Positions 1 to 64,000 of a stretch of 64,000 bases of DNA are shown here, one piece after another. The notes below the pieces were generated by a model, which saw nothing but the letters and a program-made list of their open reading frames with translations, was not told where the DNA came from and ran no database searches. Both the position numbers and the translations under genes were made by a program. Within the stretch, counting starts at the first letter, position 1; each line of letters opens with the position of its first letter. Source of the DNA: Morinoia aosen (Eukaryota > Arthropoda > Malacostraca > Amphipoda > Talitridae); the NCBI GenBank assembly GCA_030386875.1, contig CM059572.1, positions 40,483,732-40,547,731 of the forward strand, given 5' to 3'.

Positions 1-939
1 CAGGACCGATATCAAAAGGAATAAAGGATAAAGTAACAAGCCATTTTTAGGGATATGAAGCTTCGTCTTCTTCCGGACGCTCCCCACATCGAGCAGACGA
101 AGTATTAGGCTTCTTCCGGCACACAATCAGGCCTAAAGTGGCAGGTCATTTGAAATACAAGTATAGAGGCATCACTCTGTATCAATAACTTTTCTCGATT
201 ACGCCATATAGAGCTGACGCTCAAGCGATTTAGACGAGGCAAAAATGCCTTACATCATTACATGGTAGCAATGGGACCCAAATAGAACACACATTCCAAA
301 TGAACATTTCATTCGACATTCTCAATTTCTTCCACCCACGCGCATTTTACTCAAGAACGTATACAATTTAGCGGTGCATTGAAATAACGTTCTTTTGAAT
401 CACTGCGCAGAAGAAAGAGAGACGATGCCGACCTAAATTTCAATTTGATCAAGCATTATTGAATCGGAGTCTCAACATTGACACAAAGTCGCTGAAAGTC
501 TAGATAAATTTTAAAGAGCACCGTTCGAAAGAAAATTTCTACGCATCCGGGTTCTGACATTTACAGAAGATGAGACGGACAGCGGATGCATGGCTTCCCA
601 ATGAAAGAAAAGAAAATGTCATCGCAAGGCTTGCATACTTTGAGTTGAGCATACTGTCATCCTAGACCTGATCCTCTAACCATCATGAGAGCGCAAAAAT
701 CACCTTAACGTAATTTATTTCCAGACGAATTCGTACATAAGACTTTTTGAAGCTCACTGCGAAAATGCTGTTTTTTCTCATTCTGATGGCGACAACTTGA
801 TGCGAGTGCCAGTCTGGTTGACGGTGGTTGTAATAACGCTAGTGCGAGTGAGAAAAATTCAGACGTCCAAGTAGTAATTTGAAACTAAGTGCCAAAAAAG
901 ACAACCATAAGTTAATTTGTGCCCCTCAAAGCACAACAA
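1..939. other. No feature seen
   Basis: AT-rich unique sequence. No convincing ORF, RNA gene or repeat was recognised. Confidence 0.5.
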
Positions 940-1290
940 AGACGCTCAAAAGAGGAACGAGGAACTTACTATTTAGAATGAAGTTAAGAGGCCAAGAAAT
1001 CTATGCACCGGGTGTGTACCACACCTTGCACATAGAAACAGCAAGTTAAGAAGGACGTTTACAAAACAATGTAAAACTTGAGGAAAAGAGTAACAGATGC
1101 TGGAAAAAGCAGAGAACCAAAAAAAAAGAAAAAAAATAAGAACAGAGAACAAGAAATTGGTGCAAAATAAAACATATCATATTCCATCATTATAAAAGAG
1201 AACCCACCTAACCTTCAGCTCGTGACTTCGCCTCTTCCGCCTGAGATCGCTAATTCCTATGATAAAGTATGCAAAGTCCTGAAGGGCATC
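940..1290 (+). repeat. Dispersed 350-bp repeat, copy 1 (degenerate)
   Basis: The order of family landmarks is kept: aatctatgcac, cacatagaaacagcaagtt, a gtgctgaaaa-like part, and ctaaccttcagctcg. An A-rich insertion lies in the middle. Confidence 0.65.
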
Positions 1291-1492
1291 AACAGAAAAC
1301 ATGATGCTTCTTATTTAACTACTTTCGATTTTCACCGAAATTTTCTCAGCATCACAGGAATAAATTCGATTTAGAGAAACCTAAATGTAGAAGATAAATA
1401 ATAAAATGTAGAAAAAACGACACGGTTTCGTAGCGATCCCTCGTACAAAGATCAAAGTTACATGCACTACGATTTGAAGATTCGATTATATG

Positions 1493-1841
1493 TTAGTTTG
1501 AGCTTGAAAGCGAACAAAGGAAGGATGAAGGCACTATTCAAGATTGCGTTTAGGAAACGCGGAATCTATCTACAAGGTGTGGTGCTCCTGTACAAGATCC
1601 TCAGCGCATAGAAACAGCAAGTTGAGACGAAATGTTAAGAAAGAGATAAAAGTTGAAGAGGATATTCGGAGGTGCTGAAAAACAAGACAGCAGTGAATCG
1701 AAAGAAACTGGCCCATAACAAAACAAAAAATGTTCTATTTCAACAAAAAGAAAACTTGGCTAACTCTCAGCCCGGGGCCTCACACTTTCCCCCTGAAAGT
1801 GCTAATTCCCATTGATACAATAGTTGTATACCCCTGAGGGG
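1493..1841 (+). repeat. Dispersed 350-bp repeat, copy 2
   Basis: Full length, ending in the family's terminal hairpin (gatacaatagttgtatac) and cccctgagggg. Confidence 0.8.
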
Positions 1842-1904
1842 ATTCGACGTACATACAAAGAGCACAACGTTTTCCGCTCAGACGTAACGCAAAGGATTTT
1901 TGTC

Positions 1905-3393
1905 TCTCAGGAATCAGAACCTTTCAGTGCTGCACGCACGAAGCCTCAGTGAGACCATGAGCAATGTCGTGGAGTACGAGGAGCAATACAATCAGAACCT
2001 TTCAGTGCTGCACGCACGAAGCCTCAGTGAGACCATGAGCAATGTCGTGGAGTACGGGGAGCAATACAATCAGAACCTTTCAGTGCTGCACGCACGAAGC
2101 CTCAGTGAGACCATGAGCAATGTCGTGGAGTACGGGGAGCAATACAATCAGAACCTTTCAGTGCTGCACGCACGAAGCCTCAGTGAGACCATGAGCAATG
2201 TCGTGGAGTACGGGGAGCAATACAATCAGAACCTTTCAGTGCTGCACGCACGAAGCCTCAGTGAGACCATGAGCAATGTCGTGGAGTACGGGGAGCAATA
2301 CAATCAGAACCTTTCAGTGCTGCACGCACGAAGCCTCAGTGAGACCATGAGCAATGTCGTGGAGTACGGGGAGCAATACAATCAGAACCTTTCAGTGCTG
2401 CACGCACGAAGCCTCAGTGAGACCATGAGCAATGTCGTGGAGTACGGGGAGCAATACAATCAGAACCTTTCAGTGCTGCACGCACGAAGCCTCAGTGAGA
2501 CCATGAGCAATGTCGTGGAGTACGGGGAGCAATACAATCAGAACCTTTCAGTGCTGCACGCACGAAGCCTCAGTGAGACCATGAGCAATGTCATGGAGTA
2601 CGGGGAGCAATACAATCAGAACCTTTCAGTGCTGCACGCACGAAGCCTCAGTGAGACCATGAGCAATGTCGTGGAGTACGGGGAGCAATACAATCAGAAC
2701 CTTTCAGTGCTGCACGCACGAAGCCTCAGTGAGACCATGAGCAATGTCGTGGAGTACGGGGAGCAATACAATCAGAACCTTTCAGTGCTGCACGCACGAA
2801 GCCTCAGTGAGACCATGAGCAATGTCGTGGAGTACGGGGAGCAATACAATCAGAACCTTTCAGTGCTGCACGCACGAAGCCTCAGTGAGACCATGAGCAA
2901 TGTCGTGGAGTACGGGGAGCAATACAATCAGAACCTTTCAGTGCTGCACGCACGAAGCCTCAGTGAGACCATGAGCAATGTCATGGAGTACGGGGAGCAA
3001 TACAATCAGAACCTTTCAGTGCTGCACGCACGAAGCCTCAGTGAGACCATGAGCAATGTCGTGGAGTACGGGGAGCAATACAATCAGAACCTTTCAGTGC
3101 TGCACGCACGAAGCCTCAGTGAGACCATGAGCAATGTCGTGGAGTACGGGGAGCAATACAATCAGAACCTTTCAGTGCTGCACGCACGAAGCCTCAGTGA
3201 GACCATGAGCAATGTCGTGGAGTACGGGGAGCAATACAATCAGAACCTTTCAGTGCTGCACGCACGAAGCCTCAGTGAGACCATGAGCAATGTCGTGGAG
3301 TACGGGGAGCAATACAATCAGAACCTTTCAGTGCTGCACGCACGAAGCCTCAGTGAGACCATGAGCAATGTCGTGGAGTACGGCGAGCAATAA
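1905..3393 (+). repeat. 78-bp minisatellite, ~19 copies
   Basis: The units are almost identical. Because 78 is a multiple of three, one plus-strand frame stays open and would encode a 26-residue repeat (SVLHARSLSETMSNVVEYGE and flanks) about 19 times. Differences are few: Glu for Gly in unit 1 and Val to Met in two units. There is no ATG before the array, but an acceptor-like tttttgtctctcag sits just before it, and a TAA closes the frame at the last unit. Whether it is translated is unknown. Confidence 0.9.
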
Positions 3394-4388
3394 AAATGCT
3401 CAGATTTTTGCTTGAATAAGCCGTCCTCACATTTTTGAGTTGCAGGCAATTGTGTTGGTCATAAAATTTCACGCCAACAGAAATTTCATCAAGTTACGAC
3501 TGAAATGCATAAAAATGTCTAAAGGAAGCGTCATAAGTATCAATCATTCTTTTCATAAATCGCCACTTTGTTAACACAGAATGCGTTAGAAGTGGATACT
3601 CATATATTTCATCACATTTCAGTCCGAATAATTTACTTTTAAGCTGGGGAGCATTTTCACAACACCTTGTAATGTTGCACAGAACGGGGGCCAGCGTCAC
3701 CTCGGTGACCTTGATAAGCTTCTATGAATAAAATATCAGTGGCTCCCCGTTGAGAGAACACACGTTGATAACACGAACTTCTTATCTCGACTCCGCTGCA
3801 CTAAATTATGATAATAAAAATTTTACACAGTCGTATCATTCCCTATAAAATATTTCCATGTAATGTAGATTTTATTTTGCTAAGCTTCTTTGAATCGGTA
3901 TCTCTCTTACGCACTAAGTTTAAAAAAAAAAAACAAAAAATACACAAAAAAAGAGCCAGATCTGACACGGAGTATGAAACGTACGCTCAAAGAATTGGCT
4001 TTTGCTAAGTAAAATGTGTTCCGAGAGATGGTGACTGCAATTGATCCATCATAATATTGTGAAATCGATTTCTAACACGATTCAGCTCTCATAATCGACA
4101 CCATACAGGGTATAACACACAAAATGAGGTCTTTATGTTACGTATCTACATAACGAAGAGACGTGCACCCAAGATTTTTTGAGTCATAACAACTTACTTT
4201 TGACCAGTTTTTACTACGAACACAATGGACACATTGATGAATTTCATGTGATTATTTTATTTCGATGTGATTTCACACAATACACATACTGCGTAACTAT
4301 CGTGTTTCACCTTGTCCTACAAAAATATTTGAAAATTCTCCTGAACGCCATTTTATAGCACCATCCATCACATACTTTTTGCTTTCAA
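3394..4388. other. No feature seen
   Basis: AT-rich. Small open frames of 66-68 codons have no recognisable content. Confidence 0.5.
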
Positions 4389-4609
4389 CACTTTAACCGC
4401 TATGTAAGCCACCGGTGGTACACTGGGGCAATTTTCATTATGTTGCTGACCGAACATTAATCATAAACTCAACTTTCATAAAAACTTAATTAAACCTAAA
4501 AGAAAACACGATCCGGTTAATGTTTGATGTTTTCAAAATCACTTACTACAATTGACTTTGAATTTGAGTTATATATTGAACTTTAGTATAGCCCATAGTG
4601 GTTAACGTG
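4389..4609. mobile_element. piggyBac-like MITE, family 1
   Basis: 221 bp with degenerate termini CACTTTAACCGC and ggttaacgtg, followed by TTAA at 4610. It contains the family's ccaccggtgg palindrome. Confidence 0.65.
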
Positions 4610-4805
4610 TTAAAGCCCACGAAGAGAAAAATTACAACAGAATAGAACACAATTAAGCGTTCGCGTTAATTGCCTAAGGAAATAAGGAAATGAAGGAAGC
4701 GTAGTCGGGAGAGAACTGGTAGCAGGTTTAGAGAAGCACAGGAGAGGCACGGAAGGGCAGTACGACGAGCAGAGGAGGAGTCTAGAAAGGTATAAAAGCC
4801 GATGA

Positions 4806-7470
4806 CAGGTATAGAGGAGCTGTGCGATCGAAGAACAGAAGAGGAGTGTATAGAGAAGCAGTGCGATCGAAAAACAGAAGAAGATTGTATAGAGGAGCAG
4901 TGCGATCGAAAAACAGAAGAAGATTGTATAGAGGAGCTGTGCGATCGAAGAACAGAAGAGGAGTGTATAGAGGAGCAGTGCGATCGAAAAACAGAAGAAG
5001 ATTGTATAGAGGAGCTGTGCGATCGAAGAACAGAAGAGGAGTGTATAGAGGAGCAGTGCGATCGAAGAACAGAAGAGGAGTGTATAGAGGAGCTGTGCGA
5101 TCGAAGAACAGAAGAGGAGTGTATAGAGGAGCAGTGCGATCGAAAAACAGAAGAAGATTGTATAGAGGAGCTGTGCGATCGAAGAACAGAAGAGGAGTGT
5201 ATAGAGGAGCAGTGCGATCGAAAAACAGAAGAAGATTGTATAGAGGAGCTGTGCGATCGAAGAACAGAAGAGGAGTGTATAGAGGAGCAGTGCGATCGAA
5301 AAACAGAAGAAGATTGTATAGAGGAGCTGTGCGATCGAAGAACAGAAGAGGAGTGTATAGAGGAGCAGTGCGATCGAAAAACAGAAGAAGATTGTATAGA
5401 GGAGCTGTGCGATCGAAGAACAGAAGAGGAGTGTATAGAGGAGCAGTGCGATCGAAAAACAGAAGAAGATTGTATAGAGGAGCTGTGCGATCGAAGAACA
5501 GAAGAGGAGTGTATAGAGGAGCAGTGCGATCGAAAAACAGAAGAAGATTGTATAGAGGAGCTGTGCGATCGAAGAACAGAAGAGGAGTGTATAGAGGAGC
5601 AGTGCGATCGAAAAACAGAAGAAGATTGTATAGAGGAGCTGTGCGATCGAAGAACAGAAGAGGAGTGTATAGAGGAGCAGTGCGATCGAAAAACAGAAGA
5701 AGATTGTATAGAGGAGCTGTGCGATCGAAGAACAGAAGAGGAGTGTATAGAGGAGCAGTGCGATCGAAGAACAGAAGAGGAGTGTATAGAGGAGCTGTGC
5801 GATCGAAGAACAGAAGAGGAGTGTATAGAGGAGCAGTGCGATCGAAAAACAGAAGAAGATTGTATAGAGGAGCTGTGCGATCGAAGAACAGAAGAGGAGT
5901 GTATAGAGGAGCAGTGCGATCGAAAAACAGAAGAAGATTGTATAGAGGAGCTGTGCGATCGAAGAACAGAAGAGGAGTGTATAGAGGAGCAGTGCGATCG
6001 AAAAACAGAAGAAGATTGTATAGAGGAGCAGACTCCGAGCAGTGCGATCGAAAAACAGAAGAAGATTGTATAGAGGAGCTGTGCGATCGAAGAACAGAAG
6101 AGGAGTGTATAGAGGAGCAGTGCGATCGAAAAACAGAAGAAGATTGTATAGAGGAGCTGTGCGATCGAAGAACAGAAGAGGAGTGTATAGAGGAGCAGTG
6201 CGATCGAAGAACAGAAGAGGAGTGTATAGAGGAGCTGTGCGATCGAAGAACAGAAGAGGAGTGTATAGAGGAGCAGTGCGATCGAAAAACAGAAGAAGAT
6301 TGTATAGAGGAGCTGTGCGATCGAAGAACAGAAGAGGAGTGTATAGAGGAGCAGTGCGATCGAAAAACAGAAGAAGATTGTATAGAGGAGCAGACTCCGA
6401 GCAGTGCGATCGAAAAACAGAAGAAGATTGTATAGAGGAGCTGTGCGATCGAAGAACAGAAGAGGAGTGTATAGAGGAGCAGTGCGATCGAAAAACAGAA
6501 GAAGATTGTATAGAGGAGCTGTGCGATCGAAGAACAGAAGAGGAGTGTATAGAGGAGCAGTGCGATCGAAGAACAGAAGAGGAGTGTATAGAGGAGCTGT
6601 GCGATCGAAGAACAGAAGAGGAGTGTATAGAGGAGCAGTGCGATCGAAAAACAGAAGAAGATTGTATAGAGGAGCTGTGCGATCGAAGAACAGAAGAGGA
6701 GTGTATAGAGGAGCAGTGCGATCGAAAAACAGAAGAAGATTGTATAGAGGAGCTGTGCGATCGAAGAACAGAAGAGGAGTGTATAGAGGAGCAGTGCGAT
6801 CGAAAAACAGAAGAAGATTGTATAGAGGAGCAGACTCCGAGCAGTGCGATCGAAAAACAGAAGAAGATTGTATAGAGGAGCAGTGCGATCGAAAAACAGA
6901 AGAAGATTGTATAGAGGAGCAGTGCGATCGAAAAACAGAAGAAGATTGTATAGAGGAGCAGTGCGATCGAAAAACAGAAGAAGATTGTATAGAGGAGCAG
7001 TGCGATCGAAGAACAGAAGAAGATTGTATAGAGGAGCAGACTCCGAGCAGTGCGATCGAAAAACAGAAGAAGATTGTATAGAGGAGCAGTGCGATCGAAA
7101 AACAGAAGAAGATTGTATAGAGGAGCAGTGCGATCGAAAAACAGAAGAAGATTGTATAGAGGAGCAGTGCGATCGAAAAACAGAAGAAGATTGTATAGAG
7201 GAGCAGTGCGATCGAAAAACAGAAGAAGATTGTATAGAGGAGCAGTGCGATCGAAAAACAGAAGAAGATTGTATAGAGGAGCAGTGCGATCGAAAAACAG
7301 AAGAAGATTGTATAGAGGAGCAGTGCGATCGAAGAACAGAAGAAGATTGTATAGAGGAGCAGTGCGATCGAAAAACAGAAGAAGATTGTATAGAGGAGCA
7401 GTGCGATCGAAAAACAGAAGAAGATTGTATAGAGGAGCAGTGCGATCGTCGAAGGACAGAAGATCGGCAG
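4806..7470. repeat. 39-bp minisatellite, ~68 copies
   Basis: The unit runs from gcagtgcgatcg to gtatagagga. Two main variants alternate (aagaacagaagaggagtg and aaaaacagaagaagattg), making a 78-bp higher-order unit over much of the array; the right end (from ~6840) is nearly all one variant. The insert gactccgagc occurs at about 6031, 6393, 6833 and 7039. Each unit has the palindrome CGATCG. Several frames on both strands stay open because the unit lacks stops; no gene is implied. Confidence 0.93.
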
Positions 7471-7514
7471 TCCAATTGAGGGGAAAGAGGAGGAGAATAT
7501 AGATGTATAGAGAT

Positions 7515-8115
7515 ACAGAAAAGGAGTAGAGAACAGGCATAGAGGAGGGGTATAGAGGGGCAGAGGAGGGATATAGAGGGGCAGAGGAGGGATATAGAGG
7601 GGCAGAGGAGGGATATAGAGGGGCAGAGGAGGGATATAGAGGGGCAGAGGAGGGATATAGAGGGGCAGAGGAGGGATATAGAGGGGCAGAGGAGGGATAT
7701 AGAGAAGAGGCATAGAGGAGGGGCATAGAGGAGGGGTATAGAGGAGGGGTATAGAGGAGCGGTATAGAGGAGTATAGAGGAGGGGTATAGAGGAGGGGTA
7801 TGGAGGAGGGGCATAGAGGAGGGGCATAGAGGAGGGGCATAGAGGAGAGGCATAGAGGAGGGGCATAGAGGAGGGGCATAAAGGAGGGGCATAGTGGAGG
7901 GGCATAGAGGAGGGGCATAGAGGAGGGGCATAGAGGAGGGGCATAAGAGGGGCAAAGAGGAGCAGAGGATGGGCATAGAGAGGCAGAGCAGGGGCATAGA
8001 GTCATAACATGAGGGGTATAGAGAAGCAGAGGAGGGGCATAGAGGGACATGGAGTGGTATAGAGAGGCAAAGGAGGGGTATAGAGGGGCAGAGGGCATAG
8101 AGGGGCAGAGGAGGC
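7515..8115. repeat. G-rich 21-bp and 15-bp-type minisatellite
   Basis: Starts with eight or so units of ggggcagaggagggatataga, then changes to shorter ggaggggcatagag-type units that become irregular toward 8100. It follows directly on the 39-bp array and shares the tatagagg element, which suggests common descent. Confidence 0.85.
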
Positions 8116-9743
8116 AGGGGCGTCTGAGCCACAGAGGCTGCTATCAAAAGAAAGGCATCCGAGCTATCAGGGAAGCTATCAGTGGAGGCGAGCGCGTTAT
8201 CAGGACCGAGGTACCACACAGCCAGCGTGGTACATGCAGTCATACACCTTGCGCAACACTGTTAATTCTTCTATTCAATTACCACCTCTATGGCTCATAA
8301 TTACCACCTCTCTCTTACTTAATAACCACGAGTGTTGCATAATTACAACCTCTTTGTAACGTCATTACCACCAACATGTCTTCTACGAACACCTTCTCTT
8401 TGGCATAATTATTCTATCCTATTCTACAACCGTGAACCTACTTTTCCACATAAACACTTCTCTCTTTTTCACGTAATTCTCTACCGTAAAATTAAAAGGC
8501 ACTTTCATAGTATTCTTTGCATTCATTATCAAACCTAGAATAACTTGACAAATGGAGTTCATTTTCAAGGTATTCTCCCCATCATTTGTTCGACAATTGA
8601 TACAGGTATCATGATACCAATGTTATTTATCAACTAAGGACCTTTATGTTCAGAAATTTTAAAAACTAATGTTTTTTGCATCATTATTATAGAAAACATC
8701 CTGTTTTTCTTACTTCTTTCTTTCTTTTTTTCCAGTGTGCTTCAGTAAACGCATATCGTTTTGAAAATATTTTCTATCCAAACACTTCAAATTTGAATAG
8801 ATTTCCAATGATTACGGGATGATTTTCTTGTATTCATACGAAGTATAAACTGTGCTCAAAACTCATTCATTGCAGTCAGCCGCAGCCATTGACATTCTGA
8901 TTAATCTAAAGTTTCAGCTCACGACGTTTTGAATGCTTTCAAATAATTTTATTACTCTGTACAATTTCTTCTCAAAACAAAAATTAGTTATTATTCGAAC
9001 CAACGATATCATAAGTTAGCGGCATCAGTGCCAGTACACCACAAAGCAGAGCACCAGTTCAAGAATCAGACACATCCCCGGTCGAAATGACGCAACTTAC
9101 AACTCGAGTGCTCCTATCGAGGAGATGAGAGAAGTTCCTCTGGGTCACACGGAGAACTCGTCGTCTGAGGCGCTAGGTTCAGTTAAAACTGACCAGTTAG
9201 CGTGTTCGAATACAAGTGAAGTGGCGGTTCAATGTGTTAACATACTCGACTTAATAGTTCCTAAACGATGCTGACGTGTACTGCACAGATCACGGAACTT
9301 TCCTCAGATACACCAACAAGAACTTAATTCGACTGGGGATAGAGGCCCCCGGAGGAAGCTCATCTTGAATATATTGAATGCTCGTACATCACAGGTAGCA
9401 ACGTCCGACAACATGAATTTTTTTGAAAGGAAAGTCTCGAAACTCTTCTCCAATACGCATACAAGAACTAATATATTAGACTGGAAGTCTAATTTAGTAT
9501 GCTGAGAGTAGGTCGTCATAAATTGAAAGAAACGCAGCATCACACTACTTACAACGTGCGACAACACGAGTTTCATTGGAACAAAAATTTCTCCTGTTCG
9601 TAGTGTTCACTTTAACCCACACTATACCCACAAGCTGAGCAGCTGTTCACATTTGCTAAAGGTATTCGCGAATCAAATGTGTTACCGGAAATGTTTCCCA
9701 TATATACTTTACTATTTTTCGTGAGTAGAAAACAAACTGATGG
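8116..9743. other. No feature seen
   Basis: AT-rich unique sequence. Around 9300-9590 there are two diverged tandem copies of about 150 bp (acaagaacttaattcgactg and acaagaactaatatattaga). Confidence 0.45.
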
Positions 9744-12660
9744 TAAGTTACTTTCGACCTCCCTCACCACAACGAAGGCGTTCCAAAGAGAGCAGGGATG
9801 AAAGCACTAGTTAGCATGGAGTGAAGGGTACGCGTACAAAGAGAGCAGGGATGAAAGCACTAGTTAGCATGGAGTGAAGGGTACGCGTACAAAGAGAGCA
9901 GGGATGAAAGCACTAGTTAGCATGGAGTGAAGGGTACGCGTACAAAGAGAGCAGGGATGAAAGCACTAGTTAGCATGGAGTGAAGGGTACGCGTACAAAG
10001 AGAGCAGGGATGAAAGCACTAGTTAGCATGGAGTGAAGGGTACGCGTACAAAGAGAGCAGGGATAAAAGCACTAGTTAGCATGGAGTGAAGGGTACGCGT
10101 ACAAAGAGAGCAGGGATAAAAGCACTAGTTAGCATGGAGTGAAGGGTACGCGTACAAAGAGAGCAGGGATGAAAGCACTAGTTAGCATGGAGTGAAGGGT
10201 ACGCGTACAAAGAGAGCAGGGATAAAAGCACTAGTTAGCATGGAGTGAAGGGTACGCGTACAAAGAGAGCAGGAATGAAAGTACTAGTTAGCATGGAGTG
10301 AAGGGTACGCGTACAAAGAGAGCAGGGATGAAAGCACTAGTTAGCATGGAGTGAAGGGTACGCGTACAAAGAGAGCAGGGATGAAAGCACTAGTTAGCAT
10401 GGAGTGAAGGGTACGCGTACAAAGAGAGCAGGGATAAAAGCACTAGTTAGCATGGAGTGAAGGGTACGCGTACAAAGAGAGCAGGAATGAAAGCACTAGT
10501 TAGCATGGAGTGAAGGGTATGCGTACAAAGAGAGCAGGGATGAAAGCACTAGTTAGCATGGAGTGAAGGGTACGCGTACAAAGAGAGCAGGAATGAAAGC
10601 ACTAGTTAGCATGGAGTGAAGGGTACGCGTACAAAGAGAGCAGGAATGAAAGCACTAGTTAGCATGGAGTGAAGGGTACGCGTACAAAGAGAGCAGGAAT
10701 GAAAGCACTAGTTAGCATGGAGTGAAGGGTACGCGTACAAAGAGAGCAGGAATGAAAGCACTAGTTAGCATGGAGTGAAGGGTACGCGTACAAAGAGAGC
10801 AGGAATGAAAGCACTAGTTAGCATGGAGTGAAGGGTACGCGTACAAAGAGAGCAGGAATGAAAGCACTAGTTAGCATGGAGTGAAGGGTACGCGTACAAA
10901 GAGAGCAGGGATGAAAGCACTAGTTAGCATGGAGTGAAGAGTACGCGTACAAAGAGAGCAGGAATGAAAGCACTAGTTAGCATGGAGTGAAGGGTACGCG
11001 TACAAAGAGAGCAGGGATGAAAGAACTAGTTAGTATGGAGTGAAGGGTACGCGTACAAAGAGAGCAGGGATGAAAGCACTAGTTAGCATGGAGTGAAGGG
11101 TACGCGTACAAAGAGAGCAGGAATGAAAGCACTAGTTAGCATGGAGTGAAGGGTACGCGTACAAAGAGAGCAGGGATGAAAGCACTAGTTAGCATGGAGT
11201 GAAGGGTACGCGTACAAAGAGAGCAGGGATAAAAGCACTAGTTAGCATGGAGTGAAGGGTACGCGTACAAAGAGAGCAGGGATAAAAGCACTAGTTAGCA
11301 TGGAGTGAAGGGTACGCGTACAAAGAGAGCAGGGATGAAAGCACTAGTTAGTATGGAGTGAAGGGTACGCGTACAAAGAGAGCAGGAATGAAAGCACTAG
11401 TTAGCATGGAGTGAAGGGTACGCGTACAAAGAGAGCAGGGATAAAAGCACTAGTTAGCATGGAGTGAAGGGTACGCGTACAAAGAGAGCAGGAATGAAAG
11501 CACTAGTTAGCATGGAGTGAAGGGTACGCGTACAAAGAGAGCAGGAATGAAAGCACTAGTTAGCATGGAGTGAAGGGTACGCGTACAAAGAGAGCAGGGA
11601 TAAAAGCACTAGTTAGCATGGAGTGAAGGGTACGCGTACAAAGAGAGCAGGGATAAAAGCACTAGTTAGCATGGAGTGAAGGGTACGCGTACAAAGAGAG
11701 CAGGGATGAAAGCACTAGTTAGTATGGAGTGAAGGGTACGCGTACAAAGAGAGCAGGGATGAAAGCACTAGTTAGCATGGAGTGAAGGGTACGCGTACAA
11801 AGAGAGCAGGGATAAAAGCACTAGTTAGCATGGAGTGAAGGGTACGCGTACAAAGAGAGCAGGGATAAAAGCACTAGTTAGCATGGAGTGAAGGGTACGC
11901 GTACAAAGAGAGCAGGGATAAAAGCACTAGTTAGCATGGAGTGAAGGGTACGCGTACAAAGAGAGCAGGGATAAAAGCACTAGTTAGCATGGAGTGAAGG
12001 GTACGCGTACAAAGAGAGCAGGGATAAAAGCACTAGTTAGCATGGAGTGAAGGGTACGCGTACAAAGAGAGCAGGGATAAAAGCACTAGTCAGCATGGAG
12101 TGAAGGGTACGCGTACAAAGAGAGCAGGAATGAAAGCACTAGTTAGCATGGAGTGAAGGGTACGCGTACAAAGAGAGCAGGGATGAAAGCACTAGTTAGT
12201 ATGGAGTGAAGGGTACGCGTACAAAGAGAGCAGGGATGAAAGCACTAGTTAGCATGGAGTGAAGGGTACGCGTACAAAGAGAGCAGGGATAAAAGCACTA
12301 GTTAGCATGGAGTGAAGGGTACGCGTACAAAGAGAGCAGGGATGAAAGCACTAGTTAGTATGGAGTGAAGGGTACGCGTAATCTATGCACAAGGGGTTTT
12401 CCCACACAGGATACCATGTGCAAATAAACAGTAACCTGAGTAGAAAGCTTAGGAAACGAGTTGAAAATTTTAAAAAATCAGAAGTGCTGAAAAACAGAAC
12501 GGCAGTGAAGCGAAAAAGAGTGGTCCTCAACAAAACAAAAATGTTTATGCATATTTTTTGCGGTAAAAATAAGGGTTATTCAACTCTTAGTTCTGGGACC
12601 TCACATTTTCTTCCAGAGAACCCTAATTCCCACATACAAATATTTGTACCCCGCTGAGGG
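9744..12660 (+). repeat. Dispersed 350-bp repeat, copy 3, inflated by an internal minisatellite
   Basis: The left part (aagttactttcgacctccc to the first agggtacgcg) and the right part (aatctatgcacaagg to ctgagggg) are the two halves of one family member. They are held apart by the 53-bp array at 9786-12380. Confidence 0.85.
9786..12380. repeat. 53-bp minisatellite, ~49 copies
   Basis: The unit runs from caaagagagcaggg through ctagttagcatggagtg to agggtacgcgta. It is derived from the internal segment of the dispersed repeat in which it sits. Variable sites are ggg/gga, atg/ata and gca/gta. Each unit holds the palindrome GTACGCGTAC. Confidence 0.95.
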
Positions 12661-13024
12661 GAGGATTTGTCCTATTTAGCACTAAAGGCACGCAACGTTA
12701 ACCGTAGCTTTGTACGAGCCTCTAATCAACTACTAAATCCTAAGTTTAAATTTTCCATCAGCTATAAATAATAGGGTCGTTTTTCCATTTGTCTACTTAA
12801 AGGACACACAAAAGCCACTTGGCGAACACATACCCGAGAAAAAAAATCCGAACACATTTTGCTTAAAATGTAATATCCTTTCAAATTTATCTCAATAATA
12901 AAACAGAGCATTATTGAAAGACAAAACTGCAGCTATTAGGATAGTCTTAGGGAGAGCACAAGCACAAGGATTTGAATAAGTTTCTAAATTCGATGCCCAT
13001 TCACATACATAACCATTTAACTAT

Positions 13025-13107
13025 ATAAGTTAGTTGGACCTTCCCCAACTACAACAAATGTGTTTCAATGAGAGAAAGGATGAAGGCACGATTTAGTGCA
13101 CAGTTAA
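13025..13107 (+). repeat. Dispersed 350-bp repeat, 5' fragment
   Basis: agttagttggaccttcccc to gatgaaggcacgatttagtg matches only the left end of the family. Confidence 0.6.
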
Positions 13108-13127
13108 TGATTATAGATTATATAGAT

Positions 13128-13481
13128 TATAAGTTATTTTAAGCCTCCCTAACCGCTACAAAAAAAGAGCGTATCGAAGAGATGAAGGAGGAAGGCACCA
13201 TTTAGTATGGCGATGAGAGAATGGGGAATCTATGCAGAAAGGTCATAGAAACAGTAAGATGAGAAAGAAGTTCATGAAACAAGATCAGAGTTGAAGAAGA
13301 AAGTAGTAGGTGCTGAAAAAACAGGACAGCAGTGAACCGAAAAGAGATGGTCCGTAATATAACAAAAACCTATTCTATTTTAACAAAAAAGAAAGCCTAC
13401 CTAACCTTCAGCTCGGGCCCTCACATTGTCCCCCTGGGAGCGCTAATTCCCATAGATACAATAATTGTATCCCCCTGAGGG
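13128..13481 (+). repeat. Dispersed 350-bp repeat, copy 4
   Basis: One of the best preserved copies. It runs from aagttattttaagcctcc to the terminal hairpin gatacaataattgtatcc and cccctgagggg. Confidence 0.85.
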
Positions 13482-13484
13482 GGC

Positions 13485-13785
13485 ACATTTAATGAAACAC
13501 AGAATCGATGTACAAGGTGCGTTCCCACACAGGATACCCAACGCATAGAAACAGCAAGTTGGGAATGAAGAGGAAGGAAGGACACAAAGAGATAGCGAAG
13601 AAAGCATGAATACGGAACGAAGCAAATTGGGACCGATAAATGGAAGCCCCAAAAACATGTCATGTGTACCCGAGGTCACCTATCAGCATCCCCACCGGGG
13701 TGGCCACCCGGTCCCATAAGATATGCTAGGCAAAAAACTAACCTAAGTCTATTGCTTATCATATGCCCCCTTGGAGGCAATAGAG
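13485..13785 (+). repeat. Related dispersed repeat, family 2
   Basis: Shares tacaaggtgcgttcccacac and gcatagaaacagcaagttg with the main family. It then has its own 3' half (caccggggtggccacccgg, and a part like attgcttatcatatgcccc). The copy at 20641-21120 has the same plan. Confidence 0.6.
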
Positions 13786-15149
13786 TATCAAGTTAAAATT
13801 AGCCTTACTGTTACCATGATGAACTTTTATCGCTGGAAGTTTTTCCCTTGACGTAAATTGCTATCTTGCTTTACAGTACTAAACAATCCCCACTCACACA
13901 ACGCCTAAAACCAACAAAAAGGACTTGAAGGAATCTTCTCATCCAAATTTTAAAGTTCTGCCTTTGATGCACAGAGGGGACCGCAGGTGGAGAGATACCA
14001 CAGGTGGAACTACAGGGAATTTTGAATGGTCTTGCCCAAATTATTTAATTTAACCAGTTACATTCGAATAAGAAACAAGAAATGGATATGGCTAACTCAT
14101 ATCAACATCTTAGCTTCAAAAACATTGAAGGAATTTCATTCGATGTTTTGTTTTTCAACCAATATGAATGTTTCGATCAAAATTGAAATTAATTATGAAT
14201 TGGATAAGATATTCGAGATTATCATGCGTCAATGAAGAATTTATGTACAATTCTCAATATTATCCAAGACAGGGAAAAAGAAGTTCCGTAACGAAAATCC
14301 CGCAAGATTTAAGCGAAAATGCAAGTCGCTCATAACTCACTGAATGGAATTCATTCGGTACGGGAAGTTGTGGGTATGGAAACTTTACTATCAGCATCCT
14401 GAATATGGAAAATATTAATGACGTTTATTCTTTTACAGCACACAAATAGATAATGGGTCAAGGGAGGAAATAGCTCAGTAGGTTGATATCAAGTCGAACG
14501 ATAAGATACGAAAATAAGGAAAAGCTGCGTTATACTAGCGAAACACAAAACGTTTATTAATGCACCACGTCAAAGCTGAGAATTATTTTAAGCATTATCC
14601 AGGTCAGCCACAGAAGCAAATTAATGCACGCTTTTCAGTGGCCTGATCACTTTCAAGGTATTTCTGAATTGAAAGTTTTTAGTCGCACGATACTAGTATC
14701 AAATTTTTGTGAGAAGTTATCCGGCAACACACATCGTAAAAAAATTGCTACCTTTACTGAACCTACTACAACGCGTACCTCATTCTAGTAAAGAATCTCA
14801 AGTCAAATTTACGGATAATTACCGGTCGTGATAGGAAAAAGAAATTTCAATAATTACACCGGCTACATTTTGGGGAACAACGCTAATGATTTTCTAAACA
14901 ATTAATTATTACAACAGTTAAACTCTGGGAAACAGAAGTGAAATACACTCGATCACCAAAGTTCATCATATTTTTATTTCAAAAATTCTCAACCACTTTG
15001 CCTTTACAATATCATCCCATTATGAAAAATGGGATGGCATTTTAAAATTACGAAGTTCCAAACGCTACTCAGCTAAAATTGAATCAGGGAACTCGTAAGC
15101 AGGATCAGATAACACGGGCGCGTCTCCCACGGAAGAACTGGCTCAGCAA
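13786..15149. other. No feature seen
   Basis: AT-rich unique sequence. The 69-codon frame at 14026 has no recognisable motif. Confidence 0.5.
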
Positions 15150-15364
15150 ACACGCTGGCCGTGATCTCTGCCGCCGATTTACATTAAGGGAATTTTCGTA
15201 ACGCTGCTGAGCGACCAGCAGTCACAAACTCAAAATTTTGATAAGTACTTGAAGATAAATGATAGCACGATTCCGTTAATATTAGTTATTTTCTTAATTA
15301 CTTACAACAATTACAACTTTGAGTTGAATAATGAACTTGAGTTTAGTCCATCGCGGTGAACGCG
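15150..15364. mobile_element. piggyBac-like MITE, family 1, truncated left end
   Basis: Matches the inner and right part of the family (ctgctgagcgaccagcag) and ends at the TTAA that it shares with the next copy, so the two copies are back to back. Confidence 0.55.
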
Positions 15365-15368
15365 TTAA

Positions 15369-15587
15369 CACTTTGACTGCGATGCGACCACCAGTGGTCA
15401 CTGAAGGAATTTTAATAATGCTGTTGGCCAACCAGCAGTCACAAACTCAATTCTCATAAATACTCAACGAATACTAAATGAAGGCACGATATTATTTGAT
15501 GCTTACCGTATATAAAATTGATCGATAAAATTAACTTTAATCTGAGCTGAATATTGAACTTCAGTTTAACCCACAGCAGTCAACGTG
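15369..15587. mobile_element. piggyBac-like MITE, family 1
   Basis: Begins after TTAA with CACTTTGACTGCGA and ends cagcagtcaacgtg. It contains ccaccagtgg. Confidence 0.75.
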
Positions 15588-15895
15588 TTTGGAAAGAAAG
15601 TAATATTCTCCGATGATTGAAGGTCAGGCTCCTCCGTACCTCACACTGACTCACGTGATATATACGCGCTGTGTGGGAAATTAACGCTTTAATAGAATCA
15701 ACTTAGCACACCTTACGCTACACAATTCGAGCTGTCTCGCACTTAATGTCAGCACGCAATGACGGCTACTCAGGGTGCTCATTTTATGCTCATGGGTGGT
15801 GTGGCTAAATGTACTTTCTTTCTATTTCAATTGTGGAATAAACGGACTCAAACCGGGATTTAACATATATGACCACTCACAATCAAAATGAGCGC

Positions 15896-16230
15896 CTTTA
15901 ACTCTTGAACGCCCATGAAAATTATATGGTCCTCTTTCCAAAACTTTTGAAATGTATTTTATTCCTTGTCAAATTTGTATCCTTACTTGTTTTTTGAAGT
16001 TTACTCCCGAGAGGCAGTAAACACCCCTTCACTATGACACCTTGCTGCCAGTGTCCAAGTAATTAGGACGGTACTATAGGGTTAACCACTAAGCCACCGT
16101 GACCATAGTAATAAAAATAGCAAAATGAGAAAAATAATTCCAGTGCTTTTAATGGTTAACCACTCACAATGACCACAGCCCAAAATGGTAAAAATTAGTT
16201 GAATTATTTTGGTACTGAAGGGTTAACCAT
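15896..16230. repeat. Degenerate MITE-like and short tandem remains
   Basis: There is an aactcttgaacgccca end resembling MITE family 2, then about two and a half degenerate copies of a ~90-bp unit marked by ggttaaccactaagccacc. Confidence 0.4.
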
Positions 16231-16569
16231 TGGGCCACAGTGATTACGGCATTAAGGGGTTTAGTTTTAACAGAACCAGAACACAATCGTCACCCCTACT
16301 GAACAGGATATCAAGACAGGCATATGCTGTTATCAAAAGGGCGCCTCGGGGTAAGACTATTAGGACCTTCGTTAGACACGCCACAAGAATTATCGGCCAG
16401 TGTTTGGATAAGTGTGATGCCTTCCTAACCCTACCAGACCGTCTTACAGGCTTTTCGGTAATTTTCGAATCTGCCGCTATACCGCTTTACATAATTTTCG
16501 GTACTTTGACTAGCATTTGAAAAAAATGCGTCACAAACTAAAAATAACCTACCAATTGAGGTCAAATAT

Positions 16570-17600
16570 CGGGTCACATGTGCGGCTACTGCAGCCAGTC
16601 ACACGATCGGCTACTGCAGCCAGTCACACGATCGGCTACTGCAGCTAGTCACACGAGCGGCTACTGCAGCCAGTCACACGAGCGGGCACTGCAGCCAGTC
16701 ACACGAGCGGGCACTGCAGCCAGTCACACGAGCGGCTAATGCAGCCAGTCACACGAGCGGCTAATGCAGCCAGTCACACGAGCGGACACTGCAGCCAGTC
16801 ACACGAGCGGCTACTGCAGCTAGTCACACGAGCGGCTACTGCAGCCAGTCACACGAGCGGCTACTGCAGCCAGTCACACGAGCGGCTACTGCAGCCAGTC
16901 ACACGAGCGGGCACTGCAGCCAGTCACACGAGCGGGCACTGCAGCCAGTCATACGAGCGGCTACTGCAGCCAGTCACACGAGCGGCTACTGCAGCCAGTC
17001 ACACGAGCGGCTACTGCAGCCAGTCACACGAGCGGCTACTGCAGCCAGTCACACGAGCGGCTACTGCAGCCAGTCACACGAGCGGCTACTGCAGCCTGTC
17101 ACACGAGCGGCTACTGCAGCCAGTCACACGAGCGGCTACTGCAGCCAGTCACACGAGCGGCTACTGCAGCCAGTCACACGAGCGGCTACTGCAGCCAGTC
17201 ACACGAGCGGCTACTGCAGCCAGTCACACGAGCGGCTACTGCAGCCAGTCACACGAGCGGCTACTGCAGCCAGTCACACGAGCGGCTACTGCAGCCAGTC
17301 ACACGAGCGGCTACTGCAGCCAGTCACACGAGCGGCTACTGCAGCCAGTCACACGAGCGGCTACTGCAGCCAGTCACACGAGCGGCTACTGCAGCCTGTC
17401 ACACGAGCGGCTACTGCAGCCAGTCACACGAGCGGCTACTGCAGCCAGTCACACGAGCGGCTACTGCAGCCAGTCACACGAGCGGCTACTGCAGCCAGTC
17501 ACACGAGCGGCTACTGCAGCCAGTCACACGAGCGGCTACTGCAGCCAGTCACATGAGCGGGCACTGCAGCCAGTCACATGAGCGGGCACTGCAGCCAGTG
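16570..17600. repeat. 25-bp minisatellite, ~40 copies
   Basis: The unit is ggctactgcagccagtcaca plus cgagc, with variants tgctact, gggcact and cctgtcac. CTGCAG recurs in each unit. The stop-free unit gives a 280-residue open frame that I do not regard as a gene. Confidence 0.93.
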
Positions 17601-17829
17601 ATACAGGCACGCACACAGAATGGCCTGTCGCACAAAAAAATTCGGAGGCAATACAAAAACCGTATTACCTCCAAAACCCGTAGAACATATCCTGATAACA
17701 GCAATGGTTCACCTGAATATTTAACACCCTCGAAGTTACCATAGAAGAGAAATGATAATTCGACTCGCACAACCTGAAGAATAAGCACGCCGCAAGTTGT
17801 ACTTGAAACCTCAGAAGATTAGTTCAGAT

Positions 17830-18156
17830 TAGTTAGTTTACGTCAAATCACACCAAAGGCATCCTAAAGACAGGAGGAAGGAAAGCATCATTTACTACGT
17901 ACTCGAGGGAACGCGGAATCTATGCACAAAGTACATAAAAACAGTGAGTTAAAGAATAAACTTGTTGTTGAAGAAGAAAAAGTAGTAAGTGGTGAAAAAC
18001 AGGACAGCAGTGAACCGAAAAAAGATGGATCTCAACATAACAAAAAATATTTATTTTAACAAAAAGAAGGCCTACCTAACTCTCAGCTCGGGCCCTCGCA
18101 CATTTTCCCCTCGCAGCTGTAATTCTCATAAAACAATAGTTGTATCCCCCTGAGGG
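17830..18156 (+). repeat. Dispersed 350-bp repeat, copy 5
   Basis: Includes ggaatctatgcacaaag, gacagcagtgaaccgaaaa and tctcagctcgggccctc, and ends at cccctgagggg. Confidence 0.8.
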
Positions 18157-18250
18157 GAGGGAGAGAGAGAGAGAGAGAGAGGGACGAGAACACCCAAGAG
18201 AGAGAGGGAGAGGGACGAGAACACCCAAGAGAAAGAGGGAGAGGTAGGTA
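18157..18250. repeat. (GA)n tract and two 34-bp units
   Basis: A run of about 14 GA steps, then ggacgagaacacccaagaga twice. GAGA tracts can mark arthropod promoters, and a GC-rich stretch follows directly. Confidence 0.7.
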
Positions 18251-18425
18251 CGGACCAGAGCGCAGCACCAGCAGGCAGATAGAGCGCCGCTATCACCAGA
18301 TAGCGCAGGCCTCGAGAGCCACGCCGCGGAGATGCGCTCCCCTCGCCGCCCCTGCGCCCCCCACTTCAGCCGCCGCTCAACAGACACCACTCAAACAATT
18401 ATCTCCGCTTTTGCATTCACCAATG
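18251..18425. promoter_or_regulatory. GC-rich island, possible promoter or 5' exon
   Basis: About 170 bp of strongly GC-rich sequence with many CG steps (cacgccgcggagatgcgctc) sits next to a GAGA tract in AT-rich surroundings. No TATA box or clear coding frame was found, and direction is unknown. It could equally be part of a repeat. Confidence 0.25.
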
Positions 18426-18440
18426 GCGATACCCAGAGCG

Positions 18441-19194
18441 ATTCCCTACCACCCTCGTTACGTTCAAACTAATGCGAAAGAATGAGGATCTTTCTTCAAG
18501 TTTTTATACCGATTACTTTTTATACCGTTTATATTTTAACTATTTGTAAGCACTTCAGGTGCATTACAACTGTTTATAGGCAATTAAAATGGATTTTAAG
18601 CTCTTTACACGAGGAATTGAACCAAGAACCTTCTCGGCACAAGCGCAACTTTCTGTTTTTACGTCACAGAGAAAACAAGCAGTGATTCTTTTCTTCAGTT
18701 TAAAATCAGCTTTAAGTTCTCTTCAGCAAGTACACTGCATAAACAATGGTTGATTTGAAGTTTACTGAACATTAAAGTTCGATTAAAACTGTGATTTCGC
18801 CAGTTAACTTGAAGTTATGCGTGCAACAAACAACCTCATTCACCCTCACACAACGCGGTAGTATTTTATACGAAATTGGACCTGGCCGAACAGGGTGTGA
18901 ACATTAAACTACTCGTGCGTTATGAGAAGGTACGTTGATTGGTTTTATGGAGCACATGACCACGGTTTCTCCAAGGCGTCGCTCAGTAGATAGCGAGCTT
19001 ATCACCAGAAATGGAAGAATTATTGAAGAATTGATTGCAGTCCAAAGCTGCCAGAAGATGAACGCTATAAGGGCTACATTAAACACAAGGACAAACCTCA
19101 CACAAAATCTAAGGTGCATAATCGCGTCGAATGCAACAGAAAATTAAGTGAAGCGCCACGAAAAAATCTAACAAGACTATTAGAAGAATTTTCG
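18441..19194. other. No firm feature
   Basis: A plus-strand frame at 18935-19147 (70 aa, with MNAIRATLNTRTNLTQNLRC) lies before the 58-bp array. No family was recognised. Confidence 0.4.
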
Positions 19195-20325
19195 AGGAGG
19201 TACAACCAAGTGAAGAAAAATCGCAAGTGCATCGAGAAAAGGTCAACAAGGTATAATCAAGTGAAGAAGAACCAAGCCAGTGCACCACGTAAGGAAGTGG
19301 TCCAGGAGGTACAACCAAGTGAAGAAGAACCAAGCCAGTGCACCACGTAAGGAAGTGGTCCAGGAGGTACAACCAAGTGAAGAAGAACCAAGCCAGTGCA
19401 CCACGTAAGGAAGTGGTCCAGGAGGTACAACCAAGTGTAGAAGAACCAAGCCAGGGCACCACGTAAGGAAGTGGTCCAGGAGGTACAACCAAGTGAAGAA
19501 GAACCAAGCCAGTGCACCATGTTAGGAAGTGGTCCAGTAGGTACAACCAAGTGAAGAAGAACCAAGCCAGGGCACCACGTAAGGAAGTGGTCCAGGAGGT
19601 ACAACCAAGTGAAGAAGAACCAAACCAGGGCACCACGTAAGGAAGTGGTCCAGGAGGTACAACCAAGTGAAGAAGAACCAAGCCAGTGCACCATGTTAGG
19701 AAGTGGTCCAGGAGGTACAACCAAGTGAAGAAGAACCAAGCCAGTGCACCATGTAAGAAAGTGGTCCAGGAGGTACAGCAAAGTGAAGAAGAACCAACCT
19801 AGTGCACCATGTAAGGAAGTGGTCCAGGAGGTACAACCAAGTGAAGAAGAACCAACCTAGTGCACCATGTAAGGAAGTGGTCCAGGAGGTATAACCAAGT
19901 GAAGAAGAACCAACCTAGTGCACCATGTAAGGAAGTGGTCCAGGAGGTACAACCAAGTGAAGAAGAACCAAGCCAGTGCACCATGTAAGAAAGTGGTCCA
20001 GGAGGTACAGCAAAGTGAAGAAGAACCAACCTAGTGCACCATGCAAGGAAGTGGTCCAGGAGGTACAACCAAGTGAAGAAGAACCAACCTAGTGCACCAT
20101 GTAAGGAAGTGGTCCAGGAGGTACAGCAAAGTGAAGAAGAACCAACCTAGTGCACCATGCAAGGAAGTGGTCCAGGAGGTACAACCAAGTGAAGAAGAAC
20201 CAACCTAGTGCACTATGTAAGGAAGTGGTCCAGGAGGTACAACCAAGTGAAGAAGAACCAACCTAGTGCACCATGTAAGGAAGTGGTCCAGGAGGTATAA
20301 CCAAGTGAAGAAGAAGAAGGGCCAT
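19195..20325. repeat. 58-bp minisatellite, ~18-19 copies
   Basis: The unit runs gtgaagaagaaccaa, gccagtgcaccacgtaagg, aagtggtccaggaggtacaa. A second variant (cctagtgcaccatgtaagg) dominates the right half, where pairs of units alternate between aacc and agca. Confidence 0.93.
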
Positions 20326-20640
20326 AACAAGTGCATTGTGGATGGAAAGCAAACAGGAGTTATCATGACACGAGTAATTTTGGTCGATGATGCTGACGAT
20401 CAAATTAGATAGGCAAGCCTCCTCATTATCTAGTGCCAATTAAGATAGGCCCCAGCCACACAAAGAAACCATTTCCACTCTCGATAATTCTGCTCCTGAT
20501 AATGGGAAACTGACTAGCTTCATGGAGACTGAGTGCCAACCAAGAAGTAGCTAATTGATGAGCGCTCTTATTTTTTGACAGCAGAATAGCAGTTAATTTA
20601 AGGCGATCTTTCCTTGGCAAAGATATTTTCAACGAGGAAA

Positions 20641-21120
20641 GAAACGAGGCCATTTAGTATAGACCAAGGAAACGTGGCCACCCATAGACAAGGTGTGTTA
20701 CCACACAGGATATCCTGCGCATAAAAATACGTAAAGAAGGAAGAGGGAAAAAACACAAGAGACAGAGGAGAAGGTATGACAATTGAACGAAGTAAAGTGA
20801 GTGTAAATATTGAATGGAGTAAAGTGCGTGTAAAAATTGAATGAAGTAAAGTGAGTGTGAAAATTGAATGAAGTAAAGTGAGTGTGAAAATTGAATGAAG
20901 TAAAGTGGGTATGTAAATTGAATGAAGTAAAGTGGGTATGAAAATTGAAAAAAAGTGGACACGAATGATATTAGTCCTGAATGCCTATCAACAGCTAAGA
21001 ATAACCAACAGTATTTCCTTTATGGGCGCCAGCCCACATAGCATAGGATGGACGGAACAAATTAACCTAAACTTATTGCCTCAGCCATGCCTCCTGAGGA
21101 ACATGTCTGTAATACAATAA
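20641..21120 (+). repeat. Related dispersed repeat, family 2, with internal minisatellite
   Basis: Same plan as 13485-13785 (gacaaggtgtgttaccacac, gcataaaaatacg, later attgcctcagccatgcctcc). It is split by the 27-bp array at 20790-20950. Confidence 0.6.
20790..20950. repeat. 27-bp minisatellite, ~6 copies
   Basis: The unit is gaatgaagtaaagtgagtg plus tgaaaatt. It lies inside the family-2 copy and appears to have grown from its aattgaacgaagtaaagtg segment. Confidence 0.85.
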
Positions 21121-21249
21121 CGCTAAATTCACACTGCGAAACCAACGCAATTTCATTTTTTCTCGACTGAAGTTTTCAAAATTGTTGAAATCCAATTTAG
21201 GATCGAATCTCAAGCAACAGCATTTCAGAAAATAAGATTAAATTAAACG

Positions 21250-21603
21250 TTAATTTAAGCTTTCCTAACCACAACAAAAACGTTAGAGGAGAGGAAGGAT
21301 TAAGTCGCCATCAAGTATGAAGTTAAGAAGGGAACGCGGAATCTATGCACAAGGTGCATTACCACTCCAGATCCCCAGCGCATAGAAACAGCGAGTCAAG
21401 AGATAAGACTATGAAACCAGGTAGAAGTTAAAAAAAGTCAGAGGTGCTGGAAAACTGGACAGCAGCGATCAGAAAAAAACTGTCCGTAAAAAAACTATTT
21501 TATTTCATCAAACAGACAACCTATGTAGCTCTCAGCTCAGGACCTCATTTTCTCCCAGGGAGAGTCAATTCCCATTGATATAATAATTATATCCCCCTGG
21601 GTA
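21250..21603 (+). repeat. Dispersed 350-bp repeat, copy 6
   Basis: Full length. The terminal hairpin is altered to gatataataattatatcc. Confidence 0.75.
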
Positions 21604-22999
21604 GATCAAGAAGCGGGAAGCTGATGAAATTTCCTACGAGGATGACAAATTCAACACAAAAACACTTCTATACGAGCATCATGCGTCATAGGCAGTTCAG
21701 AACTTCCACTGCGGCGCAGCTGTTTTTTGCGTAGCGCAGACCCTGCAGGGAAACCTAACCAGTCAAGTCAAACTTCAAGCCAGTACTACGAGGTAAAAAC
21801 AATTTAGGCAAATGAAATTTGCGTCAAATGAATTGAGTAACAACAAATCGAGGTAATGAAATGTCAAGCCCAAAAGAATTCGGTAACATTTTGATCTAAA
21901 AAAAACTTGAAGCCCAAAAAACAAGGTAACGTAAATTCAGTGAAATATAATTCGACCCAACCAGACCGCTGCACCGATTTTTCGATAACTTCTAAAACTT
22001 CCGCTGCATCTGATTATCATTACTTGGCCTATTACGAGAAAAAAAACGAATCACAACTAAGAACAACCAACCAATCGTGCTCAAACCTCACGATTGGCCA
22101 TTGCAAATGTCTGCCCCCACGCGTTTAATTGACTTAGTGTGGTTTGACGTTTAAGAGTTAGGTCCAGGGCCTCCGGTCTGGTAGGGTTAAGACTAAGAGA
22201 ACGAGGTAAGTACCATTTGCTCCAATGAAACTTGAAGCCAAGAAAATGAGGTAAGATTAATTCATCGTCAATATTAATGAAAACACATGGAACGAAAGAA
22301 AGATTAGAGTCGAGTAAACGGAAAATGACAGAAGATGGTTACTTGGGGTAGCTCTAAAATGGGAGAAATATTAGTAACACGTGATCTGAGTGGAAAAGTG
22401 CGAGCTACCAGCTCATGTTGTTTACAATAGAAGCCACTCTCTTATCTTCTTAACAGATAAGTAGTCGCACATCTTACGGTAAACAAAAGTTTTAACACTT
22501 ACGTTTCGAGAGTAGAATTTTCCACGGCAGAACTACATGGAACGATATCAACCATCACTAGATTGACAGTAAATACCAGGTGACCAGGCTCTCACATTTC
22601 ACTTCAGTCTATATGGAAAAATTTTGAGTGTAAACTAGAAACGAATAAAGCCTTAAGTTGATGCAGAAGTCTTGGGGGAAAAAATACTGGAAGACTTTTC
22701 GAATCCAACACAATATCCTCAACTATTTTGTCTTATGATTACTTTCATTACCACTCGAAGAATGATCATAAGAGCAATGTTTCTACCATGAATGTTACGG
22801 CCTCATTAGTGAAACAGAAAATGAATCCACCTGGACACAAAAAGTTTCAGCTTTGGAAGAGCAAAAGAGCGAAGCTCAAAAAGATCACACAATAATTCCA
22901 GTTACTGAAAAACATTCTTATAGTCTGAAAAATGAGAGCTCAAATTCTGAAGTGTCCATCGTGTTAGTCTCACAAAAATCTGAGATCAGACGATGAATT
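21604..22999. other. No firm feature
   Basis: Loose returns of cttgaagcccaaaaaacaag and gaggtaa between 21770 and 22260. Otherwise featureless. Confidence 0.4.
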
Positions 23000-23440
23000 A
23001 GCAAGCATAACAAAGGTGTGTTCAAGAGAAGGGGGAAGGCACCATTTAGTACGGAATTAAGGAAACGGAAAATCTGTGCACAAGGCGTGACTTCACACCC
23101 TGAGCATACAAACAGTAGATTAGATTAGATCAGTTAGTCTAAGTCTCCCTGACCATAACAACGATGTTCTTAAGAGTGGAAGGAGGAAAGCGCCGTTTAG
23201 TCAAGAGTTGAGGGAACGGGATATTTACGCACAAGGCATGACCTTCACACCCTGCGCATAAAAACAACATTGAAAGAAGTTCATGATATGTAATAAGAAT
23301 TGAAGAAGAAAGAAATAGGTGCTGAAAAAAGGAAAGCAGTGAACCAAAACATGATGGTCCGTAATGAAACAAAAACCTATTATATTTTAACAGAAGGAAG
23401 GCCTACCTAATCTTCAGTTTGACACCTCATATTTTCACAA
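23000..23440 (+). repeat. Dispersed 350-bp repeat, copy 7, partly duplicated
   Basis: A left fragment (23005-23110) is followed by a second copy from 23117 that includes its own left end. It stops after tcacctcatattttcac-like sequence, without the terminal hairpin. Confidence 0.7.
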
Positions 23441-25336
23441 ATCTGAGTAAATAATTTACTTGAGGAGTATTCTTTCTCATCGCTGCCAAAATACCAAGTA
23501 GCTGGCTTCAAATGCTATTCAGTAAAGTTACGTAGATGTTACAAATCCTTGTACCACCATAAGCTTGATGTAAAAATTTGGGTTCTTGATTTGAGTTTCA
23601 TCTTCAGGAGCACTCATACCAAATGCCACATAAGAAAGCATTACAAATGTTTGACTTGATGGAAATAAAATTTTACCAACATAACATCAGCATATAAATA
23701 CCAACAGAAAGCCGGCTACTCGACCCACTAAATGAAAATTCGTATTTAAAATGGAATTGAAATTCGTCGTGAGCAAGAGAAACAAAACCCATCGCGCGTT
23801 ATGAGTACCAGCTGCCAGGCTCGTGTCTCTGCTCTCGGCGTGAGGTCGCGTTTAACTCAGCGAGTAGCGGGAGCAGCAACTCAGCCTACCTTATTCGCCC
23901 GGGCATTCATGATTTCTGCCGCCTAGAACAACGTCCGCCTGGGTGGCTAAATTCATTCGACAGTGAACTTCAAATTCAACGGTCTCGCATTTCGGCCGAG
24001 AAATTTAGAAGTAAAAATTTTGTAACTAGACGTAGATAAAAACCTGATAAAAAGAATCCTGAATTATAAGGCAAAATAAAAAATTTCGAAAGGCCACATC
24101 TCACACATGTAAAAGAAGAGTGAATAACCTTAACAGGCGCAGCAGCGAATATATTTAATCGCTTGAGCAAATTTGCTGCAACAGTGCACCGACAACCGAG
24201 CACAATGCAAATACAAAGAGTAAAACCGTCAATATAACTGATGCATCGAGTACGCTAAGCGAAACGGCACCAATGCAACGAGTAAGCTAACTAATCAAGT
24301 AAGGCTATCATTGAAAAATAGCTTCATATACGTTTACAGAATGACAATTTGGCTCAGACTGGTGATACATTACTCCTCCGCTACATGAATACCAGCTGCA
24401 GCCCCGCCGCCGCGTTGCGGTTAAGAAACTTGCAAAACGCAGCGCGGGCCGATTCCAAACTACATAAATCCATCTCTTCAACAACCAACTACCCGCGATT
24501 GTCTGAAAGTTACAATTACAAATATTGGAAGCGAATGCATTACCACAAGCATGATAAATCGCACAGAACCGCAAAATTAGAATGTCCTCTAGCTTGTTTC
24601 CCATGGAAGCGCAACAGCTTGAAGCGTGACTTCAGATGTGCCAGTTGCTGGTTATACTTGGATGAGGGACGGAGCACTGTAATGAGACTCATGAACGTTG
24701 AATTCACCTGATCTTGATTCTGAACGACTTGTTGACTTGAACTGCCAGCCAACTAAGCAAAATCCCTCGTCCTTGAAGACGGACATCAAAATTTAAGCAT
24801 TGAAGAATCGAGGAATATCCACCACCGCGGGTAATAAACAATGCACTTAGCTTTCTAACAAGATAAACTCGCTATCACGCATTTTCGTCGGACTCGCAAA
24901 GACGAAGGTTTAATAAAACGAAAAAGATTGACACCTATCCTGCGTGACGGATGTGTAAGGCAGGTATCTCAAGTAGGAGATTATTCCACGAGTCTGTTAT
25001 CAGGTCAGACTGTATACCTTGAAAGCCTCAGATTCTCCACCGTAATAAAAAAAAATGACAAGCTAGAGTGACCGCGCAAGCTAGGCTCATGACCTCGAAA
25101 GAGCGTGTGACCATTTCATGAAAGGTTCGTGGAAAAATTTCAAGTGTTTGCCACACTGGGGTGAGTAATAAGCAGTGACAGAACTAAATAAAAAAGACAC
25201 CACTAAGTGAACTTAACTCCAGGTCCTACAAATCGTAGTGTGTGATCTTATTCCCATTTCTACACAAGAATTACTATACGAAAGTTGAAATTTTGTCGCG
25301 TCAGCAATAGAAATACAAATTTTTCACACAAATGAG
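23441..25336. other. No firm feature; short GC-richer patch
   Basis: A 41-codon frame at 23801-23926 begins MSTSCQARVSALGVRSRLTQ. Its Arg/Ser/Ala-rich, acid-free look resembles a mitochondrial presequence, but no following exon was identified. A 120-codon frame at 24349 was not accepted as a gene. Confidence 0.3.
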
Positions 25337-25591
25337 ATGGCTCATCGCACGAATAGTCATTTAGAGCGTATCATTCCCAAGGTTCTCCCACGATTTAACG
25401 ATGCGCTCGAAAATACCACTAAAAAAGCTCTTCAAGAATTGATAAGAAATACGTGCAGCACTGATGAAGATATTTACTTCAACCAAGAAGATGATGGATG
25501 GGACTTGGCTTATCGCTTCGCTCACACCACCGGCGGCCGAGAAGCGCCTCATGTAAATTATTCTCTTATATTTTTAAGGTCGATTTCTTGA
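25337..25591 (+). CDS. Hypothetical ORF or exon
   Basis: The 84-aa ORF starts MAHRTNSHLERIIPKVLP and contains DDGWDLAYRFAHTTGG. Its composition looks more protein-like than its surroundings. A donor-like CAT|GTAAAT at 25553 could end an exon after EAPH. I recognise no family and see no partner exons, so it may be chance. Confidence 0.25.
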   Translation: MAHRTNSHLERIIPKVLPRFNDALENTTKKALQELIRNTCSTDEDIYFNQEDDGWDLAYRFAHTTGGREAPHVNYSLIFLRSIS

Positions 25592-26575
25592 CTGACGTTA
25601 ATTAAGAACCTGCCCGGTTGGCTCCACTTGAAAATGAGTGAAGTTTAAAGGATGAAATGCACACCGCATTACGTAAAAATATTTAATTTTTTTCACAAGC
25701 AGGACTTGAGGCTTGCGAAATTCAGCTAAGATGAACCAACTCATATCGTCCGCAGGGAATAATGTATAATAAAATACTGGGAAATGGAAACACTGAAAAA
25801 TAAAAATGAATTGAAATAAAAATACTGAGGAGTGTCTAAATGTTCTACTTTATTCTGGAGATGTTTTTAAGTCAATTTTAAAATTAACAAGAAACATACG
25901 TACATTGAAAAGACGGAAGATTATGAGGGGAGGAATGAAGAGAAATATACTGAAGCGATGGAAGTAAGACCCAGCGGAACTGATTTTAACATCCGTCCAT
26001 ACATCATTCATTATTCCATGCGCATTTGAAATTTTTACCTTTAAATCTGTCTTCTTCAAACACAGTCACGTATTTTAACTATCTCCCTTCTTTAAACGAC
26101 TGGAATGATTTTCAGGTAATTTACATCGGTGTAACGTTACTCTCAGCCGTGAAGGTTCTACTGTCTATTTATGCTACGTGACATTACATCCCTTCAAAGT
26201 TGTCAACTTTGAGCTTCTACAAACAAAATTTGAGAATTTCAGCAAGAAAACCAGCACGCAGCGTCGCCACGTCGACAGAAGAATCCCTTCAATGTCGTAC
26301 TTTACGCTATAACGACGTAAGTAATTTGATAAGGCCTTCATTCCATGTACCCACATCGTTAAACAGCATCTCCGGATGGAAATTCAGCGAAACCCTTTCC
26401 TTTCTATACTTTTAAACTAAGAACAGATTTCTCCAAGCTAAATCACAAGCATGAAAATCACCTATAAACATGGAAACCAATGTGGTAGTCATGTGGAGAG
26501 TGAACATCAAACGCAGATATAACGTGTGTAAATCACGTGACTTCATGCTTGCGCAGCGTTAGCATTCCACACTCG
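25592..26575. other. No feature seen
   Basis: AT-rich unique sequence with only short chance frames. Confidence 0.5.
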
Positions 26576-26735
26576 GGAACTAGCACGAGCCCCAGCGTGA
26601 ACTAGCACGAGCCCCAGCGTGAACTAGCACGAGCCCCAGCGTGAACTAGCACGAGTCACAGCGTGAACTAGCACGAGCCCCAGCGTGAACTAGCACGAGC
26701 CACAGCGTGAACTAGCACGAGCCACAGCATATGCT
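26576..26735. repeat. 22-bp minisatellite, ~7 copies
   Basis: The unit is aactagcacgagccccagcg plus tg; some units have cacagcg instead. Confidence 0.9.
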
Positions 26736-26869
26736 AACATTGAGATTCAGTACGCGTAGACTCAACAAAGAGACTCGTATTTCCAGAAAAAAACAAGTAG
26801 TTTAGAATTAGATAATTATTTGTAACGAAGTTATGGGATCAATTGAGCAAAATCAAGGAATGTCCGCCG

Positions 26870-29621
26870 ACAACAAATGCTGGCGGCGGAGCAACAAAAT
26901 GCTGGCGGCGGAGCAACAAAATGCTGGCGGCGGAGCAACAAAATGCTGGCGGCGGAGCAACAAAATGCTGGCGGCGGAGCAACAAAATACTGGCGGCGGA
27001 GCAACAAAATGCTGGCGGCGGAGCAACAAAATGCTGGCGGCGGAGCAACAAAATGCTGGCGGCGGAGCAACAAAATGCTGGCGGCGGAGCAACAAAATGC
27101 TGGCGGCGGAGCAACAAAATGCTGGCGGCGGAGCAACAAAATGCTGGCGGCGGAGCAACAAAATGCTGGCGGCGGAGCAACAAAATGCTGGCGGCGGAGC
27201 AACAAAATGCTGGCGGCGGAGCAACAAAATGCTGGCGGCGGAGCAACAAAATACTGGCGGCGGAGCAACAAAATACTGGCGGCGGAGCAACAAAATGCTG
27301 GCGGCGGCGCAACAAAATGCTGGCGGCGGAGCAACAAAATGCTGGCGGCGGAGCAACAAAATGCTGGCGGCGGCGCAACAAAATGCTGGCGGCGGAGCAA
27401 CAAAATGCTGGCGGCGGAGCAACAAAGTGCTGGCGGCGGCGCAACAAAATGCTGGCGGCGGAGCAACAAAATGCTGGCGGCGGAGCAACAAAGTGCTGGC
27501 GGCGGAGCAACAAAGTGCTGGCGGCGGAGCAACAAAATGCTGGCGGCGGAGCAACCAAATGCTGGCGGCGGAGCAACAAAATACTGGCGGCGGAGCAACA
27601 AAATGCTGGCGGCGGAGCAACAAAATGCTGGCGGCGGAGCAACAAAATGCTGGCGGCGGAGCAACAAAATGCTGGCGGCGGAGCAACAAAATGCTGGCGG
27701 CGGAGCAACAAAATACTGGCGGCGGAGCAACAAAATACTGGCGGCGGAGCAACAAAATACTGGCGGCGGAGCAACAAAATGCTGGCGGCGGAGCAACAAA
27801 ATGCTGGCGGCGGAGCAACAAAATGCTGGCGGCGGAGCAACAAAATGCTGGCGGCGGAGCAACAAAATGCTGGCGGCGGAGCAACAAAATGCTCACGGCG
27901 GAGCAACAAAATGCTGGCGGCGGAGCAACAAAATACTGGCGGCGGAGCAACAAAATGCTGGCGGCGGAGCAACAAAGTGCTGGCGGCGGAGCAACAAAAT
28001 GCTGGCGGCGGAGCAACAAAATGCTGGCGGCGGAGCAACAAAATGCTGGCGGCGGAGCAACAAAGTGCTGGCGGCGGAGCAACAAAATGCTGGCGGCGGA
28101 GCAACAAAATGCTGGCGGCGGAGCAACAAAATGCTGGCGGCGGAGCAACAAAATGCTGGCGGCGGAGCAACAAAATGCTGGCGGCGGAGCAACAAAGTGC
28201 TGGCGGCGGAGCAACAAAGTGCTGGCGGCGGAGCAACAAAGTGCTGGCGGCGGAGCAACAAAGTGCTGGCGGCGGAGCAACAAAATGCTGGCGGCGGAGC
28301 AACAAAATACTGGCGGCGGAGCAACAAAGTGCTGGCGGCGGAGCAACAAAGTGCTGGCGGCGGAGCAACAAAGTGCTGGCGGCGGAGCAACAAAGTGCTG
28401 GCGGCGGAGCAACAAAATGCTGGCGGCGGAGCAACAAAATACTGGCGGCGGAGCAACAAAATGCTGGCGGCGGAGCAACAAAATGCTGGCGGCGGAGCAA
28501 CAAAATGCTGGCGGCGGAGCAACAAAGTGCTGGCGGCGGAGCAACAAAATGCTGGCGGCGGAGCAACAAAATACTGGCGGCGGAGCAACAAAGTGCTGGC
28601 GGCGGAGCAACAAAATGCTGGCGGCGGAGCAACAAATTGCTGGCGGCGGAGCAACAAAGTGCTGGCGGCGGAGCAACAAAGTGCTGGCGGCGGAGCAACA
28701 AAGTGCTGGCGGCGGAGCAACAAAATGCTGGCGGCGGAGCAACAAAGTGCTGGCGGCGGAGCAACAAAATGCTGGCGGCGGAGCAACAAAATGCTGGCGG
28801 CGGAGCAACAAAGTGCTGGCGGCGGAGCAACAAAGTGCTGGCGGCGGAGCAACAAAGTGCTGGCGGCGGAGCAACAAAATGCTGGCGGCGGAGCAACAAA
28901 ATGTTGGCGGCGGAGCAACAAAATGTTGGCGGCGGAGCAACAAAATGTTGGCGGCGGAGCAACAAAATACTGGCGGCGGAGCAACAAAATACTGGCGGCG
29001 GAGCAACAAAATGCTGGCGGCGGAGCAACAAAATGTTGGCGGCGGAGCAACAAAATGTTGGCGGCGGAGCAACAAAATGTTGGCGGCGGAGCAACAAAAT
29101 ACTGGCGGCGGAGCAACAAAATACTGGCGGCGGAGCAACAAAATGCTGGCGGCGGAGCAACAAAATGTTGGCGGCGGAGCAACAAAATGCTGGCGGCGGA
29201 GCAACAAAATGTTGGCGGCGGAGCAACAAAATGTTGGCGGCGGAGCAACAAAATGCTGGCGGCGGAGCAACAAAATACTGGCGGCGGAGCAACAAAATAC
29301 TGGCGGCGGAGCAACAAAATGCTGGCGGCGGAGCAACAAAATGTTGGCGGCGGAGCAACAAAATGCTGGCGGCGGAGCAACAAAATGTTGGCGGCGGAGC
29401 AACAAAATGTTGGCGGCGGAGCAACAAAATGTTGGCGGCGGAGCAACAAAATGTTGGCGGCGGAGCAACAAAATGCTGGCGGCGGAGCAACAAAATGTTG
29501 GCGGCGGAGCAACAAAATGTTGGCGGCGGAGCAACAAAATACTGGCGGCGGAGCAACAAAATACTGGCGGCGGAGCAACAAAATACTGGCGGCGGAGCAA
29601 CAAAATACTGGCGGCGGAGTA
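26870..29621. repeat. 22-bp minisatellite, ~125 copies
   Basis: The unit is gcggcggagcaacaaaatgc plus tg. It carries no stop in any of six frames, and 22 is not a multiple of three, so all frames cycle and stay open for about 930 codons. Variants atactgg, gtgctgg, atgttgg and gcgcaac are clustered: gtgctgg mostly at 28.0-28.9 kb, atgttgg only after 28.9 kb. This is a sign of local homogenisation. Confidence 0.95.
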
Positions 29622-29989
29622 AACAAATTTGTCCAGATTAAAAATCAACGCGGAATCTAAATTAACGAATATGTTAGGCGCAGCAGAAGTACAAATGCTT
29701 CAACATTAACGGGCAAAAAATTTATGACCAGATAAAACGATAAGAAAACGTGACTCACGCGAAGCATCGCGAGCAAACCGCACGACAGATAGAGCTAACT
29801 CAAAAAATTTCAGCTGAATAAAAATCACCTGCTTATTAAACGCGAGGTAAATTCATCCGACACGAACTCTGAATATATCAATCGTGACCTTCACTGAAAA
29901 CACAACCGTTAATAATTCGACTGACGGATATCATGGAAGCTCCGAGCAGAGGAAGCATGACGTCACTGAACAACTACGTGACAATAAAT

Positions 29990-30140
29990 AAGCCGTAATG
30001 GCGGCTCAGCGACACAGACGAGCTGCAGCGAGGAAGACTCACCTGAGTGCCAGCGGAGGAACACGCAACCGGAAGGTGATCACACGAAAGTACAGGGCGA
30101 GTCGTCAATTTTTAAGTAACAATGATGATAGCATCGTTTT
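29990..30140 (-). promoter_or_regulatory. GC-rich patch with exon-like donor (possible first exon)
   Basis: On the minus strand, a moderately GC-rich stretch ends in a consensus donor, GGCACTCAG|GTGAGTC (exon end 30043). It is followed by gccgccattacggc. It does not resemble SZT2. A non-coding or short-coding first exon of an unseen minus-strand gene is one reading. Confidence 0.3.
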
Positions 30141-30922
30141 CATTCAATCTATCACAAACAATGCCTCCTGAACACTTACCTGCTTTTATATCCAGAGTGG
30201 GATGCATGGTAACATTTTCAAATATACACATTCCGCTGCCCAATTAACAACAGAAGTCTCCTCCATTTGAGATATGAATTTAATTTTTTCATCGATATTG
30301 CTATGTCAAGCGCCCACACGATGCGCCCTAACTATGCAAGTAATTATGGGTCACAAAAACAACGATGCAAGTTTTATGCAGAGAAAATGTAAAAATAACT
30401 TATTGAAGCCCATGAAACAGAAGACTGTGTGCACAACTGTTACTGTTGCACCAATTCTAGATCGCAGCCGAACCCTAAAAAGAATATCCAGTCTTCCACA
30501 TGAGTAAAATAATATTTCCATCCATCTACTCCACTACACCCCTTAGTTCGCGAGGTATTTCATCAGGAGGTATTTTAATTAAATGAATACAGATGTGAAC
30601 TCTGCCATTAAGATCACTGCACCTGCATCTTCGACATCACAGTACAACTAGCATACAAACACTCACGTCCCATTAGACCAGTGGTAGGCAAACTGCAGCC
30701 CCGGGATCGCATGCAACCATTTTTGCCATTAAATTGCTTGAGTGCGACCTGAATTAGTTTTCATTAACCATACTGTATAAATGCTGTGTACCTCAAAACA
30801 GCCATTTTTAAACGTGTGGCACTAATTACTCTTCGTAGCCCGCTGATGCGATCCTAGTCCTGAAAAGTTTGCCCACCACTTTTAGAACATCAATAAACAC
30901 ATACACTTCTAGCGTGCAGTAA
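30141..30922. other. No feature seen
   Basis: Mixed unique sequence. Around 30650-30900 a stretch with gtggtaggcaaactgcagcc and agtttgcccaccact at opposite ends looks like a worn inverted-repeat element. Confidence 0.4.
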
Positions 30923-31133
30923 CACTTTGACTACGGCGTTAGCCACCGGTGGTCACAGAGGATTTACACAACGCTGCTGACCGACCAGTTGTCAGAAACT
31001 AAGTTTTTTAAATACCAAAATTGAATGAAAGCATGATCCATTAAAAGTTTCTCATTTCTAAAATCGATTTCTATATTTGACTTTAATTTGAATTGGAGAT
31101 TGAATTGAAGTCCAACCCACCGCAGTCAAAGTG
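30923..31133. mobile_element. piggyBac-like MITE, family 1
   Basis: About 211 bp with termini CACTTTGACTACGG and ccgcagtcaaagtg. The flanking TTAA is degraded on both sides. Confidence 0.7.
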
Positions 31134-31139
31134 TTGAAG

Positions 31140-31297
31140 AAACTAAGCCCAAGAACTGCGCTGCCCACGGCCTGAGGGCAGTCAAAGCGTCAAAGAGCTT
31201 CACACCAACCAAAGAACTGCGCTAGTCACTGAAGAAACTAAGTGCAAGAACTGCGCTACTCACTGAAGAAACTAAGTGCAAGAACTGCTCTACTCAC
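31140..31297. repeat. Tandem copies of the exon 15 donor region
   Basis: On the minus strand, three to four units of about 40 bp (agcagttcttgcacttag, tttcttcagtgagtag) start at the exon 15 donor. Two carry GTGAGTAG or GTGACTAG. A further degenerate one has ctcaggccgtgggcag, a copy of the exon end itself. Confidence 0.75.
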
Positions 31298-31542
31298 GGC
31301 CTGAGGAAGCTGGTAGTAAGGCAGGCCGACGAGGTGGGGCGTGTGGCAGAGAGGCGTGTGGGCGACGGAGGGGCAGTGAGGGGGCATCACGAAGGGCGCC
31401 ACCAGACCGTTCTGGGGCTCCACCCAGCACTCTGTCACCAGCTGCAGCAGCGGTGGCTCTGGTGCAACTTCCTCAGCGCCGGCAGCATCGCCACCATCTT
31501 CTCCTCCTGCTGCTGCTGCGGTGGCCGCTTTGCTGCTCACGT
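31298..31542 (-). CDS. SZT2: SZT2 exon 15 (last recognised)
   Basis: The acceptor is gtgtaattccgcag|ACGTG. It encodes about 82 residues: an Ala/Gly/Glu-rich start, then LLQLVTECWVEPQNGLV (human LNLVTEVWVEPQYG), a His/Pro-rich loop and YYQLPQA (human YSEIPQA). The donor is CAGGCC|GTGAGT, phase 0. Human SZT2 continues for more than 2,000 residues beyond this point, so more exons must exist, but I cannot see them in the window. Confidence 0.9.
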
Positions 31543-34500
31543 CTGCGGAATTACACTACTTTTGAGCCCGCTCGTCATGCACTAATTTCAATTCACCAAG
31601 AACAAAATATCTTTTGATGTTAGTATTTTATTCCTTGAGTATTAAGCGATTGACATGTGCATAGGTCTATCATCTAGTAATATCGAGAATATCACGAAAC
31701 CGTCAAAAAGCAATATCAAATATAACCCCCCACGTGAGGCAATCATCAAATACTAGTATACCGGTTCAACCCGAGTATCGGGTTGTCCGACTTGCCTAAA
31801 AATAAAAAAAAATAAAAAAATAAAGAAAAAAAATAAATAAAATAAATAAATAGTTTTCTGCAAATATAGACACCAGTGGCTTCAATTTAATACCTCACTT
31901 GACCATATAGACTCAGCCAATTTTCTAAACGGACTCGGACAAATTTTGAGTTACTGAATTAAGTATATAGATATTATTTAGAATACCAAAAAAGACCGTC
32001 AACAAGCACTGTCAAGTAACACCACTAAGTACGGCTAACATCCGATATTATTTAGAATATCAAGAAAGACCGTCAACATGCAACACAAAGTAAAATTACC
32101 AAATAGAGCTAACTCCTGGCACTATGAAGACAATGGAGAAGAGAGAATAAGAACTAACTTCTAGCAGAGCGGTCAATAAGCACGTCGGGATCGTCATCAG
32201 ACTTGCCGCCCTCCTCGTCTGAGCTGTAGTCGCTGTCGGACAACCTGCGGGTGGTGGTGACATGCATCAGCAGGTAGTACCTGGGCCTTGAGTGAAGTAC
32301 CTGATACCTGATAATGGCAAATGGTACCTCAAGTGGTACATGGAGCTAGGAACCTGGGGCCAGATTGTGATACATGATACTAGAGAGTGGTCCCTGGTGC
32401 TAGTGTGACACGCGATGCCATAGCATGATACTTGTTGCTCGGATACAGTACCATGTGCCGGAATATTATACTTGGGACCCACGTGTAGTATTTAGGACCT
32501 GAGTATCCTAAAAGGTATCTGATTGCAGAAGCCGAACACAGACGTCAAATCGAAGGACTTTGACACCAGCCACTTGGCAAAGTTGAATTGGATGCTCAAG
32601 CAACCCATTCGCCGCGAGAGAGCAGGATTCGATCATTGGTGCATTGGTGAAGGCTTCGCCGTTCATCCATGATGATTAGCTTTAAGGTAATGAAAATAAA
32701 AGTGCGCTTGCAGCTGACCACCTCCATCCGATAGAAGTACGTCGTTTTTTATAACAAGACATAGTACTGTCGTCTCCTTTTGAGGTTCCTCCGAGGCCAA
32801 ATAACATGAATGCAGAGAGAAGTGCCCCCACTCAACCCTATAACGACTGAGCTATTTTTTCAGGAGTGAGACAATTTTTCTTGAATCATCACTCCAATGG
32901 GGTTTGAAGTTTTCAACAAAGAATATAAAGCATAAATAAGAAAGTTACGAGTTATTTCTAAACGTACTTCAGAAATGGTGTTAGATGCAATAGGTTTAAA
33001 CGGGGCAACAATGGGGTTTGAAATTTCAACAAAGCATCTAGATCCTAGAGTCTAATTAAAAGTCTAATTCTAGAGTCTAATTGTCTAGAGTCTTCGTCTA
33101 GAGTCTAAGAGTCCTCGAGCGGCTAGTTTAATTATTATGAGCTATTTTTAATATACTTCAGAAAAGACGGACTACTATATATGTTCAACTGAAGCTCCAA
33201 TGGGGTTTGGACTATTCAACGAAGCATCCATCTAGAGTATGTGTGAGAAGGATAAGGGTAATTTGAAACGTGCTTCAGAAAAGATGGTCGGCGTATAGGT
33301 TTGAACAATGCCAGTGCACTGACCCGAGTTCTGCTGCAGGGAAGTGCGGGGGGAACAGCACGTACTGCAGCACGCACGGGAATCTGTCACTCTCAACGTC
33401 GCTGTTGTAGTCTTCCGCGTCCAGGCTCAGCTGCAAATGATTCAGTGTCTTATACAATGCCCCATCTCTCCAAAATAGAGTAAGTTGTTAAAATTCTTAG
33501 CCTCAGAAATAGCTTCTTAAATTCTCAACTGGTGGTCAACTATCGCACTGAGAAAACATTGTACGAAGACATGAATTTTAATATTTTGATGTCACTGTCG
33601 TATTAATGATAAGACTGAAATGAAGAAAAATAAAAGCCACATTAAAGAAATGTAAACTTCTTGTCTTTGACATTGATTCATTTTAATTGTTAGAGTGTGA
33701 GAATGTAATCGGGACGTGGAACCATTGCACTCTATATCTTGATAAGCTCTTGTCTTTAGAAAATGATCAGTAATATGTACAGAACTTTATTTTAATACCA
33801 TTAACATGGCGAAGAATGGTGAACCTGTCACAGCGACAGACAACGAAAGCGCTGGTAGTTGACATATTCTAAAGAGAGAAAGTAATTTTCAATCAGGCAT
33901 TCGTGGATTTTAAATTAACCGTTCGATTTAAAATTTACTTTGCATTTTTTTTCTTTGCAATGTTCATAAGCTAGCACTTGACAAGACTCGCCTCTAGTGA
34001 ACTACAGCTATGACGACAGCCTTCCCACTGGAGACAGTTAGTAGAGCTATTTTTCTTAACTTAACAGCAGTCCGTGTTCAATTCCCATTTACTGTTGTAT
34101 TCATTTTGAGTATCAAAATAAAATTATTCTCATATATTATAGCAAATAAACATTACCATAATAAGTAATATCACGCATAATGTGCTGTGCAGGAAAGGCA
34201 ACTACCAGCATTCAAACGCAAAAACATGGAAAAAGTACAAGAGGGAAATGAACACAGTTGAGCAACACCAGCGATTAACCAATGGAAGTTTTCCGTCTAA
34301 TACCGAGAGAGACGTACAAAATGACACAAAAATCCTTACACTGTAAAAACCACCATGAGCGCTGCTGTTTTACAATGTGTTACGACAGATACCACTGCGG
34401 AATTTCAATTCCTCAAGGAACAGTGACGTAAGGTACAATTTATAATAGAAGTATGATCAAAGAAGAACAATTAGAAAACTTACCTTCATCATGACTTCCC

Positions 34501-37500
34501 TGACCATGGTGATCATGCCATTGTGAGAAAACGCTATTTTGAAGCCCTCGTTTAGGCGAATCCTGCCCAACATATGGACTCAAATTAGATTTAAAGTTAG
34601 TTTGGGCCTCTCTAACAACAAAAAAGGTGCTCCAAAAAGAGGAAGGATAAAGACCCCATTCAGTGTGGAGTTAAAGGAACGGAGAAACTATGCACAAGGT
34701 GTGTTCCCACACATAAGATCCCCTGCGCATAGGAACAGAAAGTTTGGAAGGAAGTTTATGAAACAAGATAGAAGTTGGAGAAGAAAGGAGTAGGCGTTTA
34801 AAAACAGCACAGCAGTGAACCGAAAGAAGATTTCCTCAACTAAACAAAAGTTTTTCAACTAAAAGAAGGCCTATCTAACTCTCAGCTTGGAACCTCACAT
34901 TGGCCTCTTGGGAGAGCTAATTACCATATATACAATAGTTGCATCCTCCTGGGAGGACAAAAGGTCATTATAAATCCTCATAAGCACTGCAACAATACTG
35001 ATTGAAATTCACTAATACCTTAAAACAAAACCTCAAGCTAAGCTGAGGTTTAAATCTGAAGTATAACATAAGATGAGTTAGATGATATACGCAACTTCAA
35101 TGCGCTTCAACCAGTCATAAACTTTGATCCATGAATACCACAGGTGTAATTTGCTCTAACAAATGATGCAGTATACTTTCGTTGTCACATCATGACTAAT
35201 CATATACCATCATTGAAACATATTTTCCGGCACAGTTACTTCAAAAAGAAAGAAAACGGCTCAGACACGAGAAACCCAGACGAGCCGCTTCTCTATAAAC
35301 AAGTTCATCCCTTCTCTGACCCAGCAGCACCAGGTAGCCCTTACCTTGTCAGAGAGTGGAGGATTCTGGACAGCGTTTTGATATCAGGAGGAGGCACAGT
35401 GAGCTGCTCTTCTTCAAGCTCCCCTCGAGCTGCTAGGGTCACACTGGAGGAAACACTGCTCCTGCCGGTATAAAATGATTTCCCAGCGCTGGAGCTGCTC
35501 GGTGCAATATTGCTGCTCTGGCCGTACACGACGCGTGTGACTGCAGGCTTGTTGGCAGGCACAGCTGTCGTGTCGCTTACGTTGGCAGACATGTCCTCTT
35601 TTGGCGGGACAATGGACCAGATCCAGCGTCTGTGGTGCAGGTACCTGCTCAGCAGCGCCTGGTTGTTCACAGACACCTGCTTGAAGTTGAAGGAAAGGGG
35701 ATGGCTCATGTGCAGCTCCGCCTCGGCTGGCATCACCTGCAGCATTTTCCTGGGCATGCTCTGGTACCTGGAGACACGTATGATTTCATTGTTCAACTCC
35801 ACCATTCTGATCTCAACACATAGGGGTCTTTGAGAATTGATGAATGCGAGCTATCTAAAATACAGTATATCAGAGCAATTTGAACTTCAAATCGAATGTA
35901 AGATTTTAGCTTAGCAAAACAATAATTATTAGAAAATACTTCTATTTTCATTCTGCGTAACACAAATTCGAAGAAAACTTGCCATAGTGAGACCCTCAGC
36001 GTTGCTGCTTTTATGTATATGAGAACAATTCTTGAGACATAATGGTCATCACACAGGGACAAAACCTTGCCTGAACAACAGCGGTACTTCTAATGGTATC
36101 ACGTAGGGTGACTATGTTGTGAGTAAAGGACATCAATGCAAGCAAATGCCCTCAAGAAACGTGGTAGATCAAATTCAGTCCAGTTTTCTCAGCAGCAAAT
36201 ACCAGTCACTAGCACTGACAACGTAAATGTAATAAATGCGGGCATGTTATTCAAAGCAGCAGCTGTACATACTAAGTAAAAATAAATTAGAAAAACATTT
36301 TCAGATGACGACTGGAGAAAATTGACAATATACTTGATAGGAACATTCATGCATATCACAAATTCAATTTGGCTTGCAATTTTTGCACACCAAGAATTTT
36401 AATTTGATTTTCTGCACACTACAAGAATAAATAGAGATGATACAAAAGAACCACAACTTGGGTGCACAGTACAGCCTGTCTGCCCCAAAAGAAGCACAAC
36501 TCAGGCGCACAGCCCGAAAAGAAGCACAACTCAGGCGCACAGCCCCAAAAGAAGCACAACTCAGGCGCACAGCCCCAAAAGAAGCACAACTCAGGCGCAC
36601 AGCCCCAAAAGAAGCACAACTCAGGCGCACAGCCCCAAAAGAAGCACAACTCAGGCGCACAGCCCCAAAAGAAGCACAACTCAGGCGCACAGCCCCAAAA
36701 GAAGCACAACCCAGGCGCACAGCCCCAAAAGAAGCACAACTCAGGCGCACAGCCCCAAAAGAAGCACAACTCAGGCGCACAGCCCCAAAAGAAGCACAAC
36801 TCAGGCGCACAGCCCCAAAAGAAGCACAACTCAGGCGCACAGCCCCAAAAGAAGCACAACACAGGCGCACAGCCCCAAAAGAAGCACAACTCAGGCGCAC
36901 AGTCACAAAAGAAGTACAACACAGGCGCACAGTCACAAAAGAAGCACAACTCAGGCGCACAGTTCAGCACCTCTGGAACAAGACAAGTTCAGCTCACCAG
37001 ATGAGGATTTTGTCAATCTGCTTGTGTGTGATGACGCAGCACGGCAGGGGTACAGGGGACGGCTGCTCCCCCATGCTCGCCTCGTCCACCCCCACCTGGG
37101 GGAGGGTCAAGATGAGATTGTAAGTTAGTTCTAGCATCCACAACCCTAACAAAGGTGTTCCAAAAAGAGGAGAGATGAAGATGCCATATAGTATGGAGTT
37201 CAGGGAGTTCGGAATCTACGCACGAGGCATGTTTCCACACAAGATAGAAACAGTAAGTTGAGATGGAAGGTTCTGAAACGAGATAAAAGTTGAAGAAAAA
37301 AAGTCAGAAGGCATGAAAAAGGGGGATTGAAACATTGAAGCTTCTCTCTTATGTACCTTGTACAGTAACTCTGACAACGGATCTCGCACAGCAAAACGCT
37401 CACTCACTTCCCTCACTATTACTTTATATCCTCAGAATACTCACTAAACAGCACTGAAAAAAGTTATTTAGAAGTACCCATTAGAATTCAAATGATGAGA

Positions 37501-40500
37501 TCATTTAAATCCACATTGAGGTGCGCATATTTCAGAAACATTACCCCCTTTTAAAATTCCACTGTAATAATTTGAATATACAAGCTTGCAAGCACCAATA
37601 TTTAATAAATCATGACAAATTGCTTTTCATTCTGATTAAATTCTTTTGAAGATTCACTAAATTGTCCACTACCAACTCGTAAGCTACACCTACTTCGGTT
37701 TACAAGGTTTCAGCGGTTAAAACACTACAAGCACTAGAATTTATACACATCAAGAAATTTCACAGACGTTCGAGTGAAATAAATTTTTGTTTAAGGAAGA
37801 CTCTCTACTACAAGAAATTAGATTACATTTTTATAAGTTAATTTAAGCCTTCCTAACCACAAAAAATAGTGTTACCAAGAGACAAAAGAGGAGAAAAGAA
37901 CCCATTACAATGAAATTAAAGGAACGAGGACTCCATGCCCAAGGAATGTCCCCTTACTTGGAGCACAGAAGCAGCAAGATTGAAAGAAGTTTATGAAACC
38001 TGAGATAAGTTGGCAAAAAGTAATAGGTGCTGGGAGAGCAATAGGGAACTGAAAAGATAGTTTGTAAAATAGCAGAAAACCTGTTCTATTAGAACAAAAG
38101 GAAGACCTATTCAACAGGACCTCACATCTTCTCCTTGCGAGCGCCAATTCCCGTAGATACAATAGTTGCATCCCCTTGAGGGAGGAGTCTACAAGCTACC
38201 CTCAAGAGGAACAAGGTAAAGAAAAAAATCGCTGAAAACTCAAAAGTTATCCAAGATAAAAAAAGAACGAGTTTTACGTCAAAACAGGTTGCTAATTCAT
38301 TGAAAACAGCCACACTAAATGCAGTAAACATTTTCAAGAATCATGAACAACTTGCAATTTTTCAGCAAAATGGTACTGTTGCCACTGAGAATTGATAACT
38401 AACTTCTAGATTGCGGAAAAGTGATTTTAAGCAACACGAAATGATTTTTCTTTTAATATTACAGTAATAGAACTGTTTCACCAACTCAACATGCTCAAAA
38501 CGCACACAAGCACGCTTTCACATTAACCATTCATTTGCCTACACTACAACGAGCTCGAGCGTACATCGACGCCAGCACAACTGTGCCTCGAGCGTTGCCC
38601 TCTGTCATGGTGTGGGGTGCCAGAACACGTCACGAGTCGTCTGGTCGCTCCACCCATGCGCTTACATGCACGATATGCAATAGGTGTGTATTTCAATAAC
38701 TCTACAAAGTTACTGAGCTTTCCCCTATGCAAAATTTCTGAGATCTCACTGAAATTCTTCACAGAACAGCAACAGCTTTCTGTTCAAAAGTGAGCACCAT
38801 TCTCTTCGTCATTTGAAGGAATGTTATGCTGAACATCACCACAAAGTCAGTGATATTTTCTATAAAAAGAAAATTTCCATGAGCTCGTTGAAATTACAGA
38901 GCAGTAACACAGTTGTGTTCAACAGTGAGCACCGTTTTCTTTGAAAGCCATGCTCAGCAAGACAATTGCTTTGTCTAGCTCGAGCACAAGACATCGCAGA
39001 TCAGCTGAAAACCCCATCGTCGTAGCAAAACTGCATTCTAGCACATCCAAAAGAGAGCGAAAGGAAAAATTAGATAAGCTAAGACAAATCCAAGATAAGG
39101 CACAGGAACTCAATTGTACTTCAAGGCATATGTGGGGTAATGCAAGATAAATCTGGGGTAATGCCAGGTAAATATGTTACGCAAGGCAAATCTGAGGTTA
39201 TGCAAGGTAAATATGGCGTAATGCAGGGCAAAACAGGAACGATTTAAGGTAAATTAAGGGCATGGTAACTAAAGAGCAGTTTAAGGTAAATCAAGAGCAG
39301 GTCAAGGTTCAAGAGCAATACAAAACAAACCAAGAGGAAATACAAGGAAGCCCATGGTCGATTTATAGGAAATCATGGTCACCCAAAAGGAAATCAGGAG
39401 CAATATAAAGGAAGTCTAGAGCAATGTAAGAAAATCAACAGCAATACAAAGGAAATTGGGAGTAACACAAGGAAATCATGGGCACCCAAAAGGGAATCAG
39501 GAGCAATACAAAGAAAATCAGGAATAATTCAAGAAGAATCACAGTAAATTCAAGCAAAATCAGAAAAATTCAAGTAAAGAACAAAAGAGATTGAAAATAA
39601 TAGTAGCAATTTTTCCAGGCATATCACAAGTATTTCAAGGTAAAATCGGCTGATTCGGTTCAATGCATAACTTAAAATAGAACCATAAGTAATAGCAACT
39701 AGAAACAAAGCGTAAATGCACATTAAATCGAAACTAATGAAACGGAAATGCAACACCAAATTGCATTGAAGAGATCCGAGTGTCCCCACTGGCATATCGG
39801 GTCCTAACCCACTGATGTGTGAGGCCAGTCGGAGTTATGAAGAAGACAGGTCAAGGTGAGGAAAATGCGAAATGTTTCATTCATTTGCGAGCCACAGGCC
39901 GCCCTACTCGAGACTTACACAGAGGGCACTGATGCAGGAAAAGGGGTAATCAAAGACGCAAATACTGAATTGAGGGAAAAAATCCGGAAGTAGGGGGCTA
40001 CCAAAGGCACAAATGCTGAAGTGAGGGCGAGGAGGACACAAATGCTGAAGTGAGGGTGAGGAGGACACAAATGCTGAAGTGAGGGCGAGGAGGACACAAA
40101 TGCTGAAGTGAGGGTGAGGAGGACACAAATGCTGAAGTAAGGGCGAGGAGGACACAAATGCTGAAGTGAGGGCGAGGAGGACATAAATGCTGAAGTGAGG
40201 GCGAGGAGGACACAAATGCTGAAGTAAGGGCGAGGAGGACACAAATGCTGAAGTGAGGGGGTAGGAGGACACAAATGCTGAAGTAAGGGCGAGGAGGACA
40301 CAAATGCTGAAGTGAGGGCGAGGAGGACACAAATGCTGAAGTGAGGGTGAGGAGGACACAAATGCTGAAGTGAGGGCGAGGAGGACACAAATGCTGAAGT
40401 GAGGGTGAGGAGGACACAAATGCTGAAATGAGGGCGAGGAGGACACAAATGCTGAAGTAAGGGCGAGGAGGACACAAATGCTGAAGTGAGGGCGAGGAGG

Positions 40501-43500
40501 ACATAAATGCTGAAGTGAGGGCGAGGAGGACACAAATGCTGAAGTGAGGGGGGTAGGAGGACACAAATGCTGAAGTGAGGGCGAGGAGGACATAAATGCT
40601 GAAGTGAGGGGCGAGGAGGACACAAATGCTGAAGTAAGGGCGAGGAGGACACAAATGCTGAAGTGAGGGGGTAGGAGGACACAAATGCTGAAGTAAGGGC
40701 GAGGAGGACACAAATGCTGAAGTGAGGGCGAGGAGGACACAAATGCTGAAGTGAGGGTGAGGAGGACACAAATGCTGAAGTGAGGGCGAGGAGGACACAA
40801 ATGCTGAAGTGAGGGTGAGGAGGACACAAATGCTGAAGTGAGGGCGAGGAGGACACAAATGCTGAAGTGAGGGTGAGGAGGACACAAATGCTGAAGTGAG
40901 GGTGAGGAGGACACAAATGCTGACGTAAGGCCGAGGAGGACACAAATGCTGAAGTGAGGGTGAGGAGGACACAAATGCTGAAGTGAGGGCGAGGAGGACA
41001 CAAATGCTGACGTAAGGCCGAGGAGGACACAAATGCTGAAGTGAGGGTGAGGAGGACACAAATGCTAAAGTGAGGGTGAGGAGGACACAAATGCTGAAGT
41101 GAGGGTGAGGAGGACACAAATGCTGAAGTGAGGGTGAGGAGGACACAAATGCTGAAGTGAGGGCGAGGAGGACACAAATGCTGAAGTGAGGGTGAGGAGG
41201 ACACAAATGCTGAAGTGAGGGCGAGGAGGACACAAATGCTGAAGTGAGGGTGAGGAGGACACAAATGCTGAAGTGAGGGCGAGGAGGACACAAATGCTGA
41301 AGTGAGGGTGAGGAGGACACAAATGCTGAAGTGAGGGCGAGGAGGACACAAATGCTGAAGTGAGGGTGAGGAGGACACAAATGCTGAAGTGAGGGCGAGG
41401 AGGACACAAATGCTGAAGTGAGGGCGAGGAGGACACAAATGCTGAAGTGAGGGTGAGGAGGACACAAATGCTGAAGTGAGGGCGAGGAGGACACAAATGC
41501 TGAAGTGAGGGCGAGGAGGACACAAATGCTGAAGTGAGGGTGAGGAGGACACAAATGCTGAAGTGAGGGTGAGGAGGACACAAATGCTGAAGTGAGGGTG
41601 AGGAGGACACAAATGCTGAAGTGAGGGTGAGGAGGACACAAGTGCTGAAGTGAGGGTGAGGAGGACACAAATGCTGAAGTGAGGGCGAGGACACAAATGC
41701 TGAAGTAAGGGTGAGGAGGACACAAATGCTGAAGTGAGGGCGAGGACACAAATGCTGAAGTGAGGGTGAGGAGGACACAAATGCTGAAGTGAGGGCGAGG
41801 AGGACACAAATGCTGAAGTGAGGGCGAGGAGGACACAAATGCTGAAGTGAGGGTGAGGAGGACACAAATGCTGAAGTGAGGGCGAGGAGGACACAAATGC
41901 TGAAGTGAGGGCGAGGAGGACACAAATGCTGAAGTGAGGGTGAGGAGGACACAAATGCTGAAGTAAGGGTGAGGAGGACACAAATGCTGAAGTGAGGGTG
42001 AGGAGGACACAAATGCTGAAGTGAGGGTGAGGAGGACACAAATGCTGAAGTAAGGGTGAGGAGGACACAAATGCTGAAGTGAGGGTGAGGAGGACACAAA
42101 TGCTGAAGTGAGGGTGAGGAGGACACAAATGCTGAAGTGAGGGTGAGGAGGACACAAATGCTGAAGTAAGGGTGAGGAGGACACAAATGCTGAAGTGAGG
42201 GTGAGGAGGACACAAATGCTGAAGTAAGGGTGAGGAGGACACAAATGTTGAAGTGAGGGTGAGGAGGATACAAATGCTGAAGTAAGGGCGAGGAGGACAC
42301 AAATGCTGAAGTGAGGGTGAGGAGGACACAAATGCTGAAGTGAGGGTGAGGAGGACACAAATGCTGAAGTAAGGGTGAGGAGGACACAAATGCTGAAGTG
42401 AGGGTGAGGAGGACACAAATGCTGAAGTAAGGGCGAGGAGGACACAAATGCTGAAGTGAGGGTGAGGAGGACACAAATGTTGAAGTAAAGAAAGTAACAA
42501 CACAAACGCTGATTGGAAAATGAGGACACAATTACTGATGAAGTAAGAAGAATACAAAAGTAGGAGATATTAATGATACAAACGCTAGAGTTAAGGAGAG
42601 GAAAGGAGGACACAAATGCTAAGAGCAAAGAGGACACAGTTGCTGATGAAGAAAGAAGAATACAAAAGAAGGGGGTATAAATTATACAAACGCTGAAGTG
42701 AAGGAACGAGGCCACAAACGCATGAGGCAAATTGAAGACACAACGAATGAGTAAGACCAACTGTTATGAAGAACACAAATGCAGAAGAGCCAAATCAGAA
42801 GCACACCATGAACAAGCCGCGGCGCACGGGCCACCTACCTCATCCTCCGCTAACTGAGGAAGAAAAACAGAAACATTCACTCAACTAAGATCAATAAACA
42901 GTACTACTGCTCTATAGCTTCATTACTATCAAGTGTATTACAAGCAACAACTAGTAGTTTGTTTCATGAGTAACCCCACACTAACGTCTGCAGTTTTGTC
43001 AATTTTAAACAATACCTATGCAGTTAAACTATATATATGCATTAGTAAATAGTAAAACTAAGCGAACGAAGGAATAGCTACACTGTCTGTAAATGATAAA
43101 CAAGATCTGTAAAATAAGCACTGAAGAACAGATACATACGGCGCAGGACTGCAAAGCAAGTTATGGCATAAGAAACAACTATTGTGTTCAAACACGCTAA
43201 GTAAGTCATGGTATGAGGGGACAGCTACACGGTCCATAACTTCAAAGCAAGTTTTGGCATTAAGTAACAGCTACCGTGTTCAAACACACTAAGTAAGTCA
43301 TGGTATTAGGGGACAGCCGCACGGTCCATAACTGCAAAGCAAGTTATGGCATTAAGGAACAGCTACCTAATCCATACACACTGAGCAAGTTATGGCATAA
43401 AGGAACAGCTACCTAATAAGTTATGGTAGAAAGGACCAGCTACACGGCCCACAAGCCCTAAATAAACTCCCACAAAAAACAGACATCAGAGAGCAGCAAA

Positions 43501-45836
43501 TTGAAGCAGTGGGATGTTCACTAAATACTGGAACTCGCTAAGCACCACTTTTGATCATCACGTTACAGTATGAAGCAACAGTGTTGACCACACCCGCGAC
43601 TCTAAATTGACCTAGTTACTGTATATCTACAGTAAATCAACTGAAGCTTTATCTTAAAAGTTTTGTTCAACATTCAAAAGTTAATGAAAAACATTGAACC
43701 ACAGTTAAAACTTGAAAAATAGTCCAAGCTTGCATACCATACATCTACATATAGTAGATTACTGAACAATGAGCGTAAATAATAATAAAATGCACAGAGT
43801 ACGTAAGTTTTGGCTTTGAATTGGAGCATAACAAGCCCAAAACGCATAATAAAAGTAAAAGTACGATATCATTCCATTCAGACGCCCGTACTTACTTCAA
43901 AACGAGGTCATGAAAGTAAAACATCGCACTGCAACACTGAAATCACACAACGAGCAGGCCTTTGACGAATAAAAAATGTTCACAAAACGCCACGCACTAC
44001 TTGAAGGCTGATAACCTTCAACCACAATTTATTCCCAAATATAAAATGGAAATAATAATTTACTGAAGATCTACTTTTAAAGAGAGATTCCATTACACAA
44101 GACTTGGCGGTATAAGCTAACATCGCGTCCCTATCCCGTGCGTGGAACTGATGCTGCATTCGTGCCCGCATCAGGGAGTGCCTTTTCAGTAGCGTTAGAT
44201 TACTCATCCGTAACACCACCCAATACCAGGATCAAAGATTCCAAACTGCGTCATAACTCTACCTCAAACCACTCAAAAATACACAGCGTTGACCATTTCC
44301 CACCGAAATTGTTACACTGCACAACGCCAGATCAAAAGCGTAGCATCTCTTTTATGGCGTTCCAAACCACGTCATAACTCAACCTAAACTCACTCAAAAA
44401 ATGCACAACGTTGGCATTTCCCACACATTTCATCCTAAACAAACTATAACCTACACAACGAACAGTAAAAGTGTGACTATCATAAATACCAGCCAGCAAG
44501 CACCCCACTGTAGAGCAAGCAAATAACACCGCTTGACTTGTAAATAAAGCAAGCATGGCTGAACACCACAAACCTTAGCAGCGAAGGAGGCGGCAGCAGC
44601 AGACGTGGGCTCATGACCTGCCCGGACGCGAGCGCCATCAGCAGACACGGCATCAGGCGCGTCTCTGGCGCCAGTCCGCGACACACTGAAGCGCCCCACG
44701 CCCCCACCAGGAGCGGCAGCGTCGTGCCCTCCGGCAGCCTGGGGGCCGAGCACGGCGCTGAAGGCGTCAGGAGGCGACGCCGAGGCGGTGAACAAGTCCG
44801 GGGGGCAGGGGGCGGCGCTGGAGAAGGTGCTGGAGGGGCCTCGCCTCTGCAGCCACTTGCGGCCGTGTCGGGGCCGGAGCGGCAGCGTCAGGCGGCTCAC
44901 CAGCCCGCGCAGCTCCTCCACCAGCTGGGGCGGGGCACTTGTCAACGCCAGCACACACCGCATACACACCACCTATACACCCGCATACACACCGCCTACA
45001 CCCGCATACACACCACCTACACCCGCATACACACCGCCTACACCCGCATACACACCGCCTACACCCACATACACACCGCCTACACCCGCATACACACCGC
45101 CTACACCCGCATACACACCGCCTACACCCGCATACACACCACCTACACCCGCATACACACCACCTACACCCGCATACACACCACCTACACCCGCATACAC
45201 ACCACCTACACCTGCATACACACCGCCTACACCCGCATACACACCGCCTACACCCGCATACACACCGCCTACACCCGCATACACACCGCCTACACCCGCA
45301 TACACACCGCCTACACCCGCATACACACCGCCTACACCCGCATACACACCACCTACACCAGCATACACACCGCTTACACCCGCATACACACCGCTTACAC
45401 CCGCATATACACCGCCTACACCCACATACACACCGCCTACACCCGCATACACACCACCTACACCCGCATACACACCACCTACACCCGCATACACACCACC
45501 TACACCCGCATACACACCACCTACACCTGCATACACACCGCCTACACCCGCATACACACCGCCTACACCCGCATACACACCGCCTACACCCGCATACACA
45601 CCGCCTACACCCGCATACACACCGCCTACACCCGCATACACACCGCCTACACCCGCATACACACCACCTACACCAGCATACACACCGCTTACACCCGCAT
45701 ACACACCGCTTACACCCGCATATACACCGCTTACACCCGCATATACACCGCTTACACCCGCTTGCAGCTGTATGCAGCACATCGTCACGGGCACACGCGC
45801 ACAAAGCATCACAGGCACACACAGCATAAACACACA

Positions 45837-45877
<41 letters not shown>

Positions 45878-48800
45878 AGAAAGTTTTAGCCTCCCTTAAC
45901 CACGAAAAAGATGTTCCAAGAGAGGAAAAAGGAAGGCACCATTTAGTATGGAGTTGAGGGAACGTGGAATCTATGCACAAGGTGCACAGAAACAGTAAGC
46001 TAGGAAAGAAGTTCATGAAACAAGAAAAAGTTGAAGAAGAAAGTAGTAGGTGCTGAAAAACAGGACAGCAGTGAACCGAAAAAAGATGGTCCGTAACAAA
46101 ACAAAAACCTATTTTATTACAACAAAAAGGAAGCCTACCTAACCTTTAGCTCGGGCCCACACATGGTTCCCCTGGGAGGGCTAATTCCATAGATACAATC
46201 GTTGTATCCCCCTGAGGGGCATAAGCACACAAGCGTAAGCAACATATGCATCACGAGCTACATAAAACTTACTACATCATAAGCCTAAATATTTAGCACC
46301 TAAATCATAAATACAATGGAAAATAGTTAGTTTCTTATTCCATATTTTTAATCCATTGTATACATATATTTAGCACCTAATAAAATTTCACACTTGAAAA
46401 ATTTGGTACTCTAAAATATGCATTCACTTATAGTACGTTAAGCATTTAAATCTAATTCAAAATATATGTTTCCTGCAGATAAGCAAAAGAATTTACTAAA
46501 CAAGAAATCTTCCATACCACGCACAGCGTGATGCCGTTCCCACATATACAAGATGAAATCCCGAGTTATGATTCCGTTTAGATTATTTGTATCTTCATGC
46601 TGGCTCATATTTGTAATGAAAGGTGAAAAGGATCAATTCCATGACTTACATTTGCAAATAAATGACAAAACTGCAATTTCGAGCTAACAGACCTTCTGCC
46701 TGACACAAACAGTGAAACTGGAGACCCGAGTGATGACAGAAATTGATAACAAAGCTACAGCCTGTAGCTAATAGACTCACCTAACAAAAACAGTGACACA
46801 GGATACTCGAACAGTGACACAAATAAGTGACAAAACCACTGCCTACAGCAAACAGACTGTCAGGGAAATTTCTCTAGGTTAAGGACATGTGTAAATCACA
46901 TAGCGGTGCGACCCCGTTACCCGTAAATTGTACGTTTCTTAGGGCGGCCTGAGACTTGAGACAGTTGTGTTTTGTCTGTCGTACCCTTCAGTAAGTATGG
47001 TAATTTGTTAGCATTTGCGAATATTTATTTAAGACTTGTTTTGACACCTAATGAATTTTTGAGATCCGAAATTATTCAACTTTGCCGCTGGTTAAATTTC
47101 ATAAAGTTGTCAATATTTTTTTTTCGTTGTTTCAGGTTGGATTATTAGGTCTGGCCTGCCTAGTGCCACACTGTGTTTCATCTATCTTTGGCTTGGAATC
47201 TAAAGCGAACGTATGATCTAGAGATCCCAGTAATACTTGTTTTTCTTCTAAATTCTTCCTGTTCATCCGACAAGGTACTATTTATTTACTAATTCCTTTA
47301 TAATTGTCATTAGTCAATCATTTCTTTCATATTAATTATATAATTGAAGTCTTTCGTTTATTTTACCTTGATCCCCACATACTAAAGAACCTGGTATCCT
47401 GACAAAGTGGCGACCTTGCCAGGGGGATCTCGGTAATTCTTTTTTTTTCTTCTCTCGTCTATTTATATTACTGGGATTGATTTAGTTTGCTATTGCGGCA
47501 CAAATTACTTGCCTAGGCCAGGAAGTATCTCCAGACTAGAAAGACGTCTGTGTGTGCCCTGATTCCTGAGAGCAGCGAGCCTCTCTGTCGCAACCTAACT
47601 TGATCTCTCAGTGGTGTGTCAATTGACGCCAAAGGACTGAGACTTTCATCGAGCGTCATAATGAGTTCTTATCGAACTATAGCTGAACTACGTGAGGAAG
47701 CTACCCTCCTACAACTAACTGGTGCCGATGCCGTTGATTATGTGTATAAGCAGCAAGCTGTTGAACGTGAAGAACGAGCCAAAGACCGGGAGCTGGAGAA
47801 ACAGCGAGCAGAGATAGAAAAGCAGCGAGCAGAGATTGATCTTCAGAAAGCTAGATGGGCCGCTGAAGAAAAGCAAAAGGAAAGGGATCACGAGCTGGCT
47901 CTCTTACGTGCCCAGACTGCAAGCAGCGGAACGCACTCTGATGTGTTCTCAGAGGTGGCATCAAAACCCAAATTGCCTGTGTTCCAAGATGGAGAAGACA
48001 TAAAGTCCTTCATTATTAGGTTCGAACGTATAGCAGACCTGCTTAAGCTCGACCGAAGCACCTACGCTGTACGTCTGGGTACTCTATTGAGTGGCAAAGC
48101 CCTTGGAATCTACGCTTCTCTGCCCCCAGAAATTACTGAAGATTACGAAAAACTTAAACGTGCCCTCTTGGTTGGGTTTAATAAAACGCCAGAGACATAC
48201 CGGCAAGAATTTCGCTCTCTAAAAATTGGTCCACAAGAAACTTACGAACAGTTCGCCGTACAACTGGGTCGGTCCCTGGACTACTGGATTGAATCACGAC
48301 AAATTGAAAAAAATTATGAATCTCTGCGATCCTTTGTCCTTGCTGACCAGATCTTTGCGTCTGTCACTCCTGACCTTAGATGCTTTCTTAAGGAACACGA
48401 CGCATATGATTTACCGGATATCGTGAAGTTAGCAGACAACTGGGCCACGGCGAGAAGAGCGTATCCAAGGACCCAAAATCTAAACAACGGCTTTTCGACC
48501 TCATCAAATGATACTCTCGGGGCTCAATCCTATTTCGAATCTGAAGAGAGGAACGAAACGTCAAAGACGCGAGCAGTGCGGTGTCACGCTTGTGGAGTCT
48601 ACGGCCACATAAAGTCACAGTGCCCGAGAAATCCCGCATCGTATCCGGAGTCTGTGTTCCGAGATAACCAAATCAATTTTTGTGTCGGCTATGCTGCTAC
48701 GAATAGCTACACGTGTTGTGGCTCAGTTAATGGAGCGAAGGTATCCACAATCCTGAGAGACACGGGATGCTCGTGTGTTGTAGTTTCCGAAAAAGTGCTA

Positions 48801-51800
48801 CCCGATGTCGACGTAAGCCGGTGTAAATACGCCTCCGTTAGAGACTATTTGGGTCGTGAGAGTAGCTTCCCAATCGTGCGCTGCTACTTAAGGTGCAAGT
48901 ATTTTACCGGATGGATAAATGCTATCAGAGCTCCAATAAAATTCTGCTCTGTGCTGCTGGGCAACATCAAAGGAGTGTCTTCGGCGGGTGAAGAGAAACC
49001 TAATGTAGTAAAGTCAGCAGGAACTCCGATTACACAAATGGCAGCAGTCGTCACCCGTTCCTCTAAGTTAACCAAATCCCCACATCCATTCGTGTCGGGG
49101 AAAAAGGATGCAATTCAAATATCTCCTGCAGAATTTGGAAACTTGCAAAATACCTGCCCGACTTTGTCGGGGGTAAGAACAAAACACGAGGCCAGAGAAG
49201 CGGATGCTCTTCTCAACGGCGGTGTTTATAAATTCGTATCTGTAAATGGTCTCCTGTATCGCAAGTGTGTACAATCCCCCTTCGGGGAAAATGTTGGTCA
49301 GCTCGCGTTAGTTGTGCCATCTAAATGTAGAAGTCGTATTCTTGATGTATCTCACGCCTCCCCACTTGAAGGACATTTTTCTCGTCGTAAAACAGAAGCA
49401 AAGATCAGAGCTAATTTCTTCTGGCCTGCAATGGGTTCAGATATTAGGAATTTTTGTAGGTCGTGTGGTAAATGCCAACGTGTGTCCCCAAAAGGACGGG
49501 TTAAAATTGTTCCTATGGTTGAAATGCCAATTATTTCAGGACAATTTTCAACGCGTGTTCGTCGTGTTCCGAGTTAGGTTAAGCCTAGGTTAAGATCCTT
49601 AGTACTAAGAGTAATTCGAAAAATTTCCCTAGATTTTGTCATTTATTAAAATAAATGTCCTCGATGGGGGAGCTGTTGTCAGGGAAATTTCTCTAGGTTA
49701 AGGACATGTGTAAATCACATAGCGGTGCGACCCTGTTACCCGTAAATTGTACGTTTCTTAGGGCGGCCTGAGACTTGAGACAGTTGTGTTTTGTCTGTCG
49801 TACCCTTCAGTAAGTATGGTAATTTGTTAGCATTTGCGAATATTTATTTAAGACTTGTTTTGACACCTAATGAATTTTTGAGATCCGAAATTATTCAACT
49901 TTGCCGCTGGTTAAATTTCATAAAGTTGTCAATATTTTTTTTTCGTTGTTTCAGGTTGGATTATTAGGTCTGGCCTGCCTAGTGCCACACTGTGTTTCAT
50001 CTATCTTTGGCTTGGAATCTAAAGCGAACGTATGATCTAGAGATCCCAGTAATACTTGTTTTTCTTCTAAATTCTTCCTGTTCATCCGACAAGGTACTAT
50101 TTATTTACTAATTCCTTTATAATTGTCATTAGTCAATCATTTCTTTCATATTAATTATATAATTGAAGTCTTTCGTTTATTTTACCTTGATCCCCACATA
50201 CTAAAGAACCTGGTATCCTGACACAGACCATCTGCCTGACACAGTGAAACAGGAGACCCGAGCAATGACAGAAATTTATGACAAAACTACAGCCTGGCGC
50301 AAATAAAACTGCCTAACAAAAAGAGCAAAACGGGAGACTTGAGCAATGATAGAAATTCATGACAAAACTAAAGCCTGGCGCAAATAAACCTGCCTAACAA
50401 AAAGAGTAAAACGGGAGATTTGAGCGATGATAGAAATTGATAGCAAAGCTACAGCCTGGCACAAATAGATCTGTCTACCAAAAACATCAAAACGGGAGAC
50501 CTGAGCAATGACAGAAATTTATGACAAAACTACAGCCTGGAGCAAATACACCTAACAAAAACAGCGAAACGAGAGACTAGAGCAATGATAGAGAAGAATA
50601 GCAGAACTACCAACTCGAGCGGCCCCACCTTCTGCCTGAGGGCACCAGGCGTGCCCCCCAGGAAGGCGAGCCTGACGGTGATGCAGGGCGGCTTGGCAGG
50701 GCTGATGCGCACCAGGATGAACGAGAGAGGCACCTCTGCCTCCCCTGCGCTCTCACTCCGGCTCGTCACGCCTTTCCTTCGATCTTTCTTACCTTTAATT
50801 ACACAAGATAAGTTAGTTTAAGCCTCACAACCGAAATAAAGGTGTTAAAACGAATAGGAAGGCCCTATTTAGTATGAAGTTTATGGAACAAACGACCAGG
50901 TGTATTCCCACCCCAGATACAGTAAGTTGTGAAGTAAGTTAATGAAACAAGATAATAGTTGTAGGAGCAAGTAGTAAATGCTGAAAAACAGGACAGCAAG
51001 GATTAAAAAAATGATCCATAACACAACAAAAAACTTATTCTATTCAAACAAACGGATGGCTTACCTAGCTTCCAGGTGGCGACCTCAAAATTTGTCCATA
51101 GGAGTGCTAAGTCCTACAGATAAAGTGACTGCATCACTCTTAGCTACCAAATAAAGAATTTCACAAATGAAATTCAGTCGAAAGTCCTCGTGACATTTCC
51201 AAATCAAATCTTTACCACATATAAACAACCAACAGAAAACATTCCAACATCAAAAATGCTTTCAAACAAAATTTCAACACCTATAAAGATCGAACAAATC
51301 TTACGGCCAGAAACAGAGGAGCTTGAGAGCGGGAAGTTGGACGCAGAGCGGAGACTGGAGTCGCCACTGCTGCCCACATTGGGAGTATCCAAGCCACTGT
51401 CGCGGTTGGACATGCTGCTAAACGCGGCAGAATCTCCTCCCTCAGTCTTGCTTGCAGGCGTCGTGTGGTGCTTCATAAAGCTCTCGCCAAAGTCGTCCAA
51501 AAATTGCCTAGAGGTTGAGATATCCTCAGAGTTTTTAGAAGCCATGGCAAAGTCATTGGGATCAGAAAGAGCGGAGTCGTGGCTGCGAGACATGGGGTGG
51601 CACACCGTCAGGGATCTCGGGATGACCCCTCGTCCCTCTCTCGCTGGAGAGACGCCCGTGTGGGGGGACCGGAGCGTGCTGCTCAAACTGCTGTCGTCTG
51701 AGGCTTCCTTTGCTGACTCAAAGTCTTTCCTGAACACGAAATGAATCAGAAATAGAATTCAAGGAGTTGTACAGAAACTCTTTTCTGCAACAGCTGCTGC

Positions 51801-54800
51801 AATCAAAACGAGTGTCACTGAGACACTTTTAAACAAAAGCGACAACAAGGAAGTCTTCAAGAAATTAATTAGTATACACGACCCGTCTAAAATGATGACG
51901 TTTGATAATGTTCGATGCAGCACAGATACCACCACTTAACCCTTTAACGCCCACATTTTTATACTCATATTACATATATCACAACCACTATCATTAAACC
52001 AACACTGGCATTAGGTAGTCACTGTTATCAAGATAGGGAAAGAACTGCCACTCGGCAGTGAAGTTCAAAGGACACATTAGTGAGCAAATTGAATAAGAAA
52101 TACAATATATTATTGTTATTTTTGAAAGAGAACCGTTCAGTCCACTTGGGCGTTAAAGGGTTAACTACGTTGTTCATTGGCATAAGAAAAAATTAAACTG
52201 CTCACAATACTACAGTCTCGTTATAAGGCCCGTAAACAGAATATGAAGAGAACATGTCAAAAGATTTATTTGAAGTTCTAAAACGGATAAAATTTATCTA
52301 TTTTCTCATCATTTTTACTTTCCCATGATTTTTGATAAAATTTTACTTTGAAAATAACACCAATTACTTCATTCCTGCCAGGTGCAGTTTTAGAACTGCA
52401 AATGTGATGACACAGTCCAAATCCAAAATACCAATTATTTTCCAATCTAATTCTGAAAGCAAATCACAATAAATGTAAAGATAGAACGCGATCAATAAAA
52501 ACATACGTTTTGTTATTTTTATTCTATAGAAGAATATAGTTTCATTCTCTAGACAGAGTTCAGCACAAGAATGGTCACCAGAAAAGCACTTGCTACGCAG
52601 TTGAGAAGGCACAGAAGAGTTGTGTACCACCCCGACCAGATTTTTTAACAGCTCTATTTCCAGCCAAAATTTTAAAATTGTTCCTCTTTCCTAAGTAAAA
52701 ACTTGCTCAGAACGGTTACCTAATACCTACCAAACAAATACGGCTACCATAAGCCAGAGACCTAGCTTTTACACCTATTGTATTATCCTGAAAGTTTGCA
52801 CCGTTTTTGGGAGGAAAGGAAAAAGTCAATATATATAAGCCATTACATTTTTTATCAACGAAATATGAAACATTACGTTGCACAATACGTCTTCATCTTT
52901 CCTTCAACTTGAAAGTACCCTTTTCCCAGATTGCGGTAGTTTCAGGGCAAAGAACTCATAACAGCATCACTTTAAGTCAGCCAAGAAATTGAAATTTTTA
53001 CCATTACAACTATTCTGCAAAAACCTGAATAAGTATGTATAAATGAAAAGGTGCAATATCTGATGAATACGAAAGGTGGGGTAACGCATCCGTGCCAAGC
53101 TGCAGCCATTTTTATACGGTTTCCAAAGAAACGCGGGGTCTTGCATAGTACTCTGATGGAAAACAACACCTTTCTTGTTGGTGAATTCTGAACGTTTTTC
53201 TTGAATTGCAACTTTTAACTTGTCAAATTGTGAGCAGTATTTAAGCTTGTAGTACAGAATTCCTTTCCAATCCCATCAGAAACAAAGCAAACCATTCTTA
53301 GGGTGAAGACTGAAGACCCGCTTTTAGGGAACCTAAGGGAGGCTCCTGTCGTATACTCCAGGATTGTTTTCTCTGAACATCTCGGTAAACAATCCCTTTC
53401 TCATTCCTTGTCACAATGCACTTTAAAATGATGCATTTTCATTCCGTTTATTGAGTTAAATCACAGACGGAAATGCAATCCAAAAGGTTCTTCTCACTCA
53501 AATAATGAGGTACCCAAACATTGTAGTGATTCGCAAACCCAAGTTTCAGCAGGTGCTCATGAATGGTTGATTTTGGCAAGTTGACATTTACTGCCAATTC
53601 TCGGGTTGTGCAATGGGGATTATTCTCAATTAATTACTTGACTTGGTCATCATCTGTAAAGAATGGTCTGCCTGATCGCTCTATATCAATAAGATTACAA
53701 TCTCCAACTCTAATCCTCGCGAACCACTTCCGTACAATTCTTTGGATGATGAATCATCATCAAAAACTGCGCATATTTCTTTGATTGCTCATATGGCATT
53801 TTTTCTTTGGTGAAAATAGAAAAGCATCAGGCGCAGTAAATGAAATTTTTTATCTTCTGTTTTAAAGAGTTATACAATTATCCGATCATAGGATCTCAAA
53901 CCTCCTACGAAAAGATAGCTTGAACTATGCCCTAAATGGAGGTATAGTCAAATCCTATATTCCAGACTTAATAATGTTAAAAAATAAGTCAAAAGATGAA
54001 AAAATGAAAATCGTCATAAACTTTCCAGAAAACCCAATGAATTTCTCCAGAATGAAATTTGATAGTTATGGCTAGAGATGTGACTCAAAAAAAACCATGC
54101 CGTTTTTTAAAAAAAAAACACATTTTTTTTACAAAAAAAAAACCGTGGCCGAAAAAAACGTGAATATTTTGGTTTTTTTTAAATATTTTGTCTGATAACT
54201 CAGCAAGAAAAAGAACCACATTACATAATTTGTTTTCATGTCAAATTACAAAATAAAACAGCATACTCCTTAATTGATGGTTTTCTATGGTTTTATGAAA
54301 TTTTTCATTTTCTGCGGTTTCATGCTTTGATATTTCATTTATTTTACAATACATGTGAATGACCTTCAACTCCTAAAATGGTGTGTTATAATATATCTTT
54401 ACTTATGGTCATTGATAGAGATGTGACTAAAAAACCATGCTGTTTTTAAAAAAAAATTTATTTATATAAAAATTATGAATGAAAAACATGGATATTAATA
54501 TATTTATGTGACCTTAAAAATCCAATGCTGTTTTTTTTAAAACATTGTTTTTTAACAGAAAAATCTTGACTAAAAAAAAGGCTATTATATTTTATGGAAC
54601 CAAAAAAATTGTTTTTTTTAAACATTTTAAAAAAATCATGACTAAAAAAACACGGATGTAAATATCAGGAAAGTTATTTTTCTTTAATCGAATTGTCTTT
54701 AGAAACTTATAAACAAAAAATGCTGTTAATATTGAAATCATGTTTATTAGAACTGTACTAGGTCTTAAAATAAAATATCTACAAAGAATCTATTCACTCC

Positions 54801-57800
54801 ATAAAACCTTTCAGAGACCAGCTCCATCCTCAGTCATTCAGTAAAATTTGGTGAAATGGACAATGAATTTTCACTGTTCCTTTGAAAAACATTTGACTGA
54901 ATGACTTACTGAGGACGGAGCTAGTCTCCGAAAGGTTTTATAGAGTGAATAGATTCTTTGTGGATATTTTATTTTAAGACCTGGTACGGTTCTAATGGAT
55001 ATTAATATATCTTATGTGAGCAAAAAATCCATGCTGTTTTTTGAATGTTTTTGTTACAAAAAGTCATGACTAAAAAACACGGATATTAATTTACTTTATT
55101 TTACCATAAACAACCATGCTGTTTTTTTGAAAACCTTCTTTTTTACAGAAAAATCATGATTAAAAAATGAAGATATTAATATATTTCATGTGCCAAAAAA
55201 AAGCCATGGTGGTTTTTTTAAATCATGTTTTCTTTACAAAAAAAATCATGACTAAACAACATGGATCCTGATGACTTTTTGTGAAAAAAACATGGTTTTT
55301 AAAATGTCATGTTTTTTGGTCAGATAAAATTTAATAACACTCATGTTTTTTATATAAATCTTTTCTTCAAAAAGCATGGTTTTTTGGTCACATAAAATAA
55401 ATTAATATCCATGTTTTTTTTTACAGATAAAATTAGTCATTAGTTTTAGCCTCCCTACCCAGCAACAAATGCGATCCAAAGAGAGCAAGGAAGATTATGA
55501 AACAAGATCAAAGTTGAAGAAGACAGTAGTAGGTGCTGAAAAACAGGACAGCAGTGAACCGAAAAAAGGTGGTCCTCAACATAACAAAAACATTTTATTT
55601 CAACAAAAAGGAGGCCTACCTAACTCTCAGCTTGGGCCCTCACATTGTCCCCCTGGGAGCGCTAGTTCCCATAGATACAATAATTGTATCCCCCTGAGGG
55701 GGGTTTTTTTTTTACAAAGAAGTTGTGACCAAAAAATGAATAATAATAACTTTTTAATAAAAAAAAATGTTTTAAAAAAAACAATGATTTTATTGGTAAC
55801 ATAAAATATGTTAATATCCATGATTTTAAGACACAATTTTTTATGAAAAATACATAAAATATAACAGCATTGTTTTTTGGTCGCATAAAATATATTCATA
55901 TCCAGGTTTTCTTATACATCATTGTTTGTAAAAAAACATATTTTTTAAAAAACAGACGGGTTTTTTAGGCATCATAAATTTATTCATGTTTTTTTAGTTA
56001 TGATTTTTTAGTACAAAAACATTTTTTTGGTCTCATAAATATATTATTCATGTTTTTTCAGTCATTTTTTAGCAACAAACATGCTTTTTTTTAAAACTGC
56101 ATGGGGCTTTTTAGGTCACATAAAATATATTGTTTTTCAGTCATGATTCTTTGTAAAAAAAACAGCATGGTTAATTTGGTACTAGAAAATATATTAATAT
56201 TCATTTTTATTAGTCAGAATTTTTTGTAAAAAAACATGTTTTTAAAAAAACAGCATATTTTTTTGGTCACCTAAAATATATTACTATCTATGGTTTTTAG
56301 TCATGTTTTTGTAATGACAACATAAAAAAAATCATACAGTAAAAGTGGTGGCAGATAACCCACAATTACCTAGAGGAGTCTAAGAGGTACAGCAGGAGCC
56401 ACAGAACTTACCACAGAACTTATATTGATGGAGTCAAAATTCAGAGCTTATTATCTCTGCAAAGTCTGATTTTTTGGTCACATAAAAATAAAATCAGACA
56501 TAGTAGAGATAGTAAGCTCTGAATTTTGACTCCATCAATATAAGTTCTGTGGCTCCTGCTGTTCCTCTTAGATGCCTCTAGGTAATTGTGGGTTATCTGC
56601 CACCACTTTTACTGTATGGTTTCTTTTTGATGTTTTTATAACAATAAAATGACTAAAAAACATGGATATTAATATATTTTAGGTGTCAAAAAAAACCAGA
56701 CATATACTTAAAAAAATTTAGAAATGCAAAAAAAAAACAAAAAAAAAACAAAAAAAACACATAAAAACACAAAAACACGTTTTTTTTGCAAAAAAAACGC
56801 AATCAAATAAAACCGTTTTTATTTGCATCACTAGTTATGGCTGCAAAAGATATTAACATGGCCCCAATATTGTAAATCTCTCGACATCTACTACTTCCTT
56901 GAAGAATATAAACAAAAATAATTTTTGATATTTTGTGCAAATTTTCCTAACGAACATCAGAGAGCAACCACATCCATGAGGAAACCTTAAAACGAGAGAC
57001 TCAGGACCTTAGTGCGGTTGCACAACTCTCCAGGATGTGCTTTGCTCAAAAAGTGCGATCAATTAACACATTTTGGTGCAGATCAGCGCGGGGTGACTCA
57101 CTTGTACAGGAACTTGACGTAGGTCTGGCCCTCGAGCAGCACGAGGTGGCACCACTTGGCCAGCAAGGTGCCCAGCGTCAGCTCCGCCAGCCGGCACTGC
57201 ACCAGCCCAAACCTGCACTCAACAAACCCCCGGCGAGTTACATCTAAGTCTTACTTAGCCAAGTTCGCCACTTCTTTAAGTGTTTCAATTTGGACTAGAA
57301 CAAATTTCTGAAGTTGATCTAGGTGAAAAGTAGTACATCACAGCTTACTAAACTAGAACAGTTAAAAGCTTTGATGCTTTAGATCTCTGTTCTACAAAAA
57401 ATCAGAAACAAATTATTACACCTACTTGCGCAAAATACGAGTATTTGAAACTAAGCCATCATGAAGTGTAATGTAAGGACACTTGCTAGACCAGTCAACA
57501 GATGCTACAGTTGAGATTGTCCGCAGTGATCAACCTCGCAACACGCGACACCTGTTTTTGCACTCAACACTAGCAACATACAACACCACAAATACCTCCT
57601 ACACACAACACAAATACTTCCTACACACAACACAAATACTTCCTACACACAACACAAATACTTCCTACACACAACACAAATACTTCCTACACACAACACA
57701 AATACTTCCTACACACAACACAAATACTTCCTACATACAACACAAATACTTCCTACACACAACACAAATACTTCCTACACACAACACAAATACTTCCTAC

Positions 57801-60800
57801 ACACAACACAAATACTTCCTACACACAACACAAATACTTCCTACATACAACACAAATACTTCCTACACACAACACAAATACTTCCTACACACAACACAAA
57901 TACTTCCTACACACAACACAAATACTTCCTACACACAACACAAATACTTCCTACACACAACACAAATACTTCCTACACACAACACAAATACCTCCTACAC
58001 ACAACACACATACTTCCTACACACAACACAAATACCTCCTACACACAACACAAATACCTCCTACACACAACACAAATACCTCCTACACACAACACAAAAT
58101 ACCTCCTACACACAACACAAAATACCTCCTACACACAACACAAATTCCTCCTACACACAACACAAATACTTCCTACACACAACACAAATACTTCCTACAC
58201 ACAACACAATTACCTCCTACACACAACACATACCTCCTACACACAACAAAAATATTTCCTACACACAACACAAATACCTCCTACACACAACACAAATACC
58301 TCCTACACACAACACAAAATACCTCCTGCACACAACACAAAATACCTCCTACACACAACACAAAATACCTCCTACACACAACACAAATACTTCCTACACA
58401 CAACACAAATACTTCCTACACACAACACAAATACTTCCTACACACAACACAAATACTTCCTACACACAACACAAAATACTTATCTGTTGGTGTAAGCAAC
58501 ACAAAACACAACCACCTCCTACACACAACACACACCTGATGGTGTACGCAACACAGCATCACAAAAAACACAACCCACAACACCTGTTGTTGGTGTAGCT
58601 GTGCAGAGTGCGGGGCAGCGGAGCGTCGTGCTCGAGCACGAGGCCGATGCGGTGCGTGTGGAGCCACTTGTGCCAGGCCCCCACCTCCAGCAGGCAGAGA
58701 GGGCGCCAGAACTCGTACACGCTGCTGCTCACGCCGCTCTCGCTGCACGAAACGCCATGCTTATATCACCTCATGCCATTAGTGGGCCTCCAGACAATTG
58801 AAAACCCCAGGGCGCTTTGGGGTGGTCGCTAGTTGCGCCAAGCATGGGATAGTTACTCGTAGGGCCATGCATGGGGTGATTAGTAACAGGTTACGCATGG
58901 GGTGGTTACTAGACGAGTACATATGGGATTAGTGGTTTGAGTCAATGCATGGGGGGTGATTAGTGGCCGAAGTAATGCATGGGGGGGTGATTAGTGGCGA
59001 GGTGATGCATGGGGGGTGATTAATGGCCGAAGTAATGCATGGGGGACGATTAATGGCCGAGGTGATGCATGGGGGACAATTAGTGGCCAAAGTAATGCAT
59101 GGGGGACAATTAGTGGCCGAAGTAATGCATGGGGGACAATTAGTGGCCGAAGTAATGCATGGGGGACGATTAGTGGCCGAAGAAATGCATGGGGGGTGAT
59201 TAGTGTCAAGGTGATGCATGGGGGGGGTGATTAGTGGCTGTAGTCACGCATGGGGTGAATAGCAGCTGGAGGGATACATGGGGTGAATAGCAGCTGGAGG
59301 GATACATGGGGTGAATAGCAGCTGGAGGGATACATGGGGTGAATAGCAGCTGGAGGGATACATGGGGTGAATAGCAGCTGGAGGGATACATGGGGTGAAT
59401 AGCAGCTGGAGGGATACATGGGGTGAATAGCAGCTGGAGGGATACATGGGGTGATCAGTAGTTGGAGTGACCCATGGTGTGACTTGGTGTGGGGGTGATC
59501 TAGAGCAAGGGTGATCATGAGGATCAGACATGTAGTGAGATGATCTCATGTTTCAAGAGAGTTCATATTGCTACAATCCCTCCTGCGTGCACAGAAGCAC
59601 AAATACAACTTGTGATAAAAATTAGGGCTCAAGCCCTAAAAGAAGACAGAATGGCCTCAAAACAACACCTGATCTTTTGGGCCACATCACTCAATTTTAC
59701 ATTAGATCATTTAAATTAATCATGCCTCCCTAACCCCCAACAAAGAGTTCTAACAAGAAGAAAGATTAAGGCATCATTTAGTATGGAGTTAAGAAAACGG
59801 GGAATCAATGAAGAAGGTGTGTTCTCACACAATATACCCTGATCATAGAAACAAGTTAAGAAGAAAGCTTATGAAGCCAGATCAAAGTTGAAGAAGAAAG
59901 TCAGAAGTGCTGAGAAAAGGACAGCAGAGAATTAAAAAACATGACCTATAACAATTTAACAAAATTAAAACCAATTCTTTTTCACCAAAAAGTAAAGCTT
60001 ACCTAATCTTCAGCTCGATACCTCACATCAAAAATCAAGACAAAGCTCTAAGAGAAGGGCAAAGTGGCCAATTCTCTCAAAGCTGGCTAATTACACTCAT
60101 TTCTTGCACAGCACCACTCAGTTCTGGGCCAAAAGAACTTAATGAAAGAGAAGTTGAAGACATAACTATGACCTTATTCTCAACTAATTGAACACTTCAC
60201 AACTATAAGATCTATGCTAACGTAGTACATCGCAACAACGCGGGAGTATCTAAGGAAGTATCTATTTAAATGAGGATTTAAAGACCTTAAAAGGGTGGAT
60301 TGCCAACTGTTGCGATGTGAACCACTCTGTACAAGTCCAAAAATTAAAATGACGTATTATTTTGTTACACATACTCGAACTGAAATTTCATCAGGCTAAA
60401 AAAATACCTATGTCTAACTGAAGTGGCTTGAACACACGCGATAGTTCGTAAGTGCACTTAGATAATGCTGAATTTGCATCTAGTTTAACACTTTGACTGC
60501 AGCAACTAAATATTAAGTTCAACATTAAACTCAAATTGAAAGTCAGTTGTAGTAAGCTATTTGGAAAATGCCACACAAAAATGGGATCGTGTCTTCATTT
60601 AGCTTTGATTAAATATTCATGAAAATTGGGTTTGTGACTACTGGTTCTACAGCAGCATTATGAAAATTACCTCCGTGTACCACCAGTGGCACACGTTGCA
60701 GTCAAAGTGTTAAAAGAAGGGCAATAGGTCGTATAATCCTCAGTTGTGGCAAACATGAATCCAAAAACAAAAACGTTTATTATAACACTCAAAAAAAATA

Positions 60801-63800
60801 TAAACCATCATGGAATAATGACCAATGGACTCACTTTAGAGGCACAAGGCCAACATTGGGTTTGTAGTAGAAGAAGGGCAGCCCACGAGTGCTGTGCTGA
60901 GGCACGGTGTAGTGCAGCGAGTTGCACGCAAAATTGTGGAGCCTCACGAGCAGCTCGTCCGTCTCCTTGAGCTCCCTCATGGCAGACCTGTACTTGGTGA
61001 CCAGCTGGTAGCGATATTCCGACCCGAGCATCTCTTGCTGCGCTCGGTACGGCACACGGCCCTTCCACTGGTCCAGCTTCTCCAGATCTACGAGGAACTC
61101 ATACGGAGCTTCAACGTGTAGCTCAATTCTCACTTGCATGTCTTTCGAAGATACGCGGGATTTGGACGCTTCAAGTTTGTTGGAGTCCTTGAGGGATGCT
61201 TTTGAGTTGTTTCCAAAAGCTTTTGAGTCTTTAGCAGAGGGGCGGGTTTTGGAAGAGCTGACGGTGTAGTGGAAGAGCACGCCTTGCTTCCAGGGCAGCG
61301 TGAGCGCGACGGCGTCTCGGCCCTGCTGCTCGTCCACGGCCCGCACTCTGAAGCCCTCCCGCAGCCTGCAGCTGAGCAGCGTGCGCGCCGTGCACTCCAG
61401 GCGCTCCGTGCGCTCGCGCACGCACGTGCTGACGCGCTGCTCCAGCATGTTTGCCCTGCAACATCACAAATTTGCTCATTCACAAAGTGTTCCTGTAGGA
61501 TAACCACCCAGAAGTTAATATGTCCAATTAACTTGTTTACTAAGTGTTGCTTAAAGTTTGCCTTGGAAAATGTTAAATTATCTCATTCAAGTTCAACTAA
61601 TGAACTGGTTTGATTCGTGTTGCTACATCCATTCATTACTGTTTTGGTAATAGATGAACTTCAAGTAGTTGATTTTGATGTCTTATACAGATACAATGTC
61701 TAGCAAGGTTCGACTGGAGAATCGTTAAGTAAAGAAGCATCAGCAACAGAAAGCAGGTTTTGACAATACTGTAATAAATAAAAGGGATGAAAGTAAAATA
61801 AAAAAATTACCATACAAAGATGATGCAACTGTTTGAAAAAACGTGAATGTACTCCCTTTTTCATTCATGACCGGGGATAGTCATAATAAAAGAGAAACAT
61901 CTATATTCGAGGCTCCCACAACGAAGGTTGAAGACACGTTACTGTTAATCCTATCTTTACTAAATCAACTTCACCGACCTCGAACTAATTTTGAAAAAAC
62001 TTTTACTTACGAGGCACAAAATAGTGCACATTAGGTAATGTAATAAATAAAGTGAATCAAAAGACCAATTTGGTCATCTATGAAATAAATAAAGTGAATC
62101 AAACGATCGCTCGCTGCTGCAACTAGTTTGGAGTGGCTCAGACACACTGGCCAGTAGTGCATAAGAGCCGCCATGCTGAGAGAGAGCCAGGAGTGACACT
62201 GGACTGACCAGGCCAGACACTGGACTGACCAGGCCAGACACTGGGCTGACCAGGCCAGACACTGGACTGACCAGGACAGACACTGCAGGACTGACACTGG
62301 ACTGACCAGGACCGACACTGGACTGACCAGGACCGACACTGGACTGACCAGGACCGACACTGGACTGACCAGGACCGACACTGGACTGACCAGGACCGAC
62401 ACTGGACTGACCAGGACCGACACTGGACTGACCAGGACAGACACTGGACTGACCAGGACAGACACTGGTATGACCAGGACTGACCAGGACAGACACTGGT
62501 ATATGACCAGGACCGACACTGACCGAGAGCTGGAGGTGGGGCTGGGCCGGTGCACGCCCCACGCGTCCAGGAGCCCCAGCTGCTGAAAGTCCCAGCACAG
62601 GAACGTCTTGTGGTACAGGCTCATCGTGTAGTCGTACTCTTCTGTCTGTGGCAGGTACGTGCAGTTCAGCAAATGTCAGCAGTGCATTTATAACATTTGT
62701 AAAGCAATTTTTCCCTTTAATGTAACATACAGCGGTGCCTGGTTATGCTAAACTGCAATGATTGGCAAAAAGCAATATGGCAGCAAGAATGCTTAGGTTA
62801 AAATCAAACGACTTAGGTAACTAACTATCACTGAGAATGACACAGAACTACTTATGGGCTTGGAAACAACTTTTCCAACAGCTGCAATATAAGCTTGTAA
62901 CTTTTACTTATGATGATATAAACATAACGAGTGCACTTGACGGCTGCAGTGAAAGTGACAGTAAACAAAAGACAAATTATTATCCAACCAAGGCGTATAT
63001 TCTTGTAAATAACTCCCTTGAGCACCTCTAGCACTCAGTTGAGTCCGCACTTCTGTAGCGCAACTGCAAACAAATGCAATCGGACATACGCACGTAACTC
63101 TAAACTTTCAAAGCCATTTTATTCACATGCTGAAGCTAAAATTTGTCATCTAGTGAAGCCTTCTGGCGAAAATGCTCATTGAGAATACTTCATTGGACTA
63201 CACAGGGTTTGAGGATGACCTGAGAATGAGCCATTCGACTCGTTTCCCTAAAAAAGGTTAACCCATTAATGTATGAAGTCACGTGTGCTAAGTAAGAATC
63301 ATATATCACTACGAACTTATCACTACGAGCTTATCTCTTCCTGAACATCAGTTGCAAGTTTTATTAAAATTTATCATCTAATAAAAAGTTATGACCTGCC
63401 CCAAAAATTGGACATTGTCGACATAGGCCCAGAAATAGAATGCTTCCCATAGGATATCTAAATCAAAGGATATCTAAGCACACAAAATAAAACGTCCATC
63501 AATAGGTTGAGTTCGTAACCAACGTGTTCCAAACCAGAATTTGTGTTCTAAAGGAAGGACTTGCATTCTTTCTCAAGAAAGAACACAAACAACTCACAAT
63601 CTGAGGCACGGCATCCATGTAAGCGCCGCCCGTTGCAGAAGCCAAGAACTTGAGGAGGTCAGTGTATGACACCAGGCCAAAATGATCATTGCCAGGGTCC
63701 ATCCATGGGTCATCATCATCATCCTCCTCTTCGCCGCCGAGCTTGGACTTGCCACGGTGGTCCCATCCGCCCCACGGGATGGTGGGTTGGTTGGACGAGG

Positions 63801-64000
63801 CCCCCAGAGCAGACGACAGCTGGGTGCCGTTGTCAAGGAACCCGGGGCGGAGGTGTGGGTTGGGGCGCATTTGGGAAGGCAAGGAGTCGGTGATGGAAGA
63901 CACCAGGTGCTGCATGCGCGGTGCAGGGAACTCGCTTGCAGCGGGGTAGTGACCCTCTGCTGAACCAAGGGTGAAGTTAGAGTAGCGGTTTGTGGCATCA
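31298..64000 (-). CDS. SZT2: SZT2 homologue, KICSTOR subunit (15 exons, both ends missing)
   Basis: SZT2 is the giant subunit of KICSTOR (with KPTN, ITFG2 and KICS2). KICSTOR holds GATOR1 at the lysosome so that mTORC1 is switched off when amino acids are scarce; that role is family knowledge. The sequence shows fifteen minus-strand exons: 63598-64000, 62524-62645, 60835-61455, 58584-58742, 57102-57212, 51305-51729, 50629-50792, 44574-44924, 42839-42853, 36998-37095, 35345-35767, 34484-34562, 33324-33430, 32159-32244 and 31298-31542. Each pair agrees in phase, and the joined frame has 1,136 codons without a stop. Blocks resembling human SZT2 appear in the human order, for example a WHKWLHTHRIGLVLEHD segment, RYLHHRRWIWS, CVLQYVLFPPH and VTECWVEPQ. 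This is roughly the first third of the protein without its N-terminus. No start codon, promoter or terminal exon is in the window. Identity is firm; single junctions, especially exons 7, 9 and 14, are less so. Confidence 0.93.
31795..31855. repeat. A-rich low-complexity tract
   Basis: A-runs broken by single T, with several aaataaata steps, in the intron between exons 14 and 15. Confidence 0.7.
32159..32244 (-). CDS. SZT2: SZT2 exon 14, acidic
   Basis: The acceptor is ccaccacccgcag|GTTG. The exon encodes LSDSDYSSDEEGG and KSDDDPDVLIDRSAR, equivalent in place and charge to the acidic stretch that follows FPPH in human SZT2. The donor AGAA|GTTAGT (phase 1) is the weakest in the model, but it is the one that keeps frame with exon 15. 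Confidence 0.82.
32262..32520. repeat. Degenerate short tandem repeat (tgatacctg-like)
   Basis: Irregular returns of a ggtacctgatac theme for about 250 bp, starting just upstream of the exon 14 acceptor. Confidence 0.55.
33040..33115. repeat. tctagagtctaat short tandem repeat
   Basis: Five or so irregular units of ctagagtctaat. Part of the intron between exons 13 and 14. Confidence 0.7.
33324..33430 (-). CDS. SZT2: SZT2 exon 13
   Basis: The acceptor is gaatcatttgcag|CTGAG, phase 0. The exon encodes LSLDAEDYNSDVESDRFP and CVLQYVLFPPHF, close to the human CVVQYILFPPH. The donor is CTCGG|GTCAGT (phase 2). Confidence 0.92.
33431..34483. other. SZT2: Intron between exons 12 and 13
   Basis: AT-rich. 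No repeat or mobile element was recognised. Confidence 0.6.
34484..34562 (-). CDS. SZT2: SZT2 exon 12
   Basis: The acceptor is tatgttgggcag|GATT. The exon encodes IRLNEGFKIAFSHNGMITMV and then REVMMK, aligning with the human [20 protein letters not shown]. The donor is ATGAAG|GTAAGT (phase 0), a near-perfect 5' splice site. A dispersed repeat starts about 25 nt beyond the acceptor. Confidence 0.92.
34585..34957 (+). repeat. Dispersed 350-bp repeat, copy 8
   Basis: Full length. In the SZT2 sense it ends about 25 nt before the exon 12 acceptor and carries ctaac there. Confidence 0.8.
35345..35767 (-). CDS. SZT2: SZT2 exon 11
   Basis: The acceptor tacgtgtctccag|GTAC gives W-Y-Q-S-M-P-R after splicing. 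It encodes about 141 residues: PRKMLQVMPAEAELHM, then LLSRYLHHRRWIWSIVPP (human SRYLYHQRWLWS), a Ser/Val-rich variable part, and PPDIKTLSRILHSLT at the end. The donor is ACAAG|GTAAGG (phase 2). Confidence 0.94.
35768..36479. other. SZT2: Intron between exons 10 and 11, right part
   Basis: AT-rich unique sequence. Nothing recognised. Confidence 0.55.
36480..36965. repeat. 30-bp minisatellite, ~16 copies
   Basis: The unit is agccccaaaagaagcacaac plus tcaggcgcac, nearly perfect. It ends about 30 nt from the exon 10 donor. A multiple-of-three unit keeps several frames open; no gene is implied. Confidence 0.95.
36998..37095 (-). CDS. SZT2: SZT2 exon 10
   Basis: The acceptor is gaccctcccccag|GTGG, phase 0. 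The exon encodes VGVDEASMGEQPSPVP and LPCCVITHKQIDKILI, matching the human RPCLVVLHKPLDKLLIRY. The donor is ATCTG|GTGAGC (phase 2). A dispersed-repeat copy begins just upstream of the acceptor, and a 30-bp minisatellite begins just downstream of the donor. Confidence 0.9.
37115..37325 (+). repeat. Dispersed 350-bp repeat, copy 9 (right end missing)
   Basis: Runs from taagttagttctagcatcc to about agtcagaaggcatgaaaaa. It begins about 20 nt from the exon 10 acceptor. Confidence 0.75.
37825..38184 (+). repeat. Dispersed 350-bp repeat, copy 10
   Basis: Full length, ending in gatacaatagttgcatcc and a degraded ccttgaggg. Confidence 0.78.
38185..39124. other. SZT2: Intron between exons 9 and 10, middle part
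   Basis: Mostly AT-rich. Two diverged copies of a unit with aagtgagcaccattctc and aacagtgagcaccgttttc occur about 150 bp apart near 38790 and 38925. Confidence 0.45.
39125..39600. repeat. Degenerate short tandem repeat
   Basis: Loose returns of caaggtaaat and aggagcaatacaaaggaaat with no fixed period. Confidence 0.5.
39998..42490. repeat. 29-bp minisatellite, ~86 copies
   Basis: The unit is gaggaggacacaaatgctga plus agtgagggc. The variable position c/t in gagggc/gagggt, and agtaagg, mix along the array. One or two-base indels and two shortened units (gcgaggacac) occur. The minus strand stays open in three frames for up to 920 codons; this is an artefact. Degenerate units continue to about 42720, approaching the exon 9 donor. 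Confidence 0.95.
42839..42853 (-). CDS. SZT2: SZT2 candidate 15-nt microexon 9
   Basis: Fifteen bases encoding LAEDE lie between a very good acceptor (tttctgtttttcttcctcag) and a donor (GAG|GTAGGT). It is phase 0 on both sides and so fits between exons 8 and 10 without changing frame. Exons 8 and 10 also join in frame without it, so it may be optional or alternatively spliced. RNA reads across the junction would settle it. Confidence 0.6.
42854..44573. other. SZT2: Intron between exons 8 and 9
   Basis: Apart from the degenerate repeat at 43140-43450, there are two diverged copies near 44230-44400 of a unit with cgtcataactc, ctcaaa and cacagcgttgac-type sequence. Confidence 0.45.
43140..43450. 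repeat. Degenerate ~50-60-bp tandem repeat
   Basis: About five units marked by gcaagttatggcat, ggaacagctac and acggtccata. Confidence 0.65.
44574..44924 (-). CDS. SZT2: SZT2 exon 8
   Basis: The acceptor is tgccccgccccag|CTGG, phase 0. It opens with LVEELRGLVSRLTLPLRPRH, matching the human SSLREEILRLRFPHR. An Ala/Ser/Pro/Gly-rich stretch follows and ends in AAAASFAAK; human SZT2 is likewise Gly/Ser-rich here. The donor is GCTAAG|GTTTGT (phase 0). GC content is very high. A 21-bp minisatellite begins about 20 nt upstream of the acceptor. Confidence 0.85.
44950..45770. repeat. 21-bp minisatellite, ~39 copies
   Basis: The unit is acacccgcatacacaccgcc plus t. Rare variants cctgcat (45211 and 45526) and ccagcat recur 315 bp apart, so a block of 15 units was duplicated. 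It begins about 20 nt from the exon 8 acceptor. Confidence 0.95.
45837..45874. repeat. (TTA)n microsatellite
   Basis: About twelve TTA/ATT steps between the 21-bp array and dispersed repeat copy 11. It may be the A-rich tail of that copy read on the minus strand. Confidence 0.9.
45876..46219 (+). repeat. Dispersed 350-bp repeat, copy 11
   Basis: Well preserved, with gtagtaggtgctgaaaaaca, gacagcagtgaaccgaaaa and terminal cccctgagggg. Confidence 0.85.
46220..46679. other. SZT2: Intron between exons 7 and 8, unique part
   Basis: AT-rich, with two returns of catatatttagcacctaa. No gene. Confidence 0.5.
46680..46857. repeat. Degenerate ~70-bp tandem repeat, left part
   Basis: Units with gggagacccgagcaatgaca, aattgataacaaa and acagcctg. 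It was cut from the right part (50224-50590) by the LTR element. Confidence 0.75.
46853..46857. repeat. Target-site duplication, left (CAGAC)
   Basis: Matches 50224-50228 exactly. A 5-bp duplication is usual for Ty3/gypsy integration. Confidence 0.9.
46858..47404 (+). repeat. 5' LTR
   Basis: 547 bp, with ends TGTCA and TGACA. It has one mismatch to the 3' LTR. Confidence 0.96.
47408..47423 (+). other. Primer-binding site
   Basis: TGGCGACCTTGCCAGG lies 3 nt after the 5' LTR. It begins with the TGG expected from a tRNA CCA end and resembles the TGGCGACC type credited to tRNA-Arg primers in 412/mdg1-like elements. The tRNA assignment is inference. Confidence 0.65.
47661..49577 (+). CDS. Gag-protease-integrase(zinc finger) polyprotein, truncated pol
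   Basis: The protein has 638 aa from the ATG at 47661; the upstream in-frame codons have no ATG. Residues about 15-85 form a Glu/Arg-rich coiled coil. About 100-270 is a capsid-like helical domain beginning PVFQDGEDIKSFI. Residues 308-321 are a CCHC zinc knuckle (C-x2-C-x4-H-x4-C), and D367-T-G is the aspartic protease motif. A linker follows, then an integrase H2C2 zinc finger with H565, H572, C602 and C605. The frame stops where the integrase catalytic core would begin. In usual gypsy order this needs an internal loss of RT and RNase H. In GmR1-like gypsy elements, where integrase precedes RT, one 3' truncation explains it. The protein can probably assemble particles and cut polyprotein, but cannot copy or integrate DNA alone. 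Confidence 0.9.
   Translation: MSSYRTIAELREEATLLQLTGADAVDYVYKQQAVEREERAKDRELEKQRAEIEKQRAEIDLQKARWAAEEKQKERDHELALLRAQTASSGTHSDVFSEVASKPKLPVFQDGEDIKSFIIRFERIADLLKLDRSTYAVRLGTLLSGKALGIYASLPPEITEDYEKLKRALLVGFNKTPETYRQEFRSLKIGPQETYEQFAVQLGRSLDYWIESRQIEKNYESLRSFVLADQIFASVTPDLRCFLKEHDAYDLPDIVKLADNWATARRAYPRTQNLNNGFSTSSNDTLGAQSYFESEERNETSKTRAVRCHACGVYGHIKSQCPRNPASYPESVFRDNQINFCVGYAATNSYTCCGSVNGAKVSTILRDTGCSCVVVSEKVLPDVDVSRCKYASVRDYLGRESSFPIVRCYLRCKYFTGWINAIRAPIKFCSVLLGNIKGVSSAGEEKPNVVKSAGTPITQMAAVVTRSSKLTKSPHPFVSGKKDAIQISPAEFGNLQNTCPTLSGVRTKHEAREADALLNGGVYKFVSVNGLLYRKCVQSPFGENVGQLALVVPSKCRSRILDVSHASPLEGHFSRRKTEAKIRANFFWPAMGSDIRNFCRSCGKCQRVSPKGRVKIVPMVEMPIISGQFSTRVRRVPS
49664..49676 (+). other. Polypurine tract
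   Basis: A G-rich run ends directly against the 3' LTR, the expected place for plus-strand priming. Confidence 0.6.
49677..50223 (+). repeat. 3' LTR
   Basis: 547 bp, nearly identical to the 5' LTR, and followed directly by the second CAGAC. Confidence 0.96.
50224..50228. repeat. Target-site duplication, right (CAGAC)
   Basis: Pairs with 46853-46857 on the other side of the element. Confidence 0.9.
50224..50590. repeat. Degenerate ~70-bp tandem repeat, right part
   Basis: About five further units of the same repeat, ending some 40 nt from the exon 7 donor. Confidence 0.78.
50629..50792 (-). CDS. SZT2: SZT2 exon 7
   Basis: The exon encodes a basic start (RKKDRRKG), a Glu/Ser stretch, then LSFILVRISPAKPPCITVRL and FLGGTPGALRQK. 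This aligns with the human [20 protein letters not shown] region. The preferred acceptor is tcttgtgtaattaaag|GT, in phase 1 with exon 6. A second phase-compatible AG lies 20 nt inside the exon, at gaaag|GCGTG, and would drop RKKDRRK. The donor is CAGAAG|GTGGGG (phase 0). Confidence 0.87.
50807..51137 (+). repeat. Dispersed 350-bp repeat, copy 12
   Basis: Begins ataagttagtttaagcctc. In the SZT2 sense this end gives CTAAC with its branch A 20 nt before the preferred exon 7 acceptor. Confidence 0.75.
51305..51729 (-). CDS. SZT2: SZT2 exon 6, Ser-rich lineage-specific insert
   Basis: The acceptor ttcatttcgtgttcag|G completes AA|G (Lys) with exon 5, giving KKDFESAKEASDD. It encodes about 141 residues rich in Ser, Asp and Gly, with pieces such as SLTVCHPMSRS, FLDDFGESFMKHH and NRDSGLDTPN. 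The donor is GGCC|GTAAGA (phase 1). Human SZT2 has only a short linker between the flanking blocks, so this looks like an expanded disordered loop. Both exon edges and the phase fit well. No homology to a named domain is seen. Confidence 0.82.
51940..52160. mobile_element. piggyBac-like MITE, family 2
   Basis: 221 bp with perfect terminal inverted repeats CCCTTTAACGCCCA and TGGGCGTTAAAGGG, flanked by TTAA on both sides (51936-51939 and 52161-52164). The CCCTTT ends and TTAA target are typical of piggyBac-type elements. No coding capacity. Confidence 0.88.
52165..52799. other. SZT2: Intron between exons 5 and 6, unique part
   Basis: AT-rich. Nothing recognised between the MITE and the mariner remains. 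Confidence 0.5.
52800..53865 (-). pseudogene. Decayed mariner transposase
   Basis: Read on the minus strand in several frames, this holds the ordered landmarks of a mariner transposase. An N-terminal segment gives KWFARIRVGD, then IERSGRPFFTDDDQVK, a stop, LIENNPHCTTRELAV, STIHEHLLKLGF and WVPHYLSEKN. Later come IVTRNEKGIVYRDVQRKQSW (the region of the first catalytic Asp, altered here), EPPLGSLKAG, and degraded C-terminal pieces. Several stops and frameshifts show it is dead. I did not find clear terminal inverted repeats, so the limits are those of the coding remains. It lies in the intron between SZT2 exons 5 and 6. Confidence 0.85.
54752..54992. repeat. Hairpin 1: inverted repeat with ~95-bp arms
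   Basis: The arm at 54752-54845 (starts aactgtactaggtctt) is the near-perfect reverse complement of 54893-54992 (ends aagacctggtacggtt). A loop of about 45 nt separates them. Confidence 0.85.
55437..55700 (+). repeat. Dispersed 350-bp repeat, copy 13 (internal deletion)
   Basis: Lacks about 90 bp between agagagcaaggaag and atgaaacaagatc, and ends in gatacaataattgtatcc. It is inserted in the foldback region. Confidence 0.83.
56334..56620. repeat. Hairpin 2: inverted repeat with ~130-bp arms
   Basis: The left arm (56334-56472, starting catacagtaaaagtggtgg) pairs with the right arm (56488-56620, ending ccaccacttttactgta). The left arm has a 12-nt internal duplication (ccacagaactta). The loop is only about 15 nt. 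Confidence 0.88.
57102..57212 (-). CDS. SZT2: SZT2 exon 5
   Basis: The acceptor is gttgagtgcag|GTTTGGG. The exon encodes FGLVQCRLAELTLGTLLAK and then WCHLVLLEGQTYVKFLY. This matches the human segment with IQCRISHSSLTSLLRDW and the EGYSYVKLL motif. The donor is TACAA|GTGAGT (phase 2). The exon is GC-rich against its AT-rich flanks. Confidence 0.92.
57592..58500. repeat. 22-bp minisatellite, ~41 copies
   Basis: The unit is aacacaaatacttcctacac plus ac, with variants acctcc, catac and a 23-bp form with an extra A. Weaker units run on to the exon 4 donor at 58583. Confidence 0.95.
58584..58742 (-). CDS. SZT2: SZT2 exon 4
   Basis: The acceptor tttcgtgcag|CGAG completes an Asn codon with exon 3. 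The exon encodes VYEFWRPLCLLEVGAW and WHKWLHTHRIGLVLEHD, then LPRTLHSYTNN, close to the human WKPVL and RWLHMHRLVLILEHD region. The donor is CAACAG|GTGTTG (phase 2). Minisatellites lie on both sides, at 57592-58500 and 58830-59460. Confidence 0.93.
58830..59231. repeat. 30-bp minisatellite, ~10-12 copies
   Basis: The unit is attagtggccgaagtaatgc plus atgggggaca, with shorter, looser units at the left end near the exon 4 acceptor. Confidence 0.88.
59232..59462. repeat. 28-bp minisatellite, 8 copies
   Basis: The unit is ggggtgaatagcagctggag plus ggatacat, almost perfect. It shares the catggggtg element with the adjoining 30-bp array. Confidence 0.93.
59708..60028 (+). repeat. Dispersed 350-bp repeat, copy 14 (right end missing)
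   Basis: Runs from taatcatgcctccctaacc to cttcagctcgatacctcac and lacks the terminal hairpin. Confidence 0.78.
60029..60484. other. SZT2: Intron between exons 3 and 4, unique part
   Basis: AT-rich. Nothing recognised. Confidence 0.5.
60489..60709. mobile_element. piggyBac-like MITE, family 1 (reverse orientation, best copy)
   Basis: 221 bp, with termini CACTTTGACTGCAGC and gttgcagtcaaagtg and intact TTAA on each side (60485-60488 and 60710-60713). Confidence 0.85.
60835..61455 (-). CDS. SZT2: SZT2 exon 3
   Basis: This is the longest exon, with about 207 codons. The acceptor is gatgttgcag|GGCAAAC. The codon split with exon 2 gives R-A-N-M-L-E-Q. Conserved parts are LREGFRVRAV, LPWKQGVLFHY, VEAPYEFLVDLEKL and TKYRSAMRELKETDELLVRL, then STRGLPFFYYKPN. 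All match human SZT2 in order. A Lys/Ser-rich insert lies in the middle. The donor is CTAAA|GTGAGT (phase 2). Confidence 0.93.
61456..62184. other. SZT2: Intron between exons 2 and 3, unique part
   Basis: AT-rich. A short direct repeat (aaataaagtgaatcaaa) occurs near 62045 and 62090. Confidence 0.5.
62185..62520. repeat. 21-bp minisatellite containing splice-donor copies, ~15 copies
   Basis: On the minus strand the unit is GGTCAGTCCAGTGTCGGTCC plus T. Each has GGTCAGT, the same heptamer as the exon 2 donor, and the first unit overlaps that donor's intron side. Confidence 0.92.
62524..62645 (-). CDS. SZT2: SZT2 exon 2
   Basis: The acceptor is tacctgccacag before 62645 and is in phase 0 with exon 1. 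The exon encodes TEEYDYTMSLYHKTFLCWDF and then a Ser-rich end. It aligns with the human VYHRAFL block. The donor is CTCTCG|GTCAGT (phase 2). The same GGTCAGT motif recurs in the adjoining minisatellite, so the exact donor in use should be confirmed with RNA. Confidence 0.85.
62646..63597. other. SZT2: Intron between exons 1 and 2
   Basis: AT-rich unique sequence. No mobile element or tandem array recognised, unlike most other introns of the gene. Confidence 0.55.
63598..64000 (-). CDS. SZT2: SZT2 exon 1 of window (5' partial)
   Basis: The frame is open to the window edge, so the exon probably starts further right. It encodes about 134 residues: a Ser/Pro/Gly-rich stretch, an acidic run (EEEDDDDD), then LVSYTDLLKFLASATGG. 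The last segment matches the human block that ends in an FIAMATFGSYL-like motif. The donor is ATT|GTGAGT at 63597 and leaves phase 0. Confidence 0.9.

Follow-up and report, generated by a model that had tools for sequence, protein, structure and literature searches.

A sense-oriented SINE-like repeat as the probable source of the branch-point region of three SZT2 introns in Morinoia aosen

Three copies of a dispersed repeat end close to 3' splice sites of SZT2 in a 64,000-nucleotide stretch of Morinoia aosen DNA (the window, to which all positions refer), which raises the question of whether the repeat supplies the branch points of the introns that contain it. The initial annotation had placed these copies just upstream of exons 12, 10 and 7, with CTAAC at distances of 34, 29 and 20 nt from the splice site. 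Direct reading confirmed both points, with less certainty for the acceptor of exon 7. The three exons were placed by reading and homology, all on the minus strand: exon 12 at 34484..34562 (acceptor GGGCAG/GATTCG, in frame with exon 11), exon 10 at 36998..37095 (CCCCAG/GTGGGG) and exon 7 at 50629..50792 (AAAG/GT, a weak acceptor). Exons 10, 11 and 12 joined matched SZT2 of the solved KICSTOR structures with an E value of 1.5e-7, the exon-12 part alone being weak, and exon 7 alone gave E 0.12. The exon-7 acceptor has no pyrimidine tract, and homology, which begins only at codon 19, does not fix it; its less certain placement by hand follows from frame, phase and first-AG logic.

Functional branch points typically show a yUnAy-type motif some 18-45 nt before the AG, and all three introns have such a motif at candidate branch-point distance. 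Read directly, introns 11, 9 and 6 end at 34563, 37096 and 50793, and their candidate branch points, each a CTAAC on the minus strand, lie at 34596..34600 (A at 34597, 34 nt away), 37124..37128 (A at 37125, 29 nt) and 50812..50816 (A at 50813, 20 nt). The HMM found a near full-length copy in intron 11 (copy 8, 34583..34955, HMM 2-356 of 358), a 5'-truncated copy in intron 9 (copy 9, 37110..37320, HMM 161-357) and a near full-length copy in intron 6 (copy 12, 50808..51142, HMM 5-347, with its 5' end read about 160 nt from the donor), all on the minus strand. These matches extend to 34583, 37110 and 50808, leaving 20, 14 and 15 nt of non-repeat sequence before exons 12, 10 and 7. The initial annotation ended the element at CTAACTTA; in intact copies it runs on into a tail of TAATCT-type units, whose CTAAT units had been missed. 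Tail remnants hold a CTAAT at 34584..34588 (minus strand, A at 34585, 22 nt from the intron 11 end) and a CTCAT at 37112..37116 (minus strand, A at 37113, 17 nt from the intron 9 end), alternative branch points that, as motifs, are candidates equal to CTAAC. CTAAC was intact in all three acceptor-adjacent copies, compared with 4 of the 13 other window copies (p 0.06).

Judged from the sequence, the repeat and its tail cover nearly the whole usual branch-point range of introns 11, 9 and 6. Because little else occupies this range and kinesin/myosin genes show the same layout, the repeat probably supplies the branch-point region of these SZT2 introns, and an A of the repeat would be the branch nucleotide. 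The same layout was found at kinesin/myosin exons L072, L162, L103 with L097, L077/L091/L093, L114, L067 and L050, with some tails and exon identities judged by eye. The earlier proposal that the copies supply branch points is partly supported, on these two grounds, and lacks support from enrichment near acceptors (see below). These introns may yet branch at a distant site.

SINEs and other short non-LTR retroposons are short, with a fixed 5' end, a simple-repeat 3' tail, target duplications and a high copy number. The repeat, of about 360 bp, reads as a high-copy SINE-like retroposon that is apparently non-coding, as judged from its length alone, and it shares with SINEs the short length, the fixed 5' end, the simple-repeat 3' tail, target duplications of 12-15 nt and thousands of copies in the genome. 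Thirty-six near full-length copies have a common 5' start near CCCCTCAGGGGGATACAA, and the flanks upstream of it are unrelated, nested copies and one duplicated locus excepted. On the sense strand, a pyrimidine-rich body is followed by CTAAC and then by the TAATCT-type tail, which is present in most listed loci. Target duplications exceeded the 95% null score in 21 of 37 copies and the null maximum in 11 of 37; the 12-15 nt length was that of the younger copies, the criterion for SINEs and target-primed reverse transcription (TPRT) being about 7-20 nt. Exact 13-nt duplication pairs were found at L139 and L171, both inside introns. L186 has a duplication with one mismatch in AT-rich sequence of the acceptor region, and the host sequence past it has its own CTAAT. 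In introns 11 and 6 the window copies show no recognisable target duplication (score 2.0 each), and the copy in intron 9 is truncated. We also considered a T-rich insertion target that would steer copies to polypyrimidine tracts and rejected it, as the duplications mostly begin with T yet are not tract-like.

SINE heads derive from Pol III RNAs (tRNA, 7SL or 5S); where searched, no tRNA or other Rfam head was found for the repeat, a possible difference from SINEs generally. No tRNA and no Rfam match at gathering was found within the window, and when one copy was scanned against Rfam, the four weak matches (best E 0.11) all fell far short of their gathering scores. The fold of one copy was no stabler than shuffles (z -0.89). 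Further differences are the extreme sense bias in sampled genes and a 3' end with the look of a branch-point region. In the literature searched, with most subscription papers outside its reach, no such family was described. The 115 Chitin_bind_4 matches obtained suggest an arthropod genome.

We consider it likely that a sense retroposon near a 3' splice site provides the branch region of its host intron. The repeat would be copied in by TPRT and, on entering in sense shortly before a 3' splice site, would move the old branch point about 370 nt off. The CTAAC/CTAAT-rich repeat end would then take the place of the old branch point while the host AG stays downstream, and the intron would still be spliced, with branching now in the element or its tail. 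The SZT2 copies would thereby have entered already existing introns.

Within the window the 67 HMM hits all share one strand, and 16 of the 16 3' ends are on that of SZT2. Sense hits were found upstream of sampled exons at 25 loci and antisense hits at 2 (19 versus 2 in 125 regions, 6 versus 0 in 40 regions), and a separately trained weight matrix gave 25 sense and 0 antisense hits in the same 165 regions. The main set comprised 95 regions and 30 loci picked by hand from 205 kinesin/myosin matches, and the replicate set 36 SNF2 and 4 UCH regions picked by hand from 122 matches; the hand-picked exon matches leave out assembly twins and intronless or stop-rich ones, and L164 was left out for its overlap with L059. 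Among listed copies, which have an exact or one-base-variant 16-base terminus, the strand was that of the exon for 6 of 6 within 50 kb and 10 of 11 within 100 kb; 35 of 39 pairs 10-30 kb apart agreed in strand, and copies on four contigs shared their strand across tens of kilobases. In the sampled loci, the repeat is found in genes almost only in the transcription-sense direction. Orientation, not distance, is the striking bias of the family, which the initial annotation had missed.

Selection against antisense copies may cause this bias. A tentative and rather doubtful extension is that the repeat is a splice-compatible passenger, inserting or surviving almost only in sense thanks to a 3' end that serves as a portable branch-point region and can take over branching at a 3' splice site; many ancient introns would over time have had their branch points rewired, with exons unchanged. 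In the boldest form of this reading, transcription itself would guide insertion. A nearly all-sense family that comes up to acceptors at background density would imply that where an element can live depends on its own splice grammar, and branch points could naturally turn over through such a family. It is unlikely that the copies were sense from the start, with priming of reverse transcription favoured on the template strand where a gene is transcribed, for instance at R-loops. Near-consensus copies (median identity to consensus 95% at 23 loci with an exact or one-base-variant terminus) do agree in strand, in the 35 of 39 pairs given above, but copies at 95% identity are old enough for selection to have acted.

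Between 34.4 and 63 kb of the window, 3 of 7 repeat 3' ends lay within 60 nt of one of 11 acceptors (p ~0.0004), the acceptors being taken from the earlier exon numbering and the window having been chosen because of its near-acceptor pattern. Outside the window, 3, 4 or 5 of 23 3' ends lay within 60 nt of an acceptor versus 2.8 expected (p 0.53, 0.30 and 0.13), with the core as end for most rows, with the closest tail judged by eye in the L077 group counted, or with HMM ends, respectively. The replicate set, whose counting rule was fixed beforehand for element 3' ends without a choice between core and HMM end, gave 0 of 6 by core and 1 of 6 by HMM end at the 60-nt limit, and L186 was 53 nt from its acceptor by HMM end and 64 nt by core. 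Whole-genome pattern counts were without excess (near, 722 acceptor-like versus 588 reversed; far, 842 versus 659). Genome-wide enrichment near acceptors, which the test put forward in the initial annotation called for, was found neither by the sampled-loci test nor by these counts. An apparently strong near-acceptor enrichment in the kinesin/myosin set was discarded, being lost after paralogue merging, focal-acceptor restriction and the replicate. The copies beside non-focal exons (L067, the first copy of L050, L114 and L115/L119) serve as examples and not as a rate. At 129 heuristically placed acceptors, CTAAT was 3.8-fold and CTGAT 3.5-fold more frequent in the interval -48..-15 than in -250..-150, CTAAC was not enriched (1.13-fold) and the top word was TTCGT, which is not branch-like; none of the word p values survives correction for the number tested.

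The absence of significant acceptor enrichment outside the window, and of any in the whole-genome counts, speaks for coincidence of a dense repeat: sense copies would lie anywhere in introns, some at acceptors by chance, any weak branch site would be used, and the repeat would bring nothing special. We regard this as improbable, since it leaves unexplained both the sense bias and the toleration of the acceptor-proximal zone at background density (cf. PMC3088655). Even under chance placement, these introns would most likely branch within repeat sequence. In PMC3088655, human intronic SINEs (mainly Alu) show a sense bias 20-200 bp from exons, ascribed to cryptic acceptors in antisense copies, and the SINEs of humans and of mammals generally are depleted within 100 bp of exons. 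The repeat shares the sense bias, but it shows no visible near-exon depletion and its strand agreement spans tens of kilobases. The dog SINEC_Cf at PMEL (merle) is likewise at an intron-exon boundary and bears on 3' splice-site choice; as described in PMC6091007, it is antisense and disruptive, its oligo(dT) serves as the tract and an alternative acceptor is involved, whereas the repeat is sense and the exon is apparently still used.

It is highly improbable that the repeat created its host introns and brought their splice signals: its 3' end abuts acceptors and intron 6 is short and mostly repeat, but similarity ends short of the donor, by about 160 nt in intron 6 and 388 nt in intron 11, the HMM places most window copies at a distance from known exons, and the duplications of L139, L171 and probably L186 are within introns. 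Introners (PMC9860276) are mobile elements with splice signals of their own or recruited ones; they form entire introns, and their similarity runs almost to both splice sites. The repeat is also mobile and tied to splice signals, but does not appear to make whole introns. The likeness to introners drawn initially was abandoned, since the similarity stops before the donors and TPRT-type target duplications occur in younger copies.

The other window copies were also placed on the minus strand by HMM. Single copies lie at 907..1286, 1478..1841, 17820..18157, 21235..21601, 37830..38182 and 59715..60028, and a weak fragment at 20584..20743. Adjoining pieces make up 13024..13571 (13024-13108, 13123-13482 and 13488-13571) and 23004..23436 (two pieces), and the copy at 55425..55701 is in two pieces. 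The copy at 45868..46219 ends in a TAA microsatellite, and in the copy at 9739..12661 positions ~255-308 are expanded into a 53-bp minisatellite.

The window (C17:40483732-40547731; genome of 1.99 Gb in 29 contigs, probably of an arthropod given 115 Chitin_bind_4 matches) carries SZT2 on its minus strand, where four stretches match, in order, the SZT2 of solved KICSTOR structures: residues 497-557 near 61 kb (whole-query E 1.2e-7), residues 663-698 near 50.7 kb (0.12), residues 746-866 at 37-34.5 kb (three exons joined, 1.5e-7) and residues 919-939 near 31.4 kb (0.79). Exons were verified down to about 31 kb; for the half below that, "sense to SZT2" is inferred. Reading the sequence confirmed the coordinates in the initial annotation for all three CTAAC motifs and acceptors, at exons 12, 10 and 7. 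Codons read by hand placed exon 12 in frame after exon 11, and exon 10 was positioned by homology and frame. In exon 7, SZT2 homology begins at codon 19 and the acceptor, AAAG|GT, is weak; three points led to its choice: it is the first AG past the repeat, it preserves the reading frame, and it is compatible with the phase of exon 6.

The repeat is a SINE-like retroposon. Searches of the window gave no Rfam match at gathering level and no tRNA that could represent its head, and one copy gave Rfam matches far below gathering scores. Its 16-base terminus has 7,726 exact occurrences genome-wide (3,801 + 3,925), and CTAACTTA followed by TAATCT-type units was found in most of the 30 loci read with this exact terminus. 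A sharp 5' start is common to 36 near full-length copies, whose flanks upstream are unrelated except for nested copies and one duplicated locus. Target duplications, mostly 12-15 nt, scored above the 95% null level in 21/37 copies and above the null maximum in 11/37, with exact 13-nt pairs in loci L139 and L171. The copies in SZT2 introns 11 and 6 scored no higher than background, which fits an old age. The one in intron 9 is truncated, and insertion is thus only presumed for all three. At locus L186, a 14-nt pair with one mismatch, AT-rich and thus uncertain as a duplication, suggests insertion into a pre-existing acceptor region, the host tract and AG being kept downstream. A minisatellite at window 9835-12325 comprises about 47 copies of a 53-bp unit from retroposon positions about 255-308.

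HMM matches to the repeat came within 14-20 nt of the exon in all three SZT2 introns. The usual branch-point range is 18-45 nt, and therefore nearly all of it is repeat sequence; judged from sequence, the repeat probably supplies the branch point of these introns. Besides CTAAC, candidate sites are a tail CTAAT at 22 nt (intron 11) and a tail CTCAT at 17 nt (intron 9). We compared words at -48..-15 with those at -250..-150 of 129 acceptors that had been located with a simple scoring scheme and had no repeat nearby. CTAAT (11/3,741 vs 9/12,384 words) and CTGAT (12/3,741 vs 11/12,384) were commoner near the acceptor, CTAAC was not (7 vs 20), and TTCGT, which ranked highest, does not resemble a branch site; p values near 0.002 lost significance on correction. 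As a hint only, the tail may outweigh in importance the CTAAC pointed out in the initial annotation.

Sense 3' ends of the repeat also occur at kinesin and myosin acceptors (loci L072, L162, L103 with its paralogue L097, the paralogues L077/L091/L093, and L114), lying 15 nt away in L067 and 40 nt in L050. Identification was by eye for the L097 and L103 tails, for the nearest ones in the L077 group and for the additional exons in L050, L067 and L114. In L115 (C1:31425216-31425816) and L119 (C20:35927222-35927822), by eye, the intron seemingly consists of tandem copies of acceptor plus exon start, the first preceded by the retroposon end.

The enrichment of the family near acceptors envisaged in the initial annotation was not significant outside the window. 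In the main set of 125 kinesin/myosin regions, merging paralogues left 23 sense 3' ends at distances of 20-470 nt to the focal acceptor. For the first 60 nt, 2.8 were expected and 3/23 were found by core (p 0.53), 4/23 counting one group's nearest by-eye tail (p 0.30) and 5/23 by HMM end (p 0.13); within 120 nt, there were 9/23 vs 5.5 expected (p 0.08). The replicate of 40 SNF2/UCH regions gave 0/6 by core and 1/6 by HMM end within 60 nt, and 2/6 within 120 nt. Whole-genome counts of acceptor-like against reversed motifs were 722:588 near and 842:659 far (log ratio -0.04, standard error 0.08), a blunt test in which some copies were counted twice and some near matches were adjoining repeat starts. 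These tests showed neither significant enrichment nor significant depletion near acceptors. For mammals, a passage of PMC3088655 describes SINEs as under-represented within 100 bp of exons.

Orientation was strongly biased. The window gave 67 HMM matches, many of which are units of a single minisatellite, and all lie on the minus strand. Upstream of exons, the kinesin/myosin regions held 27 matches, 25 sense (19 loci) and 2 antisense (2 loci), with one locus counted in both and some loci paralogous; the SNF2/UCH regions held 7 in 6 loci, all sense. A weight matrix trained on repeat-picked loci only found 25 sense and 0 antisense matches in the same 165 regions. Across 30 myosin loci, which overlap these regions, 9/11 repeat matches had the gene's strand. 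Among 446 places on C1-C4, with duplicates dropped (first places only among the matches listed, mostly chosen by a nearby motif, assembly twins included), pairs shared a strand in 35/39 cases at 10-30 kb, 103/140 at 30-100 kb and 480/952 at 0.8-1.6 Mb. Listed copies agreed with an exon match in 6/6 cases within 50 kb and 10/11 within 100 kb. Pair agreement of 90% would correspond to about 95% sense if every copy lay in genes.

In antisense, the repeat is purine-rich and has GTTAGT near its start, which we take to resemble a 5' splice site. On these grounds we prefer selection as the cause of the bias: antisense copies would act like exons, disrupt splicing and be removed. Directional insertion is a less likely alternative.

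The literature searched yielded no report in which near-total sense bias is combined with a 3' end that serves as the branch-point region. The likeness to introners drawn in the initial annotation did not hold: a section of PMC9860276 seeks introners as similar introns with similarity reaching near both splice boundaries, which this family lacks. The merle SINE, as part of PMC6091007 describes it, acts in antisense via oligo(dT), whereas the present repeat lies in sense with its 3' end as a putative branch-point region.

Several segments with equal match scores lie 1-3 Mb apart on the same contig: the SZT2 pair at C17:43183898-43184198 (L001) and C17:40518131-40518431 (L002), 100% identical over 301 bases, the kinesin pair at C16:45757691 and 47110390, and others. 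Such equal-score pairs look like uncollapsed assembly haplotypes. Long minisatellites in the SZT2 region (window 39904-42763, 44900-45830, 36460-36960, 57480-58600 and 62140-62600) hold reading frames open across hundreds of codons. Opposite SZT2, on the plus strand at window 47604-49577, lies a 657-codon open frame that by eye resembles retrotransposon gag and integrase-zinc-finger regions.
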